From the NCBI GenBank assembly GCA_022841645.1, contig JALHRC010000010.1, positions 1 to 41,890 on the forward strand: DNA of 41,890 nt, in the 5' to 3' direction. The notes under the pieces were generated by a model, which was not told where the DNA came from, did no database searches, and was given only the letters and a program-made list of their open reading frames with translations. The position numbers and the translations under genes were made by a program. Shown here piece after piece: positions 1 through 41,890 of this stretch; the stretch's first letter is position 1, and each line of letters starts with the position of its first letter. The DNA comes from Minisyncoccota bacterium (GTDB lineage: Bacteria > Patescibacteriota > Minisyncoccia > Phycocordibacterales > UBA918).

Positions 1-36
1 AGGTGGTATATGAATAACGTTTTGTTATGTGGTTTT

Positions 37-444
37 TTAATATGCTGCGGTTTCCCCTCCATGACTGCCTAGCATAACAAAATTTCCCCCGATGCAAGCA
101 TGCGGGGAAAAGATTGATTTTATAATCCAATAAATTGCCGTGAAGCCACTGGCCCGGTACAGAATGCTGTTTCCGGCTGAAACTAACAAAAACACGCCGC
201 CCCAAAATAACAACACTTCCTTTTGTTGGACTAATGACTCGGCCCCTGCAAAACTATCTATTAGTCGTGATGATACGTAGAAAATCGATACATTTAGTGT
301 CTCTGCACACACAACCAACAAAAACGAAATAGCACCTAAAAACTTATACTTACTACCCAGGTACCACAAAAACCGCAGCGGGGTGTTGGGAATACTCCCT
401 GTATACACAGGGGTCGAAGTTACTTCTACATTGGACTTATCCAT
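37..444 (-). pseudogene. 5' fragment of an ABC exporter (transmembrane domain)
   Basis: The first ~107 residues look like the N-terminus of an ABC exporter permease/ATPase: a polar leader, then hydrophobic segments near residues 35-55 and 78-98 with the spacing of the first two helices of such exporters. After the tyrosine-tryptophan near residue 105 the similarity stops, and a short unrelated tail ends at a stop. A full exporter is about 580-600 aa, so four helices and the whole ATPase domain are missing. The break lies near position 123, beside a GC-rich hairpin at about 84-112. I infer a truncated, non-functional gene; family assignment rests on the hydrophobic pattern and is moderate. Confidence 0.5.
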
Positions 445-785
445 AATCAGTGGGCCAAAACAGCCCCAAAGCCTATCTTACTTATAGTTGAAGACGGCTA
501 AATATAGCTTTTCTTACTTAAGCTTAACGTCAAAGTCCGGTTTCGACTTACCTTGTTACTTTAACGCAAGGTTGACCTGATGCAAACTATCGAGCGCTGT
601 ACCCTGTTACCCAAAACTAATCCTTGCCTCGCTCAACCAACCTAGGCATAAATCCTCAAACTGGTTCCACTCAAGGGACAATATCTGCCCATCGCAGCAA
701 AAATCCCCCACCGCCCCCCACTACATGTACTGCATTAAATACGTATTTAATGCAGTACATGGTTAATGCCTCCAACGTGAGGTCC
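445..785. other. Intergenic stretch with a perfect palindrome
   Basis: No credible gene is visible here; open frames in it show no family-like pattern. The only structure is the perfect palindrome at 724-761, listed separately. The flanking sequence carries a C-rich run just before the palindrome. Confidence 0.5.
724..761. repeat. Perfect 38-bp palindrome without spacer
   Basis: The two 19-base arms are exact reverse complements meeting at 742/743, with half-site CATGTACTGCATTAAATAC. It lies about 25 bases past the stop of the acetyltransferase gene (minus strand). No T-run follows on that strand, so it is not a typical intrinsic terminator. It could be a dimer-binding operator, a cruciform or an assembly artefact. 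Confidence 0.9.
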
Positions 786-1250
786 CTAATCAATCGCTAT
801 ATCAAAATGGGTGATGTCGGTTTCTTTACTGGCACTGAGTTTGGTGTAGAGCGCCAGCGCCTCTTCGTCGACATTATCGGCCTGCACAAAAATTACGTAC
901 GCTCCCACCCCTCGGCCGATCTCTTTTAGTGTCTCGATGAGCTGGGTGGCAATACCTTGCCTGCGGTACTCGCTTGCCACTGCTAAATCATACAAATATA
1001 TCTCACTGCGCTCTTGATCGATTTTAGGGAGTACGTAGGCCACCAAGCCTCCCACCACCACATCGTCCTCCCCCACCGCCACTAGGGCAATGCAGTTTTT
1101 ATCTCGAAGGACGTTACCTAGATACGCTTCACTCGGTGGACGACTATTCCAGGTGGTGTCATCCAAAAATGCGGCAGCAAACACCTGCCGGAGGTGCCGT
1201 AGATACACTACATCTGCCTCCCCGACTCTTTTATAGGAAAATGCACTCAT
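786..1250 (-). CDS. AAC(3)-I-like aminoglycoside N-acetyltransferase (GNAT family)
   Basis: A 154-aa GNAT protein that would transfer acetyl from acetyl-CoA to an amine. The acetyl-CoA pyrophosphate loop RRQGIAT is at residues 96-102. Blocks YLGNVLRDK (43-51), AYVLPKIDQERSEIYLYDLAV (split 71-91), GAYVIFVQAD (116-125) and a C-terminal HFDI follow the order and wording I know from AAC(3)-I enzymes, which acetylate gentamicin-type aminoglycosides at the 3-amino group. Length matches that family. A -10-like TATCAT ends 6 bases before the ATG, suggesting a leaderless message. It stands alone with no linked resistance genes or integron. Substrate is inferred; a housekeeping GNAT is possible. Confidence 0.8.
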   Translation of the reverse strand: MSAFSYKRVGEADVVYLRHLRQVFAAAFLDDTTWNSRPPSEAYLGNVLRDKNCIALVAVGEDDVVVGGLVAYVLPKIDQERSEIYLYDLAVASEYRRQGIATQLIETLKEIGRGVGAYVIFVQADNVDEEALALYTKLSASKETDITHFDIAID

Positions 1251-1256
1251 GGTGAA

Positions 1257-1262
1257 ATGATA
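1257..1262 (-). promoter_or_regulatory. -10 box of the acetyltransferase gene
   Basis: TATCAT on the minus strand, 6 bases before the ATG at 1250. No Shine-Dalgarno sequence can fit, so a leaderless transcript is inferred. Confidence 0.45.
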
Positions 1263-1357
1263 GCATCTGAAAAATGGTCTTTGTTTTGAGTGCTGTGCCA
1301 GTGCGCCACTACGGCAGGTGTTCCCTTATGGGGCATATCTTGTTATGTTAGGTAGCG

Positions 1358-2413
1358 ATGAAAACAACCCACACATTTGCTATGTTCTTGCTCGCCCTCT
1401 TGCTCGCGGGAGTAGGCGCTTTTTCTCTCTTTACCACTCCACGTGAGATGAGCATGACAGAGCCCAGCACCACCGACACGCCCGCACCGGCAACCGCTAC
1501 TTCTTCGTCTACCTCTACTGCTGAGATCCCCCCTGAATTCTTCAATCCCGATGGTAACGCAGCTCCTCTACCGGAGGTATTGCCGAGTGATGAAATGCCT
1601 CGTAATGATATGCGACTCACCTTCAACGACGACTTCAACTCATTCAGTCGGTATACCGATGGAAAAGGTGGCATCAGCTGTGAGGCTGGCGGCGTAGGCA
1701 CCTGGCAGACGGTGTACCATTTCTGCTCTCGCACCATTGCTTCAAATTTTGAGAACGAAATCTACATTGACCAGAACTTCATCGACTACCTCAACAGCCG
1801 CGCAGCCACACCCACCGCCGCAGTCAGTCCATTTTCGGTAGCAGACGGCATTCTTACTATTGAAGCGCGTCCATCTGACGAACCGATCATTAAGGCAGCT
1901 GGATGGTGGGCGCGGTACACCTCTGGACTTATCACTACCCAATTTTCTTTTTCTCAGCAGTATGGCTATTTTGAAATGCGGGCCAAGCTGCCGCGCGGCA
2001 AGGGACTATGGCCGGCTTTTTGGCTCCTTCCCATTGATAAGTCGTGGCCACCTGAGATCGATGCCATGGAAGCCTTCGGTGGACCCAATCACCGCGGTGA
2101 GGGATCACTCACCAAAATCCATTACGCTTCGCACGAAATCACTAAGAAGTGTGGTAGCTGGGTAGACATCGGTACTGACATTTCGCAAAACTTTCACCGC
2201 TATGGCGTACTGTGGGAACCCGATAAGATCACCTACTACTTTGACGGAAAGCCCTACGGCACGTGTCCGGGTAACAAAGACGCCAACCAGCCGTTTTATA
2301 TGTTGGTGAACCTGGCGGTCGGTGGTGAAGGCAGTTGGCCCGGCACCCCTACCACTACCAACGAATGGCCCGCCTTCATGCACGTCGACTACGTTCGCGC
2401 TTACGCCTATTAA
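1358..2413 (+). CDS. Secreted GH16 family beta-glucanase (laminarinase-like)
   Basis: A 351-aa exported or membrane-anchored glycoside hydrolase. A hydrophobic N-terminal helix (about 8-25) serves as signal or anchor, followed by a Thr/Ser/Ala/Pro-rich linker (35-65) and a GH16 jelly-roll domain (about 85-350). The catalytic signature EIDAME (233-238) supplies nucleophile E233, helper D235 and acid/base E238; upstream YFEMRAKLPRGKGLWPAFWLL is typical GH16. These enzymes hydrolyse beta-1,3 or mixed beta-1,3/1,4 glucans. It converges on the glycosyltransferase operon, its stop interlocking with that of the next gene in TTAA at 2410-2413. A role in trimming or releasing the polysaccharide made by the neighbours is inferred. 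Confidence 0.88.
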   Translation: MKTTHTFAMFLLALLLAGVGAFSLFTTPREMSMTEPSTTDTPAPATATSSSTSTAEIPPEFFNPDGNAAPLPEVLPSDEMPRNDMRLTFNDDFNSFSRYTDGKGGISCEAGGVGTWQTVYHFCSRTIASNFENEIYIDQNFIDYLNSRAATPTAAVSPFSVADGILTIEARPSDEPIIKAAGWWARYTSGLITTQFSFSQQYGYFEMRAKLPRGKGLWPAFWLLPIDKSWPPEIDAMEAFGGPNHRGEGSLTKIHYASHEITKKCGSWVDIGTDISQNFHRYGVLWEPDKITYYFDGKPYGTCPGNKDANQPFYMLVNLAVGGEGSWPGTPTTTNEWPAFMHVDYVRAYAY

Positions 2414-4443
2414 GATTGCTGAGGTTCTACGTCCCTAAGCTCGTTAACGATTGCCCTGGTCTGTGGACCAAAGTAGCCAGTGGCAGCAATATTGTTAACC
2501 TCTTGGAACTTCACAAGCGCACCAAAGGTACGGTCGCCGAAGTAGGTGGTCTCTTCCCCAGGCGAGCCCGGGCCACTGCCACTTAGTAGATAGCCCTGCG
2601 TATTGAGAAACTGCTGCAGCTCTCTCACCTCTTCGCCCTGTGTACCCCTTTGCAAATCCTGGCCAAAGAACATCGTCGGAGGTGCCACCTTTAAAATAGT
2701 GGCGACATCCTCCTCGGCCTCTAAGGAAGTGGTAACGGCAGCCACCATACCACCGGGCGGCACGTTAAAAAGTCGATCGATAGTGTTACCAAGCGGAACC
2801 CCGGCAATCACAGCAAAACAGACAGTCGAAACAAGCACATACGAGCCTGCCGTCTGCAGTTGCCACTTCTTATAATGAGCGTGTTCCAAATGACCGTGAT
2901 CGACTTGTTGTCGGCGAGCCCGCAACACAACCCCGTACAGTTTCCACAGGACGAAGCCTATAATGGCGATGTTGTAGATGATCCAGAATTCCACGATGAG
3001 GTAATTGGGGTCAACCCAATTAAACAGTCCCAAACGTGTCGCCAAAGCGATGCACGACAAATACGCGAAGAAGTAGACACTTGTCCAAATGACAGTTTGC
3101 ATAAATGCTGTAGAGACCCCGAGTTGCTTTGAGTTGGTAGGAATCCAGCCGACTGTGCCGCCGACAATCTCCGTAAAAGTTGCGTGGCAGTAGGCGTACA
3201 TCCGTAGCATGATGGCGTACAGGTATCCCCACCGAAACGGCGAGAGGTAGAAGAAGAACATAAAGCTGAAGGCCCACACGATATGCGGGTAAAACCAGAG
3301 GCCATCCATGATATCTATGGTGTCTTGGTAAAGGAAGAGAACGATAAAAAGCTGGAACGGAAAGATAAGCAGGAGCGGCTGATGCAGGTAGAAAAGAAAA
3401 CCTGTCATGTAGCAAAACTTAACTTTCCACGGAATCGGAGCCTGCCAAAACTTTTTATCCATCATCATCATGGTGTTGCCGAGGCACCACCGATGTTGTT
3501 GGTGGAAAAAAGCATGCGGATCTTCGGGAGAAATACCAACAGAAATGACCAGCGGCACGTAACGTATTACCCAATGGTGTGCTGTGAGCGTGTAGCCAGT
3601 GTGGGCATCTTCACTGTGGCCGATTTGCACAAAACCCCCGATCGAATCGAGTGCGGCTCGGCGATAGACTGCACACGTCCCACAACAATGGGCTCCATCA
3701 AGCTGGTCTCTGGCCACCTGGATAATGCGATAGAAAATCTCTTGGGCACGTGCGCCACCGAAGGCGAGCGGCCCGGTATCGTGGGTTTCCTTGGTCGTAG
3801 GGAAATACTGTGGTGACTGCACGATACCGATTTTTGGGTCCGCCATGTAGGGCACAAGCTCCTGTAAATACTCCGGGTGAGGAGCAAAGTCGGCGTCAAA
3901 AATAGCTATGAGATCCCCTTGGGTTCGCAAGAACGCGTACTTGAGATTCCCCGCCTTCTTCATCTCGCCCTTATTGGGACGTTCTAAGTAGGTAAAGCCA
4001 TACCGCTTTGCCAACTGGCGATGCGTATCGGTTTCTTCTTTGGAATCATCGAGAACGTAGACTTTTATATTCTTATACTTCAGCCGAGAAACATATTTCC
4101 AAGTGTTCTTTAAGACAGGCAGCTCTTCGCCACAAATCGGGAGATACACGTCGACCGACGGCTCTTTATTCTCAGCCCAAAACTTTTCCCGAAACTTCTG
4201 GTGTTTCTTTACATCAAATTGCTTGTAGAACAGATTGAGCGCAAAGGATGAAAGGTAGTGAACCGTCAGGAAGAAAATAATGGTCAAAAATATCCAGGTA
4301 TAAACGGGGCGCTCACCCACGATATGGAGCGCCGCCCACACAACGGGCAGCCACACCAGAATTCCAGTTACATACACTAAACGCACCCACCAGGTAGGCG
4401 TGTTTTCCGCATAAAGGTAGCGATTGAGATGTTCGGGGTTCAT
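2410..4443 (-). CDS. Cellulose-synthase-like GT2 glycosyltransferase with C-terminal peptidoglycan-binding domain
   Basis: A 677-aa inner-membrane processive beta-glycosyltransferase. N-terminal helices lie at about 22-42 and 50-70, the GT-A domain at about 95-330, then at least five helices to ~570. The active-site set is complete: DD (132-133), DAD (183-185), SED (277-279) and QQHRW (315-319). Residues ~595-670 form a PG_binding_1-like domain (FFGQDLQRG, EVRELQQFLN, FGDRTFGALVKFQ). The fusion would tie the synthase or its glucan exit side to peptidoglycan. No PilZ domain is visible, so no c-di-GMP control can be claimed. Its ATG overlaps the stop of the upstream glycosyltransferase (ATGA), implying translational coupling. 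The exact polymer is unknown. Confidence 0.9.
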   Translation of the reverse strand: MNPEHLNRYLYAENTPTWWVRLVYVTGILVWLPVVWAALHIVGERPVYTWIFLTIIFFLTVHYLSSFALNLFYKQFDVKKHQKFREKFWAENKEPSVDVYLPICGEELPVLKNTWKYVSRLKYKNIKVYVLDDSKEETDTHRQLAKRYGFTYLERPNKGEMKKAGNLKYAFLRTQGDLIAIFDADFAPHPEYLQELVPYMADPKIGIVQSPQYFPTTKETHDTGPLAFGGARAQEIFYRIIQVARDQLDGAHCCGTCAVYRRAALDSIGGFVQIGHSEDAHTGYTLTAHHWVIRYVPLVISVGISPEDPHAFFHQQHRWCLGNTMMMMDKKFWQAPIPWKVKFCYMTGFLFYLHQPLLLIFPFQLFIVLFLYQDTIDIMDGLWFYPHIVWAFSFMFFFYLSPFRWGYLYAIMLRMYAYCHATFTEIVGGTVGWIPTNSKQLGVSTAFMQTVIWTSVYFFAYLSCIALATRLGLFNWVDPNYLIVEFWIIYNIAIIGFVLWKLYGVVLRARRQQVDHGHLEHAHYKKWQLQTAGSYVLVSTVCFAVIAGVPLGNTIDRLFNVPPGGMVAAVTTSLEAEEDVATILKVAPPTMFFGQDLQRGTQGEEVRELQQFLNTQGYLLSGSGPGSPGEETTYFGDRTFGALVKFQEVNNIAATGYFGPQTRAIVNELRDVEPQQS

Positions 4444-6050
4444 ATGACGGTAGAGGGTGTTGGTAGTTTCCCTTTGCGAGCATCGGCATACATCACCAGT
4501 ATCGTTTCCGCCAGCGCAAAGTAGAGCATAAATACTGTATTGAGCGTGGCCCAGAAGACCATGGGCCCAGCGAAGTTACCATTGAGATAGCCAATACCCA
4601 TCCCCAGAAGCGTAGCCACCCCAAGGAGAGCGTGCACAAGAAATAATTGTGGTTGATAGATAGATAGCTGATTCTTTCTCTTCGGAGTAACCACGTAGGT
4701 AAGACGCTTTCCGCGTACGACACCAATGAACGCCAGGAAATAGACAGGCCATACGGCAAGGAGCAAGAGCCTCCCCTCAAGCAAGAGGCCGCGCTCGGTT
4801 TCAGGAATGATATTAAAACGTTGCAGCCACAGATTGAACAAAAGTTGGTAGACCAAAAGAGGTGCGTACAACACCAGTACTGGGAAAAGGGTCATGCTGG
4901 CTGGTGTAATGCCGAAGATAAAATACAGCACAAGGAGGAGCACCCCCACTGCCTGCGCTACACCGGCAAAGTAAAACTGCATGAGGAAAAAGTAATTGCA
5001 GATATGTCGCACTCTCATACTTTTAAAAAGATTGGGGGCGTGGCGAAAAGCAATATCCATACACCCGTACGCCCAACGCATTTGCTGAGCAAAGTACGCC
5101 TGCCAGGTGCCCGGTCCTTCCCCGATAAGCAGCGCTTCGGGCACATACACGCTCTCCCACCGACTCTCATGGGCGTAGAGCTTCATGCCGGTGAGCATGT
5201 CTTCTGTGATATGTGCTGTGTAGCCCTCAATGTCTTCGTAGGCTCGTGTACGAAAAATATGATTAGCACCGATAAGGAGCGTCATGTCGTTTCCGAAAAA
5301 GCCCTTCTGGAGCGGACCATAAAACGAATAGGTTTGCTGTGAAGCGCCACGCGTGATCCACGACTCACTCTCGTTTCCATATACCTGTGGTGTGCCAATG
5401 AAAGCGACAGCCGGATCCCTAAAGTATCCAAGCGTGCGGGTGAGAAAGTAGGGCTTCGGAATGAAGTCCATGTCGTGCTGCGCCACTACGTCATAGTCTT
5501 TAAGGTAGTGATGGAGCCAGGAGTTGTAGTTGCCCCCTTTTGTTTTATGAGCAAAGCGACCGAACGGAGTATTAAACTCTTCCTTCCCCTTGCGCGAATA
5601 GTGTCGTACCCCTAAGCGTGCGCATATTTCTTTGGCTGCGTCGTCGTTGCCCTCATCGAGCAGCCACGTATCGTGGGGATACTCGACCGCCACCATTGCT
5701 TCGAGTGTTTTCTCAAGCAAACTGTATGGTTCAGAGCCAGGTACAAAGGCAGTGAGGTACGCCACCTTCATTCCTGCCGGTGGTGGCATATACTGTGGCC
5801 GCTTCATATGAGCAGCCATCACCCAGCCAAAGACCTCCATAATGAGGTGATGCCAGACAATGTAACTCAATACAATAAAAAGGAAGTAGTCGACAGCTCG
5901 CGCGTAGCCTCTGAAATTACTCGCCACATGATCAAACTGAAACCACCAGGTACCCCAGGCAATGGTAAGAACCAGCCCCCCGGTGAGAAAGAGGTAATAG
6001 ACGAGCGACTCTTTGGTGCTCATTTCACTGATTTTTGAAACCTTCAACAT
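4440..6050 (-). CDS. Cellulose-synthase-like GT2 glycosyltransferase
   Basis: A 536-aa membrane glycosyltransferase, first gene of a two-gene operon. Helices at about 17-33 and 53-80 precede the catalytic domain; further helices follow residue 340. The catalytic residues are LDEG (131-134), DMD (193-195), TED (282-284) and QQMRW (322-326), so it looks active. The first motif is LDEGNDD rather than the LDDS of its partner, and there is no C-terminal extra domain. The two proteins are clearly different subfamilies; they may act together on one polymer or make two. The ATGA overlap with the next gene argues for one complex or pathway (inference). Confidence 0.88.
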   Translation of the reverse strand: MLKVSKISEMSTKESLVYYLFLTGGLVLTIAWGTWWFQFDHVASNFRGYARAVDYFLFIVLSYIVWHHLIMEVFGWVMAAHMKRPQYMPPPAGMKVAYLTAFVPGSEPYSLLEKTLEAMVAVEYPHDTWLLDEGNDDAAKEICARLGVRHYSRKGKEEFNTPFGRFAHKTKGGNYNSWLHHYLKDYDVVAQHDMDFIPKPYFLTRTLGYFRDPAVAFIGTPQVYGNESESWITRGASQQTYSFYGPLQKGFFGNDMTLLIGANHIFRTRAYEDIEGYTAHITEDMLTGMKLYAHESRWESVYVPEALLIGEGPGTWQAYFAQQMRWAYGCMDIAFRHAPNLFKSMRVRHICNYFFLMQFYFAGVAQAVGVLLLVLYFIFGITPASMTLFPVLVLYAPLLVYQLLFNLWLQRFNIIPETERGLLLEGRLLLLAVWPVYFLAFIGVVRGKRLTYVVTPKRKNQLSIYQPQLFLVHALLGVATLLGMGIGYLNGNFAGPMVFWATLNTVFMLYFALAETILVMYADARKGKLPTPSTVI

Positions 6051-6218
6051 AATCTATCTATGCCCTACCGAGGAGAGTGATGGGGCCTACACTACGGGGT
6101 GGCGTGAAGCTTACAGTAAAATCCACGGAAGTCGAGCGGACAGCGGTCGCCATGATTTGCATTACGGGCTATTTGGCGTACCATGCCCTTAGCTACAACA
6201 AATTAAGGACTCAAGCCC

Positions 6219-6830
6219 ATGTGGCGTCTTCTTTTGTTCCTGTTCTTCGTAACTTTCGTCGGAATATCAACTGTCTTCGCCGCGGAGCCACGGCTACCGC
6301 AGTGGACCAATCCGGGGCTGTTCGCTTACCAAGGTTCCTTCGACCGGGCGATGGAAATGTTGGAGGCTTCACCGTATGTCGACCAGGAAGCACTGGCCGA
6401 ACTGGTGGCCCTGCGAGCTCGTGAGCCTCCCCAAATTATTGCCATCAGACCGGGCGAGATCCTCGTACTGACGTTCACGCAGCGGCGTGAACACCGTGTC
6501 ACGCCCGTACAAGTGCCTGAAGCGGGCTTCCGTAGAGGCGTCACTCGACGTGCCCGAGCCTGGGTATTACCAAATGGAGCTGCCCTCATATTGCCAGACG
6601 TCTGTGGCAATTGGGGGTATCGTCCAGCACCGGGTGTGGTGCGCTTGCGTGGGATGCCGCCGCTCGTACAACCGCCACTATTGATACCCGAGGTCACGCG
6701 CGGCCGACAAGAAGCGGACATCTACGACGGTGGTGGAGACACTACCAACGTACCTGAACCCGCCACCCTTGGCATCTTAGCTCTCGGGCTACTGGGGCTG
6801 GCACTCCTAGGGCGCCGCCGGCGCCCCTGA
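6219..6830 (+). CDS. PEP-CTERM sorting-domain protein
   Basis: A 203-aa exported protein with an N-terminal signal peptide (about 1-22, cleavage probably after VFAA) and a textbook PEP-CTERM tail: VPEP at 178-181, a hydrophobic helix, then RRRRP at the very C-terminus. Such tails are recognised by exosortase, which anchors or releases the protein. The middle section is not recognised and is rich in proline and arginine. AAGGA at 6205-6209 gives a suitable ribosome-binding site for this ATG, and a terminator follows directly. No exosortase is in the window. It is a plausible surface partner of the neighbouring polysaccharide genes, since PEP-CTERM systems often accompany exopolysaccharide loci. 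Confidence 0.82.
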   Translation: MWRLLLFLFFVTFVGISTVFAAEPRLPQWTNPGLFAYQGSFDRAMEMLEASPYVDQEALAELVALRAREPPQIIAIRPGEILVLTFTQRREHRVTPVQVPEAGFRRGVTRRARAWVLPNGAALILPDVCGNWGYRPAPGVVRLRGMPPLVQPPLLIPEVTRGRQEADIYDGGGDTTNVPEPATLGILALGLLGLALLGRRRRP

Positions 6831-6836
6831 CCAACC

Positions 6837-6871
6837 CCCCCCGCGTGGAGACATGCGGGGGGTATCTTTTA
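6837..6871 (+). terminator. Intrinsic terminator of the PEP-CTERM gene
   Basis: An 8-bp GC stem (CCCCCCGC at 6837-6844 with GCGGGGGG at 6855-6862) is followed by TATCTTTTA, immediately after the stop codon. Confidence 0.8.
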
Positions 6872-6964
6872 TAGAATGGTCAGGCACGAAAAATACCTGA
6901 ACGAACTGTGTCCAGGTATGTTTCGCAATTGGTCCATGATGCACGATCAGTGTCCCGACTTAGT

Positions 6965-7429
6965 CTAGTTGTCGCGATAACAGGCAACGATGGTGACCGC
7001 TTCAGAGATCGTTGGTGAAGAGCCGCCACTAAGTTCCATTGTCCGCTGTGCTCCTAGATCAGCCTCGACGCAAGCGACCATGCCTTTCGTGATCACAATC
7101 TCATCACCCGAGACACCGGCCGCGCGGATAGCGGTCCGTTGTGACTCAGAAAGATCAGACATCTTAATCGTAAAGGCAGTTTCATCGGGGTTACCTGGTG
7201 CGAGGGTCGACTCGGTGGTGGCTTCGTTTGTTGGGCGTTCGCCCGTGAATATCTCTTCAATATCACGCTCTGCCTCATCAGCCGCAGCTGAAATACGCGC
7301 TTCGGCGGCTGAATTCGCTAGTAAGTAGCCCACTATCCCTCCAAGAAGGAGTGCAACGATAGCGATCGTTACTACCACTCCAGTACTATGATTCGAACGC
7401 TCTCCATACGGTGACGTAGTTGTTTGCAT
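6965..7429 (-). CDS. Single-pass membrane protein, unknown function
   Basis: A 154-aa protein with a short polar N-terminus, one transmembrane helix (about 18-38, VVVTIAIVALLLGG), an Ala/Glu-rich stalk and a small C-terminal region with two cysteines (in MVACVEAD and IVACYRDN) that could form a disulfide outside the membrane. The topology fits a signal-anchored envelope protein. It is the last of a run of minus-strand small membrane or exported proteins (8443 down to 6965). I do not recognise the family. Confidence 0.6.
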   Translation of the reverse strand: MQTTTSPYGERSNHSTGVVVTIAIVALLLGGIVGYLLANSAAEARISAAADEAERDIEEIFTGERPTNEATTESTLAPGNPDETAFTIKMSDLSESQRTAIRAAGVSGDEIVITKGMVACVEADLGAQRTMELSGGSSPTISEAVTIVACYRDN

Positions 7430-7466
7430 ACTGTAATTAAGACTGACAATTAATTTCCTCTTCTGC

Positions 7467-7625
7467 CTACTGCGGTACGGTTATTTCGAGCCTCGCTTCA
7501 TCTGACGGAGCGGGCACGGGGGTCCGCCACTGGTTTACGATAATCCATACGACGCCAGCGACGACCACTACCAGCACGATGGCAAGCAAGAGGGCGACCA
7601 CACCTGAACTGTCTTGTGGTGACAT
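7467..7625 (-). CDS. 52-aa small membrane protein
   Basis: A short frame (ATG at 7625, TAG at 7467-7469) encoding a peptide that begins MSPQDSSGVV, has one strongly hydrophobic helix of about 20 residues rich in Val, Leu and Ile, and a polar Pro/Glu-containing tail ending ITVPQ. It sits between two other signal-anchored proteins on the same strand. No clear Shine-Dalgarno is visible. Support comes from the coding-like hydrophobic pattern and the operon position. Function unknown. Confidence 0.5.
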   Translation of the reverse strand: MSPQDSSGVVALLLAIVLVVVVAGVVWIIVNQWRTPVPAPSDEARLEITVPQ

Positions 7626-7661
7626 GGGTACATTGATTACGAGACTAATAAGGGGAGCGAC

Positions 7662-8087
7662 CTAGGCCCGTGCTGCGCGCGTTATGAGCATCTCGGTAAG
7701 AACATTACTGTAGGCGTTGAGTAATGACCCAACGGTATTTGCCTCACCGCAGCTTTGCATGTAGCCCGCAATGGCCTCTTCCACCGCATCGCGTGAAGGT
7801 GCCGCTCGCTGCGTTCCCCACTCTTCTTCGTAGCGATCGAGATATTTTACGTAGGACGTGAAGCGCTCATGGAGATCGCTCGCGTCGGCGCGCTCTTCTC
7901 GACTGCAATCCACTTCACCCTGCACCGTTTCTAGGGTGAGGTACGTCTCTTGTTGTAACACCTCGGTGCTCGTGGTGGGGTCCGACGCTCGAGCACCCTC
8001 GGCCGGCAGTGACAAAATCGCGTTAACAGCGACAGTACCGCCCACCAGGATGAGAACACCCACGGTTTGCACCAGTACCTGGACCAT
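7662..8087 (-). CDS. Exported protein, unknown function
   Basis: A 141-aa protein with an N-terminal signal or anchor helix (about 5-27, VQTVGVLILVGGTVAVNAIL) and a mostly alpha-helical, charged remainder. Two cysteines (near residues 59 and 113) could pair outside the cell. Only two bases separate its start from the stop of the gene upstream, so the two are co-transcribed. I do not recognise the family. Confidence 0.6.
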   Translation of the reverse strand: MVQVLVQTVGVLILVGGTVAVNAILSLPAEGARASDPTTSTEVLQQETYLTLETVQGEVDCSREERADASDLHERFTSYVKYLDRYEEEWGTQRAAPSRDAVEEAIAGYMQSCGEANTVGSLLNAYSNVLTEMLITRAARA

Positions 8088-8089
8088 AC

Positions 8090-8443
8090 CTACCCAATAA
8101 CCTCCATGACAGACATTTGAATAATCCGGTGCCGGAAGGCGTCGCGATACTGCGAGAGGTGATAGGTGTAATTTCTTTCCTCGTTGTCGAGAAGGGGAGA
8201 ACGTGACTCCTTCGCCGGTACGGTGGTGTGGAGTCGTTCCTTCTTTGGCCGCTCCTCATCCGGGTCGGTAAAAGGCTCTTCGGTGCCCGGATGATGTGGG
8301 GTCACTTCTTCCTCATCTTCGTCACCATCTTCATCTTCCAGATCAGGAATAACCAGATCCTCAGGTTGGTCTCTTTTACTAATGTCAGGATTGAGATCGT
8401 TAGTGACACTAAGCGTCGTGTTATTGATTGTTTTCATAGACAC
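8090..8443 (-). CDS. Acidic low-complexity protein, unknown function
   Basis: A 117-aa protein whose middle (about 28-65) is dominated by Asp and Glu, including DEDGDEDEEE, with a more ordinary basic C-terminus (about 85-117). No signal peptide or membrane segment is visible. It is the first gene of the operon with the exported 141-aa protein. It could be a flexible cytoplasmic partner or cation-binding segment, but no function can be assigned. Confidence 0.5.
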   Translation of the reverse strand: MSMKTINNTTLSVTNDLNPDISKRDQPEDLVIPDLEDEDGDEDEEEVTPHHPGTEEPFTDPDEERPKKERLHTTVPAKESRSPLLDNEERNYTYHLSQYRDAFRHRIIQMSVMEVIG

Positions 8444-8518
8444 GTAATTAGGGGTACACAGTACGTCTGCTTCGCAGCACGAGTTAATGAGTGGTGGGAT
8501 CCGGCGTTCGTGGTCGTT

Positions 8519-8767
8519 TTAGTTACGCACTAACTGAACGAACCAAATAAAGAACGCAGCTCCTACCGTGGCGACTACGAGACTCCATAAGTTGAGACCC
8601 GTGACGCCTGTTGAGCCAATAAAGTTAAAGAGTGCACCTCCAAGCATCGCACCCACAATACCGATAACGATATTAAGGAAGATTCCCTGTGAACCGTCAG
8701 TGCCCATTATGAGCGAGGCGATCCAACCAGCGAGACCTCCAAGGATGATCCATGCAAGAATACCCAT
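8519..8767 (-). CDS. GlsB/YeaQ/YmgE family membrane protein
   Basis: An 82-aa, three-helix, glycine-rich inner-membrane protein. The pattern GILAWIILGGLAGWIAS, MGTDGSQG and the helix NIVIGIVGAMLGGALF are characteristic of the transglycosylase-associated YeaQ/GlsB family, whose members are linked to general or envelope stress in other bacteria; the biochemical role is unsettled. Full length for the family. A perfect 26-bp palindrome lies about 130 bases upstream of the start and could be a control site. Confidence 0.88.
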   Translation of the reverse strand: MGILAWIILGGLAGWIASLIMGTDGSQGIFLNIVIGIVGAMLGGALFNFIGSTGVTGLNLWSLVVATVGAAFFIWFVQLVRN

Positions 8768-9048
8768 ACAAGATTCAAATTAGTTTGTTACTAAGTATCA
8801 CCAACTAGATGATACCCCTCAATTCTAGAAAATGAGCAGGATATGTCAATAAATTTTAATAACAGATATTGCCCTACTGCCCGCCATAAAATAAATCGAG
8901 CCTTTAATTAAAGGCTCGATCATATAATATTGACGACGCATATTTTGTGAGGCTAAGTGTTTGTCCCCACACTATCAGCCGCTTGTCCACATTTTTGTTA
9001 TTATAATTTTATAAAATATATTTTCTGCATTAGAATAGATATTGGATA
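8768..9048. other. AT-rich divergent intergenic region
   Basis: No gene is seen. The stretch holds a perfect palindrome (8895-8920) and AT-rich promoter-like sequence (TAGAAT at 9031-9036) before the structured RNA that starts near 9049. Confidence 0.5.
8895..8920. repeat. Perfect 26-bp palindrome
   Basis: Arms ATCGAGCCTTTAA and its exact complement meet without spacer. It lies between two divergent transcription units, so no gene ends into it on either strand and a terminator role is unlikely. An operator for a dimeric regulator is possible. Confidence 0.75.
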
Positions 9049-9088
9049 AGACACGCAGTTCTTGTCCCGGGAAAGGGGGTGATCCTGA

Positions 9089-9127
9089 ATGTCCGTGTCT
9101 ACCTGTGACGGCCTCGGTGGAGGCTGA
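9089..9127 (+). CDS. Possible 12-aa leader peptide
   Basis: ATG at 9089 to TGA at 9125-9127 encodes MSVSTCDGLGGG. It is preceded, 9 bases away, by AAAGGGGG inside an extended anti-16S match, an unusually strong ribosome-binding site for this contig. The frame sits within the structured RNA. Translation is inferred only from this signal; the match could serve 16S-tail pairing instead. Confidence 0.35.
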   Translation: MSVSTCDGLGGG

Positions 9128-9205
9128 GGCTACAGCTGGATGAACGACAGGCCAGACGCATCAATGCGTCGTAACGCTTCGGCAGGCGAACTGTTCATTC
9201 CGGCG

Positions 9206-9240
9206 GGCGGTCCTAGCAATAGGGCCGCCTTTCTTCTTTT
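9206..9240 (+). terminator. Intrinsic terminator of the structured RNA
   Basis: Nine-pair stem GGCGGTCCT/AGGGCCGCC (one G-U) with a 6-base loop, followed by TTTCTTCTTTT. Confidence 0.85.
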
Positions 9241-9319
9241 AAATTTTAGAGTTTGGGCCTTACTAGTCAGTCCAGAATGGCTCGTCGGCTATGTTGCTGG
9301 TTGAGATGGGCGGATGTTT

Positions 9320-10120
9320 TTATTTTGTCCTCTTCTTTGTTGTTTGTTTCAAGTCCTTAATTTCAAAGGCTTTAAACTGCTCCCACAGGGAGTGGAATAT
9401 CACATCCATAGTTTTAGCGACACCTGGATCGTTTATCGTAACCCCCACCACCTGCCCTTCTGTACTAGCAAAGGAGACCGACTGTCCGTAAATGTACACG
9501 TCCGAGCTGAAAGGTAGCTGTTTGGGATGAAGGGCAATCAGATCTTGGAATGGAAAGGGATGTACCTCTTCAGGGACTTCAAGGGAATAAATAATACTGG
9601 AATGAATTTTCTTTTTCTCCCGTAGCTTGGTGAACTGCATGAGCTCGTCTCTGGTATAGAGCGCCCGCATGCGATCAATATTAAAAATGATTTTTATTTC
9701 CTTTATACCCTGACTGATCATGTCGTAGCGCATGGTCGCCAGCCCCTCCTTTCCTTCAAACACTCGCACTGTTGGGCGGGTCTCTGATCGACTACCAAAA
9801 AGGCTAAGGAGTTCGGGGATGACAGTTTCTAGTTTTGACTGCTGAAGCTCGAGTTGTTTCTGACGGTTTTGTAGCACCCGCTCGAGCGTTTTTGGTGATT
9901 CGGCCGCGAAAAAGGTTTTTTTGCCGCGCCGGAACGAACTCACCAGGCCAATGTTTATAAGCTCCTGGAGCTGCACGTAGGTGGTGGAGCGATTGAGGCC
10001 CGCTACCTTGGCGAGACTGTCGGCGTTCATCGAGCCACCGGTCAGTAGCGCCAAATACACCGCCACCTCTTTTTCGGAAAACCCAAAGGAAATCAGTGTT
10101 TGCTGGATCTGGTGCGCCAT
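9320..10120 (-). CDS. TrmB-like winged-helix transcriptional regulator
   Basis: A 266-aa regulator from the chosen start MAHQIQQTL. An N-terminal winged helix (about 1-75: GFSEKEVAVYLALL, MNADSLAKVAGLNRSTTYVQLQEL, then a GLVSSFRRGKKTFF wing) is typical of TrmB-family DNA-binding domains, followed by a coiled-coil-like stretch (~85-110) and a C-terminal domain resembling the TrmB effector region. TrmB relatives usually sense sugars; here the ligand is unknown. A longer frame reaches back into tRNA-Leu, but TATAAT at 10128-10133 lies 7 bases before this ATG and decides the start, implying a leaderless message. Confidence 0.78.
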   Translation of the reverse strand: MAHQIQQTLISFGFSEKEVAVYLALLTGGSMNADSLAKVAGLNRSTTYVQLQELINIGLVSSFRRGKKTFFAAESPKTLERVLQNRQKQLELQQSKLETVIPELLSLFGSRSETRPTVRVFEGKEGLATMRYDMISQGIKEIKIIFNIDRMRALYTRDELMQFTKLREKKKIHSSIIYSLEVPEEVHPFPFQDLIALHPKQLPFSSDVYIYGQSVSFASTEGQVVGVTINDPGVAKTMDVIFHSLWEQFKAFEIKDLKQTTKKRTK

Positions 10121-10127
10121 AGATTTG

Positions 10128-10133
10128 ATTATA
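10128..10133 (-). promoter_or_regulatory. Consensus -10 box of the TrmB-like gene
   Basis: Perfect TATAAT on the minus strand, 7 bases before the ATG at 10120. Transcription would start at or next to the start codon. Confidence 0.6.
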
Positions 10134-10187
10134 GCAGGGTGGGACAGCGCGGCCTTCGCAACAGCTGTAATCTCACTCGTACGTCTG

Positions 10188-10269
10188 TGCCCAGGAGAGG
10201 ACTTGAACCTCCACGGGTTTCCCCATACGCACCTCAAGCGTACGTGTTTACCAATTACACCACCTGGGC
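10188..10269 (-). tRNA. tRNA-Leu(GAG)
   Basis: Cloverleaf on the minus strand: acceptor GCCCAGG/CCTGGGC, anticodon stem TACGC/GCGTA with loop TTGAGGT (anticodon GAG), a type II variable arm (TGGGG..CCCG) as expected for Leu, and a T-arm GGTTCAAGTCC. Discriminator A at 10188; CCA is not encoded. Confidence 0.93.
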
Positions 10270-10323
10270 ATTACTTTTTACAAAGTGGCGACATTCTAAG
10301 GTTTTTTTAGGGTTTTGTAAACG

Positions 10324-10361
10324 GCAAGCGGCGCGGCCCCCTTTGGGGCCGCGCCGCTTGC
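10324..10361 (-). terminator. Hairpin terminator after rplS
   Basis: A perfect 17-bp GC-rich stem (10324-10340 with 10345-10361, 4-base loop) just downstream of the L19 gene. Only a weak T-tract follows, but the very stable stem and position support termination of the L19 operon. Confidence 0.7.
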
Positions 10362-10373
10362 TCAAATATTTAC

Positions 10374-11003
10374 TTAATCCTTCTTCTCTTCTGCAACTTC
10401 TTCAGTTGTCGCTGGAGCTTCATCCACTGCCTCGGGAGTTGCCTCTACAGCCGCTTTGGGAGCGACTTCCGCAGCCACTTCCTCCACTACGGGAGCTTCT
10501 TCGACTACTGGCTCTGGCGTAGCTGCTGCTTCGGCGGCTGCGAGCTCTTCCTTTACCTTGAGCTCGGCCTCTTCGAGAGCCTTTGCTTCTGCGGCTGCGC
10601 GAGTGACGGCTTCGGCCTCTGACTCGGTAGCAAAATCAACCACGCTCATGCGACGCATCTGACGCTTCACTTCACGCGCTACCTTCTCGCGGATGTAGTA
10701 GAGCTTGGCGCGACGAACCTTGGCACGCTTGACGATCTCAAGCTTGTCGATGTTAGGCGAGTAGAGTGGGTAGATTTTCTCCACACCAACGCCGCTCGCT
10801 ACTTTGCGAACAGTGAAGGTAGCACCAGCCTCATCCCCGTGCTTGCGGGCGAGCACCAGTCCTTCAAATACCTGCAGACGGGTCTTACCCTTATCCTGAA
10901 TCTTCTGATGCACCTTCACAGTGTCACCTACACGAAGACCAAGCGCTGCACGCTCATCCATATTGACCGGTGAAGTCACCACTCCTCGAACTGCTGTAGT
11001 CAT
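10374..11003 (-). CDS. rplS: Large ribosomal subunit protein bL19 with long acidic/alanine-rich tail
   Basis: A 209-aa protein. Residues 1-~118 are L19: RGVVTSPVN at the start, LRVGDTVKVHQKI, RLQVFEGLVLARKHG, FTVRKVASGVGVEKIYPLYSP, and the basic block RRAKLYYIREK. L19 lies at the 30S-50S interface. Residues ~119-209 are an extra tail made almost wholly of Ala, Glu, Val and Pro, about doubling the protein. The start is ATG at 11003 with AAGGA a few bases upstream; a longer frame runs into the pseudouridine synthase gene and is rejected. It is the last gene of the operon, 61 bases after the RluA-type gene, before a strong terminator. Confidence 0.95.
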   Translation of the reverse strand: MTTAVRGVVTSPVNMDERAALGLRVGDTVKVHQKIQDKGKTRLQVFEGLVLARKHGDEAGATFTVRKVASGVGVEKIYPLYSPNIDKLEIVKRAKVRRAKLYYIREKVAREVKRQMRRMSVVDFATESEAEAVTRAAAEAKALEEAELKVKEELAAAEAAATPEPVVEEAPVVEEVAAEVAPKAAVEATPEAVDEAPATTEEVAEEKKD

Positions 11004-11064
11004 AATAATCCTTAATTTATGGCCTCTGGCCCTTAAAATGTGCCATAATCTACCACACTGCTCC

Positions 11065-11805
11065 CTACTCCGCAATACGCTCGGCCGCTTCTTCAAAGTC
11101 TTGGGGGACCGGGGCGACAAAACGCTCGCGCTCACCGCCAGGCACGTCAAACTCAAGCACGTGGGCGTGGAGGGCAAGGCGCGTAAGACCAAGGTTATTT
11201 GACCGCTCGACCATCGTCGGTGCATAGAGGGTATCGCAGACAATTGGTCGATCAATAGCCTTAAGATGTACCCGCAGTTGGTGGGTACGACCAGTCTTAG
11301 GGATGAGTTTGAGGTACGAAAACGACTCACTCTCGTAATCCCCCACCCCGATACGCTCGTAGCTGGTGATAGCTGGCCGAGCGAGCCCTTTTGAGCCACG
11401 CTGCGCCGAGCGCAGACGAAAGTCTTTAGCGCTCCGCCCAATTGGGCGATCGATAGTCCCCCAGCGGTCGTGCACGCGGCCATACACAAAAGCTCGATAC
11501 TCCTTATAGACTTGTCGGTCGTGAAATTGTTGCTTCAGTGAAGCATACGCTTCCGGCGTCCGCGCAAACGCAATAATCCCCGAAGTCTCTCGATCAAGGC
11601 GGTGCACCACCCCCGAACGTTCAAGGGGCACCCCTTCGGTTGATCGACCTGGTTCACCCACTCCTTGCATCTCAGGAAAGCGGGTAAGGAGCCAACCTAC
11701 GAGAGTCGGAGCATCGGCCGTATGGCCATCTTCGTGCACCAAAAGACCCACTGGTTTATGGGCCACGATAACACTATCGTTTTCAAAGAGTATGACGGGT
11801 TCCAT
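11065..11805 (-). CDS. RluA-family RNA pseudouridine synthase
   Basis: A 246-aa enzyme converting uridine to pseudouridine in rRNA or tRNA. The catalytic motif HRLDRETSG is at residues 68-76 with catalytic D71; GRTHQLRVHL near residue 170 is the second hallmark. There is no S4 RNA-binding domain at the N-terminus, so it resembles RluA or RluF-short types more than RluD. The target position cannot be inferred. It follows uppS by 3 bases and precedes rplS in one operon. Confidence 0.93.
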   Translation of the reverse strand: MEPVILFENDSVIVAHKPVGLLVHEDGHTADAPTLVGWLLTRFPEMQGVGEPGRSTEGVPLERSGVVHRLDRETSGIIAFARTPEAYASLKQQFHDRQVYKEYRAFVYGRVHDRWGTIDRPIGRSAKDFRLRSAQRGSKGLARPAITSYERIGVGDYESESFSYLKLIPKTGRTHQLRVHLKAIDRPIVCDTLYAPTMVERSNNLGLTRLALHAHVLEFDVPGGERERFVAPVPQDFEEAAERIAE

Positions 11806-11808
11806 GAG

Positions 11809-12513
11809 TTACGCACCACGGCGACGTTTACGCGTGGCGTACTCCTCGAGGATACGCGTAAACTCCTCTTTCGTAAATGCCGGCCAGTAGGTGGGAGTGA
11901 AATGCAGTTCGCTGTAGACCGTGTGCCAGGGGAAGAAATTTGAGAGACGCTGCTCGCCGCTCGTGCGCACCAAGAGATCGATATCAGGCATTTCCGCCCC
12001 CCAGAGGTGGGCCCGGAAGCTTGTTTCGTCTACCGGCATACCCGCTGCGATAGCGTCGTTTACCGCCGCCATAATTTCAGCGCGCCCGCCGTAGGAAAGC
12101 GCCACCCAGATGGTAGTAACGGCCTCTGGTACACTGCGCCCTTCAAACCTTTTCATAAGCGCTTGCAGCTCTTCCGAAAAGTCACTCCGCCTCCCCACAA
12201 ATCGTACCCGTGCCCGTAGTGAGCGAGGTGACGTCCCCGGCGCACTTTCTTTCTGTGATTCGTCATAGAGCGCGTGCTCGAAAAGGGTTAGGAGGCCGGT
12301 TACTTCTTCAGCACCCCGCTGCCAATTTTCGGTAGAGAAAGCATAGAACACAGCGTGCGGAATGCCCGCCTCACCCACTGCCGCGACAATTGCTTTAAAC
12401 GTGGCGAAGCCCGCCTGGTGTCCTTCAATAGCACTGCGACCGTGCTCGGTCGCCCAGCGACGATTACCATCCATGATAAAACCAACACAGGTCGGTATGT
12501 TTGCGCTATCCAT
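11809..12513 (-). CDS. uppS: Isoprenyl (di-trans,poly-cis-undecaprenyl) diphosphate synthase
   Basis: A 234-aa cis-prenyltransferase that extends farnesyl diphosphate with isopentenyl diphosphate to give the C55 lipid carrier for peptidoglycan and surface polysaccharides. The Mg2+/substrate motif MDGNRRWA spans residues 14-21 with D15; GHQAG, the AFSTENW block and the C-terminal DLLVRTSGEQRLSNFFPW block are all present. Full length. It lies between acylphosphatase (8-base gap) and the pseudouridine synthase (3-base gap). The product would also supply carrier lipid for envelope glycan synthesis, although GT2 synthases of the cellulose type do not need it. Confidence 0.95.
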   Translation of the reverse strand: MDSANIPTCVGFIMDGNRRWATEHGRSAIEGHQAGFATFKAIVAAVGEAGIPHAVFYAFSTENWQRGAEEVTGLLTLFEHALYDESQKESAPGTSPRSLRARVRFVGRRSDFSEELQALMKRFEGRSVPEAVTTIWVALSYGGRAEIMAAVNDAIAAGMPVDETSFRAHLWGAEMPDIDLLVRTSGEQRLSNFFPWHTVYSELHFTPTYWPAFTKEEFTRILEEYATRKRRRGA

Positions 12514-12521
12514 ATGATTCG

Positions 12522-12794
12522 TCAGTGTAACACTGAGAACTCGTGATAGGTTGTGCGCGGTGAGCGCCAGGTGGCGTCCACTCCTTCCACACTGGCTTGT
12601 AGTGACCCCTCGTGTACGTACTCGATAAATTGTTTGAGCACATCAAGTTCGCCTTGGGCACACACCTCGACACTGCCATCAGGCAAATTGCGCACAAAAC
12701 CGGTCAGGCCAAGGGTGGTCGCGGCATTTTCTAAATAGGTGCGGTAACGCACGCCTTGTACCTTGCCCGTAACAACACAATGGAGTTCCATCAT
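12522..12794 (-). CDS. acyP: Acylphosphatase
   Basis: A 90-aa enzyme hydrolysing carboxyl-phosphate bonds such as acetyl phosphate. The signature VTGKVQGVRYRTY (about 8-20) contains the phosphate-binding loop and catalytic Arg, and GFVRNLPDGSVEV (about 31-43) supplies the catalytic Asn. Two ATG codons in tandem (12794 and 12791) could each start it; longer in-frame extensions overlap the upstream gene and carry no family sequence. No clear Shine-Dalgarno. Part of the operon leading to uppS. Confidence 0.92.
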   Translation of the reverse strand: MMELHCVVTGKVQGVRYRTYLENAATTLGLTGFVRNLPDGSVEVCAQGELDVLKQFIEYVHEGSLQASVEGVDATWRSPRTTYHEFSVLH

Positions 12795-12804
12795 GGGACA
12801 CAGT

Positions 12805-13488
12805 TTATGTTGCGCTAGTAACTTCTGCAAACTCACCAAGTTTTTCCATCCAACCACGGATAATGAGAGCGATGTTTGTATCGCATACGTATATCTGTAG
12901 CGTACCAAAAGGCAAACTGTCTTTCTTTCCTAAGCTCACACGACTGGGTTTAGAGTAGGTTTTGTAGAACTGGGAGCGGGATATACCCGACACCATCGAC
13001 CAATATTCTTCAGCAGCTTTTGCGTTTTGGTGTGAGTAGGTGTGGATGTGACCGCGAAACTTATCTTTTGGAACGCCGCACACCTCACTGAAAAAACGCA
13101 TCATGAGACGTATAAGTAGTGGATCGCTATTCGCGATACTAGCCATATTTCTGTTCTTCTTACTACCTTCACCCCAATACAAAGCAGCCCCAATAAGCAA
13201 GAGCTCGTGGCGAGACAAAGAAGAAATGTCGGCCTTGGCGCGATCAATAACTACTTGGTGGCGTTCTTTGGTATTTCGTATTCGTGCTGTCCGCCGTTTC
13301 TCTACTGCATCAACACTAAATCCACGAGCAGTGAGGAGACCACGCTGACGAGGTGTAAGTGGAACATCCCTTACCCAAACACTGACACTACCTTTAGCGA
13401 CACCAAGGGCCACAGCAATCTCGCCCAGCGATTTTCCTTGCCTCCTCAATTTGAGCGCCGCATCTCTTTCTGTCCTTTTCATACCCAT
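12805..13488 (-). CDS. HTH protein with LAGLIDADG-like domain
   Basis: A 227-aa protein. Residues ~5-45 form a helix-turn-helix (GEIAVALGVAKGSVSVWVRDV). From ~93 on, LLLIGAALYWGEGSK, then ANSDPLLIRLMMRFFSEVCGVP, looks like a LAGLIDADG-fold subunit in which the helix motif is degenerate. Such HTH plus LAGLIDADG-like proteins occur free-standing and may be regulators derived from homing endonucleases, or active nucleases. It heads the acyP-uppS-rluA-rplS operon, an unusual place for a parasite gene, which favours a domesticated role (inference). A hairpin at 13533-13552 lies between its start and tRNA-Val. Confidence 0.6.
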   Translation of the reverse strand: MGMKRTERDAALKLRRQGKSLGEIAVALGVAKGSVSVWVRDVPLTPRQRGLLTARGFSVDAVEKRRTARIRNTKERHQVVIDRAKADISSLSRHELLLIGAALYWGEGSKKNRNMASIANSDPLLIRLMMRFFSEVCGVPKDKFRGHIHTYSHQNAKAAEEYWSMVSGISRSQFYKTYSKPSRVSLGKKDSLPFGTLQIYVCDTNIALIIRGWMEKLGEFAEVTSAT

Positions 13489-13532
13489 TTAGTTGTTCTT
13501 ACAGCATATATATTACCATGGTATAAATACTT

Positions 13533-13552
13533 CACTATTTATTTAAATAGTG
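13533..13552. repeat. Inverted repeat between HTH gene and tRNA-Val
   Basis: CACTATTT and AAATAGTG flank a 4-base spacer in an AT-rich 85-base gap between divergent units. It may be an operator for the HTH protein or part of the tRNA promoter region. Confidence 0.45.
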
Positions 13553-13573
13553 CTATGGTGGTGTTGCCCAAAA

Positions 13574-13646
13574 GGGCGCTTAGCTCAGTTGGTAGAGCAA
13601 CCGCTTTACACGCGGACGGTCGGGGGTTCAAGTCCCTCAGCGCCCA
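13574..13646 (+). tRNA. tRNA-Val(UAC)
   Basis: Cloverleaf with acceptor GGGCGCT/AGCGCCC, D-arm GCTCAGTTGGTAGAGC, anticodon stem CCGC/GCGG with loop TTTACAC (anticodon TAC) and T-arm GGGGGTTCAAGTCCCTC. CCA is not encoded. The terminator stem begins inside the acceptor 3' strand. Confidence 0.95.
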
Positions 13647-13686
13647 CAATAAAAAGAGCCCTTCGGGGCTTTTTTTATTGTGGGCG
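13641..13686 (+). terminator. tRNA-Val terminator hairpin overlapping the tRNA 3' end
   Basis: A 21-pair stem with a TTCG loop. Its left arm begins at the last acceptor bases of the tRNA (CGCCCA) and its right arm contains seven Ts. It is the first of three hairpins in repeat locus 1. Confidence 0.85.
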
Positions 13687-13841
13687 GTGAGCAAGCAAAT
13701 AGTTTTGCTTGCGTAGGGAATTGAACAGCGGAGCCATGTTTTCTGCTCCTTTCCTAGAGCAGAAAACAGGCGAGCTGCGGCCAGCGTTCTTAACGAACAA
13801 AGTGAGTTTAGAAAAAGCGGGCCAAGTCCCTCACCGCCCAC
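13641..13841 (+). repeat. tRNA-linked hairpin mosaic, locus 1
   Basis: After tRNA-Val come hairpin 1 (13641-13686), hairpin 2 (9-bp stem, 13691-13712), the word GGAGC and hairpin 3 (12-bp stem, 13737-13768). The stretch 13680-13720 resembles an inverted copy of the tRNA 3' half interrupted by hairpin 2. The unit ends at 13819-13841 with a direct copy resembling the tRNA 3' end (AAGTCCCTCACCGCCCAC). The order matches loci 2 and 3; hairpin 3 with its flanks is nearly identical to that of locus 3. Confidence 0.6.
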
Positions 13842-13846
13842 TTGCA

Positions 13847-14098
13847 AAAAAGAAATGACTCAGGTACTGTTGTTGTGGGCAATGGTACCGAGCTCCCAGG
13901 AGACGGGTTTCGATCCCTGCAAAACACGGCTCGACCCAACCACGCCTGCTTGCACGCAAGACGTGGTCTCTATGCTCAAAGTGCCTGACTGAAGACCTTC
14001 CCCAACCAGTGAGGTGGTGAAAACTACCTACGGGGCAGTGACAGAGACGAAAGTCGGCCCATGGGGCGGAACGCTTGCGTTCCGCCCCTCGCTTTTTT
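13847..14098 (+). ncRNA. Candidate structured RNA upstream of tRNA-Arg
   Basis: A 250-base non-coding stretch with hairpin ACCACG..CGTGGT (13939-13967, inner CTTGC-AC-GCAAG), a GAAA-capped stem AGGTGGT/ACTACCT (near 14012-14029), a T-arm-like GGGTTTCGATCCC (13906-13918) and a strong terminator. I recognise no known RNA core. A TTGCAA/TACTGT pair near 13842-13869 is a weak promoter candidate. Confidence 0.4.
14063..14098 (+). terminator. Intrinsic terminator
   Basis: Twelve-base arms GGGGCGGAACGC and its exact complement (14063-14088), followed by TCGCTTTTTT. It ends the candidate RNA upstream of tRNA-Arg(UCU). Confidence 0.85.
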
Positions 14099-14129
14099 CA
14101 TATCTAATTCCCTGCTATGCTTCCCTCAC

Positions 14130-14204
14130 GCCCCCATAGCTTAATGGATAAAGCCGCGGACTTCTAAGCCGTTGATCTAGGTTCGATTCCTGGTGGGGGC
14201 ACCA
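14130..14204 (+). tRNA. tRNA-Arg(UCU)
   Basis: Acceptor GCCCCCA/TGGGGGC, D-arm GCTTAATGGATAAAGC, anticodon loop CTTCTAA (anticodon TCT) and T-arm AGGTTCGATTCCT. The sequence continues ACCA, so CCA is encoded or supplied by the abutting repeat. Confidence 0.93.
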
Positions 14205-14430
14205 CCGCACAACCAAAAACTACCAGTCACTAGACTGGTAGTTTTTGGTTGTTGCACTGTGCCTACGCACAGTGCGTACGGTGGTGCCGGCCGGAGCGTT
14301 GCAACCAGCGCCTCCAAAGCGCTGGTTGCCGCGAGGCGGGGTCGCGAACACTTAGGAGATTTCGAACGTAGTGAAGAAATATGCTTAGTGATTCGTGACC
14401 ACACAAGTTAGTTCTTAGTGACGTGGGCCA
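14198..14430 (+). repeat. tRNA-linked hairpin mosaic, locus 2
   Basis: Starts on the tRNA-Arg 3' end. Outer stem GGCACCACCG/CGGTGGTGCC (14198-14207, 14279-14288) encloses hairpin 1 (perfect 20-bp stem, 14209-14252) and hairpin 2 (perfect 9-bp stem, 14254-14275). Then GGAGC (14293-14297), hairpin 3 (11-bp stem, 14301-14329) and the end word TTAGTGACGTGGGCCA (14415-14430). Against locus 3 the hairpin 1 and 2 stems differ at four base pairs, all compensatory. Confidence 0.75.
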
Positions 14431-14474
14431 TCAGGTAAAGGGTCCGTGTAACCGCAGTATTGCCACCCGCCCCC

Positions 14475-14948
14475 CTACAGCGCCGTGGTAGGCGCACCGT
14501 CAACCTCCGCTGGCAGAGCTGTTGGTGTACTCGTAGATGCCTGCTCCTCACTAGCCGGGAGCGATTCCGCAGGTACTGTCGATGCCGCGCCCTCAGCGTC
14601 TTCACTTTCAGTTGGCGGCGCTACCGCTCCTTGCTTCAGACGCGCGGTAATAGCAGTTGTTTCAGCCCGGCGCTTCCCGAGAAGGTCGAGCGCTCCCGCC
14701 ACCTCACCTTCGCGGTAATTGGTGGGGTCGACGCTGTTCGCAGCTGTCACATTTTCAATACCTGCTGAGCGGTATTTAAGAAACATAGATGCGGCATACC
14801 ATCCACCAACGACAAGGAGCACGAGGCAAATGCCTAGCCCCGCCACCCACTCCCGCTCGGGGTGCGTGAGTGCATGATCACCGTAGCGTCCACCACCACG
14901 GCGAGCGCTCTTGAAAATTTTTCCTAGTGACGAACGTGAAAGGCTCAT
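14475..14948 (-). CDS. Signal-anchored protein at the pilP position of the pilus cluster
   Basis: A 157-aa protein from MSLSRSSLG; longer frames start inside the preceding gene. One transmembrane helix (about 35-57, GLGICLVLLVVGGW) follows a basic cytoplasmic stretch; the C-terminal third is Ala/Ser/Thr/Glu-rich low complexity. Its ATG overlaps the TGA of the pilO-like gene (ATGA), so it is coupled to the pilus genes. The place is where pilP often sits, but I see no PilP domain. A structural role at the pilus base is only an inference. Confidence 0.6.
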   Translation of the reverse strand: MSLSRSSLGKIFKSARRGGGRYGDHALTHPEREWVAGLGICLVLLVVGGWYAASMFLKYRSAGIENVTAANSVDPTNYREGEVAGALDLLGKRRAETTAITARLKQGAVAPPTESEDAEGAASTVPAESLPASEEQASTSTPTALPAEVDGAPTTAL

Positions 14949-15469
14949 GATGAAAAAACAGTAATCTTTACCGCAGCCTCGGCCTTCCACAGCGCGCCGT
15001 CGCCTGAAAGCTGCAGGGATTCGAGGCGAGAATGATACGGAAGGTTCTCAAGCAGGCGTGAAAATTCAAGCACGCGCTCCTTGCTGCCACTAAATGAGAA
15101 ACGCATGACCACCTCGCTCTTCCCCCCAGCTGCGGCCGACACTACATCGATGAGATCATTTTCAAAAGATAGGCCGAGGGTCGGCGCCAGGGCCTCAAGT
15201 TCAGTGATGTAGAGTGTGCCGTCGAGCGATGACGAAAAGAAGGCTTGGGCAAGCGCCGCTCGATCGTCCACCGTTTCTTCGGTCAAATTTTCAATGCGCG
15301 TAATAGCGTTGGCTTTGGCGGTGCTTTCTACCACGGTCGTAAGGCTCGCTTCGAGTGCTGCTCCCTGCTCATAGAGCTGTACTAGCACATACCCCGTCGC
15401 GGCGCAGGCCGTGAGCGCACTTAGGAGCGCTAGGATAAAGTATTGTTTTGTGCGTGCAGTGAGGGTCAT
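14945..15469 (-). CDS. PilO-like type IV pilus assembly protein
   Basis: A 174-aa bitopic inner-membrane protein: short cytoplasmic N-terminus, helix at about 13-33 (FILALLSALTACAATGYVLV), coiled coil (about 35-65) and a C-terminal ferredoxin-like domain (about 80-174). This is the layout of PilO, which pairs with PilN and links the inner-membrane platform to PilM. Sequence similarity is weak, as usual for PilO, so the call rests on layout and on the pilM-pilN-pilO order. It overlaps its neighbours by four bases on both sides. Confidence 0.72.
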   Translation of the reverse strand: MTLTARTKQYFILALLSALTACAATGYVLVQLYEQGAALEASLTTVVESTAKANAITRIENLTEETVDDRAALAQAFFSSSLDGTLYITELEALAPTLGLSFENDLIDVVSAAAGGKSEVVMRFSFSGSKERVLEFSRLLENLPYHSRLESLQLSGDGALWKAEAAVKITVFSS

Positions 15470-16017
15470 GGTGTAGGGGTACTCGACGCAATGGTGAGGG
15501 TGATGGAAAATTCAATGTCACGATCGCGGGAGAAATTCGACAGCGGCAGATCTGCATCCACAATCAGGGGATGCTCCTCCAGGGCACGGTGGAATTCAAC
15601 GAGGCTCAAGCGGGTGGCTGCCTGACCTTCAATCTTTACCGCTCCTACTACATCCCCCGCTCGTGGTATAGCATACGACGTAACAGCAATTTGCGAACTT
15701 GGTGTCGCTTCGTCTACCACTTCCACGAGCTCAGTGAGTCGTGGTAGTCGTGCCATCGAGGAAAGGAGCCGGGCCTGCTCGCTCGCGACCACGAGTGGCT
15801 TTGATGAGGCAGCGCCATCACCCAGTCGCTCAAGGGCTTCTTTAGCCATCGCACTATGAAGTGACACTTGTGAGGTGACGAGCACGTACGCTGGCAGAAG
15901 AAAAACACCGACGGATACTGCTGCAACAACGAACAGCCACAACCACACCGTAACAACACGCACCCAATACTCACTTTTGATGCGACGATGGGCACTCGGT
16001 GGTACAAGGTTAATCAT
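15466..16017 (-). CDS. PilN-like type IV pilus assembly protein
   Basis: A 183-aa bitopic protein that starts MINLVPPSAHRR, matching the N-terminal INLLP-type motif of PilN that docks in the groove of PilM. A helix spans about 23-48, then a coiled coil and a C-terminal ferredoxin-like domain. It begins 6 bases after the pilM stop and overlaps the pilO-like gene by four bases. Together the three would form the inner-membrane alignment complex of a type IV pilus, used by these bacteria for attachment or DNA uptake. Confidence 0.8.
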   Translation of the reverse strand: MINLVPPSAHRRIKSEYWVRVVTVWLWLFVVAAVSVGVFLLPAYVLVTSQVSLHSAMAKEALERLGDGAASSKPLVVASEQARLLSSMARLPRLTELVEVVDEATPSSQIAVTSYAIPRAGDVVGAVKIEGQAATRLSLVEFHRALEEHPLIVDADLPLSNFSRDRDIEFSITLTIASSTPTP

Positions 16018-16023
16018 ACAATT

Positions 16024-17118
16024 TTATATGTTGTGCGCGAGCGATAGTCCGACAGCGGTGGCATACCCGTACGAGAAACGCTTCTCAATCGGCGGTACTG
16101 TTTCATCAAACGATGCCACGTTGGCCCATACGTTAGCTCGCTCGCACGGGACACCCAACATTTCTGTCAGATACTCTGGAAAGCCTTTGAGATTCACGCT
16201 ACCGCCACACAGTATCACCGCACCAATGCGTCGCGACGGGTGGGTGTTCTCTTTCAGATGCCAATACTGCATGCGGGCAGCTAATTCGTCCTTCACTACC
16301 GAGATAGTCCCAATAAGGGCGTCATGTACACGTGAATCATCGGCACCTCGGATAAGACCTTGGGTGTTTTTGATTTCCGTAAGCTCGGCTTCCGCCCGTT
16401 CGCCGAGCACCTTGCGCATCACTTGTGAAAGGCTCCCGCCACCAATGTCGATGGTGGAGGTGTAGAGAAGTAGGCCATCGGTAACGATCCCCACCCCAGT
16501 ACGTGTCTTGCCAAAGTCGACCACCATCACCGTTCCGGTAGATTTTGTGGGTACCACCGCCCGCGCCATCGCCTGTGCTTCTACCTCAAAGGAAAGGGGC
16601 ACCAGGCCAGCCGCCACACAAGCTTCGTGGTACTTGGTAAGTGTGTCGCGAGCGTAGGCAGCAACAACGACTCTCTTTTCACCCTCACCCTTACCGGTTG
16701 TCGGCAACACGGCGTAGTCAAAGTACACATCCCGCGACGGAATCGGTACGTTTTCTTCTAAACGAAATTCTAGCGTATTGCGAATCTCACGCTGGGGCAC
16801 ATCGCGTTTGAGCTCGGTCTCAAAGAGATAGGCTCGCTCTTCAGGCAAGGACACCCGCACAAATTCTGCGCGGGTCTTTTGTTTAAATTCACGTAGTACC
16901 GCCGAGAGCTGAGTAATATCGTTTACCTCTCCACGACTAAGCACACCGGAGGGGATGTCGATGTCACCCCAGGAGAGTAGTTTGCGCCCCTTGCCCCGGC
17001 GTCCCGGAGAGAGCGTGACGTACTTTATCGAAGTATCAGAAATATCTACCCCGACGCTGGGCAAAGTAAGATAGCGGGGCGGCGGCACGCGCCGCACAAC
17101 ATGAGAAAGGACACCCAT
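16024..17118 (-). CDS. pilM: PilM, actin-like type IV pilus assembly ATPase
   Basis: A 364-aa cytoplasmic actin-fold protein from MGVLSHVV. The first phosphate loop is GVDISDTSIKYVTL (about 23-36), the second VMVVDFGKTRTGVGIV (about 195-210), and GAVILCGGSVNLKGFPEYL (about 300-318) is the adenosine motif. It binds the N-terminus of PilN. Frames starting further upstream show no family sequence; AAGGG lies about 11 bases before this ATG, with TATACT at 17137-17142 as probable -10 box. First gene of pilM-N-O. Confidence 0.9.
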   Translation of the reverse strand: MGVLSHVVRRVPPPRYLTLPSVGVDISDTSIKYVTLSPGRRGKGRKLLSWGDIDIPSGVLSRGEVNDITQLSAVLREFKQKTRAEFVRVSLPEERAYLFETELKRDVPQREIRNTLEFRLEENVPIPSRDVYFDYAVLPTTGKGEGEKRVVVAAYARDTLTKYHEACVAAGLVPLSFEVEAQAMARAVVPTKSTGTVMVVDFGKTRTGVGIVTDGLLLYTSTIDIGGGSLSQVMRKVLGERAEAELTEIKNTQGLIRGADDSRVHDALIGTISVVKDELAARMQYWHLKENTHPSRRIGAVILCGGSVNLKGFPEYLTEMLGVPCERANVWANVASFDETVPPIEKRFSYGYATAVGLSLAHNI

Positions 17119-17136
17119 ACAAAGTATTGTGCCCTT

Positions 17137-17142
17137 AGTATA
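17137..17142 (-). promoter_or_regulatory. Probable -10 box of the pilM operon
   Basis: TATACT on the minus strand, 18 bases before the pilM ATG, with AAGGG between them as ribosome-binding site. No good -35 box was found. Confidence 0.4.
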
Positions 17143-17197
17143 CGTCCCCACTGGTCCCAATTGATGGACCAACTCACATCTTTGCGGTGGTTGAAAA

Positions 17198-17530
17198 TTA
17201 ACGCACCTTAGTACCAGACGAAAGTACGCTACCCGGATGCAGCAAGGCAAACGCCTCACCATCACCAGCAGCGAGAATCATCCCTTGGCTCTCAAGACCG
17301 CGAATGGTCCGAGGTGCGAGATTGGTAAGAAACGGACACTGCTTCCCCACCAGTTCCTGTGGGTCGGAAAAAAATGTCCTGATGCCTGAAACTATTTGCC
17401 GGGGGGTCTCTTCACCTACATCAACAGTGAGTTTGAGGAGCTTGTCGGCGTCAGGTACCACTTCCACCGCAGTGATGGTTCCGATTTTTATCTCCAGGGC
17501 GGCAAACTGCTCGTACGAAATGGTATCCAT
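17198..17530 (-). CDS. Stand-alone tRNA-binding domain protein (MetRS beta/Arc1p type)
   Basis: A 110-aa OB-fold protein of the EMAP II/Trbp111 kind. It aligns with the C-terminal appendix of methionyl-tRNA synthetase: FAALEIKIGTITAVEVVPDADKLLKLTVDVG, then RQIVSGIRTFF, LAPRTIRGLESQGMILAA and a final GTKVR. Such domains bind tRNA non-specifically and raise synthetase affinity; whether it partners MetRS here cannot be seen. Nine bases separate it from the ruvX stop, so the two are probably co-transcribed. Confidence 0.88.
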   Translation of the reverse strand: MDTISYEQFAALEIKIGTITAVEVVPDADKLLKLTVDVGEETPRQIVSGIRTFFSDPQELVGKQCPFLTNLAPRTIRGLESQGMILAAGDGEAFALLHPGSVLSSGTKVR

Positions 17531-17539
17531 ATGAAAATA

Positions 17540-17920
17540 TTAACGAGTGCGTTCAAGGTAGCTATTGAGCAAAATAGCAGCAGCGGCAGCATCGGTGGCC
17601 TGGTTGCGTCCTTGGAGACGAAGTGCCGCTTGGGTGGAGTAGTGCTCTGGCTCAAGGTGGATTGGTAGTCCCACTGCGAGTGTAAGATCACCGATCAACT
17701 CTTGAATCGCACCCATCACCGCATTTGGTTTTCCGTCATTCCCGATAGACTGCCCGATCACGATCTCACCGACCTTTTTTTCTTCAATGATACTGGTAAT
17801 GGTTGAAAGAAGCTTCCCGTCATTTGGTATCACCATAAGAGGGAAACCCATCATGCCGTCTTCATCAGTAAGGGCGAGCCCTACCCGTTTGGTGCCAAAA
17901 TCAATGCCGAGAATGCGCAT
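17540..17920 (-). CDS. ruvX: RuvX/YqgF family Holliday-junction resolvase or pre-16S nuclease
   Basis: A 126-aa RNase H-fold protein. MRILGIDFGTKRVGLALTD at the N-terminus gives the first catalytic Asp; EIVIGQSIGNDGKP (about 55-68) and a late ATDAAAAAILLNSYL (about 105-120) give the remaining acidic positions. In E. coli YqgF matures the 16S rRNA 5' end, while other members cut branched DNA. The frame extends upstream, but the family N-terminus begins at this ATG. TATACT at 17941-17946 could serve as -10 box. Confidence 0.92.
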   Translation of the reverse strand: MRILGIDFGTKRVGLALTDEDGMMGFPLMVIPNDGKLLSTITSIIEEKKVGEIVIGQSIGNDGKPNAVMGAIQELIGDLTLAVGLPIHLEPEHYSTQAALRLQGRNQATDAAAAAILLNSYLERTR

Positions 17921-17941
17921 GGGAAGAGGATAGCATGAGAG

Positions 17942-17980
17942 TATAAAAAGCAGAACGGCCCGCAGCAGAGCTGCGGGCCG
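17942..17980 (-). terminator. Intrinsic terminator after the 165-aa membrane protein gene
   Basis: Ten-bp stem CGGCCCGCAG/CTGCGGGCCG (17956-17980) followed on the minus strand by TTCTGCTTTTTA. Confidence 0.75.
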
Positions 17981-18002
17981 CAAAACCTTCTCCACCATCG
18001 GC

Positions 18003-18500
18003 TCATCGCAACCACCTGAACCACACGAGTCGCCACGCCAGCCAGAAGGGATACCATCCATGGTCAGTAATGGCCCGAAAGCAACGGCGGAGGTATGGAC
18101 CCGGTGACCACACAAACGCCGCGAAAAGCATCGCAGCGACTGCGGTCAGACATGACAGTGACCGCACTGCGTGTAGGTGCCGTGCAGTGTCATGCCACCC
18201 CACCCCATTCATCCAGTGCGCGCTGATATTCACTCCGATCGGCAACATGAGTGCAGCCAGCAGCCACCAGAAGTAGGGGCTTACCCTAGTCGTATGTGTG
18301 GCCGGTGGTGCCTCAACCGGCACGCTTCCAAGACACACCAGTATCGGTATACAGACACCCGACAACATCCACACAACCAGGAAGGCGTGCCCACTCCACC
18401 CCGCTAAAAAGGTGTAGGCAAGCGCCAGTGGTGATATGAGGAGTAGCCAAGCCATTGCAACGAGGGCAATCGCCACCCACACCCTGATAGCGTTGGACAT
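18003..18500 (-). CDS. Four-helix membrane protein, unknown function
   Basis: A 165-aa integral membrane protein with hydrophobic helices at about 6-34, 37-60, 72-92 and 112-132, and an aromatic, arginine-rich C-terminus (WYPFWLAWRLVWFRWLR). A good ribosome-binding site, AAGGAA, lies about 7 bases before the ATG. It has its own terminator and is separated from ruvX. I recognise no family; tryptophan content is very high. Confidence 0.65.
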   Translation of the reverse strand: MSNAIRVWVAIALVAMAWLLLISPLALAYTFLAGWSGHAFLVVWMLSGVCIPILVCLGSVPVEAPPATHTTRVSPYFWWLLAALMLPIGVNISAHWMNGVGWHDTARHLHAVRSLSCLTAVAAMLFAAFVWSPGPYLRRCFRAITDHGWYPFWLAWRLVWFRWLR

Positions 18501-18565
18501 GTTTTGGTTCCTTGTGCTTCCTTAGGTACCCTACGGCACGTAGCTAGAGCTGTCAAAGCTGTTGT

Positions 18566-18592
18566 GGTGCCAGCAGGAATCGAACTCTACTA
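18566..18592 (-). pseudogene. tRNA 3'-end remnant
   Basis: Reads on the minus strand as a T-loop plus acceptor end, AGTTCGATTCCTGCTGGCACCA, with CCA. No matching 5' acceptor half or D-arm is found upstream, so it is a fragment rather than a tRNA gene. Confidence 0.5.
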
Positions 18593-18629
18593 GTTCAGTA
18601 GTCGGCTCGTTGTCAGCGATACATCCTTG

Positions 18630-18874
18630 TGGCCCACGTCACTAATTATAATTATTCACCCCAGGAGTACTTCCAACGGCAGCGCCGAAGGGGCGCGCTG
18701 CGCTCTAATTCTAATAAGTGCGTGTCGGCCTCGGCTCACCTGTTTTCTGCTCCAGGAAAGGAGCAGAAAACATGGCTCCGCCTAGCACCACCGCCCGCAC
18801 CATGCGCAGGCATGGTGCTACAACTAAAAACCACCAGTCAAATTGACTGGTGGTTTTTAGTTGTACGGTGGTGC
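18630..18874 (-). repeat. tRNA-linked hairpin mosaic, locus 3
   Basis: Minus-strand copy of the locus 2 unit. A partial tRNA 3' end (18873-18892) leads into outer stem GCACCACCG/CGGTGGTGC (18785-18793, 18866-18874) enclosing hairpin 1 (20-bp stem, 18820-18864) and hairpin 2 (9-bp stem, 18797-18818). Then come GGAGC, hairpin 3 (13-bp stem, 18741-18772) and the same 16-base end word (18630-18645). Hairpin 3 is unrelated in sequence to that of locus 2 but nearly identical to that of locus 1. Confidence 0.75.
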
Positions 18875-19068
18875 TCCCACCAGGAATCGGTCACCCCTGC
18901 GGACAATTTGTTCGCTTTTAGCTCCAAATCGTCGCGCAGTCGCGACCCCGCCCCACCGCCGCCCGTCCTTCGCTTCGCTACGTCGGGTCCCCGCCGGTGG
19001 GGTTCGATTCCTGTCGGAAGCCAAACGGCAACGGCGCCGACACTAATAGTGTGGGGGCCGGCCGGTTG

Positions 19069-19140
19069 TGCTCCCACCAGGAATCGAACCTGGATCGCAG
19101 ATACCGCAAACCTGCATTCTATCCATTAAACTATGGGAGC
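19069..19140 (-). tRNA. tRNA-Arg(GCG)
   Basis: Acceptor GCTCCCA/TGGGAGC, weak D-stem GTTT/GAAT, anticodon stem CAGGT/ATCTG with loop TTGCGGT (anticodon GCG), T-arm CCAGGTTCGATTCCTGG. CCA is not encoded. An unmodified G34 reading CGC/CGU is uncommon in bacteria, which usually use ACG plus TadA. Confidence 0.85.
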
Positions 19141-19185
19141 GCTGTATACCTCGCGCGCCCCTGAAAGACGCCCCGAGATAATACC

Positions 19186-19653
19186 TCAAAATCCAAAATA
19201 TTCCAGTAGCTTCACGAAGAGCGGTTCTTCGAGGTGACGCTCAGGTAGGCGACCACGCATGATGTCCTCTACCTCATCGAGGTAATCAGGCGGGATAGGC
19301 ATGATCATAAGTGGCATAAACTTCCGTTTGGCCAAGAGGAGGAGGTGGGGGCCACGTGGATCTTCCTCATCGATGTAGTAGGCATTAAGGTGACTAAAGG
19401 GGTATAGTCGATTACCAAGCCTCACCCCGCGAACCGTGACCGCAAACGGCACAGTTGCCGGCCGCTTGCTGGCCGAGAGTGCTAAGGCTGCCCCACCGAT
19501 AAGCGCAAGGAGGGCGAAGAGAAAATTGCCCAAAAGAAGGGCTGCTCCCACACACCCCGCCACGATAATACTTAAGGCGAAATACCAGTCACCTTTTTTC
19601 TCGGTGAAGTAGAATTCGGGGGCTTCCCAACTGACTGCGCGTACGCCATCCAT
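19186..19653 (-). CDS. Membrane protein with two helices and a PH-like soluble domain
   Basis: A 155-aa protein from ATG 19653 (MDGVRAVSWEAPEF). A soluble N-terminal strand with YFTEKKGDWYF precedes a helical hairpin (about 26-60), then a beta-rich cytoplasmic part (about 65-155) with conserved-looking FSHLNAYYIDEED and MPIPPDYLDEVEDIM. This layout recurs in unannotated Patescibacteria proteins in my knowledge, without known function. A GTG 18 bases upstream is possible, but TACAAT ends 8 bases before the ATG, favouring the shorter, leaderless form. Confidence 0.65.
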   Translation of the reverse strand: MDGVRAVSWEAPEFYFTEKKGDWYFALSIIVAGCVGAALLLGNFLFALLALIGGAALALSASKRPATVPFAVTVRGVRLGNRLYPFSHLNAYYIDEEDPRGPHLLLLAKRKFMPLMIMPIPPDYLDEVEDIMRGRLPERHLEEPLFVKLLEYFGF

Positions 19654-19671
19654 TGCAAAAAATTGTAGCAC

Positions 19672-19816
19672 GACGGCGGTGTACTTTTCGCCCTTGCTCT
19701 GCTAGTATCTGTTGCCAAGGTGGTGCCCCACCACCCTAAATAAACCGAGAAGCCCTGGAGGGATGACAAACCGAACGCTTTGTTACAAACAAAACGTTCC
19801 TACATACACAATCCTT
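19672..19816. other. Hairpin-rich gap before tRNA-Ser
   Basis: Contains GGTGGTGCC-CCACCACC (19719-19735), a hairpin around GAACG..CGTTC (19774-19800) and a second copy of TGGAGGGATG (19756-19765), the sequence at the 5' end of the tRNA (19815-19824). No gene is seen. Confidence 0.45.
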
Positions 19817-19906
19817 GGAGGGATGGCGGAGTGGTCTAACGCGCTTGTCTTGAAAACAAGAGTCTGGGAAACCGGACCGTGAGTTCGAATCTCACTCCCT
19901 CCGCCA
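19817..19906 (+). tRNA. tRNA-Ser(UGA)
   Basis: Acceptor GGAGGGA/TCCCTCC with discriminator G and encoded CCA, anticodon stem CTTGT/ACAAG with loop CTTGAAA (anticodon TGA), long type II variable arm (GTCTGGGAAACCGGAC) and T-arm GAGTTCGAATCTC. The 3' end marks the change to lower-GC sequence. Confidence 0.95.
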
Positions 19907-19908
19907 AG

Positions 19909-19957
19909 TCGAGCTAGCACGAGACGCTTCATTTTGAAGCAAGTCGTACTAGCTCGA
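19909..19957 (+). terminator. Nested hairpin after tRNA-Ser
   Basis: Fourteen-base arms (19909-19922 and 19944-19957, one mismatch) enclose a second hairpin GCTTCA-TTT-TGAAGC. No long T-run follows, so it may be a terminator, a processing signal or an integration-site structure. Confidence 0.5.
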
Positions 19958-20008
19958 ATTCGTTATACAAAAAGTGACAAAAGTTACACTGATCGCAGTA
20001 CTGTAACG

Positions 20009-20194
20009 TTACACTCCATTGTCACTTTCTTCTTCCTCCTGAACATTCAGCGCTCGTTCGAATACTCGCAGTAATCGCTTCTCAATTCGCTCAGCCAAAG
20101 GCTTTGTTCCTTCCATAATCAACTTTCCAGTATTCGCCATGTCACCACTCACTACTCCCCAAATTAGAGCAACTATAAAAAGCCCAATAATCAA
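20009..20194 (-). CDS. 61-aa small membrane protein
   Basis: A short protein with an N-terminal helix (MIIGLFIVALIWGVV) and an amphipathic charged helix (about 32-55, LAERIEKRLLRVFERALNV) before an acidic end. Inverted repeats AAGTGACAA (19971-19979) and TTGTCACTT flank the stop region and could form a terminator. It is the leftmost gene of the putative element. Not recognised. Confidence 0.45.
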   Translation of the reverse strand: MIIGLFIVALIWGVVSGDMANTGKLIMEGTKPLAERIEKRLLRVFERALNVQEEEESDNGV

Positions 20195-20238
20195 CTTCCG
20201 CAGTAATTTTCGTGGGATAAATCAATCTTCCATAAGTC

Positions 20239-22500
20239 TTAGAAAAGAGAGCTTCGTGTCTCGTACTTAATACCCTTACACCATTCAATCTTTGCTACAA
20301 ACTCATCCCAGATTTCCTGAGTTATTTCATGTTTTAAAATCATCTTAGCTCCGTGATTCACGCTTCTGTTATACGAGAACAAGTCATTCTCTAGTTCATG
20401 GAGTTCTACGCAGAGTTGGTGCATGGTAGGACCTGAAAGTGTTGGATGTTCTTTCTTCATTTTCCAATAATCTTGATTCAAGATTATGTATCGCTTATTC
20501 AAATTATCTATTAGCTCGACCAAATTCGCCGAGTCTTTTCCGTACTTTTGGAATAGTAGTCCAAGATAAACCAGCTTTTTAATTACTCGCGGATGGTTGT
20601 ATCCGTGTCCCAGCGACACCTTATCAAAGTGATTCTTCACCAGCTGGATGTATAGCTCAATGGCAAACTTCGGATCAAAAAAATTCTCGCTTAAGTTACT
20701 CCGCACTTCGTTAATAAGAGTTTCCTGAACAATCTCTAAATTAAACAAATGACTACTATCAACTTCCTCAACATTATGGAAATACCAGCTGAGAATATTC
20801 ATTTGAGTTCGATATAGACCAGCTATATCTTTATCGAACTTATTATTGAGGAAATATATAATTCTTAAATTACAATTAACTGCTTGGATAATTTGCAGAC
20901 CCATCTGTTTATTTTCCAGACCAGTAGCCCAAGCAAAATCGAGTAAGTAATCACTCCATCGCTCAAGTAGTGCAATAAAATCATCAAATGCTCTTTGCTT
21001 GTCTTCGCCATCTTCTAACCCAACAATAGTATTGCACACAAGCGTAAGCCATTCGTTAAAACCGAGATACAGCTCGCTCGATGTGAGATTCATCTCGCTT
21101 GAAATTGCTAATGCTAGCGTACTCTTCTGGAGACCCTTGAACAAATCCTGCCAGAATATTTCTTCATCTGGATATTGATTCCAGCCAACCTTCGCCTGAC
21201 TGAGGTACACCGATACAGCTTGCTTGGTTAAGCTTTCGGGCTGATTATTTTTCAAACAATGTACTACGATTCGATCGATAACATCGTTGATTTGATTGTG
21301 GTTAAAGTGGTTATACCCTTTACCTAGTACACCATTAGATACCTTAGTGAGTGACTTTAACGACTCCCAAATCCAATCCCGCTCGTTTGATTCGGTGAGC
21401 TTGTCGATGAAGCCAATATAGTAGCCCAATACTAAACTTAGGATTGGGTTCTCACCTTGGTTGTACATATTCTGGTCTGCATACTTGAACTGCAGGGCGG
21501 CACCGAGAATACTTTCGTAGACGGTGAGCAGATAATAGATGTTCTCTTTTCGCTTTTCCTGTATCAAGCGATGACTGATTGACTCAAGATACTCTAATGT
21601 CGAAGAAGTGAAATTCTCATCCTCAAATGTGTATGTACCCCAGAAGCTAGCCGGTACACACATAATTTGCTCGCTACGTAATCGTAGGTGCTCAATATAC
21701 ACGTCATGAATGTACTTAAGTGTCAGATTGAACGAGTTGATTTCATTCTTTGAAAGAAGTCGTAACCCAATCTCATATAAATATTTAACATTCTCCAGTG
21801 TCGGTGCGTTCCATTGAGGGTACGCTTTGTATTGAATTGCTAACGTCAGCTTTTCTTCTCGTTCCTCTTGTTCATAAATCTTGTTCTGTATATTTGCCTG
21901 TTTCTCTAGTTCACGCCGTGCGTACTGCAAGTGATAAAAAGCATCACCCTTAATCTTATTGAGCGTTGTCTCAGGATTAATGCGCTGACGAAGTTGTTTG
22001 TATAGTGAGTAAATGAGCAGAAAAGCTATAGACAGAATGCCTAGTAAAACCTCGAAAGTTTCACTAAACGCAAAGATCGGGACAAGGGTTGATGCAAATG
22101 TCAGTGCTACTAAGCTCCAAAAGATATACTTTTCATTTTTATCCTGAATGAATTTGTTGAGGTACTGTGTTGAGAACAGATCAGCGGTACTCTGGAGAAT
22201 AAATGTAGAGAACGAGAAAACGATAGCGATAGACGCACCAATTACTCCAGCGACCGCTAGACCAATACTAATCAGTTGATCTTCGGTGAAGCGTAGTTTG
22301 TACAGCTCTAACACGTAGTGCGTACCGCACAGCAATATGGTGAAAATAAGAGCCTGAAAATAAAATGTGTCTACTGTTTCAATCGCCAACTTCTTCTTTT
22401 GCAACAACCAAGCACGAGCTAATTGCTGTGAGCGGAAAACAAACAGTAAAAACCGCTGCTTTAGTGTGAATTTCTTGTTTTCATTCTGATTTTCTTCCAT
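20239..22500 (-). CDS. Large membrane protein, DUF2254-like N-terminus
   Basis: A 753-aa protein. The N-terminal ~180 residues hold four hydrophobic helices (about 48-65, 80-105, 125-145, 150-168); the segment IGLAVAGVIGASIAIVFSFS, followed by STADLFSTQYL, resembles DUF2254-type predicted membrane proteins. The remaining ~570 residues are soluble, mostly alpha-helical and repetitive in feel, probably a cytoplasmic superhelix. No enzymatic motif is visible. In a putative mobile element, a membrane anchor with a large helical sensor domain fits an anti-phage or exclusion function, but that is speculation. It is transcribed away from the terminase genes. Confidence 0.55.
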   Translation of the reverse strand: MEENQNENKKFTLKQRFLLFVFRSQQLARAWLLQKKKLAIETVDTFYFQALIFTILLCGTHYVLELYKLRFTEDQLISIGLAVAGVIGASIAIVFSFSTFILQSTADLFSTQYLNKFIQDKNEKYIFWSLVALTFASTLVPIFAFSETFEVLLGILSIAFLLIYSLYKQLRQRINPETTLNKIKGDAFYHLQYARRELEKQANIQNKIYEQEEREEKLTLAIQYKAYPQWNAPTLENVKYLYEIGLRLLSKNEINSFNLTLKYIHDVYIEHLRLRSEQIMCVPASFWGTYTFEDENFTSSTLEYLESISHRLIQEKRKENIYYLLTVYESILGAALQFKYADQNMYNQGENPILSLVLGYYIGFIDKLTESNERDWIWESLKSLTKVSNGVLGKGYNHFNHNQINDVIDRIVVHCLKNNQPESLTKQAVSVYLSQAKVGWNQYPDEEIFWQDLFKGLQKSTLALAISSEMNLTSSELYLGFNEWLTLVCNTIVGLEDGEDKQRAFDDFIALLERWSDYLLDFAWATGLENKQMGLQIIQAVNCNLRIIYFLNNKFDKDIAGLYRTQMNILSWYFHNVEEVDSSHLFNLEIVQETLINEVRSNLSENFFDPKFAIELYIQLVKNHFDKVSLGHGYNHPRVIKKLVYLGLLFQKYGKDSANLVELIDNLNKRYIILNQDYWKMKKEHPTLSGPTMHQLCVELHELENDLFSYNRSVNHGAKMILKHEITQEIWDEFVAKIEWCKGIKYETRSSLF

Positions 22501-22604
22501 ATTGTCATAACATCCCGATGCTGAGAATATGTCAATTATACTAAAAATAAGGGTATTCTCAGTGTAGTCAGTTACTAGATAGTGTTTCGTAGTTAAAACG
22601 AGAG

Positions 22605-22610
22605 TATAGT
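22605..22610 (+). promoter_or_regulatory. -10 box of the 273-aa gene
   Basis: TATAGT, six bases before the ATG at 22617; no room for a ribosome-binding site, suggesting a leaderless message. Confidence 0.4.
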
Positions 22611-22616
22611 TATTAA

Positions 22617-23438
22617 ATGTCCAAGCCGGTATACGACCAGCGATACTACAAAATCAAAGCCCTGCTTAAAAATCAGGCTTTTCAGCTTGATATTCAGTGG
22701 CTCAAAGACCAGTTTGCAAAATATGGTGTACCTGTACCAGAAAACGGTTTTGATTCATATAAGGACTATCTCGCATGGAACGAGCGATTTTGGCAGATTT
22801 GGAGTGAACGTGATCGATCAGCAGAGGTAAAAGTGTTGTGGCATAAGTACGCAAACCCTGAAGATAAGAAGATATATGGTGTTGAAAAGTATGATGAGTA
22901 CGAGCGAGAAAAATCTGAATTAGTGCCACCCATATACGGTTCATATCTACGTGATGTGGCAGCTAAGTACGATTTTGATCCCAAAGATAAAGAGTTTATA
23001 GGTTTTCTCACCTACTACATCTTCCTAGGTAGAGATGAGATTCTCAGTCAATCAGTGGTGGTGAATCACAGGCGTAATGAAAAGACAAGCCAGATGGAAA
23101 TGTATGTACGGATTTTTCCATGGACGACCAAAGAGGATATTGTTAGTAACTGGGGTTTTATTAAAAAAGAACAGGCATGGTATCGCACTGGTTTAGATCG
23201 TAACCAAGAGTGGAAGAATTTTGACCGTGATTATCGTATCTTCGAACTGTACAACCAAGCCCGTGAAATGCGAGCTGGGGGTGATAAGCGTCCTCTAGAA
23301 GAGATATCCTATTCCCTCTATTATGCAGAGACTAGGGACGATGATATGGACATCGCTAATATTAAAAAGATCGTCAGTCTCACAAAGCAGAAACTCAGTA
23401 TCAGTATTGGTGAAGAGATATCGTCCGATAACTCGTAA
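22617..23438 (+). CDS. Hypothetical element-borne protein
   Basis: A 273-aa soluble protein, rich in Tyr, Trp, Lys and Asp, without signal peptide or membrane segment. It looks mixed alpha/beta, with a central IFPWTTKEDIVSNWGFIKKEQ stretch and a charged C-terminus. It opens the rightward gene group that continues into the methyltransferase and terminase, 64 bases apart. I recognise no family; a DNA-binding or packaging-related role would be guesswork. Confidence 0.55.
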   Translation: MSKPVYDQRYYKIKALLKNQAFQLDIQWLKDQFAKYGVPVPENGFDSYKDYLAWNERFWQIWSERDRSAEVKVLWHKYANPEDKKIYGVEKYDEYEREKSELVPPIYGSYLRDVAAKYDFDPKDKEFIGFLTYYIFLGRDEILSQSVVVNHRRNEKTSQMEMYVRIFPWTTKEDIVSNWGFIKKEQAWYRTGLDRNQEWKNFDRDYRIFELYNQAREMRAGGDKRPLEEISYSLYYAETRDDDMDIANIKKIVSLTKQKLSISIGEEISSDNS

Positions 23439-23502
23439 CCAAGAAACGATACAGTCTAGTGTCTAATACGCTTACCAATTTATTAGGTAAGCGTATTTCA
23501 AT

Positions 23503-24783
23503 ATGAAGAAGCTAATTTGGCACACTGAAACTCGTATTATTAACGACTTAGTCCCGTACGAGCGCAATCCCCGTACTCTAAGCGATGTTCAACTCAAGAA
23601 GCTGAAACGAAGCCTTGAAAAGTTTAACTTGGTCGAGATACCAGCAATCGATACCGACAATAAGGTGATTGCAGGGCATCAACGTCTTAAGGTGATGCAA
23701 TTACTCGACCGTGGTCACGAGGAGATTGATGTGCGTGTACCCAACCGTAAGCTCACCAAGAAAGAATACGAGCAATACCTGATCACCTCGAACAAAGTCA
23801 CTGGCGACTGGGATTTTGAAGCACTCAAGAGCTTTGACCTCGAATTACTGTCTGATGCTGGATTTGACGACCTCGAACTCGCTTCGTTCTGGGACGAGGA
23901 CCTAAAAGCTGAAGATGACAGTTTTGATGAAGAAACGGCAGTCGAAGAAGCTAAGGACACCGATATCGAATCTGGTGACCTGCTCGTGCTTGGAAAGCAC
24001 AAACTTCTCTGTGCTGACTGTACTGATAGTGAAGCAGTCAAGGCATTGTTCGGACAGGACAAGACTAGCTTCATATACTCTGACCCGCCATACAACATAA
24101 ATTTGGACTACGACAAAGGTGTCGGCAATAAAGCTTCATACGGTGGAAAGGTCGATGATGACAAGAAACCGGAGCAATACAAAGCCTTTATCAAGCAAAC
24201 ACTCGAAGCCGCGCTGGCAGTCACAACCAAGGATACTCATGTCTTCTATTGGTGCGACGAAGCATGGGTGTGGGTATTCCAGACCCTCTATGACGAACTC
24301 GATATCAAGAACCGCCGTCTCAATATCTGGCTAAAGAATAACGCGTCACCAACACCAACCGTTGCCTTCAACAAAGTTGTTGAGATGTGCGTATACGGCA
24401 CGCTTGGGTCTCCATACCTAACTGAGTCAGTGAAAGATGCGACTGAAGTCTTAAATCCTGAACTTGGCACCGGCAACCAGTTACTCGAAGACCTGCACAA
24501 CGTCTGGACAGCCAAGCGTCTGAAAGCTAGCGAATACGAACACCCAACCTCAAAACCACCGTCACTACATGAGAAAGCCATCAAGCGTTGTACCAAGCCT
24601 GACGATATCATTCTTGATTCCTTCGCTGGTTCGGGTAGCACTTTAATAGCAGCTGAGTCACTCGGTCGTCGTGTACACACCATTGAGCAAAATCCGGTGT
24701 TTTGTGAAGTAGTGCGACGTCGATACGAGAAACTCACTGGACAAAAAGCCCAGTTAATCAAACACTTCTATGAAAAAGCCTAA
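23503..24783 (+). CDS. ParB-domain DNA methyltransferase (N4-cytosine/N6-adenine)
   Basis: A 426-aa phage-type modification enzyme. Residues 1-~95 form a ParB/sulfiredoxin-like domain (LVPYERNPRTLSD, AGHQR at 57-61). The methylase domain has the catalytic DPPYN (194-198) and the AdoMet-binding DSFAGSGST near residue 375, in beta-class order. It would methylate the element's DNA, shielding it from restriction or marking packaging sites. No restriction endonuclease is adjacent. The end overlaps the start of the small terminase gene by 14 bases in another frame, so they are co-expressed. Confidence 0.92.
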   Translation: MKKLIWHTETRIINDLVPYERNPRTLSDVQLKKLKRSLEKFNLVEIPAIDTDNKVIAGHQRLKVMQLLDRGHEEIDVRVPNRKLTKKEYEQYLITSNKVTGDWDFEALKSFDLELLSDAGFDDLELASFWDEDLKAEDDSFDEETAVEEAKDTDIESGDLLVLGKHKLLCADCTDSEAVKALFGQDKTSFIYSDPPYNINLDYDKGVGNKASYGGKVDDDKKPEQYKAFIKQTLEAALAVTTKDTHVFYWCDEAWVWVFQTLYDELDIKNRRLNIWLKNNASPTPTVAFNKVVEMCVYGTLGSPYLTESVKDATEVLNPELGTGNQLLEDLHNVWTAKRLKASEYEHPTSKPPSLHEKAIKRCTKPDDIILDSFAGSGSTLIAAESLGRRVHTIEQNPVFCEVVRRRYEKLTGQKAQLIKHFYEKA

Positions 24784-25168
24784 GTATTCAAAGAAGTTCC
24801 TCGAAGAGTTACGCAAAGTACCAATCGTGCAGGTGGCGTGCGAGAAGGTTGGCGTCTCTCGCAATACTGTCTATCGCTGGAAACGTGAAGACAAAGATTT
24901 TGCTAAGCAGTTTGATGAAGCCTTAGCTGACGGTGTGGAGTTTGTGAATGACATGAGTGAAAGTCAGCTCCTTCAATTGATTAAAGAGAAGAACTTCTCA
25001 GCTGTTCGCTTCTGGCTCAATAAACGTCATCCGGCATACAAAGACAAGCTTGAAGTCACTCGTATTGGTGAGATTGAAGAACTTAGTCCTGAACAAGAGG
25101 CCACTGTCCGCAAAGCACTCGAAATGGCCAAAATTATTCCATCTAAAGATCATGATTATGAAAAATAA
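24770..25168 (+). CDS. Phage terminase small subunit-like protein
   Basis: A 132-aa protein with an N-terminal helix-turn-helix (VPIVQVACEKVGVSRNTVYRWKRED, split at about 14-38), then helical segments for oligomerisation (FAKQFDEALADGVEFVND, LLQLIKEKNFSAVRFWLNKRHP). This is the phBC6A51-type small terminase layout, which recognises packaging sites and recruits the large subunit. It lies directly before terL and overlaps it by 17 bases. A generic HTH regulator is less likely because of the position. Confidence 0.82.
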   Translation: MKKPKYSKKFLEELRKVPIVQVACEKVGVSRNTVYRWKREDKDFAKQFDEALADGVEFVNDMSESQLLQLIKEKNFSAVRFWLNKRHPAYKDKLEVTRIGEIEELSPEQEATVRKALEMAKIIPSKDHDYEK

Positions 25169-26753
25169 TAACCCCATTACTGAAGAACTGTTTGAATCAA
25201 TGAAGAAAGACCGGGTGGTGCGTCAGCAGATTATGGGTGGAAGCTTTAACTACTTCTTCCATTTCTATTTTGCTCATTACGTGCAGTTTCCAACGGCAAA
25301 CTTTCAGCGTGACTTGATTGGCAAGCTAGAGAACGAACCTGATGAGAATTTGTTTGTGGTGGCGTTTCGTGGCTCAGGTAAGTCAACGATTGTGACCACT
25401 GCGTTTCCGATCTGGTCAATTCTTGGTCAACAGCAAAAGAAGTTTGTGATTATTTTCTGTCAGACTCGTGTGCAAGCCAAACAACACATGATGAATATTC
25501 GCAACGAACTGGAGAATAATCAGCTCCTTAAGAACGACCTTGGGCCGTTTAGTGAGGAATCTGATGAGTGGGGTTCGCACTCCATTGTGTTCTCGAACAC
25601 TAAAGCCCGTATCACCGTTGCTTCATCTGAGCAAAGTATTCGAGGATTGCGTCATCATCAGCACCGACCGGACTTATTCATTTGTGACGACGTGGAGGAT
25701 GTGGCTTCTACCAAAACCCGTGAGGGTCGTAATAAAACATATCAATGGCTTACTGGTGACGTGATTCCAGCTGGTGACCAAAGTACTCGACTGATTGTAA
25801 TCGGAAACCTGCTACACGAAGACTCACTCCTCATGCGACTACGTGACCGAGTTATGAAACAAGAGTTAGACGGTACGTTCATGTCTTGTGCACTGGTTAC
25901 GAAAGATAATAAATCTGCCTGGCCAGGGAAGTTTCCGACTCTAACATCAATCGAAAAAGAGCGTAAAAAGATTGGTGACGAGATTGCGTGGCAACGAGAA
26001 TATCTCCTCAATATTATTCCTGATGATGACCAAGTTATTCACCCTGAGTGGCTGTGCTATTACTATGCTGACAAAATACCGCCAGAATCGAGCAAAGCAT
26101 ATCGGGCTACCTATACTGGTGTTGATCTCGCCATCTCACAAAAAGACACAGCCGACTGTACCGCCATGGTCACAGCACGAATATTTGGTCGCAACGAAGC
26201 ACTACGTATCTTTTGCGAACCTCACTTAGTCAATAAGCGACTGACGTTCCCTCAGCAAGTGGAACTAATGAAGCATCACAGTAGCACCCACTTAACCGGT
26301 CGCAATGATGAGTTAATTGTTGAAAGTGTTGCTTACCAAGATGCCTTGCCACAAATGCTCGACTCACAGGGAGTAAAGGCAATCTCAGTAAAGCCTAAAA
26401 ATGATAAGCGCACACGACTTGCACTGACATCCTCTATGATTCAGAAAGGCACCATCTTGTTTCCAGATAAAGGCTGTGAACGTCTCATCGAGCAGATGGT
26501 AGGGTTTGGTGTTGAAAAGCATGACGATCTGGCTGATGCTTTTTCACTTCTGATTCACAAAATAGTTGAAGAATTTACCAGAGAAAGTACATTCCTGATT
26601 GCGTTCTTCGGATCTGGACCAATCGAAGACAGCACCTGCTGGTACCACGATTATCGTGATGTTCTGCAAGACGTTGATTGTTTAACGCCAGCCGCTAAAG
26701 AACGGATTCAAACAGTAGATACCCCTGAAAGTCGAAGACGACGACGTCACTAG
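25152..26753 (+). CDS. terL: Phage terminase large subunit
   Basis: A 533-aa packaging motor and nuclease, counted from the ATG at 25152 (a second at 25158 is equally good); the longer frame lies within the small-subunit gene. Walker A FRGSGKST (72-79), Walker B LFICDDVED (175-183) and a coupling-type IVIGN near 218 form the ATPase. The C-terminal RNase H-like nuclease shows TGVDLAIS and the late HDDLADAF acidic pair. It appears intact. No portal or capsid gene follows; instead it ends in a CTAG interlocked with the stop of the opposing Ltp-like gene. Confidence 0.92.
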   Translation: MIMKNNNPITEELFESMKKDRVVRQQIMGGSFNYFFHFYFAHYVQFPTANFQRDLIGKLENEPDENLFVVAFRGSGKSTIVTTAFPIWSILGQQQKKFVIIFCQTRVQAKQHMMNIRNELENNQLLKNDLGPFSEESDEWGSHSIVFSNTKARITVASSEQSIRGLRHHQHRPDLFICDDVEDVASTKTREGRNKTYQWLTGDVIPAGDQSTRLIVIGNLLHEDSLLMRLRDRVMKQELDGTFMSCALVTKDNKSAWPGKFPTLTSIEKERKKIGDEIAWQREYLLNIIPDDDQVIHPEWLCYYYADKIPPESSKAYRATYTGVDLAISQKDTADCTAMVTARIFGRNEALRIFCEPHLVNKRLTFPQQVELMKHHSSTHLTGRNDELIVESVAYQDALPQMLDSQGVKAISVKPKNDKRTRLALTSSMIQKGTILFPDKGCERLIEQMVGFGVEKHDDLADAFSLLIHKIVEEFTRESTFLIAFFGSGPIEDSTCWYHDYRDVLQDVDCLTPAAKERIQTVDTPESRRRRRH

Positions 26754-27484
26754 TATCCGACAGCTGTTGCTCCGTATTGAGCTTGTGCGGTAGTGAATCC
26801 TTCAAACTTTAACTGTTCAATGAGGCCGCTTCGAGAGAAATTACTGTATTCAAGATATGCTTTAGCTGACAAAGCAGCTTGCTCGTTCCAGTCTACTGTG
26901 ATGTTTTCTACACCATACTCAGCCTCAGTGCGTGAGTACCCCTCAAACTCTAATTGTTCGATGAGACCTGATTTTGAAAAAGCTCTAAAGTCGATGTAGT
27001 TTTGTGCGGCTCGGATCGCTTGTTTTTCACCTAGAGTGGGTTGGTTTTGGGTTACTACTAGTGTTTCGACAACTGGCTCAGGGTTTGTTTCAACTACAAC
27101 ATCAGCGGATTCTTGTACGACCGTTTCTGGTTCATCTACATTCTCACTTGATTCAGTATCCGCTTCTGATTCTGCAACCACTTCTTGAGGCGTATTTTCT
27201 ACAACTGGATTACTAGTAGAAGTTGACTCAGTATCCATGGTCGCGCCAGCAATACCAAAGAGAACAATTACTAATACGACTTTCACACCACCTGAGAGTG
27301 ACAGATTAAATTTTTCTTTCAGCATTCGGTTCACTGGCGGCAACAACACTAGTGCTAGTAAGAGAAATAATATGCCGGGCACTGGCTCAGTGAAGAGTAG
27401 TCCGACTCCAGCGATACCGACTAATACGCCAAGTATCCACCCGACTATTAAACCTAGAGTGATTTTAGTTTCTTTTGTTTCCAT
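26750..27484 (-). CDS. Membrane-anchored Ltp-like repeat protein (putative superinfection exclusion)
   Basis: A 244-aa protein with three N-terminal hydrophobic segments (about 10-28, 33-50, 66-82), a Glu/Val/Ser/Thr-rich linker (~85-150) and two tandem Ltp repeats (about 153-196 and 199-242) with the shared core FSKSGLIEQLEFEG / FSRSGLIEQLKFEG and trailing AEYG / AQYG. Ltp-domain lipoproteins of Streptococcus prophages block DNA injection by related phages. Here a transmembrane anchor replaces the lipobox. An exclusion role is inferred from domain and phage context; Ltp repeats also occur in other surface proteins. Confidence 0.72.
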   Translation of the reverse strand: METKETKITLGLIVGWILGVLVGIAGVGLLFTEPVPGILFLLLALVLLPPVNRMLKEKFNLSLSGGVKVVLVIVLFGIAGATMDTESTSTSNPVVENTPQEVVAESEADTESSENVDEPETVVQESADVVVETNPEPVVETLVVTQNQPTLGEKQAIRAAQNYIDFRAFSKSGLIEQLEFEGYSRTEAEYGVENITVDWNEQAALSAKAYLEYSNFSRSGLIEQLKFEGFTTAQAQYGATAVGY

Positions 27485-27829
27485 AATTTCGCGTGGGTTT
27501 TAATTATAAAAATCTTGAGGAACACAAATGGCCACACAAGACCGACGACAGCGACCTTTCGGAAGCTATCCCATATCCTTTCGGATATGAACCCACGCGA
27601 GTAAGTGCCGGCTTATGTGGCCGTTTCTACTCGCGTGGGATTTGTGAACCATACCAACGACAGAGTCGTTGGGTTAGGTGTTGTGATGAACATAATAGCT
27701 CAAACTTTGCTATTACGCACGTCATAATATCGCCAAAATATGCAGTTGCTAAGGGCGAGATGCGAGTATGCGATGTATCGGTTGTTCTGCATAGCTATGC
27801 ATTTCGTGCGATTCTGTCATTAATTACTT
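27485..27829. promoter_or_regulatory. Hairpin-rich region before the integrase; candidate attachment or control site
   Basis: No convincing gene. It holds hairpins CATATCC-TTTC-GGATATG (27572-27589), CCCACGCGAGTA/TACTCGCGTGGG (27592-27603, 27628-27639) and CCAACGAC-AGA-GTCGTTGG (27654-27672), and the perfect palindrome TGCATAGCTATGCA (27788-27801). CGCGTGGG occurs three times in either orientation, including next to the Ltp gene start (27491-27500). Large serine integrases usually have an attachment site beside their gene, so this is the best candidate. Confidence 0.45.
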
Positions 27830-29152
27830 ATGGAAACCGCACAAATATCTGCCAAGTTAGGACAGCAAATACAACCACCAACTGCACCCGTTAAATATCT
27901 TCTCTATGCTCGCAAGAGTACTGAATCAGAAGAACGACAAGTATTGAGTATTGACTCTCAAGTCAAAGAGATGATGGAAATGGCAGCTCGTGAGAATCTC
28001 GATATTGTTGAAGTACGACGTGAGGCACACTCTGCGAAAGCGTCAGGTCAACGACCAGTTTTTCGAGAAATTCTTGAAGATATTAGACAAGGTAAATTCA
28101 ACGGCATTATCGTATGGCATCCAGACCGTTTGAGTCGTAACGCTGGAGACCTTGGTGAGTTAGTTGACCTCATGGATCAAAAGCTACTGGTCGAAATCAG
28201 AGCTAATGGGCAAACATTCACCAACAACCCGAGTGAAAAGTTTCTCTTAATGATTCTCTGTTCGCAAGCGAAGCTTGAGAACGATAACAAGAGTATCAAT
28301 GTGAAGCGTGGACTTAAGACGCGGGTGGAGATGGGGTTGTGGCCAGCTCCAGCACCTACCGGATATGTAAAGCAAAAACGCATGGATCGGAAGTGTGAGA
28401 CGTTAATTGACCCAGAACGTGCACCAGTCATTAAGAAAATGTTTGAGAAGGTGGCATATGAAAAGTGGTCAGGTCGTAAGCTGTACAACTGGCTTCGCTT
28501 TGAACTTAACTTCACAGCATTACCAAGCAAGAAACCACTCAGTCTCGGTAACATCTATCGACTGCTCGAAAACCACTTCTACTACGGTGTCTTCGAGTAC
28601 CCTCGTAATAGTGGTAATTGGTATCAAGGTAAACACGAACCGCTGATCACGAAAGAGTTGTTTGACTTAGTACAAGAACAACTTAAAGGTAACGAATTAA
28701 AGACACGGCAGGGAAAAGAGTTTGCTTTTACCAAGTTGATGACGTGTGGATTATGCGGTTCAGGTATTAGTGCTGACGAGAAATACAAAAAGCTTAAGAA
28801 TGGAAAAATTAATACACACGTCTATTACGGCTGTACCAAGGCGAGAGATAAACACTGCAAGTGCGGATATATAAACGAAACTGAACTTATAGAGCAATTA
28901 CAAGCACTGATTGATACAACTACATTCAGTGAAACAAGTGTTTTAAAGAAAGTGCGAGAAGAAGTAACAAGGTATAAGAAGTTTAGCAAGTCACTCCTTG
29001 GTGAGAATATTAAGATTACAGTAAGTGATATTGACGTGAAAGACTACGTTAAGTTTTTACTTAAAGACGGCACGTTTGAAGAAAAACGTGCCGTCCTTTC
29101 CTGTGTTACTTCACAGATTGTATTGAGTAAGAAGAAGGTGTCTTTGAGGTGA
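27830..29152 (+). CDS. Large serine recombinase (integrase)
   Basis: A 440-aa site-specific recombinase. The resolvase domain carries YARKST with catalytic S30 and the arginine block DRLSR near residue 100. A Recombinase domain follows (about 165-285: APTGYVKQK, IYRLLENHFYYGVFEY), then a zinc ribbon with CGLCGSG and CTKARDKHCKCG (about 305-350) and a short coiled-coil end. It would integrate or excise the element with simple attachment sites. It is somewhat short for the class (450-550 aa) but has all domains. Confidence 0.94.
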   Translation: METAQISAKLGQQIQPPTAPVKYLLYARKSTESEERQVLSIDSQVKEMMEMAARENLDIVEVRREAHSAKASGQRPVFREILEDIRQGKFNGIIVWHPDRLSRNAGDLGELVDLMDQKLLVEIRANGQTFTNNPSEKFLLMILCSQAKLENDNKSINVKRGLKTRVEMGLWPAPAPTGYVKQKRMDRKCETLIDPERAPVIKKMFEKVAYEKWSGRKLYNWLRFELNFTALPSKKPLSLGNIYRLLENHFYYGVFEYPRNSGNWYQGKHEPLITKELFDLVQEQLKGNELKTRQGKEFAFTKLMTCGLCGSGISADEKYKKLKNGKINTHVYYGCTKARDKHCKCGYINETELIEQLQALIDTTTFSETSVLKKVREEVTRYKKFSKSLLGENIKITVSDIDVKDYVKFLLKDGTFEEKRAVLSCVTSQIVLSKKKVSLR

Positions 29153-29159
29153 GTTGCTG

Positions 29160-29465
29160 TTAGTATTTGAAGTACACAACACCAACAATCACCGCCGCAT
29201 AGAGCATGAGCCATAATATTTGCGAGAAAATAATGGCTTTGTCTTGACGTGAAATTCCGTAGTATAGCCAAAAAGCTGACAAACAGAAGTACGTACCCCA
29301 TGACCAGAGCGATAATCCTTCGACTAAATGATCAATCCACACGACCTTAAGTTGTGGCAGCGTCATAATTGGACCAATAAAGGCAACGACGTAGACAAAC
29401 CGATCAATAAAGCGATTGGATTTGCTTCTGGTTACTTCATTAATTGTTTTGCAGTTAGGGTCCAT
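29160..29465 (-). CDS. SemiSWEET/PQ-loop family transporter
   Basis: A 101-aa three-helix membrane protein: helices at about 22-38, 53-70 and 78-98. The PQ motif (TLPQLKVVW, 37-38) and the EGLSLWSWGTYFCLSAFWLYYG block are typical of bacterial SemiSWEETs, which dimerise to carry sugars by facilitated diffusion. Substrate unknown. First gene outside the integrase, on the opposite strand and convergent with it. Its end lies 7 bases from the integrase stop. Confidence 0.82.
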   Translation of the reverse strand: MDPNCKTINEVTRSKSNRFIDRFVYVVAFIGPIMTLPQLKVVWIDHLVEGLSLWSWGTYFCLSAFWLYYGISRQDKAIIFSQILWLMLYAAVIVGVVYFKY

Positions 29466-29479
29466 TGTGTGATTATTGT

Positions 29480-29929
29480 TTACTGTAGTCGGAAGTCGTT
29501 ATAGGTAACAATCCCTGATTTATCAATAGCAATAAACCATGGCGTACCGCCAGTTTGGTATGCGACCATCGTTTGCGGTCGGCCGTCAGGCGCATTGGCC
29601 CCACTGTCTTGAATAAATGGAACTTCAATATCGTACTGTTTTCTGGTCTCCACCAACTTCTCAAACGTGTTTACGTCATGTCCCTCAAACACAGTTTGAA
29701 TCACCGCTACGGCAAGGTCTTTTGGTCTGTTTTCTAGGACTCTTTGTAGCGCGGGGAAACCGTGAGAATAACAACCAGGACACCACGATTGAAAACAAAA
29801 TAGTAAAAGTGGCTTTTGACCAAGACCAAGGTTAGTAAGTGTCAGTGGTCTATCCGCCTTTGTACTGTCCGATTTAAGCCATTCGGTAAATTGTAAATCA
29901 GGTGCTTTGGTGTTAATTATTCCGTACAT
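29480..29929 (-). CDS. TlpA/peroxiredoxin-like thiol-disulfide protein
   Basis: A 149-aa thioredoxin-fold protein with active site SWCPGCYSH (C50 and C53) and a late cis-Pro loop GGTPWFIAID. The insert between and the CPGC motif resemble TlpA/ResA-type reductases or AhpC/TSA relatives. No signal peptide is seen, so it probably works in the cytoplasm. It starts 2 bases after the antiporter stop, so both are co-transcribed. Partner unknown. Confidence 0.82.
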   Translation of the reverse strand: MYGIINTKAPDLQFTEWLKSDSTKADRPLTLTNLGLGQKPLLLFCFQSWCPGCYSHGFPALQRVLENRPKDLAVAVIQTVFEGHDVNTFEKLVETRKQYDIEVPFIQDSGANAPDGRPQTMVAYQTGGTPWFIAIDKSGIVTYNDFRLQ

Positions 29930-29931
29930 AG

Positions 29932-31146
29932 TTACATGTCATTACGTGTTAAAAGCCATTTTGTTATCAGTGGATAGACTAGCAATGAGAATAGGATCAT
30001 ATAAAATGCTAATCCTAAGAATAGTGATTTGTAGGCAAATTCAGCTGGCAGTAACAATATAAGCGCTACCGATACAGCACCCCGAGCACCAGCGACATTG
30101 AGCAGCCAGAAGTCAATCTTTGTAAGTGTAAGCGACATGCGCGCGACTACCGGCCACAATATACCAATTGAAACCAAGCGGGCAAAAAATAGAAGTGCTA
30201 GCGACACAAGCAGTAGCGGTATCGCCATACCGACAGATGCTATTCCCGCCATAAAACTCGCTCCCAAAAGAAAGAAGAGCACGGCGTTGGCTAAGTATTC
30301 AAAGTATTCCCAGACATAGTTACGGACATCAATCTGTCGGTTCTTTGGACCCGGTTTGTACCCAAAAGCCAACGCCGCCGCAAACACTGCCAAAATGCCA
30401 GAAAATCCGAGATGTTCGGCCAGTAGATAGCTTCCAAAAGCTAAGGCAACGGTGAGGTTTATTTGAAAGGTAAAATGCTCTTCATGCCATACACGTAAGA
30501 GCCAACGCGTTACTCTTGCCAAGGCTGTACCCAAGAGCAACGCTCCAGCGACGTGACTGACAAACAATCCTGTGCTGGTGGTCCAAGTGATCCCTTCTTG
30601 TTCCAGCAACAACACCAACAATATACCAAACACAGTAACCACAAAACCGTCATTTAAAATAGACTCTCCTTCAATCAAAAGTTTGGTGTCAGGTGAGGTG
30701 TGTTTGTTTCCATGCAACAGTGCGCCAACGGCGAGTGGATCAGTGGCTGACATTATGACGCCAAACAGTAACGATGATAGCCAATCAAACGCAAATCCAA
30801 AGTGCAGCACCGACGCAATCACTCCCATACTGATGACAATACCAACTGTACCCAGCAAGCTGGCGGCCGGTACCACTTTCCGAAAATGAAACAGGCAGAT
30901 CTTTTGTGTTGCTGCAAACACCAAGAGCGGCACGAATACAAAAAGTACGACTTCCGGACTAAGGCTCACTTCTGGTAACGGGAGATCTGTTAGCTGCACT
31001 GCCAAGCCATACGTTACTCCTAATAGGAGCGTCCAAATGATGTTTGGTAAGGAAATCAGTTTATTTGCATAGTAAGAAATAGCGTTTAAAGTCACAAGAC
31101 CAATAACAACAAAAACAAGCAACGACAGTACTGAGGAATCATGCAT
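29932..31146 (-). CDS. Na+/H+ antiporter (CPA1/NhaP type)
   Basis: A 404-aa membrane protein with about 12 helices, exchanging cytoplasmic Na+ for H+. Helix 5-6 motif SATDPLAVGALL carries the DP/ND-type ion-binding acid; EGESILNDGFVVTVFG (about residue 155) is the conserved NhaP/NHE motif; GARGAVSVALILLLP follows late. No cytoplasmic regulatory tail. The start is the ATG at 31146: TATAGT at 31156-31161 leaves 9 bases, and a GTG at 31155 would abut the -10 box. Confidence 0.9.
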   Translation of the reverse strand: MHDSSVLSLLVFVVIGLVTLNAISYYANKLISLPNIIWTLLLGVTYGLAVQLTDLPLPEVSLSPEVVLFVFVPLLVFAATQKICLFHFRKVVPAASLLGTVGIVISMGVIASVLHFGFAFDWLSSLLFGVIMSATDPLAVGALLHGNKHTSPDTKLLIEGESILNDGFVVTVFGILLVLLLEQEGITWTTSTGLFVSHVAGALLLGTALARVTRWLLRVWHEEHFTFQINLTVALAFGSYLLAEHLGFSGILAVFAAALAFGYKPGPKNRQIDVRNYVWEYFEYLANAVLFFLLGASFMAGIASVGMAIPLLLVSLALLFFARLVSIGILWPVVARMSLTLTKIDFWLLNVAGARGAVSVALILLLPAEFAYKSLFLGLAFYMILFSLLVYPLITKWLLTRNDM

Positions 31147-31155
31147 ACACAGCAC

Positions 31156-31161
31156 ACTATA
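31156..31161 (-). promoter_or_regulatory. -10 box of the antiporter operon
   Basis: TATAGT on the minus strand, 9 bases before the chosen ATG; decides against the GTG at 31155. Confidence 0.45.
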
Positions 31162-31197
31162 GCATCCTCACTTTAAAGAAGCAGTACTTGACAGTTT

Positions 31198-31207
31198 TTG
31201 GTATAAT
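31198..31207 (+). promoter_or_regulatory. Extended -10 promoter of the msrB operon
   Basis: TTGGTATAAT contains a TGN-extended perfect -10 box. A TTGACA at 31188-31193 is only 8 bases upstream, too close to be its -35 partner. Drives the msrB-ahpD-msrA group. Confidence 0.6.
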
Positions 31208-31236
31208 TAGAGTATTAAAAATAAATGAAATAGAGT

Positions 31237-31641
31237 ATGAAAACAGACAAACAGCTTAGGGATGATAACCCAGAACTCTACAGGGTAGCTCGAGAAGGTG
31301 GTACTGAAGCTCCGGGTAGTAGTGAGCTATTACACGCCGATAAAGAAGGTATGTTTCGCTGTGCAGTGTGTAACGCCGCGTTATTTGACGGGGAAACAAA
31401 GTTTGACTCCGGCACCGGATGGCCAAGCTTCACTGATCCAGTAAGTAAAGACGCCATTAAGTATATTGACGATGATAGTCATGGCATGCGTCGTACAGAA
31501 GTGCGCTGCGCTAACTGTGACGCACATCTTGGACATGTGTTCCCAGACGGTCCTGAGCGTACTGGCGATGGTGAAAGAGACTTTGGTCGTCATGATAGAT
31601 ACTGTATTAACGGTGTTTGTCTCGATCATCAAGCCAGTTAG
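31237..31641 (+). CDS. msrB: Peptide-methionine (R)-S-oxide reductase
   Basis: A 134-aa repair enzyme reducing the R epimer of methionine sulfoxide in proteins. Two zinc CxxC pairs (42-45, 91-94), the substrate block [10 protein letters not shown] (56-65) and catalytic C123 in RYCIN are present. The usual RYCINSASL end is RYCINGVCL here, giving an extra Cys at 128 that might resolve the sulfenic acid. Full length. It starts a tight operon with the AhpD-like gene (3-base gap) and msrA (18-base gap). Confidence 0.96.
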
Positions 31642-31644
31642 TTT

Positions 31645-32112
31645 ATGGAAGAAAAGACTATTTCCTTCAAAGACTCTCGCTTTAATCCGGACGATATTCC
31701 CTTCCATGACTTTGCTAAGGCGATGGCTAAAGCGTACGGCTTTAATGCTGATTTGCCGGTTGATACGCAGATAGCCCAACTAACTCGTTTACGAGTCGCT
31801 CAAAAAAATCAGTGTTCGTACTGTGTGATCCTTCACACTGAAAAAGCGCGGGAGGCTGGCATTCATTCAGCCAAGATTGATGGAATTAGTGCTTGGGTAA
31901 CGAGCAGACTATATACCGAAAAGGAGCGAGCTGTCCTCACCTACTCCGATGCGTTGTGTAAAGGGTACGATGATAACTTCCAAGAGAAACATGATGCCTT
32001 AGCCAAGTTTTATTCTACGAAAGACATTGCAACATTCGCCGCTATCATCATTAATATGAACGTGTGGACACGTTTGAAATTAGCACAGGGTGCAACGCCT
32101 GAATTTGATTAA
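31645..32112 (+). CDS. AhpD-like alkylhydroperoxidase (carboxymuconolactone decarboxylase family)
   Basis: A 155-aa all-helical protein with the AhpD active site CSYCVILH (C57, C60, H64) and the helix motif ERAVLTYSDALCKG typical of this fold. AhpD-type enzymes use the Cys pair to reduce peroxides or peroxiredoxin. Sandwiched between msrB and msrA, so an oxidative-stress role is well supported by context. The physiological electron donor is unknown. Confidence 0.9.
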   Translation: MEEKTISFKDSRFNPDDIPFHDFAKAMAKAYGFNADLPVDTQIAQLTRLRVAQKNQCSYCVILHTEKAREAGIHSAKIDGISAWVTSRLYTEKERAVLTYSDALCKGYDDNFQEKHDALAKFYSTKDIATFAAIIINMNVWTRLKLAQGATPEFD

Positions 32113-32130
32113 AAGATAACCAACATAGAC

Positions 32131-32640
32131 ATGGAAAAGAACTACAAAAAAGCAGTACTAGCAGGAGGGTGTTTCTGGGGACTGGAAGACCTCATCCGTG
32201 AGCAGCCAGGCGTGATTGACACCGAAGTTGGGTACACTGGCGGTCAAAATGAAAACCCAACCTATCGAAATCATCCAGGTCACGCAGAAGCGGTTGAGAT
32301 TACTTACGATCCAACAAAGACAAGTTACAAGAAATTGCTTGACTTCTTCTTCCAGATTCATAATCCAACGACACTCAATCAACAGGGAAACGATCGTGGA
32401 TCGAGTTACCGCAGCGCTATCTTTTTCGCCAATGACGAAGAGAAAGCGATTGCCGAAGAAATGATCGACATCGTCAATGAGTCTGAACGTTGGTCAGATC
32501 CGGTGGTGACTACTCTTGAACCACAAGGACGTTTCTGGGTGGCTGAGGACTACCACCAAGATTATCTGGTAAACAACCCTGGAGGCTATACCTGTCATTC
32601 AATCTACTTTGATAGTTATCTAACTCCGGAAGAAGCATAA
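32131..32640 (+). CDS. msrA: Peptide-methionine (S)-S-oxide reductase
   Basis: A 169-aa enzyme reducing the S epimer of methionine sulfoxide. The catalytic AGGCFWG (11-17, nucleophile C14), [27 protein letters not shown] and [11 protein letters not shown] blocks are all present. No C-terminal resolving Cys beyond the core is obvious, except the Cys in YTCHS. Last gene of the operon, followed by a strong terminator. Confidence 0.96.
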
Positions 32641-32682
32641 AACAAACAGCGTGCGGCCTCCAGCCGCACGCTGTTTGTTTTA
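32641..32682 (+). terminator. Intrinsic terminator of the msr operon
   Basis: A perfect 17-bp stem (32641-32657 with 32663-32679) around a CTCCA loop, ending in TTTGTTTT, directly after the msrA stop. Confidence 0.9.
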
Positions 32683-32691
32683 CAAATACAC

Positions 32692-32697
32692 TATAGT
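32692..32697 (+). promoter_or_regulatory. -10 box before the 137-aa gene and selO
   Basis: TATAGT, 11 bases before the ATG at 32709; short or no leader. Confidence 0.4.
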
Positions 32698-32708
32698 AAA
32701 ATCACCCT

Positions 32709-33122
32709 ATGAACGAACAAAATAATACTTTCAATGAATTCTGTGCTTGTCTTCTAGACGACAAAGGGGCGCGCGAGCAAACCCCAACTTGGGTACGAGA
32801 ACAACTTGAGAACGGGCTTGAACTGAGCGATTTACTCGAACAAATAAAAAATGTAGCTGAAGAGTATCCACATTGGGGGCTACACGCCGTGGCGGCCATT
32901 GTGGATTTGGGTGACGATCCAGACAGTCCAATAAATCTCCATGATCACGAAAACACGAGTGATGACGCTGACAACTACGATCCACAAGACAATATGCACG
33001 AGGAACTTGAACAAACCGCTAATTATCTCTGGGCATTGTTACAAGAAAATAATAACGAGGCCTTCGACACGTCTACTCACCAAGAACTCTACGACAATAT
33101 CATTCAGGCGCTGGCTCGTTAA
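32709..33122 (+). CDS. Acidic hypothetical protein upstream of selO
   Basis: A 137-aa soluble, strongly acidic protein (DDPDSPINLHDHENTSDDADNYDPQDN in the middle, given here only as a region near 72-98) with helical ends. It lies 3 bases before selO and is certainly co-transcribed with it. I recognise no family; a SelO partner or substrate is a reasonable but untested idea. Confidence 0.65.
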   Translation: MNEQNNTFNEFCACLLDDKGAREQTPTWVREQLENGLELSDLLEQIKNVAEEYPHWGLHAVAAIVDLGDDPDSPINLHDHENTSDDADNYDPQDNMHEELEQTANYLWALLQENNNEAFDTSTHQELYDNIIQALAR

Positions 33123-33125
33123 ACT

Positions 33126-34673
33126 ATGCCAGAGCTTACTATCAAACCAACTTTCATAAAACAACTAACAGGAGATCCTGAAACAGAGAACTACCCTCGG
33201 CCAGTTGCGGAGTTTTTCACGTATGTACATCCAGCACACCCCGGCGACCCGACGCTTCATCATCATATTTCTGAACTCAGTGATGAGCTGCGGCTTGACT
33301 CCAATGACTCATCCTTTCTAGATTATGTGAGTGGATTGTCAGCATTACCAGATTATCGACCTTGGGCCATGAACTACGCCGGTCATCAGTTTGGTAACTG
33401 GGCTGGTCAGCTTGGTGATGGTCGAGCAATAAATATTGCTGAACTTGAAGGCAAGACACAATTTTGGACCGTACAGCTAAAAGGAGCCGGGTTAACCCCC
33501 TACTCACGCGGGGCAGATGGTAAAGCAGTACTTCGTTCCTCTATTCGGGAATATCTCTGCGCTGAAGCGATGCATCATTTAGGAATTCCGACCACTCGTT
33601 CTTTAGCACTCGTCACAACTGGAGACAAAGTTTTGCGAGACGTACTCAACGATGGACACCCAGCACACGAACCAGGCGCGATTGTAACAAGAGCAGCGGA
33701 GAGTTTTATACGTTTTGGTAACTTTGAGCTGTTTGCAAGTCGTGGTGATAAGGAGCGATTGCAGGAACTACTGGACTTTACCATCACTACTCATTTTCCA
33801 AACCTGACCAATTGTAGTGACAATGTCTATCTTGCGCTTTATGAAGAAGTGGTAAACCGAACAATAGAACTGATGGTTGAATGGGAACGGGTTGGTTTTG
33901 TTCATGGTGTCATGAATACCGATAACATGTCTATACTAGGTTTGACAATTGATTACGGCCCGTACGGCTGGCTAGATGCCTTCGATCCAGACTGGACGCC
34001 GAATACTACCGATAACCAATTCCGTCGCTATCGGTTCGGAAATCAGTCAGATATTGCCTACTGGAATCTCCGACAACTTGGACGAGCTTTGGCTCTAGCT
34101 ATTGGTGATGCAGACAGTGTTCAGACCACCTTACATAAATATCACGAACGTTTTGCCACCGATCGAGAAACCATGTATCGAAACAAGCTTGGTCTAGAAA
34201 CCACACAAGATACTGACGCCGAGCTAATCGCGTCGGTGCTCACCTTACTTGAAGAACAACCACTTGATATGACCAGATTCTGGCGACATCTATCTCAATT
34301 CGATGAAACATCTCCAGGGAATCATTTATCACTTATCACCGATGATGCTTACACTGTAGTGTCCGAAACAGATAAAACTAAGTGGCTTGACTGGCTAGAT
34401 ACATACGCTGCAAGATTACGTACAGAGGCCATCTCTCAGTCTGAAAGAGCGGCTCTAATGAATAAAGTCAACCCGAAATATGTCTTTCGTAATTACATTG
34501 CTAGTCAAGTAATCGAAGCGGCCGAAAACGATGACTATACTTTGTTTCGAACTGTCTATGAGTTACTAAAACATCCATATGATGAACAGACTGAACACGA
34601 GATATGGTTTCAAAAACAACCTGCGTGGGCCAGAGATAGAATCGGTTGTTCGCAGCTATCATGTAGTTCTTAA
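33126..34673 (+). CDS. selO: SelO/YdiU family protein adenylyltransferase
   Basis: A 515-aa pseudokinase-fold enzyme that transfers AMP to Ser, Thr or Tyr of proteins, known from E. coli to respond to oxidative stress. Hallmarks: YAGHQFGNWAGQLGDGRA near 80, QLKGAGLTPYSRGADGKAVLRSSIREYLC near 117-145, the HGVMNTDNMSILG metal-binding segment and NPKYVFRNY near 445. It ends CSQLSCSS; the C-terminal Cys is the position of selenocysteine in animal SelO. Complete length. Follows the msr operon, fitting a redox-stress context. Confidence 0.95.
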   Translation: MPELTIKPTFIKQLTGDPETENYPRPVAEFFTYVHPAHPGDPTLHHHISELSDELRLDSNDSSFLDYVSGLSALPDYRPWAMNYAGHQFGNWAGQLGDGRAINIAELEGKTQFWTVQLKGAGLTPYSRGADGKAVLRSSIREYLCAEAMHHLGIPTTRSLALVTTGDKVLRDVLNDGHPAHEPGAIVTRAAESFIRFGNFELFASRGDKERLQELLDFTITTHFPNLTNCSDNVYLALYEEVVNRTIELMVEWERVGFVHGVMNTDNMSILGLTIDYGPYGWLDAFDPDWTPNTTDNQFRRYRFGNQSDIAYWNLRQLGRALALAIGDADSVQTTLHKYHERFATDRETMYRNKLGLETTQDTDAELIASVLTLLEEQPLDMTRFWRHLSQFDETSPGNHLSLITDDAYTVVSETDKTKWLDWLDTYAARLRTEAISQSERAALMNKVNPKYVFRNYIASQVIEAAENDDYTLFRTVYELLKHPYDEQTEHEIWFQKQPAWARDRIGCSQLSCSS

Positions 34674-35275
34674 GTGGGACTCTTCTCAGGCCAGGTTTTA
34701 AAAGTTCCATCACGGAGCGTCCAAACTGGTAGTGATGTATCACCGAATTCACCAACCGCTTTTACCACTACATCCCAATCAGTCGGAGCCCGTTCATCTT
34801 CATTAGTGCTGGAGCGATAGTGTGTTATTAACTTCACTGGTACCACTCCACGACCTGCGATTACTTTTCGACCGCCTGGCGACCAAGCCGCAGCGGCTAA
34901 ATAATTTGCCGCCGAAGAATGAGCAACAATAATCTTATCTCTAAATGTTTTGCTTAGGTCTACAGCCTGTAACATTTTTCGTAGTCGTTTATTGCCTCCG
35001 CCATGAATGATAATCACGTCTGCCCAGTGCACCTCCTCTACAAAACACTCTTCAGAAGCTAACGTATGTTCCACCTCACGATTTTGATTGAAATAGGGGT
35101 CGTACAACGTGCGATAGTTTTGATATTTTGTCTCCTCCTGGGCTTTGCTGGTGGCAAACATACACCATAAAACGTTTACCTTACTGTCAGTATCAGAAAA
35201 TATTTCCTTGGTATACGCAAGAATCTGATCACGGTAATGTGACAAGCAGCCAGAAACTAAAACGCACTTAGTCAT
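34670..35275 (-). CDS. Peptidase S51-like protein (dipeptidase E/cyanophycinase fold)
   Basis: A 201-aa protein from MTKCVLVSGCLSHY. HGGGN (about 80) and the nucleophile elbow AHSSAANYL (about 105) match the S51 pattern, in which Ser, His and Glu/Asp form the active site; YRSSTNEDERAPTDW follows. S51 enzymes cleave Asp-X dipeptides or cyanophycin. The upstream frame overlaps ogt and lacks family sequence, so the start at 35275 is preferred (8-base overlap with ogt). Its stop interlocks with that of selO in TTAA. Confidence 0.75.
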   Translation of the reverse strand: MTKCVLVSGCLSHYRDQILAYTKEIFSDTDSKVNVLWCMFATSKAQEETKYQNYRTLYDPYFNQNREVEHTLASEECFVEEVHWADVIIIHGGGNKRLRKMLQAVDLSKTFRDKIIVAHSSAANYLAAAAWSPGGRKVIAGRGVVPVKLITHYRSSTNEDERAPTDWDVVVKAVGEFGDTSLPVWTLRDGTFKTWPEKSPT

Positions 35276-35792
35276 GATTATGTTTGTTATCGATTTTAGT
35301 TTCATGATCAAGTAACCACTGTTTGAGGTCAGTTTCTCCAGCAAAACCGGCTAATTGACCCCTTGAGTCAATCACTCGATGACACGGTACGACAGTCGGC
35401 AATGGGTTTTGATTGTTAACTGAACCAACTGATCTTGCTTTCTTTTTATCGGCCACTTTCTCAGTTTGTTCGTCGTACGGCACAGTGCATAGGTTTTCCC
35501 CAGCTAATTTTTTGAAATCAATCCTGCGTGGATCAACGAGTAAACCAAACTCTTTTCGGTCTTTAGTAAAACACCCACGTAACTGAGTGGCTGTTTGTTG
35601 CAAGACAATATTCTCGTTTTCAGTCACATCTTTTATCTCGGCCGTCAGTTTACGCTCAGCCGGATTGTGGATGTGTTCATCCGTTTGACTGTAGGCAAGA
35701 TCCCAGTAGATAGATATCAGCGTCTCATCGCTAGCTGGTAAGCCCAGCCTGCCAAACGGAATGTCTAAGTAAGTGCGGTAAATAGTTTCCAT
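35268..35792 (-). CDS. ogt: Methylated-DNA-protein-cysteine methyltransferase
   Basis: A 174-aa suicide DNA-repair protein that moves the methyl group of O6-methylguanine to its own Cys. The active site PCHRV is at 136-140 (C137), preceded by an Asn-rich NNQNPLP hinge and followed by LAGFAGETDLKQWLLDHE, both typical. The N-terminal domain is of the usual length. An AlkA remnant lies directly upstream on the same strand, so a former ada-like ogt-alkA pair is likely. Confidence 0.93.
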   Translation of the reverse strand: METIYRTYLDIPFGRLGLPASDETLISIYWDLAYSQTDEHIHNPAERKLTAEIKDVTENENIVLQQTATQLRGCFTKDRKEFGLLVDPRRIDFKKLAGENLCTVPYDEQTEKVADKKKARSVGSVNNQNPLPTVVPCHRVIDSRGQLAGFAGETDLKQWLLDHETKIDNKHNHD

Positions 35793-36152
35793 ATACAGAA
35801 TCTAACTTGATAAAGAGTGCCATAGGAAGTGCATGGCGTAGGTTCGCCATGGTCGCCAATACTTGAAAATGTCTCTGTTTGGCTCTCAATTTTCAGGTGC
35901 ATGCTTCACTCCGAAGTTAGTGGTGAGGAACACATCAGGATCCTCCAGCCAGCGAACAGCCACGTACCCAGCCGCCCAAAGTCCCCCTCCATGATAATAC
36001 TATCGTAATTTATGAAAAATTAGACTTGACTTTGGTTAATTGACATTCTCCGTCAAAAGTATCTCTTTCAGAAAACGAATGGGATTGTGGTAAGCTTTCT
36101 GTATTATAAAGTTATTGAGACATAATATATTAGTATTGATAAGTTTAAAGAT
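35793..36152. other. Gap with alkA remnant and promoter region
   Basis: Contains the AlkA remnant (35802-35990). The remainder is AT-rich with short inverted repeats (TTGAC..GTCAA near 36040-36056) and presumably holds the promoter of the SnoaL-like gene; no clear -10/-35 pair could be fixed. Confidence 0.5.
35802..35990 (-). pseudogene. C-terminal remnant of AlkA-type 3-methyladenine DNA glycosylase
   Basis: A single minus-strand frame of 63 codons reads as the end of AlkA: GLWAAGYVAVRWLEDPDVF, then NFGVKHAPEN, an in-frame TGA (35886-35888), then FKYWRPWRTYAMHFLWHSL and a TAG. The first part matches the helix carrying the catalytic Asp (usually WTAxYxAMRALGDPDAF), the last part the conserved RPWRSYA..LW end. 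The N-terminal ~75% is missing. The gene is dead by truncation plus a nonsense codon. It adjoins ogt, its usual functional partner in alkylation repair. Confidence 0.75.
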
Positions 36153-36509
36153 ATGAATATTAAAGAAAGAAATGATGCACTTAACGAGCTAGTAAAAAAG
36201 GGTGAAATCGTTGCTGCTGTAGAACAGTTTTTTGCTGAAGACGTAAAAACCTTTGATTACGGCGGTTCAAAAACTGAATCTAAAGCTGAGATGGTGGATA
36301 AAATGAAAAGTTTTGCTGGTAACATTGAAACAGTTCATGAAATTACTTTTCATGGATCCTGGGTTGAAGATGATACTAGTATCTCAGATTTCCATTTCCG
36401 ATTCACCATGAAAGATGGTTCAAAGATTGATTGGCACGAGTTAATAAAAAGGACGTGGAACACTGATTCAGGAATGGTTATTGCTGAAGAATACTTCCAG
36501 GCAATTTAG
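36153..36509 (+). CDS. SnoaL/NTF2-like fold protein
   Basis: A 118-aa cone-fold protein: helix (NIKERNDALNELVKKGEIVAAVEQFFAED split over 2-32), then strands VKTFDYGGS, helix EMVDKMKSFAG, and the sheet ISDFHFRFTMKDG, TDSGMVIAEEYF. This is the SnoaL-like layout used by small enzymes and binding proteins. No catalytic set can be fixed. Monocistronic with a bidirectional terminator behind it. Confidence 0.75.
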   Translation: MNIKERNDALNELVKKGEIVAAVEQFFAEDVKTFDYGGSKTESKAEMVDKMKSFAGNIETVHEITFHGSWVEDDTSISDFHFRFTMKDGSKIDWHELIKRTWNTDSGMVIAEEYFQAI

Positions 36510-36516
36510 GCATGAT

Positions 36517-36558
36517 GTGTAACAAAAAACCTACCAACTGGTAGGTTTTTTGTTACAC
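36517..36558. terminator. Bidirectional terminator
   Basis: Perfect 19-bp stem (36517-36535 with 36540-36558) with A6 in the left arm and T6 in the right, between two convergent genes. Confidence 0.88.
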
Positions 36559-36559
36559 C

Positions 36560-37153
36560 TTAGGATAATAATCGTGCAATTTCTCGTCGTAGCTTTGGCA
36601 ATACTTCCTTATCAAACCAAGGGTTCTTTTTTTGCCAAATTTGATTACGAGGAGAAGGATGTGGTAGTACCATAATACCGTTTTTTAAATGTTTTCTATA
36701 CTCCTTTATTGTGTCAGTTACTGAGACTGGGGTCTCCATCAGATAGTATTTTTGAGCGTATTGACCAATTAGTATCTTTAACCGAATCTCAGGCATGAGC
36801 GCAAGTATCTGAGCGTGCCACTTCTTCGCAAATTCGGTACGTGGCGGCAAATCACCGCTTTTACCAGTACCCGGAAAATAAAAATCCATTGGCAAGAAAG
36901 AAAACAGTGATTGATCGTAAAATGTCTCACGATCAACCCCAATCCAGTCTCGCAGTCGGTCGCCACTACGATCATCCCACGGGACACCGCCTTCTTGAGC
37001 TTTTCTTCCAGGAGCTTGTCCAATGATGACAATCTTTGCTTGTGGATGTGCCGAATAGACTGGCTCCCAGCCTTTTTGGGTGTATTGAGCGTTCATTTTG
37101 TCTTCGACAATTGCTCTAAAGATTTTGGTAAGTTGTTGAGATGAGTTAGGCAT
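36560..37153 (-). CDS. Uracil-DNA glycosylase superfamily protein
   Basis: A 197-aa protein of the UDG fold. Motif 1 is GQAPGRKAQEGGVPWDDRSG (45-64), close to the GEAPG/GqdPy loops that activate water; motif 2 HPSPRN is at about 166-171. The pattern matches the branch often annotated as uracil-DNA glycosylase family with LPHPSPRN, which may prefer uracil or other deaminated bases. No Fe-S cysteines of family 4 are seen. Substrate uncertain. Fits the repair genes nearby. Confidence 0.85.
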   Translation of the reverse strand: MPNSSQQLTKIFRAIVEDKMNAQYTQKGWEPVYSAHPQAKIVIIGQAPGRKAQEGGVPWDDRSGDRLRDWIGVDRETFYDQSLFSFLPMDFYFPGTGKSGDLPPRTEFAKKWHAQILALMPEIRLKILIGQYAQKYYLMETPVSVTDTIKEYRKHLKNGIMVLPHPSPRNQIWQKKNPWFDKEVLPKLRREIARLLS

Positions 37154-37185
37154 GTGTTGGAAAGAGAGTTGCTACAACTGAGCGT

Positions 37186-37593
37186 TTATGTAGACGGCAG
37201 CGCCGATTTTAGTTTTCTAATTAAAGACACAGGTTCGTAACAGTCAGCGATTCGTTCGATAATATCTTGCCCAGACCCGTCAACGACGCGTATGACCGGA
37301 TTATTCCAGGCCGGTTCGTTATATCGCTGTAAAATTTCCACATCACTACCTGGTCGATTGTTATACACAGCCACTGGAATAAAGCTCTCCATTACGAACG
37401 CGATAAAGTCACCATTACTTAGTACGTTTTTACCAAAGTCAGTGCAGGTACGACAGCCAGGAATTTCTTGAAATAATAACAAGACTAGCTTACCGCTTTT
37501 ACCAGCGTCATCAAGGGCCGAGGAAAAGTCTCTTCGCCAGGGCACGAGACCTAGTTCCGGTGGGTTGTCACTAGAGGTGTTCTTGTTGAGCAT
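37186..37593 (-). CDS. Thioredoxin-like protein
   Basis: A 135-aa thioredoxin-fold protein with GCRTC (C47, C50) after a VLLLFQEIPG strand and a later NNPVIRVVDGSG cis-Pro region. It resembles thioredoxin_7/DUF255-type proteins rather than classical thioredoxin (WCGPC). No signal peptide. Thirty-two bases before the UDG-like gene start on the same strand, probably one unit. Confidence 0.72.
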   Translation of the reverse strand: MLNKNTSSDNPPELGLVPWRRDFSSALDDAGKSGKLVLLLFQEIPGCRTCTDFGKNVLSNGDFIAFVMESFIPVAVYNNRPGSDVEILQRYNEPAWNNPVIRVVDGSGQDIIERIADCYEPVSLIRKLKSALPST

Positions 37594-37653
37594 TATGTTT
37601 TCCTTACCACTCTAGGGTACACTATATTCATTATAACTGTAAATACGATTACC

Positions 37654-37938
37654 TTGGCCAAAGCATATTTTAATGATCAATTAATAGCCGACAGTACAAA
37701 CACGGTTAAACTTGAAGGTAACCACTATTTTCCTTGGGCGGCTGTAAACAAGGAACTTCTACAGCCAAATACAAAAACGACCGTCTGCCCCTGGAAAGGT
37801 ACCGCCAGTTACTACGATGTCGTAGTAGATGGCCAGGTAGCGACTGCAGCTGCGTGGGAATATAAATCTCCGAGTGATAGAGCGGCCGTCATCACTGGTC
37901 ATGTTGCGTTCTATGGTGACGTTACTGTAACTGACTAA
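37654..37938 (+). CDS. DUF427 family protein
   Basis: A 94-aa small beta-rich protein. FNDQLIADS, LEGNHYFPWAAVN, TTVCPWKGTASYYDVVV, AAWEYKSPSDRAAVITGHVAFYGDVTVTD is the DUF427 pattern, complete. Function of the family is unknown, with hints of redox or stress association. The best start is TTG at 37654, since the family N-terminus (AKAYFNDQ) begins there; a TATAAC at 37631-37636 may be the -10 box. Four bases separate it from zwf. Confidence 0.88.
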   Translation: MAKAYFNDQLIADSTNTVKLEGNHYFPWAAVNKELLQPNTKTTVCPWKGTASYYDVVVDGQVATAAAWEYKSPSDRAAVITGHVAFYGDVTVTD

Positions 37939-37942
37939 ATTA

Positions 37943-39346
37943 ATGGATATTTTAACTAAACAAGAAGCACCGATACAGCCGACCATATTTGTCATGCTTG
38001 GCGCGACCGGAGATCTCGCGGTCAAGAAATTATTCCCAGCCTTAGTTGAACTCACCAATACATGCGCCGGAGGAAATCCATTTCACTTTATTGCTGTGGC
38101 TCGCAAACCGTATTCGACTGCAGCATACCGTGACTGGTTGCTCCAAGAACTTGAACAGGTTGGTCTGCCAAAAGATATTGTCAACGCCTACATCAATCAC
38201 ATCACCTATATCTCTTGCGATGTGACACAGCTAGAAACAGTGACTGAAATACTAGATACAATAAAAAAGGTCGACCGCGAGCACGCGATCGTACACAACA
38301 AACTATATTACTTTGCCCTTCCGCCAGCTGTTACACAGGCGACTATTTCTGAGCTCATAAACCAAAATTTTGTGAGTCTTTGTGACAATCAGAACTCATT
38401 TACCAGAGTGTTCGTAGAGAAACCATACGGCACCGACCTGGCTTCAGCTAAGAAACTGGATCAATTACTATGTTCGTCACTCGATGAGTCACAAGTGTAT
38501 CGAGTTGACCATTATCTTGCAAAGACAACTGTAGATGACATCGTGCATACTCGAATACATGGCGACACTGGTATGCTCGCTTGGGACACAAAATCAATTG
38601 ATAGTATCGCCATAAACTTACTTGAAACTGAAACCGTCTATGATCGCATCGCGTTATATGATCAAATCGGTGCCTGGCGGGATGTGGGGCAAAATCATCT
38701 TCTTGAAATTTTTGCACTTCTCACTCTTGAGATGCCAAAACAATTGTCAGCCGAAACCATACGGTCTGCTCGAGCTACTGCACTCGAGCAATTACATGAT
38801 GCTCGCATCACTCACCTATCACGTGGTCAGTATGAGGGGTATATAACGCATGATGAAAAAAATCAGACTGAAACAGCTTTTGAGCTTGTGTTCACACTTC
38901 CCAATTCATCTTGGCACGCGACCAAGTTCGTACTACGGGGTGGTAAAGGGCTCGCAAAAGACGAATCCTCAGCAGTCATTACTTTTCGAGATAAGGAATC
39001 ATGCAGTTGTGCTGATAAAGATACTCATACTCACAAAAAAACCGTTACGTTTTCTTTTTTGCCGACCACGACTATCACTCTTAGCGACTTCAAGGTGTTC
39101 AACACTACAAGTAAAAGTGTCACACTTCATGATAAAAAAAACCTTGTTGCAGGCGATATTGGAACACCAGCCTTTACATCCGGCCTAGCCTACACAAACG
39201 TACTTCATGATGGTTTTCATGGAGACCAAACCAGATTTGTCAGTAGTCGTGAGGTAGAAGCCGCTTGGCTTTTTGCTGATCGTGTCCGGACAGCACTTTT
39301 AGATACCGAACTGCAAATATACCCCATCGGGGGTTCATTCAGTTAA
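37943..39346 (+). CDS. zwf: Glucose-6-phosphate 1-dehydrogenase
   Basis: A 467-aa enzyme of the oxidative pentose phosphate route, yielding NADPH. The dinucleotide loop GATGDLA (20-26), EKPYG (159-163), the substrate-binding RVDHYLAK (187-194, H190 and K194) and the following IALYDQIGAWRDVGQNHLLEI block are present. The canonical DHYLGKE reads DHYLAKT here. Length is slightly short (usual 480-510). NADPH from this step could feed the glutaredoxin/Msr genes around it. Its end overlaps the opposing oxidoreductase gene by 12 bases. Confidence 0.93.
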   Translation: MDILTKQEAPIQPTIFVMLGATGDLAVKKLFPALVELTNTCAGGNPFHFIAVARKPYSTAAYRDWLLQELEQVGLPKDIVNAYINHITYISCDVTQLETVTEILDTIKKVDREHAIVHNKLYYFALPPAVTQATISELINQNFVSLCDNQNSFTRVFVEKPYGTDLASAKKLDQLLCSSLDESQVYRVDHYLAKTTVDDIVHTRIHGDTGMLAWDTKSIDSIAINLLETETVYDRIALYDQIGAWRDVGQNHLLEIFALLTLEMPKQLSAETIRSARATALEQLHDARITHLSRGQYEGYITHDEKNQTETAFELVFTLPNSSWHATKFVLRGGKGLAKDESSAVITFRDKESCSCADKDTHTHKKTVTFSFLPTTTITLSDFKVFNTTSKSVTLHDKKNLVAGDIGTPAFTSGLAYTNVLHDGFHGDQTRFVSSREVEAAWLFADRVRTALLDTELQIYPIGGSFS

Positions 39347-40717
39347 CAACGTCTTAGCTTTGCGGGCAGCATTACGAACCACCTCAGGTAAAGTTGGGTG
39401 GATATAAATCACAGCGAGTATGTCATCGAGCGTCGCTTTGTGATGCATAGCCTGGATTAATTGATGGATCATAATTGACGCCTCTTCGCCAATAATATGT
39501 GCCGCCAAGAGCTCCTGTGTCTCTTTATGAAAGAGTAGTTTTACAAACCCAACTTCCGGTAACCGTGCCATACCTTGGGCGCTGTGCTGGTATTCATTAC
39601 GCCCGACTACATACGGCACACCAGCTTCTTTTAACTCCTCTTCAGTTGGACCAATAGCAGCGATTTCAGGACTAGAGAACACCGCATGTGGCATTGGTGG
39701 ATATTTGATCGGTTCTCTAGCATCTTCTTGACTACCAAACAGATGATTGAACAAATATTCACCTTCAAAATTTGCACTATGTCGAAAAAAGAATTTTCCG
39801 GCCGATTCTCCGATAGCATAGACACCTTCGACAGTACTTTTCAGCTGATCATTAACCGCCACAAACCCCCGGTTAGTGAGCTTGATATCAGTATTATTTA
39901 GCCCTAAAGTGTCAGTGTTTGAAGCTACCCCGGTAGCGACTAATAGTGCGTCGGCTGTCTCTGAAATGGTTTCTCCAGTTTCAGAGGTGCCAGTGACCGT
40001 AAATACTCCTTCCTCATAAGTAACAGCCAGATTGCTCGTACCGAAATGTGTCTTATGTGATTTTGTAAATTCCTCCATAAATGAGGTTCGCACATCTTTG
40101 TCCTCTCTACTCAAGTAGCAGTCACGCACAAAGAAGACTGTTTCGGTGCCGTAGCTCTGGTAGGCATGACCAAGTTCGGTGCCAATATAGCCGCCGCCGA
40201 TGACGATAAGTTTTTTGGGTAAGGTTGTGTTACGCAACGCTTCTTTGCTGGTCATAAATGGGGTGTCTGCTAAACCAGGTATAGGAGGAATTGACGGACG
40301 AGAACCGACCGCAATCACAATCACCGGTGCCGTCAATACTTCTTCTTGTACTCGCACCGAATGGTTATCAATGAATTGTGCCTCACCCTTATAGAGATCT
40401 AGTGTGGATATAGAGTCGTAACTCACTTCGGCTGAATCGCTCTCATGGTCGATGGCTTCGTTGATACGATTGACCAGGCTAGCAAAATCTACCGCTTCTT
40501 GTCCGGGCGTGATGTAATGCTTAGTTAATGATCGGTAGTGAGTAAGCACGTTGGCTGGGTGGATAAGCATTTTTGATGGGATACACCCACGATTAAGACA
40601 CGTTCCGCCGACCGCTTCTTGTTCGATGATGGCTACTTTCTTGCCCAAGCGAGCAGCTGGTGTCGAGATTTTAGTACCAGCCCCTGCACCGATGACAATT
40701 AAATCATATTCTTTCAC
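39335..40717 (-). CDS. FAD-dependent pyridine nucleotide-disulfide oxidoreductase
   Basis: A 460-aa flavoprotein of the lipoamide dehydrogenase/glutathione-mycothione reductase class. FAD motif GAGAGT (10-15, unusual GxGxGT), redox pair GGTCLNRGCIPSK (C40, C45), NAD(P) motif GGGYIGTELGHAY near 173-185, and the C-terminal HPTLPE (about 443) His-Glu dyad from the partner subunit. No pyruvate dehydrogenase genes accompany it; with glutaredoxins next door, a small-thiol or mercuric-like reductase role is as likely as Lpd. Confidence 0.88.
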   Translation of the reverse strand: MKEYDLIVIGAGAGTKISTPAARLGKKVAIIEQEAVGGTCLNRGCIPSKMLIHPANVLTHYRSLTKHYITPGQEAVDFASLVNRINEAIDHESDSAEVSYDSISTLDLYKGEAQFIDNHSVRVQEEVLTAPVIVIAVGSRPSIPPIPGLADTPFMTSKEALRNTTLPKKLIVIGGGYIGTELGHAYQSYGTETVFFVRDCYLSREDKDVRTSFMEEFTKSHKTHFGTSNLAVTYEEGVFTVTGTSETGETISETADALLVATGVASNTDTLGLNNTDIKLTNRGFVAVNDQLKSTVEGVYAIGESAGKFFFRHSANFEGEYLFNHLFGSQEDAREPIKYPPMPHAVFSSPEIAAIGPTEEELKEAGVPYVVGRNEYQHSAQGMARLPEVGFVKLLFHKETQELLAAHIIGEEASIMIHQLIQAMHHKATLDDILAVIYIHPTLPEVVRNAARKAKTLLTE

Positions 40718-40719
40718 AG

Positions 40720-40980
40720 TTATTTGTTTAGTGATATTTGTTCTTGTAGGTAGGCAATAATGTCACCAGATTCGTACATGGCCTTACTAGTTTTTGTATC
40801 AACCAGATACGGAACCTGTGGACTTCCTCCAAGAGCGAGTAGTTCCTCACGGTTATTGCCAGCAGACCGGTTTTTAATCTCGACATCATGCTCTTCTGAA
40901 AGCCCAAGCTGCGGCAAGGCTTGTCTCACCTTGTTACAGTACGGACAGTATTCTTCAATGTATAGTTTGTATCGTCGCAT
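40720..40980 (-). CDS. Glutaredoxin
   Basis: An 86-aa thioredoxin-fold protein with the classical glutaredoxin site CPYC (C12-C15), the cis-Pro segment PQVPYLVD and the C-terminal YESGDIIAYL. It reduces disulfides or glutathione-mixed disulfides using a small thiol. It ends 3 bases before the oxidoreductase start region on the same strand, so the pair may form an electron chain. Confidence 0.92.
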   Translation of the reverse strand: MRRYKLYIEEYCPYCNKVRQALPQLGLSEEHDVEIKNRSAGNNREELLALGGSPQVPYLVDTKTSKAMYESGDIIAYLQEQISLNK

Positions 40981-41033
40981 AATTTTCTTAATTACTTATA
41001 TATATTACAACTCCAGATTGGTAGGTTTTCTAC

Positions 41034-41699
41034 CTAAAAACCGTCTCTAGCTCCCTCGTCTCTCATCGCGTCTGTTTGGAACCAGGCTGCTTCAGTTAAA
41101 TTAAGTGTCCAGCCCAGTACATTCGGAAACTGTGAAAAATTGAACTCACCACCACGAGTGCGCATTATTTGACGAATGAATGGAATGATCGCGATGTCAG
41201 CCAGAGTCATTTTTGGTCCAAGTAAGTAATTACCGGTTACTAATTCAGTTTTTAACTTGTTGAGCTCACTCGCCAATGCTTGAGCGTGTGTCTGTACTTT
41301 ACTAGCATCAAACTCACCGTTCTCGCCGTATTTGTAAGTGTCTAAAAGTGGCTTCATGGTATTGTCGCACCAATCAAACCAATCAATCATTTTCTGGTAC
41401 TCTGGCGATTCTTTGGTTGGAGTATACACTGGGTTTCCATCTCGATCATCAAGCATGAGATTGATTTGATTCGATTCAGTGTACACAACTTCACTATCGT
41501 CACTTTTTATTTCACGCAGTATGGGTACTCGTGGTCGTTCATTGTTTTTACTCGACCAATCTTTCATCCAATCGGTCCACTCTCGAAGTGGTTCCTCTAC
41601 AACTTCGTATGGAATATCCTTAAGATACAACATAATGCGCACTCGAATACAAAAGGGGCAGCGTTTATAGTCATGAAGGATAAATTTCTTGGTATACAT
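41034..41699 (-). CDS. Glutaredoxin/glutathione S-transferase-like protein
   Basis: A 221-aa protein with an N-terminal thioredoxin-like domain (CPFC at 14-17, RPRVPIL cis-Pro near 57, YTESNQI) and a C-terminal all-helical GST domain (about 95-215, with LLGPKMTLADIAIIPFIRQI). This resembles GrxB or GST-N_3 proteins. The dithiol CPFC suggests thiol-disulfide exchange rather than conjugation. Fifty-three bases before the glutaredoxin gene, same strand. Confidence 0.85.
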   Translation of the reverse strand: MYTKKFILHDYKRCPFCIRVRIMLYLKDIPYEVVEEPLREWTDWMKDWSSKNNERPRVPILREIKSDDSEVVYTESNQINLMLDDRDGNPVYTPTKESPEYQKMIDWFDWCDNTMKPLLDTYKYGENGEFDASKVQTHAQALASELNKLKTELVTGNYLLGPKMTLADIAIIPFIRQIMRTRGGEFNFSQFPNVLGWTLNLTEAAWFQTDAMRDEGARDGF

Positions 41700-41890
41700 A
41701 GTCTTCTGATAATACCATCTGTACTAAAAAGTAACATGTTACAAATTATAGAAGTGGACCGCGCCCGAGACGCTTCGGGAGAGTAGTGTAAAATTGAATG
41801 CTTCTGTCAGGCAGGGCTTGACGACCCACGGTTCTAGCCCGAGACGGCCCGCACATAGAGACTTCTTCGGAAGTCAGACCAGAAACAACC
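41700..41890. other. Terminal region with small hairpins
   Basis: No gene is supported. Hairpins CCCGAGACGCTTCGGG (near 41764-41779) and GACTTC-TTCG-GAAGTC (near 41861-41876) suggest a non-coding RNA or regulatory region cut by the window end. Confidence 0.35.

What the first reader, a model, noticed from the sequence alone, without database searches (positions are those of the whole stretch)
13641..18874. Family of tRNA-linked three-hairpin elements with compensatory changes
Three loci (13641-13841, 14198-14430, 18630-18874 in reverse) share one architecture starting at a tRNA 3' end: hairpin 1, hairpin 2, GGAGC, hairpin 3. Loci 2 and 3 add an outer stem GCACCACCG/CGGTGGTGC around hairpins 1 and 2 and the end word TTAGTGACGTGGGCCA, giving units of 233 and 245 bases. 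In the 20-bp and 9-bp stems of loci 2 and 3, four pairs differ and every change is compensated on the other arm. This implies selection on a fold, or palindrome-specific copying. I know of no described element with this layout; it may be a new tRNA-targeting miniature mobile element or a tRNA 3' processing/termination RNA.
Basis: partly seen in the sequence, partly recalled or inferred. Interest (0 to 1): 0.88.

Follow-up and report, generated by a model that had tools for sequence, protein, structure and literature searches.

The report
Gene-less mini-elements that replace gene ends
Ultra-small bacteria of the Patescibacteria carry a family of roughly 130-250-letter DNA elements, not described in the libraries searched here, that insert at one exact spot in the 3' end of tRNA genes and a few essential protein genes, restore the gene with a copy they bring along, and share a strongly conserved folded core.

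Summary
The hairpins are real, and the four differing stem pairs of loci 2 and 3 are all compensated. They belong to a dispersed family: 28 core matches in this genome, matches in 82 of 99 genomes of a relatives sample, and weaker matches in other Patescibacteria classes. Rfam has no such family.

Architecture: functional gene end (A), terminator hairpin, inverted copy of A (A') with hairpin H2, conserved core H3+H4, then a displaced gene end. In tRNAs the junction is single-base precise: GTGACC|RANTCC against the intact GGTTC|RANTCC. Targets are most tRNAs, tmRNA, ftsZ, rpsI, rplL and rplB.

At ftsZ, 13 genus members are empty and 15 occupied. Functional and displaced ends differ by 68 synonymous and 1 non-synonymous codons, so the displaced piece is an old gene end. 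Two genomes with ftsZ 78% identical share an element 97% identical: horizontal transfer. These are site-specific integrative mini-elements that work like tDNA islands but carry no genes and no integrase.

Selection acts on a sense-strand fold: G.T exceeds A.C in stems; a T.T mismatch and a bulged A are conserved. The proposed mechanism (folded single-stranded attachment site used by a host or helper recombinase) is inference.

The parts
13630..13647 (+). Element 1: functional tRNA-Val(TAC) end (A), from T-loop position 57 to the end of the gene
13648..13679 (+). Element 1: terminator hairpin (T)
13680..13726 (+). Element 1: inverted copy of the tRNA end (A'), 13680-13691 and 13715-13726, split by hairpin H2 (13692-13711)
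13727..13823 (+). Element 1: conserved core, H3 (13727-13776) and H4 (13779-13823)
   Evidence: model match C10:13726-13823, E 4.7e-9
13824..13841 (+). Element 1: displaced tRNA-Val end (AAGTCCCTCACCGCCCAC)
14185..14207 (+). Element 2: functional tRNA-Arg(TCT) end (A) with 3' trailer
14209..14288 (+). Element 2: T (14209-14252), H2 (14254-14275), A' (14279-14288)
14289..14400 (+). Element 2: core, H3 (14289-14337) and H4 (14340-14400)
   Evidence: model match E 2.2e-25 (a seed sequence of the model)
14414..14429 (+).
   Evidence: reading by inspection
19063..19085 (-). Array at tRNA-Arg(GCG): functional end (A)
   Evidence: (L067)
18889..19022 (-). First element of that array: A' (19001-19022), variant H3, H4 (18889-18947)
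   Evidence: model match 18889-18985, E 0.004
18866..18888 (-).
18785..18865 (-). Second element (locus 3): T (18819-18865), H2 (18797-18818), A' (18785-18793)
18631..18783 (-). Second element: core, H3 (18733-18782) and an H4 enlarged by an inserted stretch, ending at 18631
   Evidence: model match E 2.1e-13
18564..18581 (-). Second displaced tRNA-Arg-like end
   Evidence: (D1, I9)

Best explanation
A family of gene-less, horizontally moving integrative mini-elements. Each carries its own copy of a target gene's 3' end (A), usually a terminator hairpin, an inverted copy of that end (A'), and a conserved two-hairpin core (H3+H4). Insertion occurs at one exact position: after the C of GTTC in the T-loop of tRNAs, and just before the GTN CCN codons of ftsZ. 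The element's A then becomes the working gene end and the old end is pushed downstream as a displaced fragment; repeated insertion builds arrays. SHOWN: architecture, precise junction, empty and occupied sites, displaced former gene ends, horizontal transfer, selection on the sense-strand fold. INFERRED (about 0.35): the mobile form is a small circle or single strand in which A:A' folds into a double-stranded attachment site, with H3/H4 as a protein recognition structure, recombined into the gene by a tyrosine recombinase supplied by the host (the single Xer-type enzyme) or by a helper, much as CTXphi and integron cassettes use folded single strands.
For: Cognate direct and inverted gene-end copies. 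Junction GTGACC|RANTCC in most of 32 elements. Perfect displaced copies in distant relatives L215 and L217. ftsZ: 13 empty and 15 occupied genomes; 68 synonymous against 1 non-synonymous codon differences, about 54 non-synonymous expected by chance; rplL, rpsI and rplB show the same kind of displaced end. G035/G002: ftsZ 78% identical, element 97%; A' in G002 fits the element side and not the host side of the junction. A' follows the functional end 18:1. Covariation: 27 of 40 pairs on the structure-free alignment, 39 of 40 on 135 sequences. G.T 205 against A.C 38, conserved T.T mismatch and bulged A. 71 of 102 tip triloops are GNA, no GNRA tetraloop. One Xer-type recombinase in nearly every genome.
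Against: No excision product or circle was seen. No dedicated recombinase was found near the cores; Xer number does not track element number and two genomes with elements show no tyrosine recombinase (one of them is an incomplete assembly). Cores within one genome are no more alike than between genomes, so recent activity inside a genome is not visible. Some elements lack a recognisable displaced end (element 2). A GNA tip is a hint of DNA folding, not proof.
Confidence: 0.78

Rival explanations
1. A host RNA module: a structured 3' UTR or trailer RNA that helps 3' processing, termination or stability of tRNAs and highly expressed mRNAs, spread mostly by vertical descent.
For: Same-strand position behind highly expressed genes, an included terminator, and selection on the sense-strand fold with G.U pairs.
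Against: Displaced gene ends with synonymous divergence, a single-base junction, empty sites in about half of the genus at ftsZ, transfer between genomes, and a genus mate without any core match (G007). A host function could have been gained secondarily.
Confidence: 0.1
2. The stem compensations come from template switching within palindromes during replication (palindrome correction), with no selection on a fold.
For: A' equals the host gene at 18 of 20 variable third positions upstream of the ftsZ junction, as correction from the nearby gene end would give.
Against: Correction would remove the conserved T.T mismatch, the bulged A, the GGAG/CGA internal loop and the conserved G.T pair, which persist across families. 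It also predicts no G.T excess on one strand. It may still act on A'.
Confidence: 0.12
3. Decayed ends of large integrative islands or prophages: only the right attachment region is left after deletion of the cargo.
For: Restored gene plus displaced fragment is the island signature (PMC4383910). L127 has 1.4 kb with a 361-aa ORF between tandem copies.
Against: Nearly all copies have the same small size and order (distance from tRNA to core about 40-90 nt in most). No integrase lies near the cores. No viral contig has the core. The fold is under selection over a whole order.
Confidence: 0.2
4. Spread by uptake of DNA and homologous recombination at gene ends, with no site-specific enzyme at present; the exact junction is inherited from an ancient insertion in each target.
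For: No dedicated recombinase and conserved target genes. Patescibacteria commonly encode DNA-uptake machinery (own knowledge, not tested). Cores resemble each other slightly more by target than by genome (0.664 against 0.616).
Against: Explains the transfer of an existing insertion between relatives, but not its origin at one exact base in dozens of different tRNAs. In G035/G002 the sequence after the element does not align, so no long flanking homology came with it.
Confidence: 0.2

Closest known systems
tDNA genomic islands and other integrative elements that restore their target gene (Islander type, PMC4383910)
   Same: The target gene end is restored by the element and the old end remains as a displaced fragment; tRNA and tmRNA targets; arrays.
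   Different: About 130-250 bp instead of size peaks at 13.6 and 39.9 kbp; no genes, no integrase; one conserved folded core shared by elements with many different targets; an inverted copy of the target end is carried.
Integron gene cassettes / attC sites (PMC4792948)
   Same: Mobile unit with a conserved imperfect hairpin, little sequence conservation in stems, an extrahelical base and strand polarity.
   Different: No RYYYAAC/GTTRRRY boxes (0 of 107), no integron integrase in the genome (best score 69.7 against cut-off 265), no integron platform: each element goes to a gene end.
CTXphi-type elements that exploit Xer recombinases with a folded single-stranded attP
   Same: Possible use of the host Xer enzyme and of a stem formed by folding (inference).
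   Different: Not at dif; no phage genes; no match in viral contigs.
REP/BIME, MITE and other dispersed bacterial palindromes
   Same: Short, non-coding, dispersed, hairpin-rich.
   Different: These restore and displace specific gene ends at a fixed base; no link to the Y1 transposase loci.

Membership tests
tDNA integrative islands | Restored target gene plus displaced 3' fragment at the other end | tested here: met
tDNA integrative islands | Element encodes its own tyrosine integrase | tested here: not met
   elements are too short for one; no integrase-like ORF near the cores in the fetched loci; usually one Xer-type gene per genome
Integron cassette attC | RYYYAAC and GTTRRRY boxes at the ends of the hairpin | tested here: not met
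   0 of 107 elements with both
Integron cassette attC | Imperfect hairpin with extrahelical bases recognised as a folded single strand | tested here: inconclusive
   imperfect hairpin, conserved bulged A and strand polarity are present; recognition cannot be tested here
Integron | Integron integrase in the same genome | tested here: not met
   only an Xer-like recombinase in G000; TIGR02249 69.7 bits against cut-off 265
REP elements with Y1 (RAYT) transposase | Copies flank the Y1 transposase gene | tested here: not met
   both Y1 loci of G000 searched with an H4 pattern, none found
Rfam families | Match at the gathering score | tested here: not met
Xer-exploiting elements (CTXphi type) | Integration catalysed by host XerC/XerD | not testable with these tools
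   needs an assay; only the presence of one Xer-like gene per genome is known
Phage or phage satellite | Core present in viral contigs | tested here: not met
   0 exact-pattern matches in 2.9 million IMG/VR contigs

The most novel reading that the evidence does not exclude
A separate kind of mobile element: a gene-less folded single strand of about 200 nt that is the whole element, recombined into gene ends by a general recombinase that reads structure, with the target set only by the A:A' stem it carries, so that it can be re-addressed to new gene ends.
Probability: 0.3. Interest if true: 0.95.

Novelty: new variant of a known kind. Interest (0 to 1): 0.85.

Why it matters
It adds a very small and abundant integrating element to genomes usually seen as streamlined. 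It renews the 3' ends of essential genes such as ftsZ and rpsI horizontally, and joins features of tDNA islands, integrons and Xer-using phages in one folded design. If the target depends only on the carried A:A' stem, it would be a compact system for placing DNA at a chosen gene end, in bacteria that have almost no genetics.

Tried and rejected
Known RNA family: rejected; the LOOT RNA in the window is a different structure. Retro-copying by the genome's reverse transcriptase: it sits next to an Avd-like ORF, as in diversity-generating retroelements, and no link to the elements was seen. Y1/RAYT mobilisation: flanks lack the core. De novo copying of A' at each insertion by fold-back priming: dropped, because A' agrees with the functional end and displaced ends are old native ends. 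Bursts within one genome: cores in one genome are not more alike. Codon choice that forms hairpins inside ftsZ ends: seen in only a few of 15, not general. Phage link: none. The first MAFFT alignment A1 put H4 out of register and was replaced by A2. Paper searches found no description; most subscription papers and all preprints are outside that library.

Full report
Observation. The window (contig C10 of genome G000, 1.12 Mb, 56 contigs) holds the three hairpin loci as described, with folds about 10 SD better than shuffles. Loci 2 and 3 differ in four stem pairs, all compensated. A DNA search of the genome gave further copies, mostly just behind tRNA genes.

Anatomy. Reading the 3' flanks of all 43 tRNA matches gave one plan: functional gene end A; terminator T; inverted copy A', often split by hairpin H2 (9-bp stem with a 4-base loop in the copies read by eye); core H3+H4; displaced copy of A. 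Cognate direct and inverted copies stand out against the ends of the other 42 tRNAs. H3 has a GGAG/CGA internal loop. H4 has a T.T mismatch, a bulged A and a small tip hairpin.

Family and fold. A covariance model of H3+H4 (nine sequences, MAFFT alignment, structure drawn by me) finds 28 core matches in G000 at E <= 0.01, and matches in 82 of 99 genomes of a relatives sample; genus mate G007 has none. In a phylum sample 28 of 380 genomes match, mainly in the same order, with weaker matches in other classes; L215 (same order) and L217 (outside the class) have the clean architecture. An exact-pattern scan of GTDB contigs returned 76 stretches, from records named Patescibacteria or its subgroups (Kaiserbacteria, Campbellbacteria, Nomurabacteria, Paceibacterota and others) or unnamed MAGs; one is a complete chromosome, CP011215.1, so assembly error is not the cause. 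On 135 distinct matches, 39 of 40 pairs have changes on both sides, with 1100 compensated cells against 299 +/- 19 shuffled. Caveats: that alignment was fitted to the model, and part of the loci were picked with an H4 pattern. The first alignment, made without structure, gives the same picture (27 of 40 pairs).

Which strand. In the stems G.T outnumbers A.C 205 to 38, or 101 to 38 without the one conserved G.T pair, so the sense strand is the one that must fold. Of 102 triloop tips 71 are GNA, and none is a GNRA tetraloop; most tips are closed by C-G. Loops of the GCGAAGC type are known as unusually stable in DNA (own knowledge; papers listed were not read). That hints at single-stranded DNA but is not proof. 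The sense strand of element 1 folds better as DNA than the antisense strand.

Targets. 63 of 103 elements with flanks lie within 250 nt downstream of a tRNA on the same strand, and most tRNA species occur. Others follow ftsZ, rpsI, rplL, rplB and tmRNA (the protein genes were identified by me from their C-terminal sequences).

Junction. In most of 32 usable elements the core ends GTGACC and the displaced piece starts RANTCC, while the functional copy reads GGTTC|RANTCC: one exact base in the T-loop, whichever the tRNA. At sites where functional and displaced ends differ, A' agrees with the functional end 18 times and with the displaced end once.

Insertion and transfer. The ftsZ 3' end in 30 genus genomes shows 13 without and 15 with elements, some nested; two contigs end too early to judge. 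Functional and displaced ftsZ ends (12 codons, 10 genomes) differ by 68 synonymous and 1 non-synonymous codons; random changes would give about 54 non-synonymous. So the displaced piece is a former working end, and the present end came with the element. G035 and G002 have ftsZ only 78% identical but elements 96.9% identical over 130 nt, and the sequence after the element does not align. In G002 A' disagrees with the host just upstream of the junction and agrees downstream, as expected of a recent arrival. Elsewhere A' fits the host upstream too (18 of 20 third positions in all), so the pairing is restored with time by selection or by local template copying; which of the two is not resolved.

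Mechanism. Shown: site-specific, horizontally moving, gene-end-restoring elements without genes and with a selected sense-strand fold. Inferred: a circle T-A'-X-A in which A:A' is a double-stranded attachment site made by folding, recombined by a tyrosine recombinase from the host or a helper. Against this step: each genome has usually one Xer-like recombinase whose number does not track element number, and two genomes show none; no integrase lies near the cores in the fetched loci; no viral contig holds the core. L127 has a 1.4-kb stretch with a 361-aa ORF without Pfam or NCBIfam match between two tandem copies, perhaps a cargo-bearing form.

Comparison. Restoration plus displaced fragment is the signature of tDNA islands (PMC4383910), but those have size peaks at 13.6 and 39.9 kbp and use an integrase. 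attC sites are recognised as folded single strands with extrahelical bases, and CTXphi gives a precedent for borrowing XerCD with a stem formed by the phage strand (PMC4792948). The attC boxes are absent here. The element works like an integrative island, perhaps with an integron-like folded site, but is not a member of either as defined.

Noticed in passing
window 27547-27680 (-): LOOT RNA (RF03000), 71 bits, between two divergent ORFs; a structured RNA of unknown function in the same window.
   Followed up: no
window 13855-14100: Intergenic stretch between tRNA-Val element 1 and tRNA-Arg that looks like a further non-coding RNA (ends with a strong GGGGCGGAACG hairpin and a T run); no Rfam match.
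   Followed up: no
L127:5572-6657 (-): 361-aa ORF without Pfam or NCBIfam match, between two tandem copies of the tRNA-Asp element; possible cargo.
   Followed up: partly
L064 (G000:C7, about 43900-44300): A tRNA whose anticodon region seems to be interrupted by an intron-like insertion, followed by an array of elements; reading by eye.
   Followed up: no
L070 (G000:C8, about 32950-33402): Partial 5' copy of tRNA-Glu(CTC) and an element lie upstream of the intact tRNA-Glu, an unusual arrangement in which the intact gene comes last.
   Followed up: no
L100 (G000:C11, about 26700-28000): Reverse transcriptase with an upstream Avd-like 112-aa ORF, so probably a diversity-generating retroelement.
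   Followed up: partly
window loci 1 and 3 and G000 contigs C17, C3, C18, C26: Nearly the same H3 sequence (ATGTTTTCTGCTCC...) is joined to different H4s and different targets, which suggests exchange of modules between elements.
   Followed up: partly
G000:C4:62252-62850, C7:23103, C21:12421, window 18889-19022: A second sub-type of element with a longer A' (no H2) and a GGGACCC-type H3; the core model scores it weakly in most copies.
   Followed up: partly

Follow-up and report, generated by a model that had tools for sequence, protein, structure and literature searches.

A conserved capsid-less integrative element of Patescibacteria with its own terminase, probably a phage-satellite-like element

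The segment between positions 19907 and 29152 of the window (the whole stretch of DNA analysed, 41,890 bp) almost certainly belongs, as judged from sequence comparison, to a conserved family of capsid-less integrative elements of Patescibacteria. Its reading as a packaging-only mobile element is strongly supported, because the same gene set recurs, the TerL proteins form one lineage, the genes appear to be under purifying selection and direct repeats at tRNA ends surround the relatives. The element is probably phage-satellite-like and would package itself, by means of its own terminase, into the capsids of a helper.

Gene content and borders of the element

The window is one whole contig (C10) of a Patescibacteria-type assembly of 56 contigs and 1.12 Mb, with a GC content of ~52% in sampled contigs. 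At 19907, one base past the 3′ end of a tRNA-Ser gene (19906), the GC content falls from ~53% to ~40%, and low values (~44%) continue past 29152 up to the contig end at 41890, over unrelated cargo genes. Therefore, the GC content alone marks no 9-kb element. The first-pass annotation had described a low-GC segment of ~9 kb; its left edge is confirmed by the GC drop and the tRNA-Ser end, but there is no GC boundary at 29152. The genes that it had named are all present, intact and in place according to Pfam and PHROGs profile matches, and the absence of virion genes from the segment was likewise confirmed, with no portal, capsid or tail profile match among the window proteins. These proteins gave no primase or Rep profile match either, and no gene for replication was recognised. 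The features of the window are as follows.

19817..19906, plus strand: tRNA-Ser(TGA) (ARAGORN, Rfam); the element is integrated at its 3′ end, which forms the left border
19907..19960, no strand assigned: left-end inverted repeat, two inverted copies of the att-like core TCGAGCTAGCACGA; also in G044
19967..19999, plus strand: conserved left-end motif AAAAAGTGACAAAAGTTACAC, after the inverted repeat in the window and G044
20239..22500, minus strand: multi-pass membrane protein of 753 aa in the left-arm cargo slot (weak DUF2254 match)
22617..23438, plus strand: D273, a conserved protein of 273 aa with homologues in other elements
23503..24783, plus strand: ParB-type domain and N6/N4 DNA methyltransferase (PF01555 3e-28, phrog_498 1e-81, phrog_620)
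24770..25168, plus strand: TerS (phrog_4044 4e-12, phrog_309)
25158..26753, plus strand: TerL (phrog_38 3.5e-73), ATPase and nuclease motifs intact
26750..27484, minus strand: membrane-anchored Ltp-repeat protein of superinfection-exclusion type (PF07553 1e-27, phrog_15667 7e-35, phrog_4980)
27547..27680, minus strand: LOOT RNA, RF03000 (Rfam, score 71.2 bits, gathering cut-off 46.4)
27830..29152, plus strand: large serine integrase (PF00239, PF07508 and PF13408, i.e. Resolvase, Recombinase and Zn ribbon; phrog_95)
29160..41699: NhaP-type antiporter, msrB, msrA, SelO, MGMT-like, thioredoxin-like, second divergent G6PDH, glutathione-reductase-like and GST genes
41762..41865, minus strand: element-terminal block, tRNA-3′-like (nhmmer E = 9e-8, profile from the left ends of other elements)

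The start of TerL is likely at 25158 rather than at the TTG at 25050 chosen by the ORF caller. The motifs FRGS[GA]KST, DLxIxDDxED, DLAxS and HDDLADAF are conserved in seven aligned TerL proteins, and the nearest sequenced phage TerLs are just ~25% identical to that of the window; the AlphaFold model of TerL was of too low quality for use. TerS is 77% identical to the G010 protein (dN/dS 0.054), and AlpA appears merely as a weak HTH match of this TerS. The methyltransferase, whose N-terminus is ParB-like, is 75% identical to those of G044 and G048, and the integrase is 86% identical to that of G044. In the 753-aa protein three TM segments are predicted and no PADLOC match was found; its left-arm slot is filled by defence genes in other elements. 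D273 has five homologues of ~30% identity (in L147, L150, L162, L163 and L180), its slot is alternatively taken by a ~133-aa protein in other elements, and its predicted model (AlphaFold, pLDDT 77) gave no fold match. The Ltp slot is occupied by different short membrane proteins in other elements. A 133-aa ORF at 27493-27894 overlies the LOOT RNA on the opposite strand and for this reason probably does not represent a gene.

Recurrence of the gene set in Patescibacteria

TerL searches of the window's own family (49 genomes) and of genome and viral collections returned well over 100 relatives. The ordered set of methyltransferase, TerS, TerL, accessory genes and serine integrase was complete in 46 of the best 80 genome loci, and the remaining ones were mostly interrupted by contig ends. 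The accessory position between TerL and the integrase holds from none to several short genes, usually reversed. Nearly all of the best 80 loci come from Patescibacteria/CPR lineages or from bacteria without a lineage name; Omnitrophota, Nanoarchaeia and Dysgonamonadaceae are represented by one locus each, possibly misbinned. Eight loci with the same set were found in the window's family (G044, G048, G032, G012, G010, G045 and two in G002), and their chromosomal settings differ. The check recommended in the first-pass annotation, a search of CPR genomes and viromes, has thus shown the capsid-less set in many lineages of Patescibacteria. In the open literature (few subscription papers, no preprints) no description of terminase satellites in Patescibacteria, CPR or Saccharibacteria was found.

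Integration site and element ends

The hairpin formed by the left-end inverted repeat has a z value of -5.1, and the same left end, with one compensatory stem change, stands in G044 directly after a different tRNA-Ser(GGA). The palindromic core CTCGTGCTAGCACGAG, or a sequence close to it, lies inside the direct repeats of L138 and L125. The adjoining motif AAAAAGTGACAAAAGTTACAC is a putative integrase accessory, packaging or operator site, and a similar motif is located outside the left-most cargo gene in ~30 elements. Attachment repeats, which the first-pass annotation had proposed to look for, occur around relatives as flanking direct repeats at tRNA ends: 36 bp at tRNA-Glu with a span of 13.1 kb in L138, 33 bp at tRNA-His with a span of 18.8 kb in L125, and 22 bp at tRNA-Asn with a span of 12.6 kb in L163. 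The window itself offered one weak partner of the tRNA-Ser end, 41752-41776 (20/25), which was rejected as it belongs to the reversed element-terminal block. The palindromic core, with TA at its centre, would let the integrase insert the element in either orientation, as is suggested by the arrangements seen in the window and G044 and in L138, L125 and L163.

Two terminase elements, L137 and L138, stand in tandem beside one tRNA-Glu (JARIGS010000010.1) and have an internal att-like site in common. In L223 (G019:C1) a masked N stretch lies directly after tRNA-Ser, between two GGGTGTTTTTTATTTG-type inverted sequences. Two further candidates were set aside. The left motif (21 nt) recurs in a viral contig of 54.6 kb (L303) within an AT-rich stretch of an unrelated phage-like sequence, and the 44-bp terminal repeat of L190 does not indicate an excised circle, because it sits inside an apparent Rhs-repeat coding gene.

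In the chromosomes of relatives, tRNA-Arg, a gene for a 161-aa protein and tRNA-Ser are followed by rpsT, directly or after msr genes; msrA/msrB homologues are present at this place in G030 and G040, where terminase genes are absent, and a different serine integrase lies behind tRNA-Ser in G037. The tRNA-Ser site is therefore a hotspot. No empty site was found for the right flank of the window, whose antiporter and G6PDH have no close orthologue in 383 class and 49 family genomes, nor for the right flank of the G044 element (ABC transporter).

Downstream of the element, the low-GC region at 29160-41699 carries oxidative-stress and repair genes. This block was probably acquired laterally, because its G6PDH is only 34% identical to the other copy in the same genome, and the terminal block at 41762-41865 suggests that this hotspot holds the far end of another, or of a larger, island. 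The terminase module could accordingly be seen as one arm of a composite island of at least ~22 kb, which would fill the hotspot between tRNA-Ser and rpsT and carry the stress genes at 29.2-41.7 kb as cargo. The low GC content up to 41.9 kb, the reversed terminal block and the msr homologues of G030 and G040 are consistent with such an island. However, the known elements are only 6.5-18 kb long when measured between left motif and integrase, msr genes are found in the hotspot on their own, and the terminal block, by its opposite orientation, points to a separate island. A composite island is thus unlikely, and it would alter the border of the element, not its mechanism.

Cargo, regulators and the LOOT RNA

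In a set of 117 proteins from the cargo of 24 elements, the top families were CBASS cyclases, Cap15-type effectors, Thoeris ThsB, reverse transcriptases, caspases and restriction helicases, and there were no structural PHROGs among the 25 commonest families. According to PADLOC, ThsB and an E2-type CBASS protein are encoded by the G010 element, the G032 element has a CBASS cyclase, and a type IIG restriction enzyme lies beside one of the G002 elements. LexA-like proteins are encoded in 33 loci, with the gene placed in the left arm in 28 cases, and all three of those tested have an S24 peptidase domain. Four of the cargo proteins are reverse transcriptases and two are bAvd-like, so that the islands might carry diversity-generating retroelements or a defence based on RT.

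An alternative reading raised by such cargo is an integrative defence island. Its terminase and methyltransferase would act on phages, by a restriction-like process or by interference with packaging, and it would spread by its integrase together with natural transformation or transduction. The constant pairing of a methyltransferase with an ATPase/nuclease does resemble a modification-restriction pair, defence genes are frequent in the relatives, and the window has an exclusion protein. However, TerS is also kept, and TerS with TerL is the classical packaging pair; moreover, the defence modules are the variable cargo, whereas the terminase is the constant core. A primary role in defence is, on this basis, rather improbable.

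The LOOT RNA of the window lies between TerL and the integrase, on the strand of the Ltp gene and 62 nt ahead of that gene, and it is present in eight of ten other element loci scanned. In a class sample of 383 genomes, it was detected in 22 of 24 with this TerL against 81 of 359 without it (Fisher p = 8e-12, a value that overstates independence because the genomes are related). The 24 TerL genomes comprise three with prophages that have a portal (G136, G196 and G384), the unclassified G182 and 20 of element type. All 20 element-type genomes have LOOT, one of them below the gathering score, and in 16 its distance to TerL, on one contig, is no more than ~4 kb. Where this TerL is missing, a serine recombinase was found within ~6.5 kb of LOOT at seven of eight loci. 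LOOT thus extends to a broader set of serine-integrase islands and seems to be general to such islands of Patescibacteria. It is probably a leader RNA that controls the reverse-strand accessory genes. No paper on its host element or function was found in the literature searched.

In the window's own genome, contig C8 (L295, G000:C8) has LOOT RNAs at 5369-5494 and 13149-13279, beside serine recombinases and genes for small secreted or membrane proteins. At 5632-9667 of L298 (G355:C9), a serine-integrase island holds a TerS-like gene and LOOT with no TerL of this family; it may represent a TerS-only variety of such elements.

TerL lineage and related phages

Most of the more distant viral relatives (TerL identity of at most 44%) are genuine phages. 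Downstream of TerL, L070 and L091 encode portal, head protease and major capsid protein (PHROGs; L070 portal 1e-120). Portal, MCP and protease profiles built from these genes match more than 40 viral loci of the sister phages; against ~88 element loci they found no structural gene, barring one 136-aa ORF in L162 that was judged spurious. The TerL tree comprises 160 rows, of which 86 are capsid-less, 40 are portal-linked and 34, mostly cut by contig ends, have neither portal nor integrase in view. One change on this tree, a quick search in which some long branches are uncertain, parts the 86 capsid-less from the 40 portal-linked rows, and the latter form one side of a branch with a support of 99. 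Recurrent decay of prophages would scatter the two kinds of TerL, unlike one ancient event of gain or loss. The single change therefore implies that the loss of capsid genes, if any, was one old event.

In measurable pairs, dN/dS was 0.02-0.10 for TerL, about 0.03-0.05 for TerS and 0.08 for the methyltransferase, and dS was saturated, giving no ratio, in several pairs including the window TerL and that of G010. Where measurable, the three genes thus appear to be under purifying selection. The prophages of G136:C11, G196:C23 and G384:C1, in which a sister-clade TerL adjoins a phrog_12 portal, are candidate helper lineages. Full prophages with the same genes were named in the first-pass annotation as a finding that would speak against a satellite; they are seen in this separate sister clade only, not among the element TerLs. 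The same annotation had also considered a prophage reduced by deletion; given the one change on the tree, this origin is not supported for the window copy. That the element is a remnant of a complete Patescibacteria phage, which lost its head and tail genes and whose packaging and integration genes are now decaying, is very improbable: the order of methyltransferase, TerS and TerL is that of phages, and the sister clade keeps its virion genes right after TerL, but the reduced set occurs in many lineages as one line apart from the portal-linked TerLs, its genes are intact and, where measurable, under purifying selection, and traces of structural genes were found in none of the ~88 element loci.

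Structural genes elsewhere in the genomes

Structural genes at a second locus, likewise raised in the first-pass annotation, were sought with two portal profiles (PF04860 and phrog_12), which do not cover every portal family, and the result was negative in nearly all element carriers. PF04860 portals were found in two of 49 family genomes, one of them a fragment on contig C23 of the window's own genome; with phrog_12, eight of 383 class genomes had a portal, while the 20 element-type genomes had none apart from the C23 fragment. Within the limit of two profiles, this near-absence indicates that structural genes are not kept at a second locus. Any helper would need to enter from elsewhere or belong to a different family. 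Contig C12 of the same genome (L015, L016, L038) is a complete-looking 41-kb phage with TerL, a portal-like protein, tape measure and amidase. It was rejected as a related phage, its TerL being remote and no DNA being common with the element, and is at most a possible helper or a stray or misbinned contig.

Discussion

The satellite proposed in the first-pass annotation is upheld in so far as a packaging-only mobile element is concerned; the redirection of helper capsids remains its conditional part, neither a helper pair nor a shared packaging site, an excised circle or a particle having been found. The following course of events may be proposed for a self-packaging satellite. Upon helper infection or SOS, the integrase would excise the element as a circle, a LexA-like S24 repressor being encoded in many relatives, and helper or host enzymes would copy its DNA. 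TerS would recognise a packaging site of the island itself, TerL would dock on the helper portal and fill the helper capsid, and the ParB-type methyltransferase may mark or protect the element DNA. In a new cell, the integrase would insert the element at a tRNA end. The Ltp protein of the window, and the CBASS, Thoeris, RT and restriction cargo of the relatives, would defend host and island against other phages. Satellites with their own TerL usually encode capsid genes too, as cf-PICIs do. It is unusual for a TerL to occur with neither portal nor capsid, and the TerL of the window type would have to fit a foreign portal.

A broader hypothesis is plausible but tentative. The elements may constitute a Patescibacteria-wide class of terminase-autonomous, capsid-less satellites of one ancient origin, which would hijack helper virions through TerS and TerL, integrate either way at tRNA genes by means of a palindromic core, act as major carriers of defence and use LOOT to control surface and accessory genes.

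Phage satellites are mainly known from cultured bacteria and marine groups. A satellite family across Patescibacteria would mean a shared economy of satellites and defence in ultra-small, mostly uncultured bacteria. The set of methyltransferase, TerS, TerL and serine integrase, together with LOOT, provides markers for finding such elements, and the portal-less TerL raises the mechanistic question of whether a motor can fit foreign portals. LOOT, an Rfam family for which no role was found in the literature searched, gains a genetic home and testable target genes.

Comparison with known systems

Several general features of satellites are found in the element: its own recombinase acts at a specific site (serine integrase, tRNA-Ser border, tRNA repeats of the relatives), complete virion genes are absent, and TerS and TerL have intact motifs and signs of purifying selection. 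PICIs are characterized by a tyrosine integrase, an AlpA/Stl regulator and a primase/Rep module. Like PICI/SaPI, the element is an island in the chromosome that brings its own integrase, occupies a fixed site, has TerS, a regulator and interference or defence cargo, and lacks a capsid set. Unlike them, it has a full TerL beside TerS, a serine integrase, a ParB-methyltransferase and LOOT, and it has no primase/Rep and no AlpA/Stl, which places it outside the PICIs. cf-PICIs encode their own portal and capsid. The element resembles them as a satellite-type island with its own terminase, but neither the window nor the related elements have a portal or capsid, so it does not belong to this group either (cf-PICI is named in PMC11389934). 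It differs from P4-like satellites in that the window proteins gave no matches to Psu, Delta, Sid or the alpha primase-helicase, and from temperate prophages in the absence of head, connector and tail modules, which are present in the sister clade only.

With PICMI the element shares small size, a reduced gene content and the absence of capsid-remodelling genes; PICMI have no terS or other packaging-redirection gene (PMC10803314), and their host group differs. Tycheposons and VEIMEs (named in PMC10803314 and PMC11389934), which are described from marine bacteria, are by description comparable: chromosomal islands of environmental bacteria, moved by transduction and variable in cargo. The tailed phages of Patescibacteria in the sister TerL clade (L070; G136, G196 and G384) have a related TerL and the same TerS-TerL order, but in these phages portal, head protease and major capsid protein follow TerL. 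LOOT (RF03000), to which the RNA at 27547-27680 clearly belongs, is here tied to serine-integrase islands. Summarizing, although the element lacks the tested defining features of PICI, cf-PICI and P4-like satellites, it appears to work like a phage satellite.
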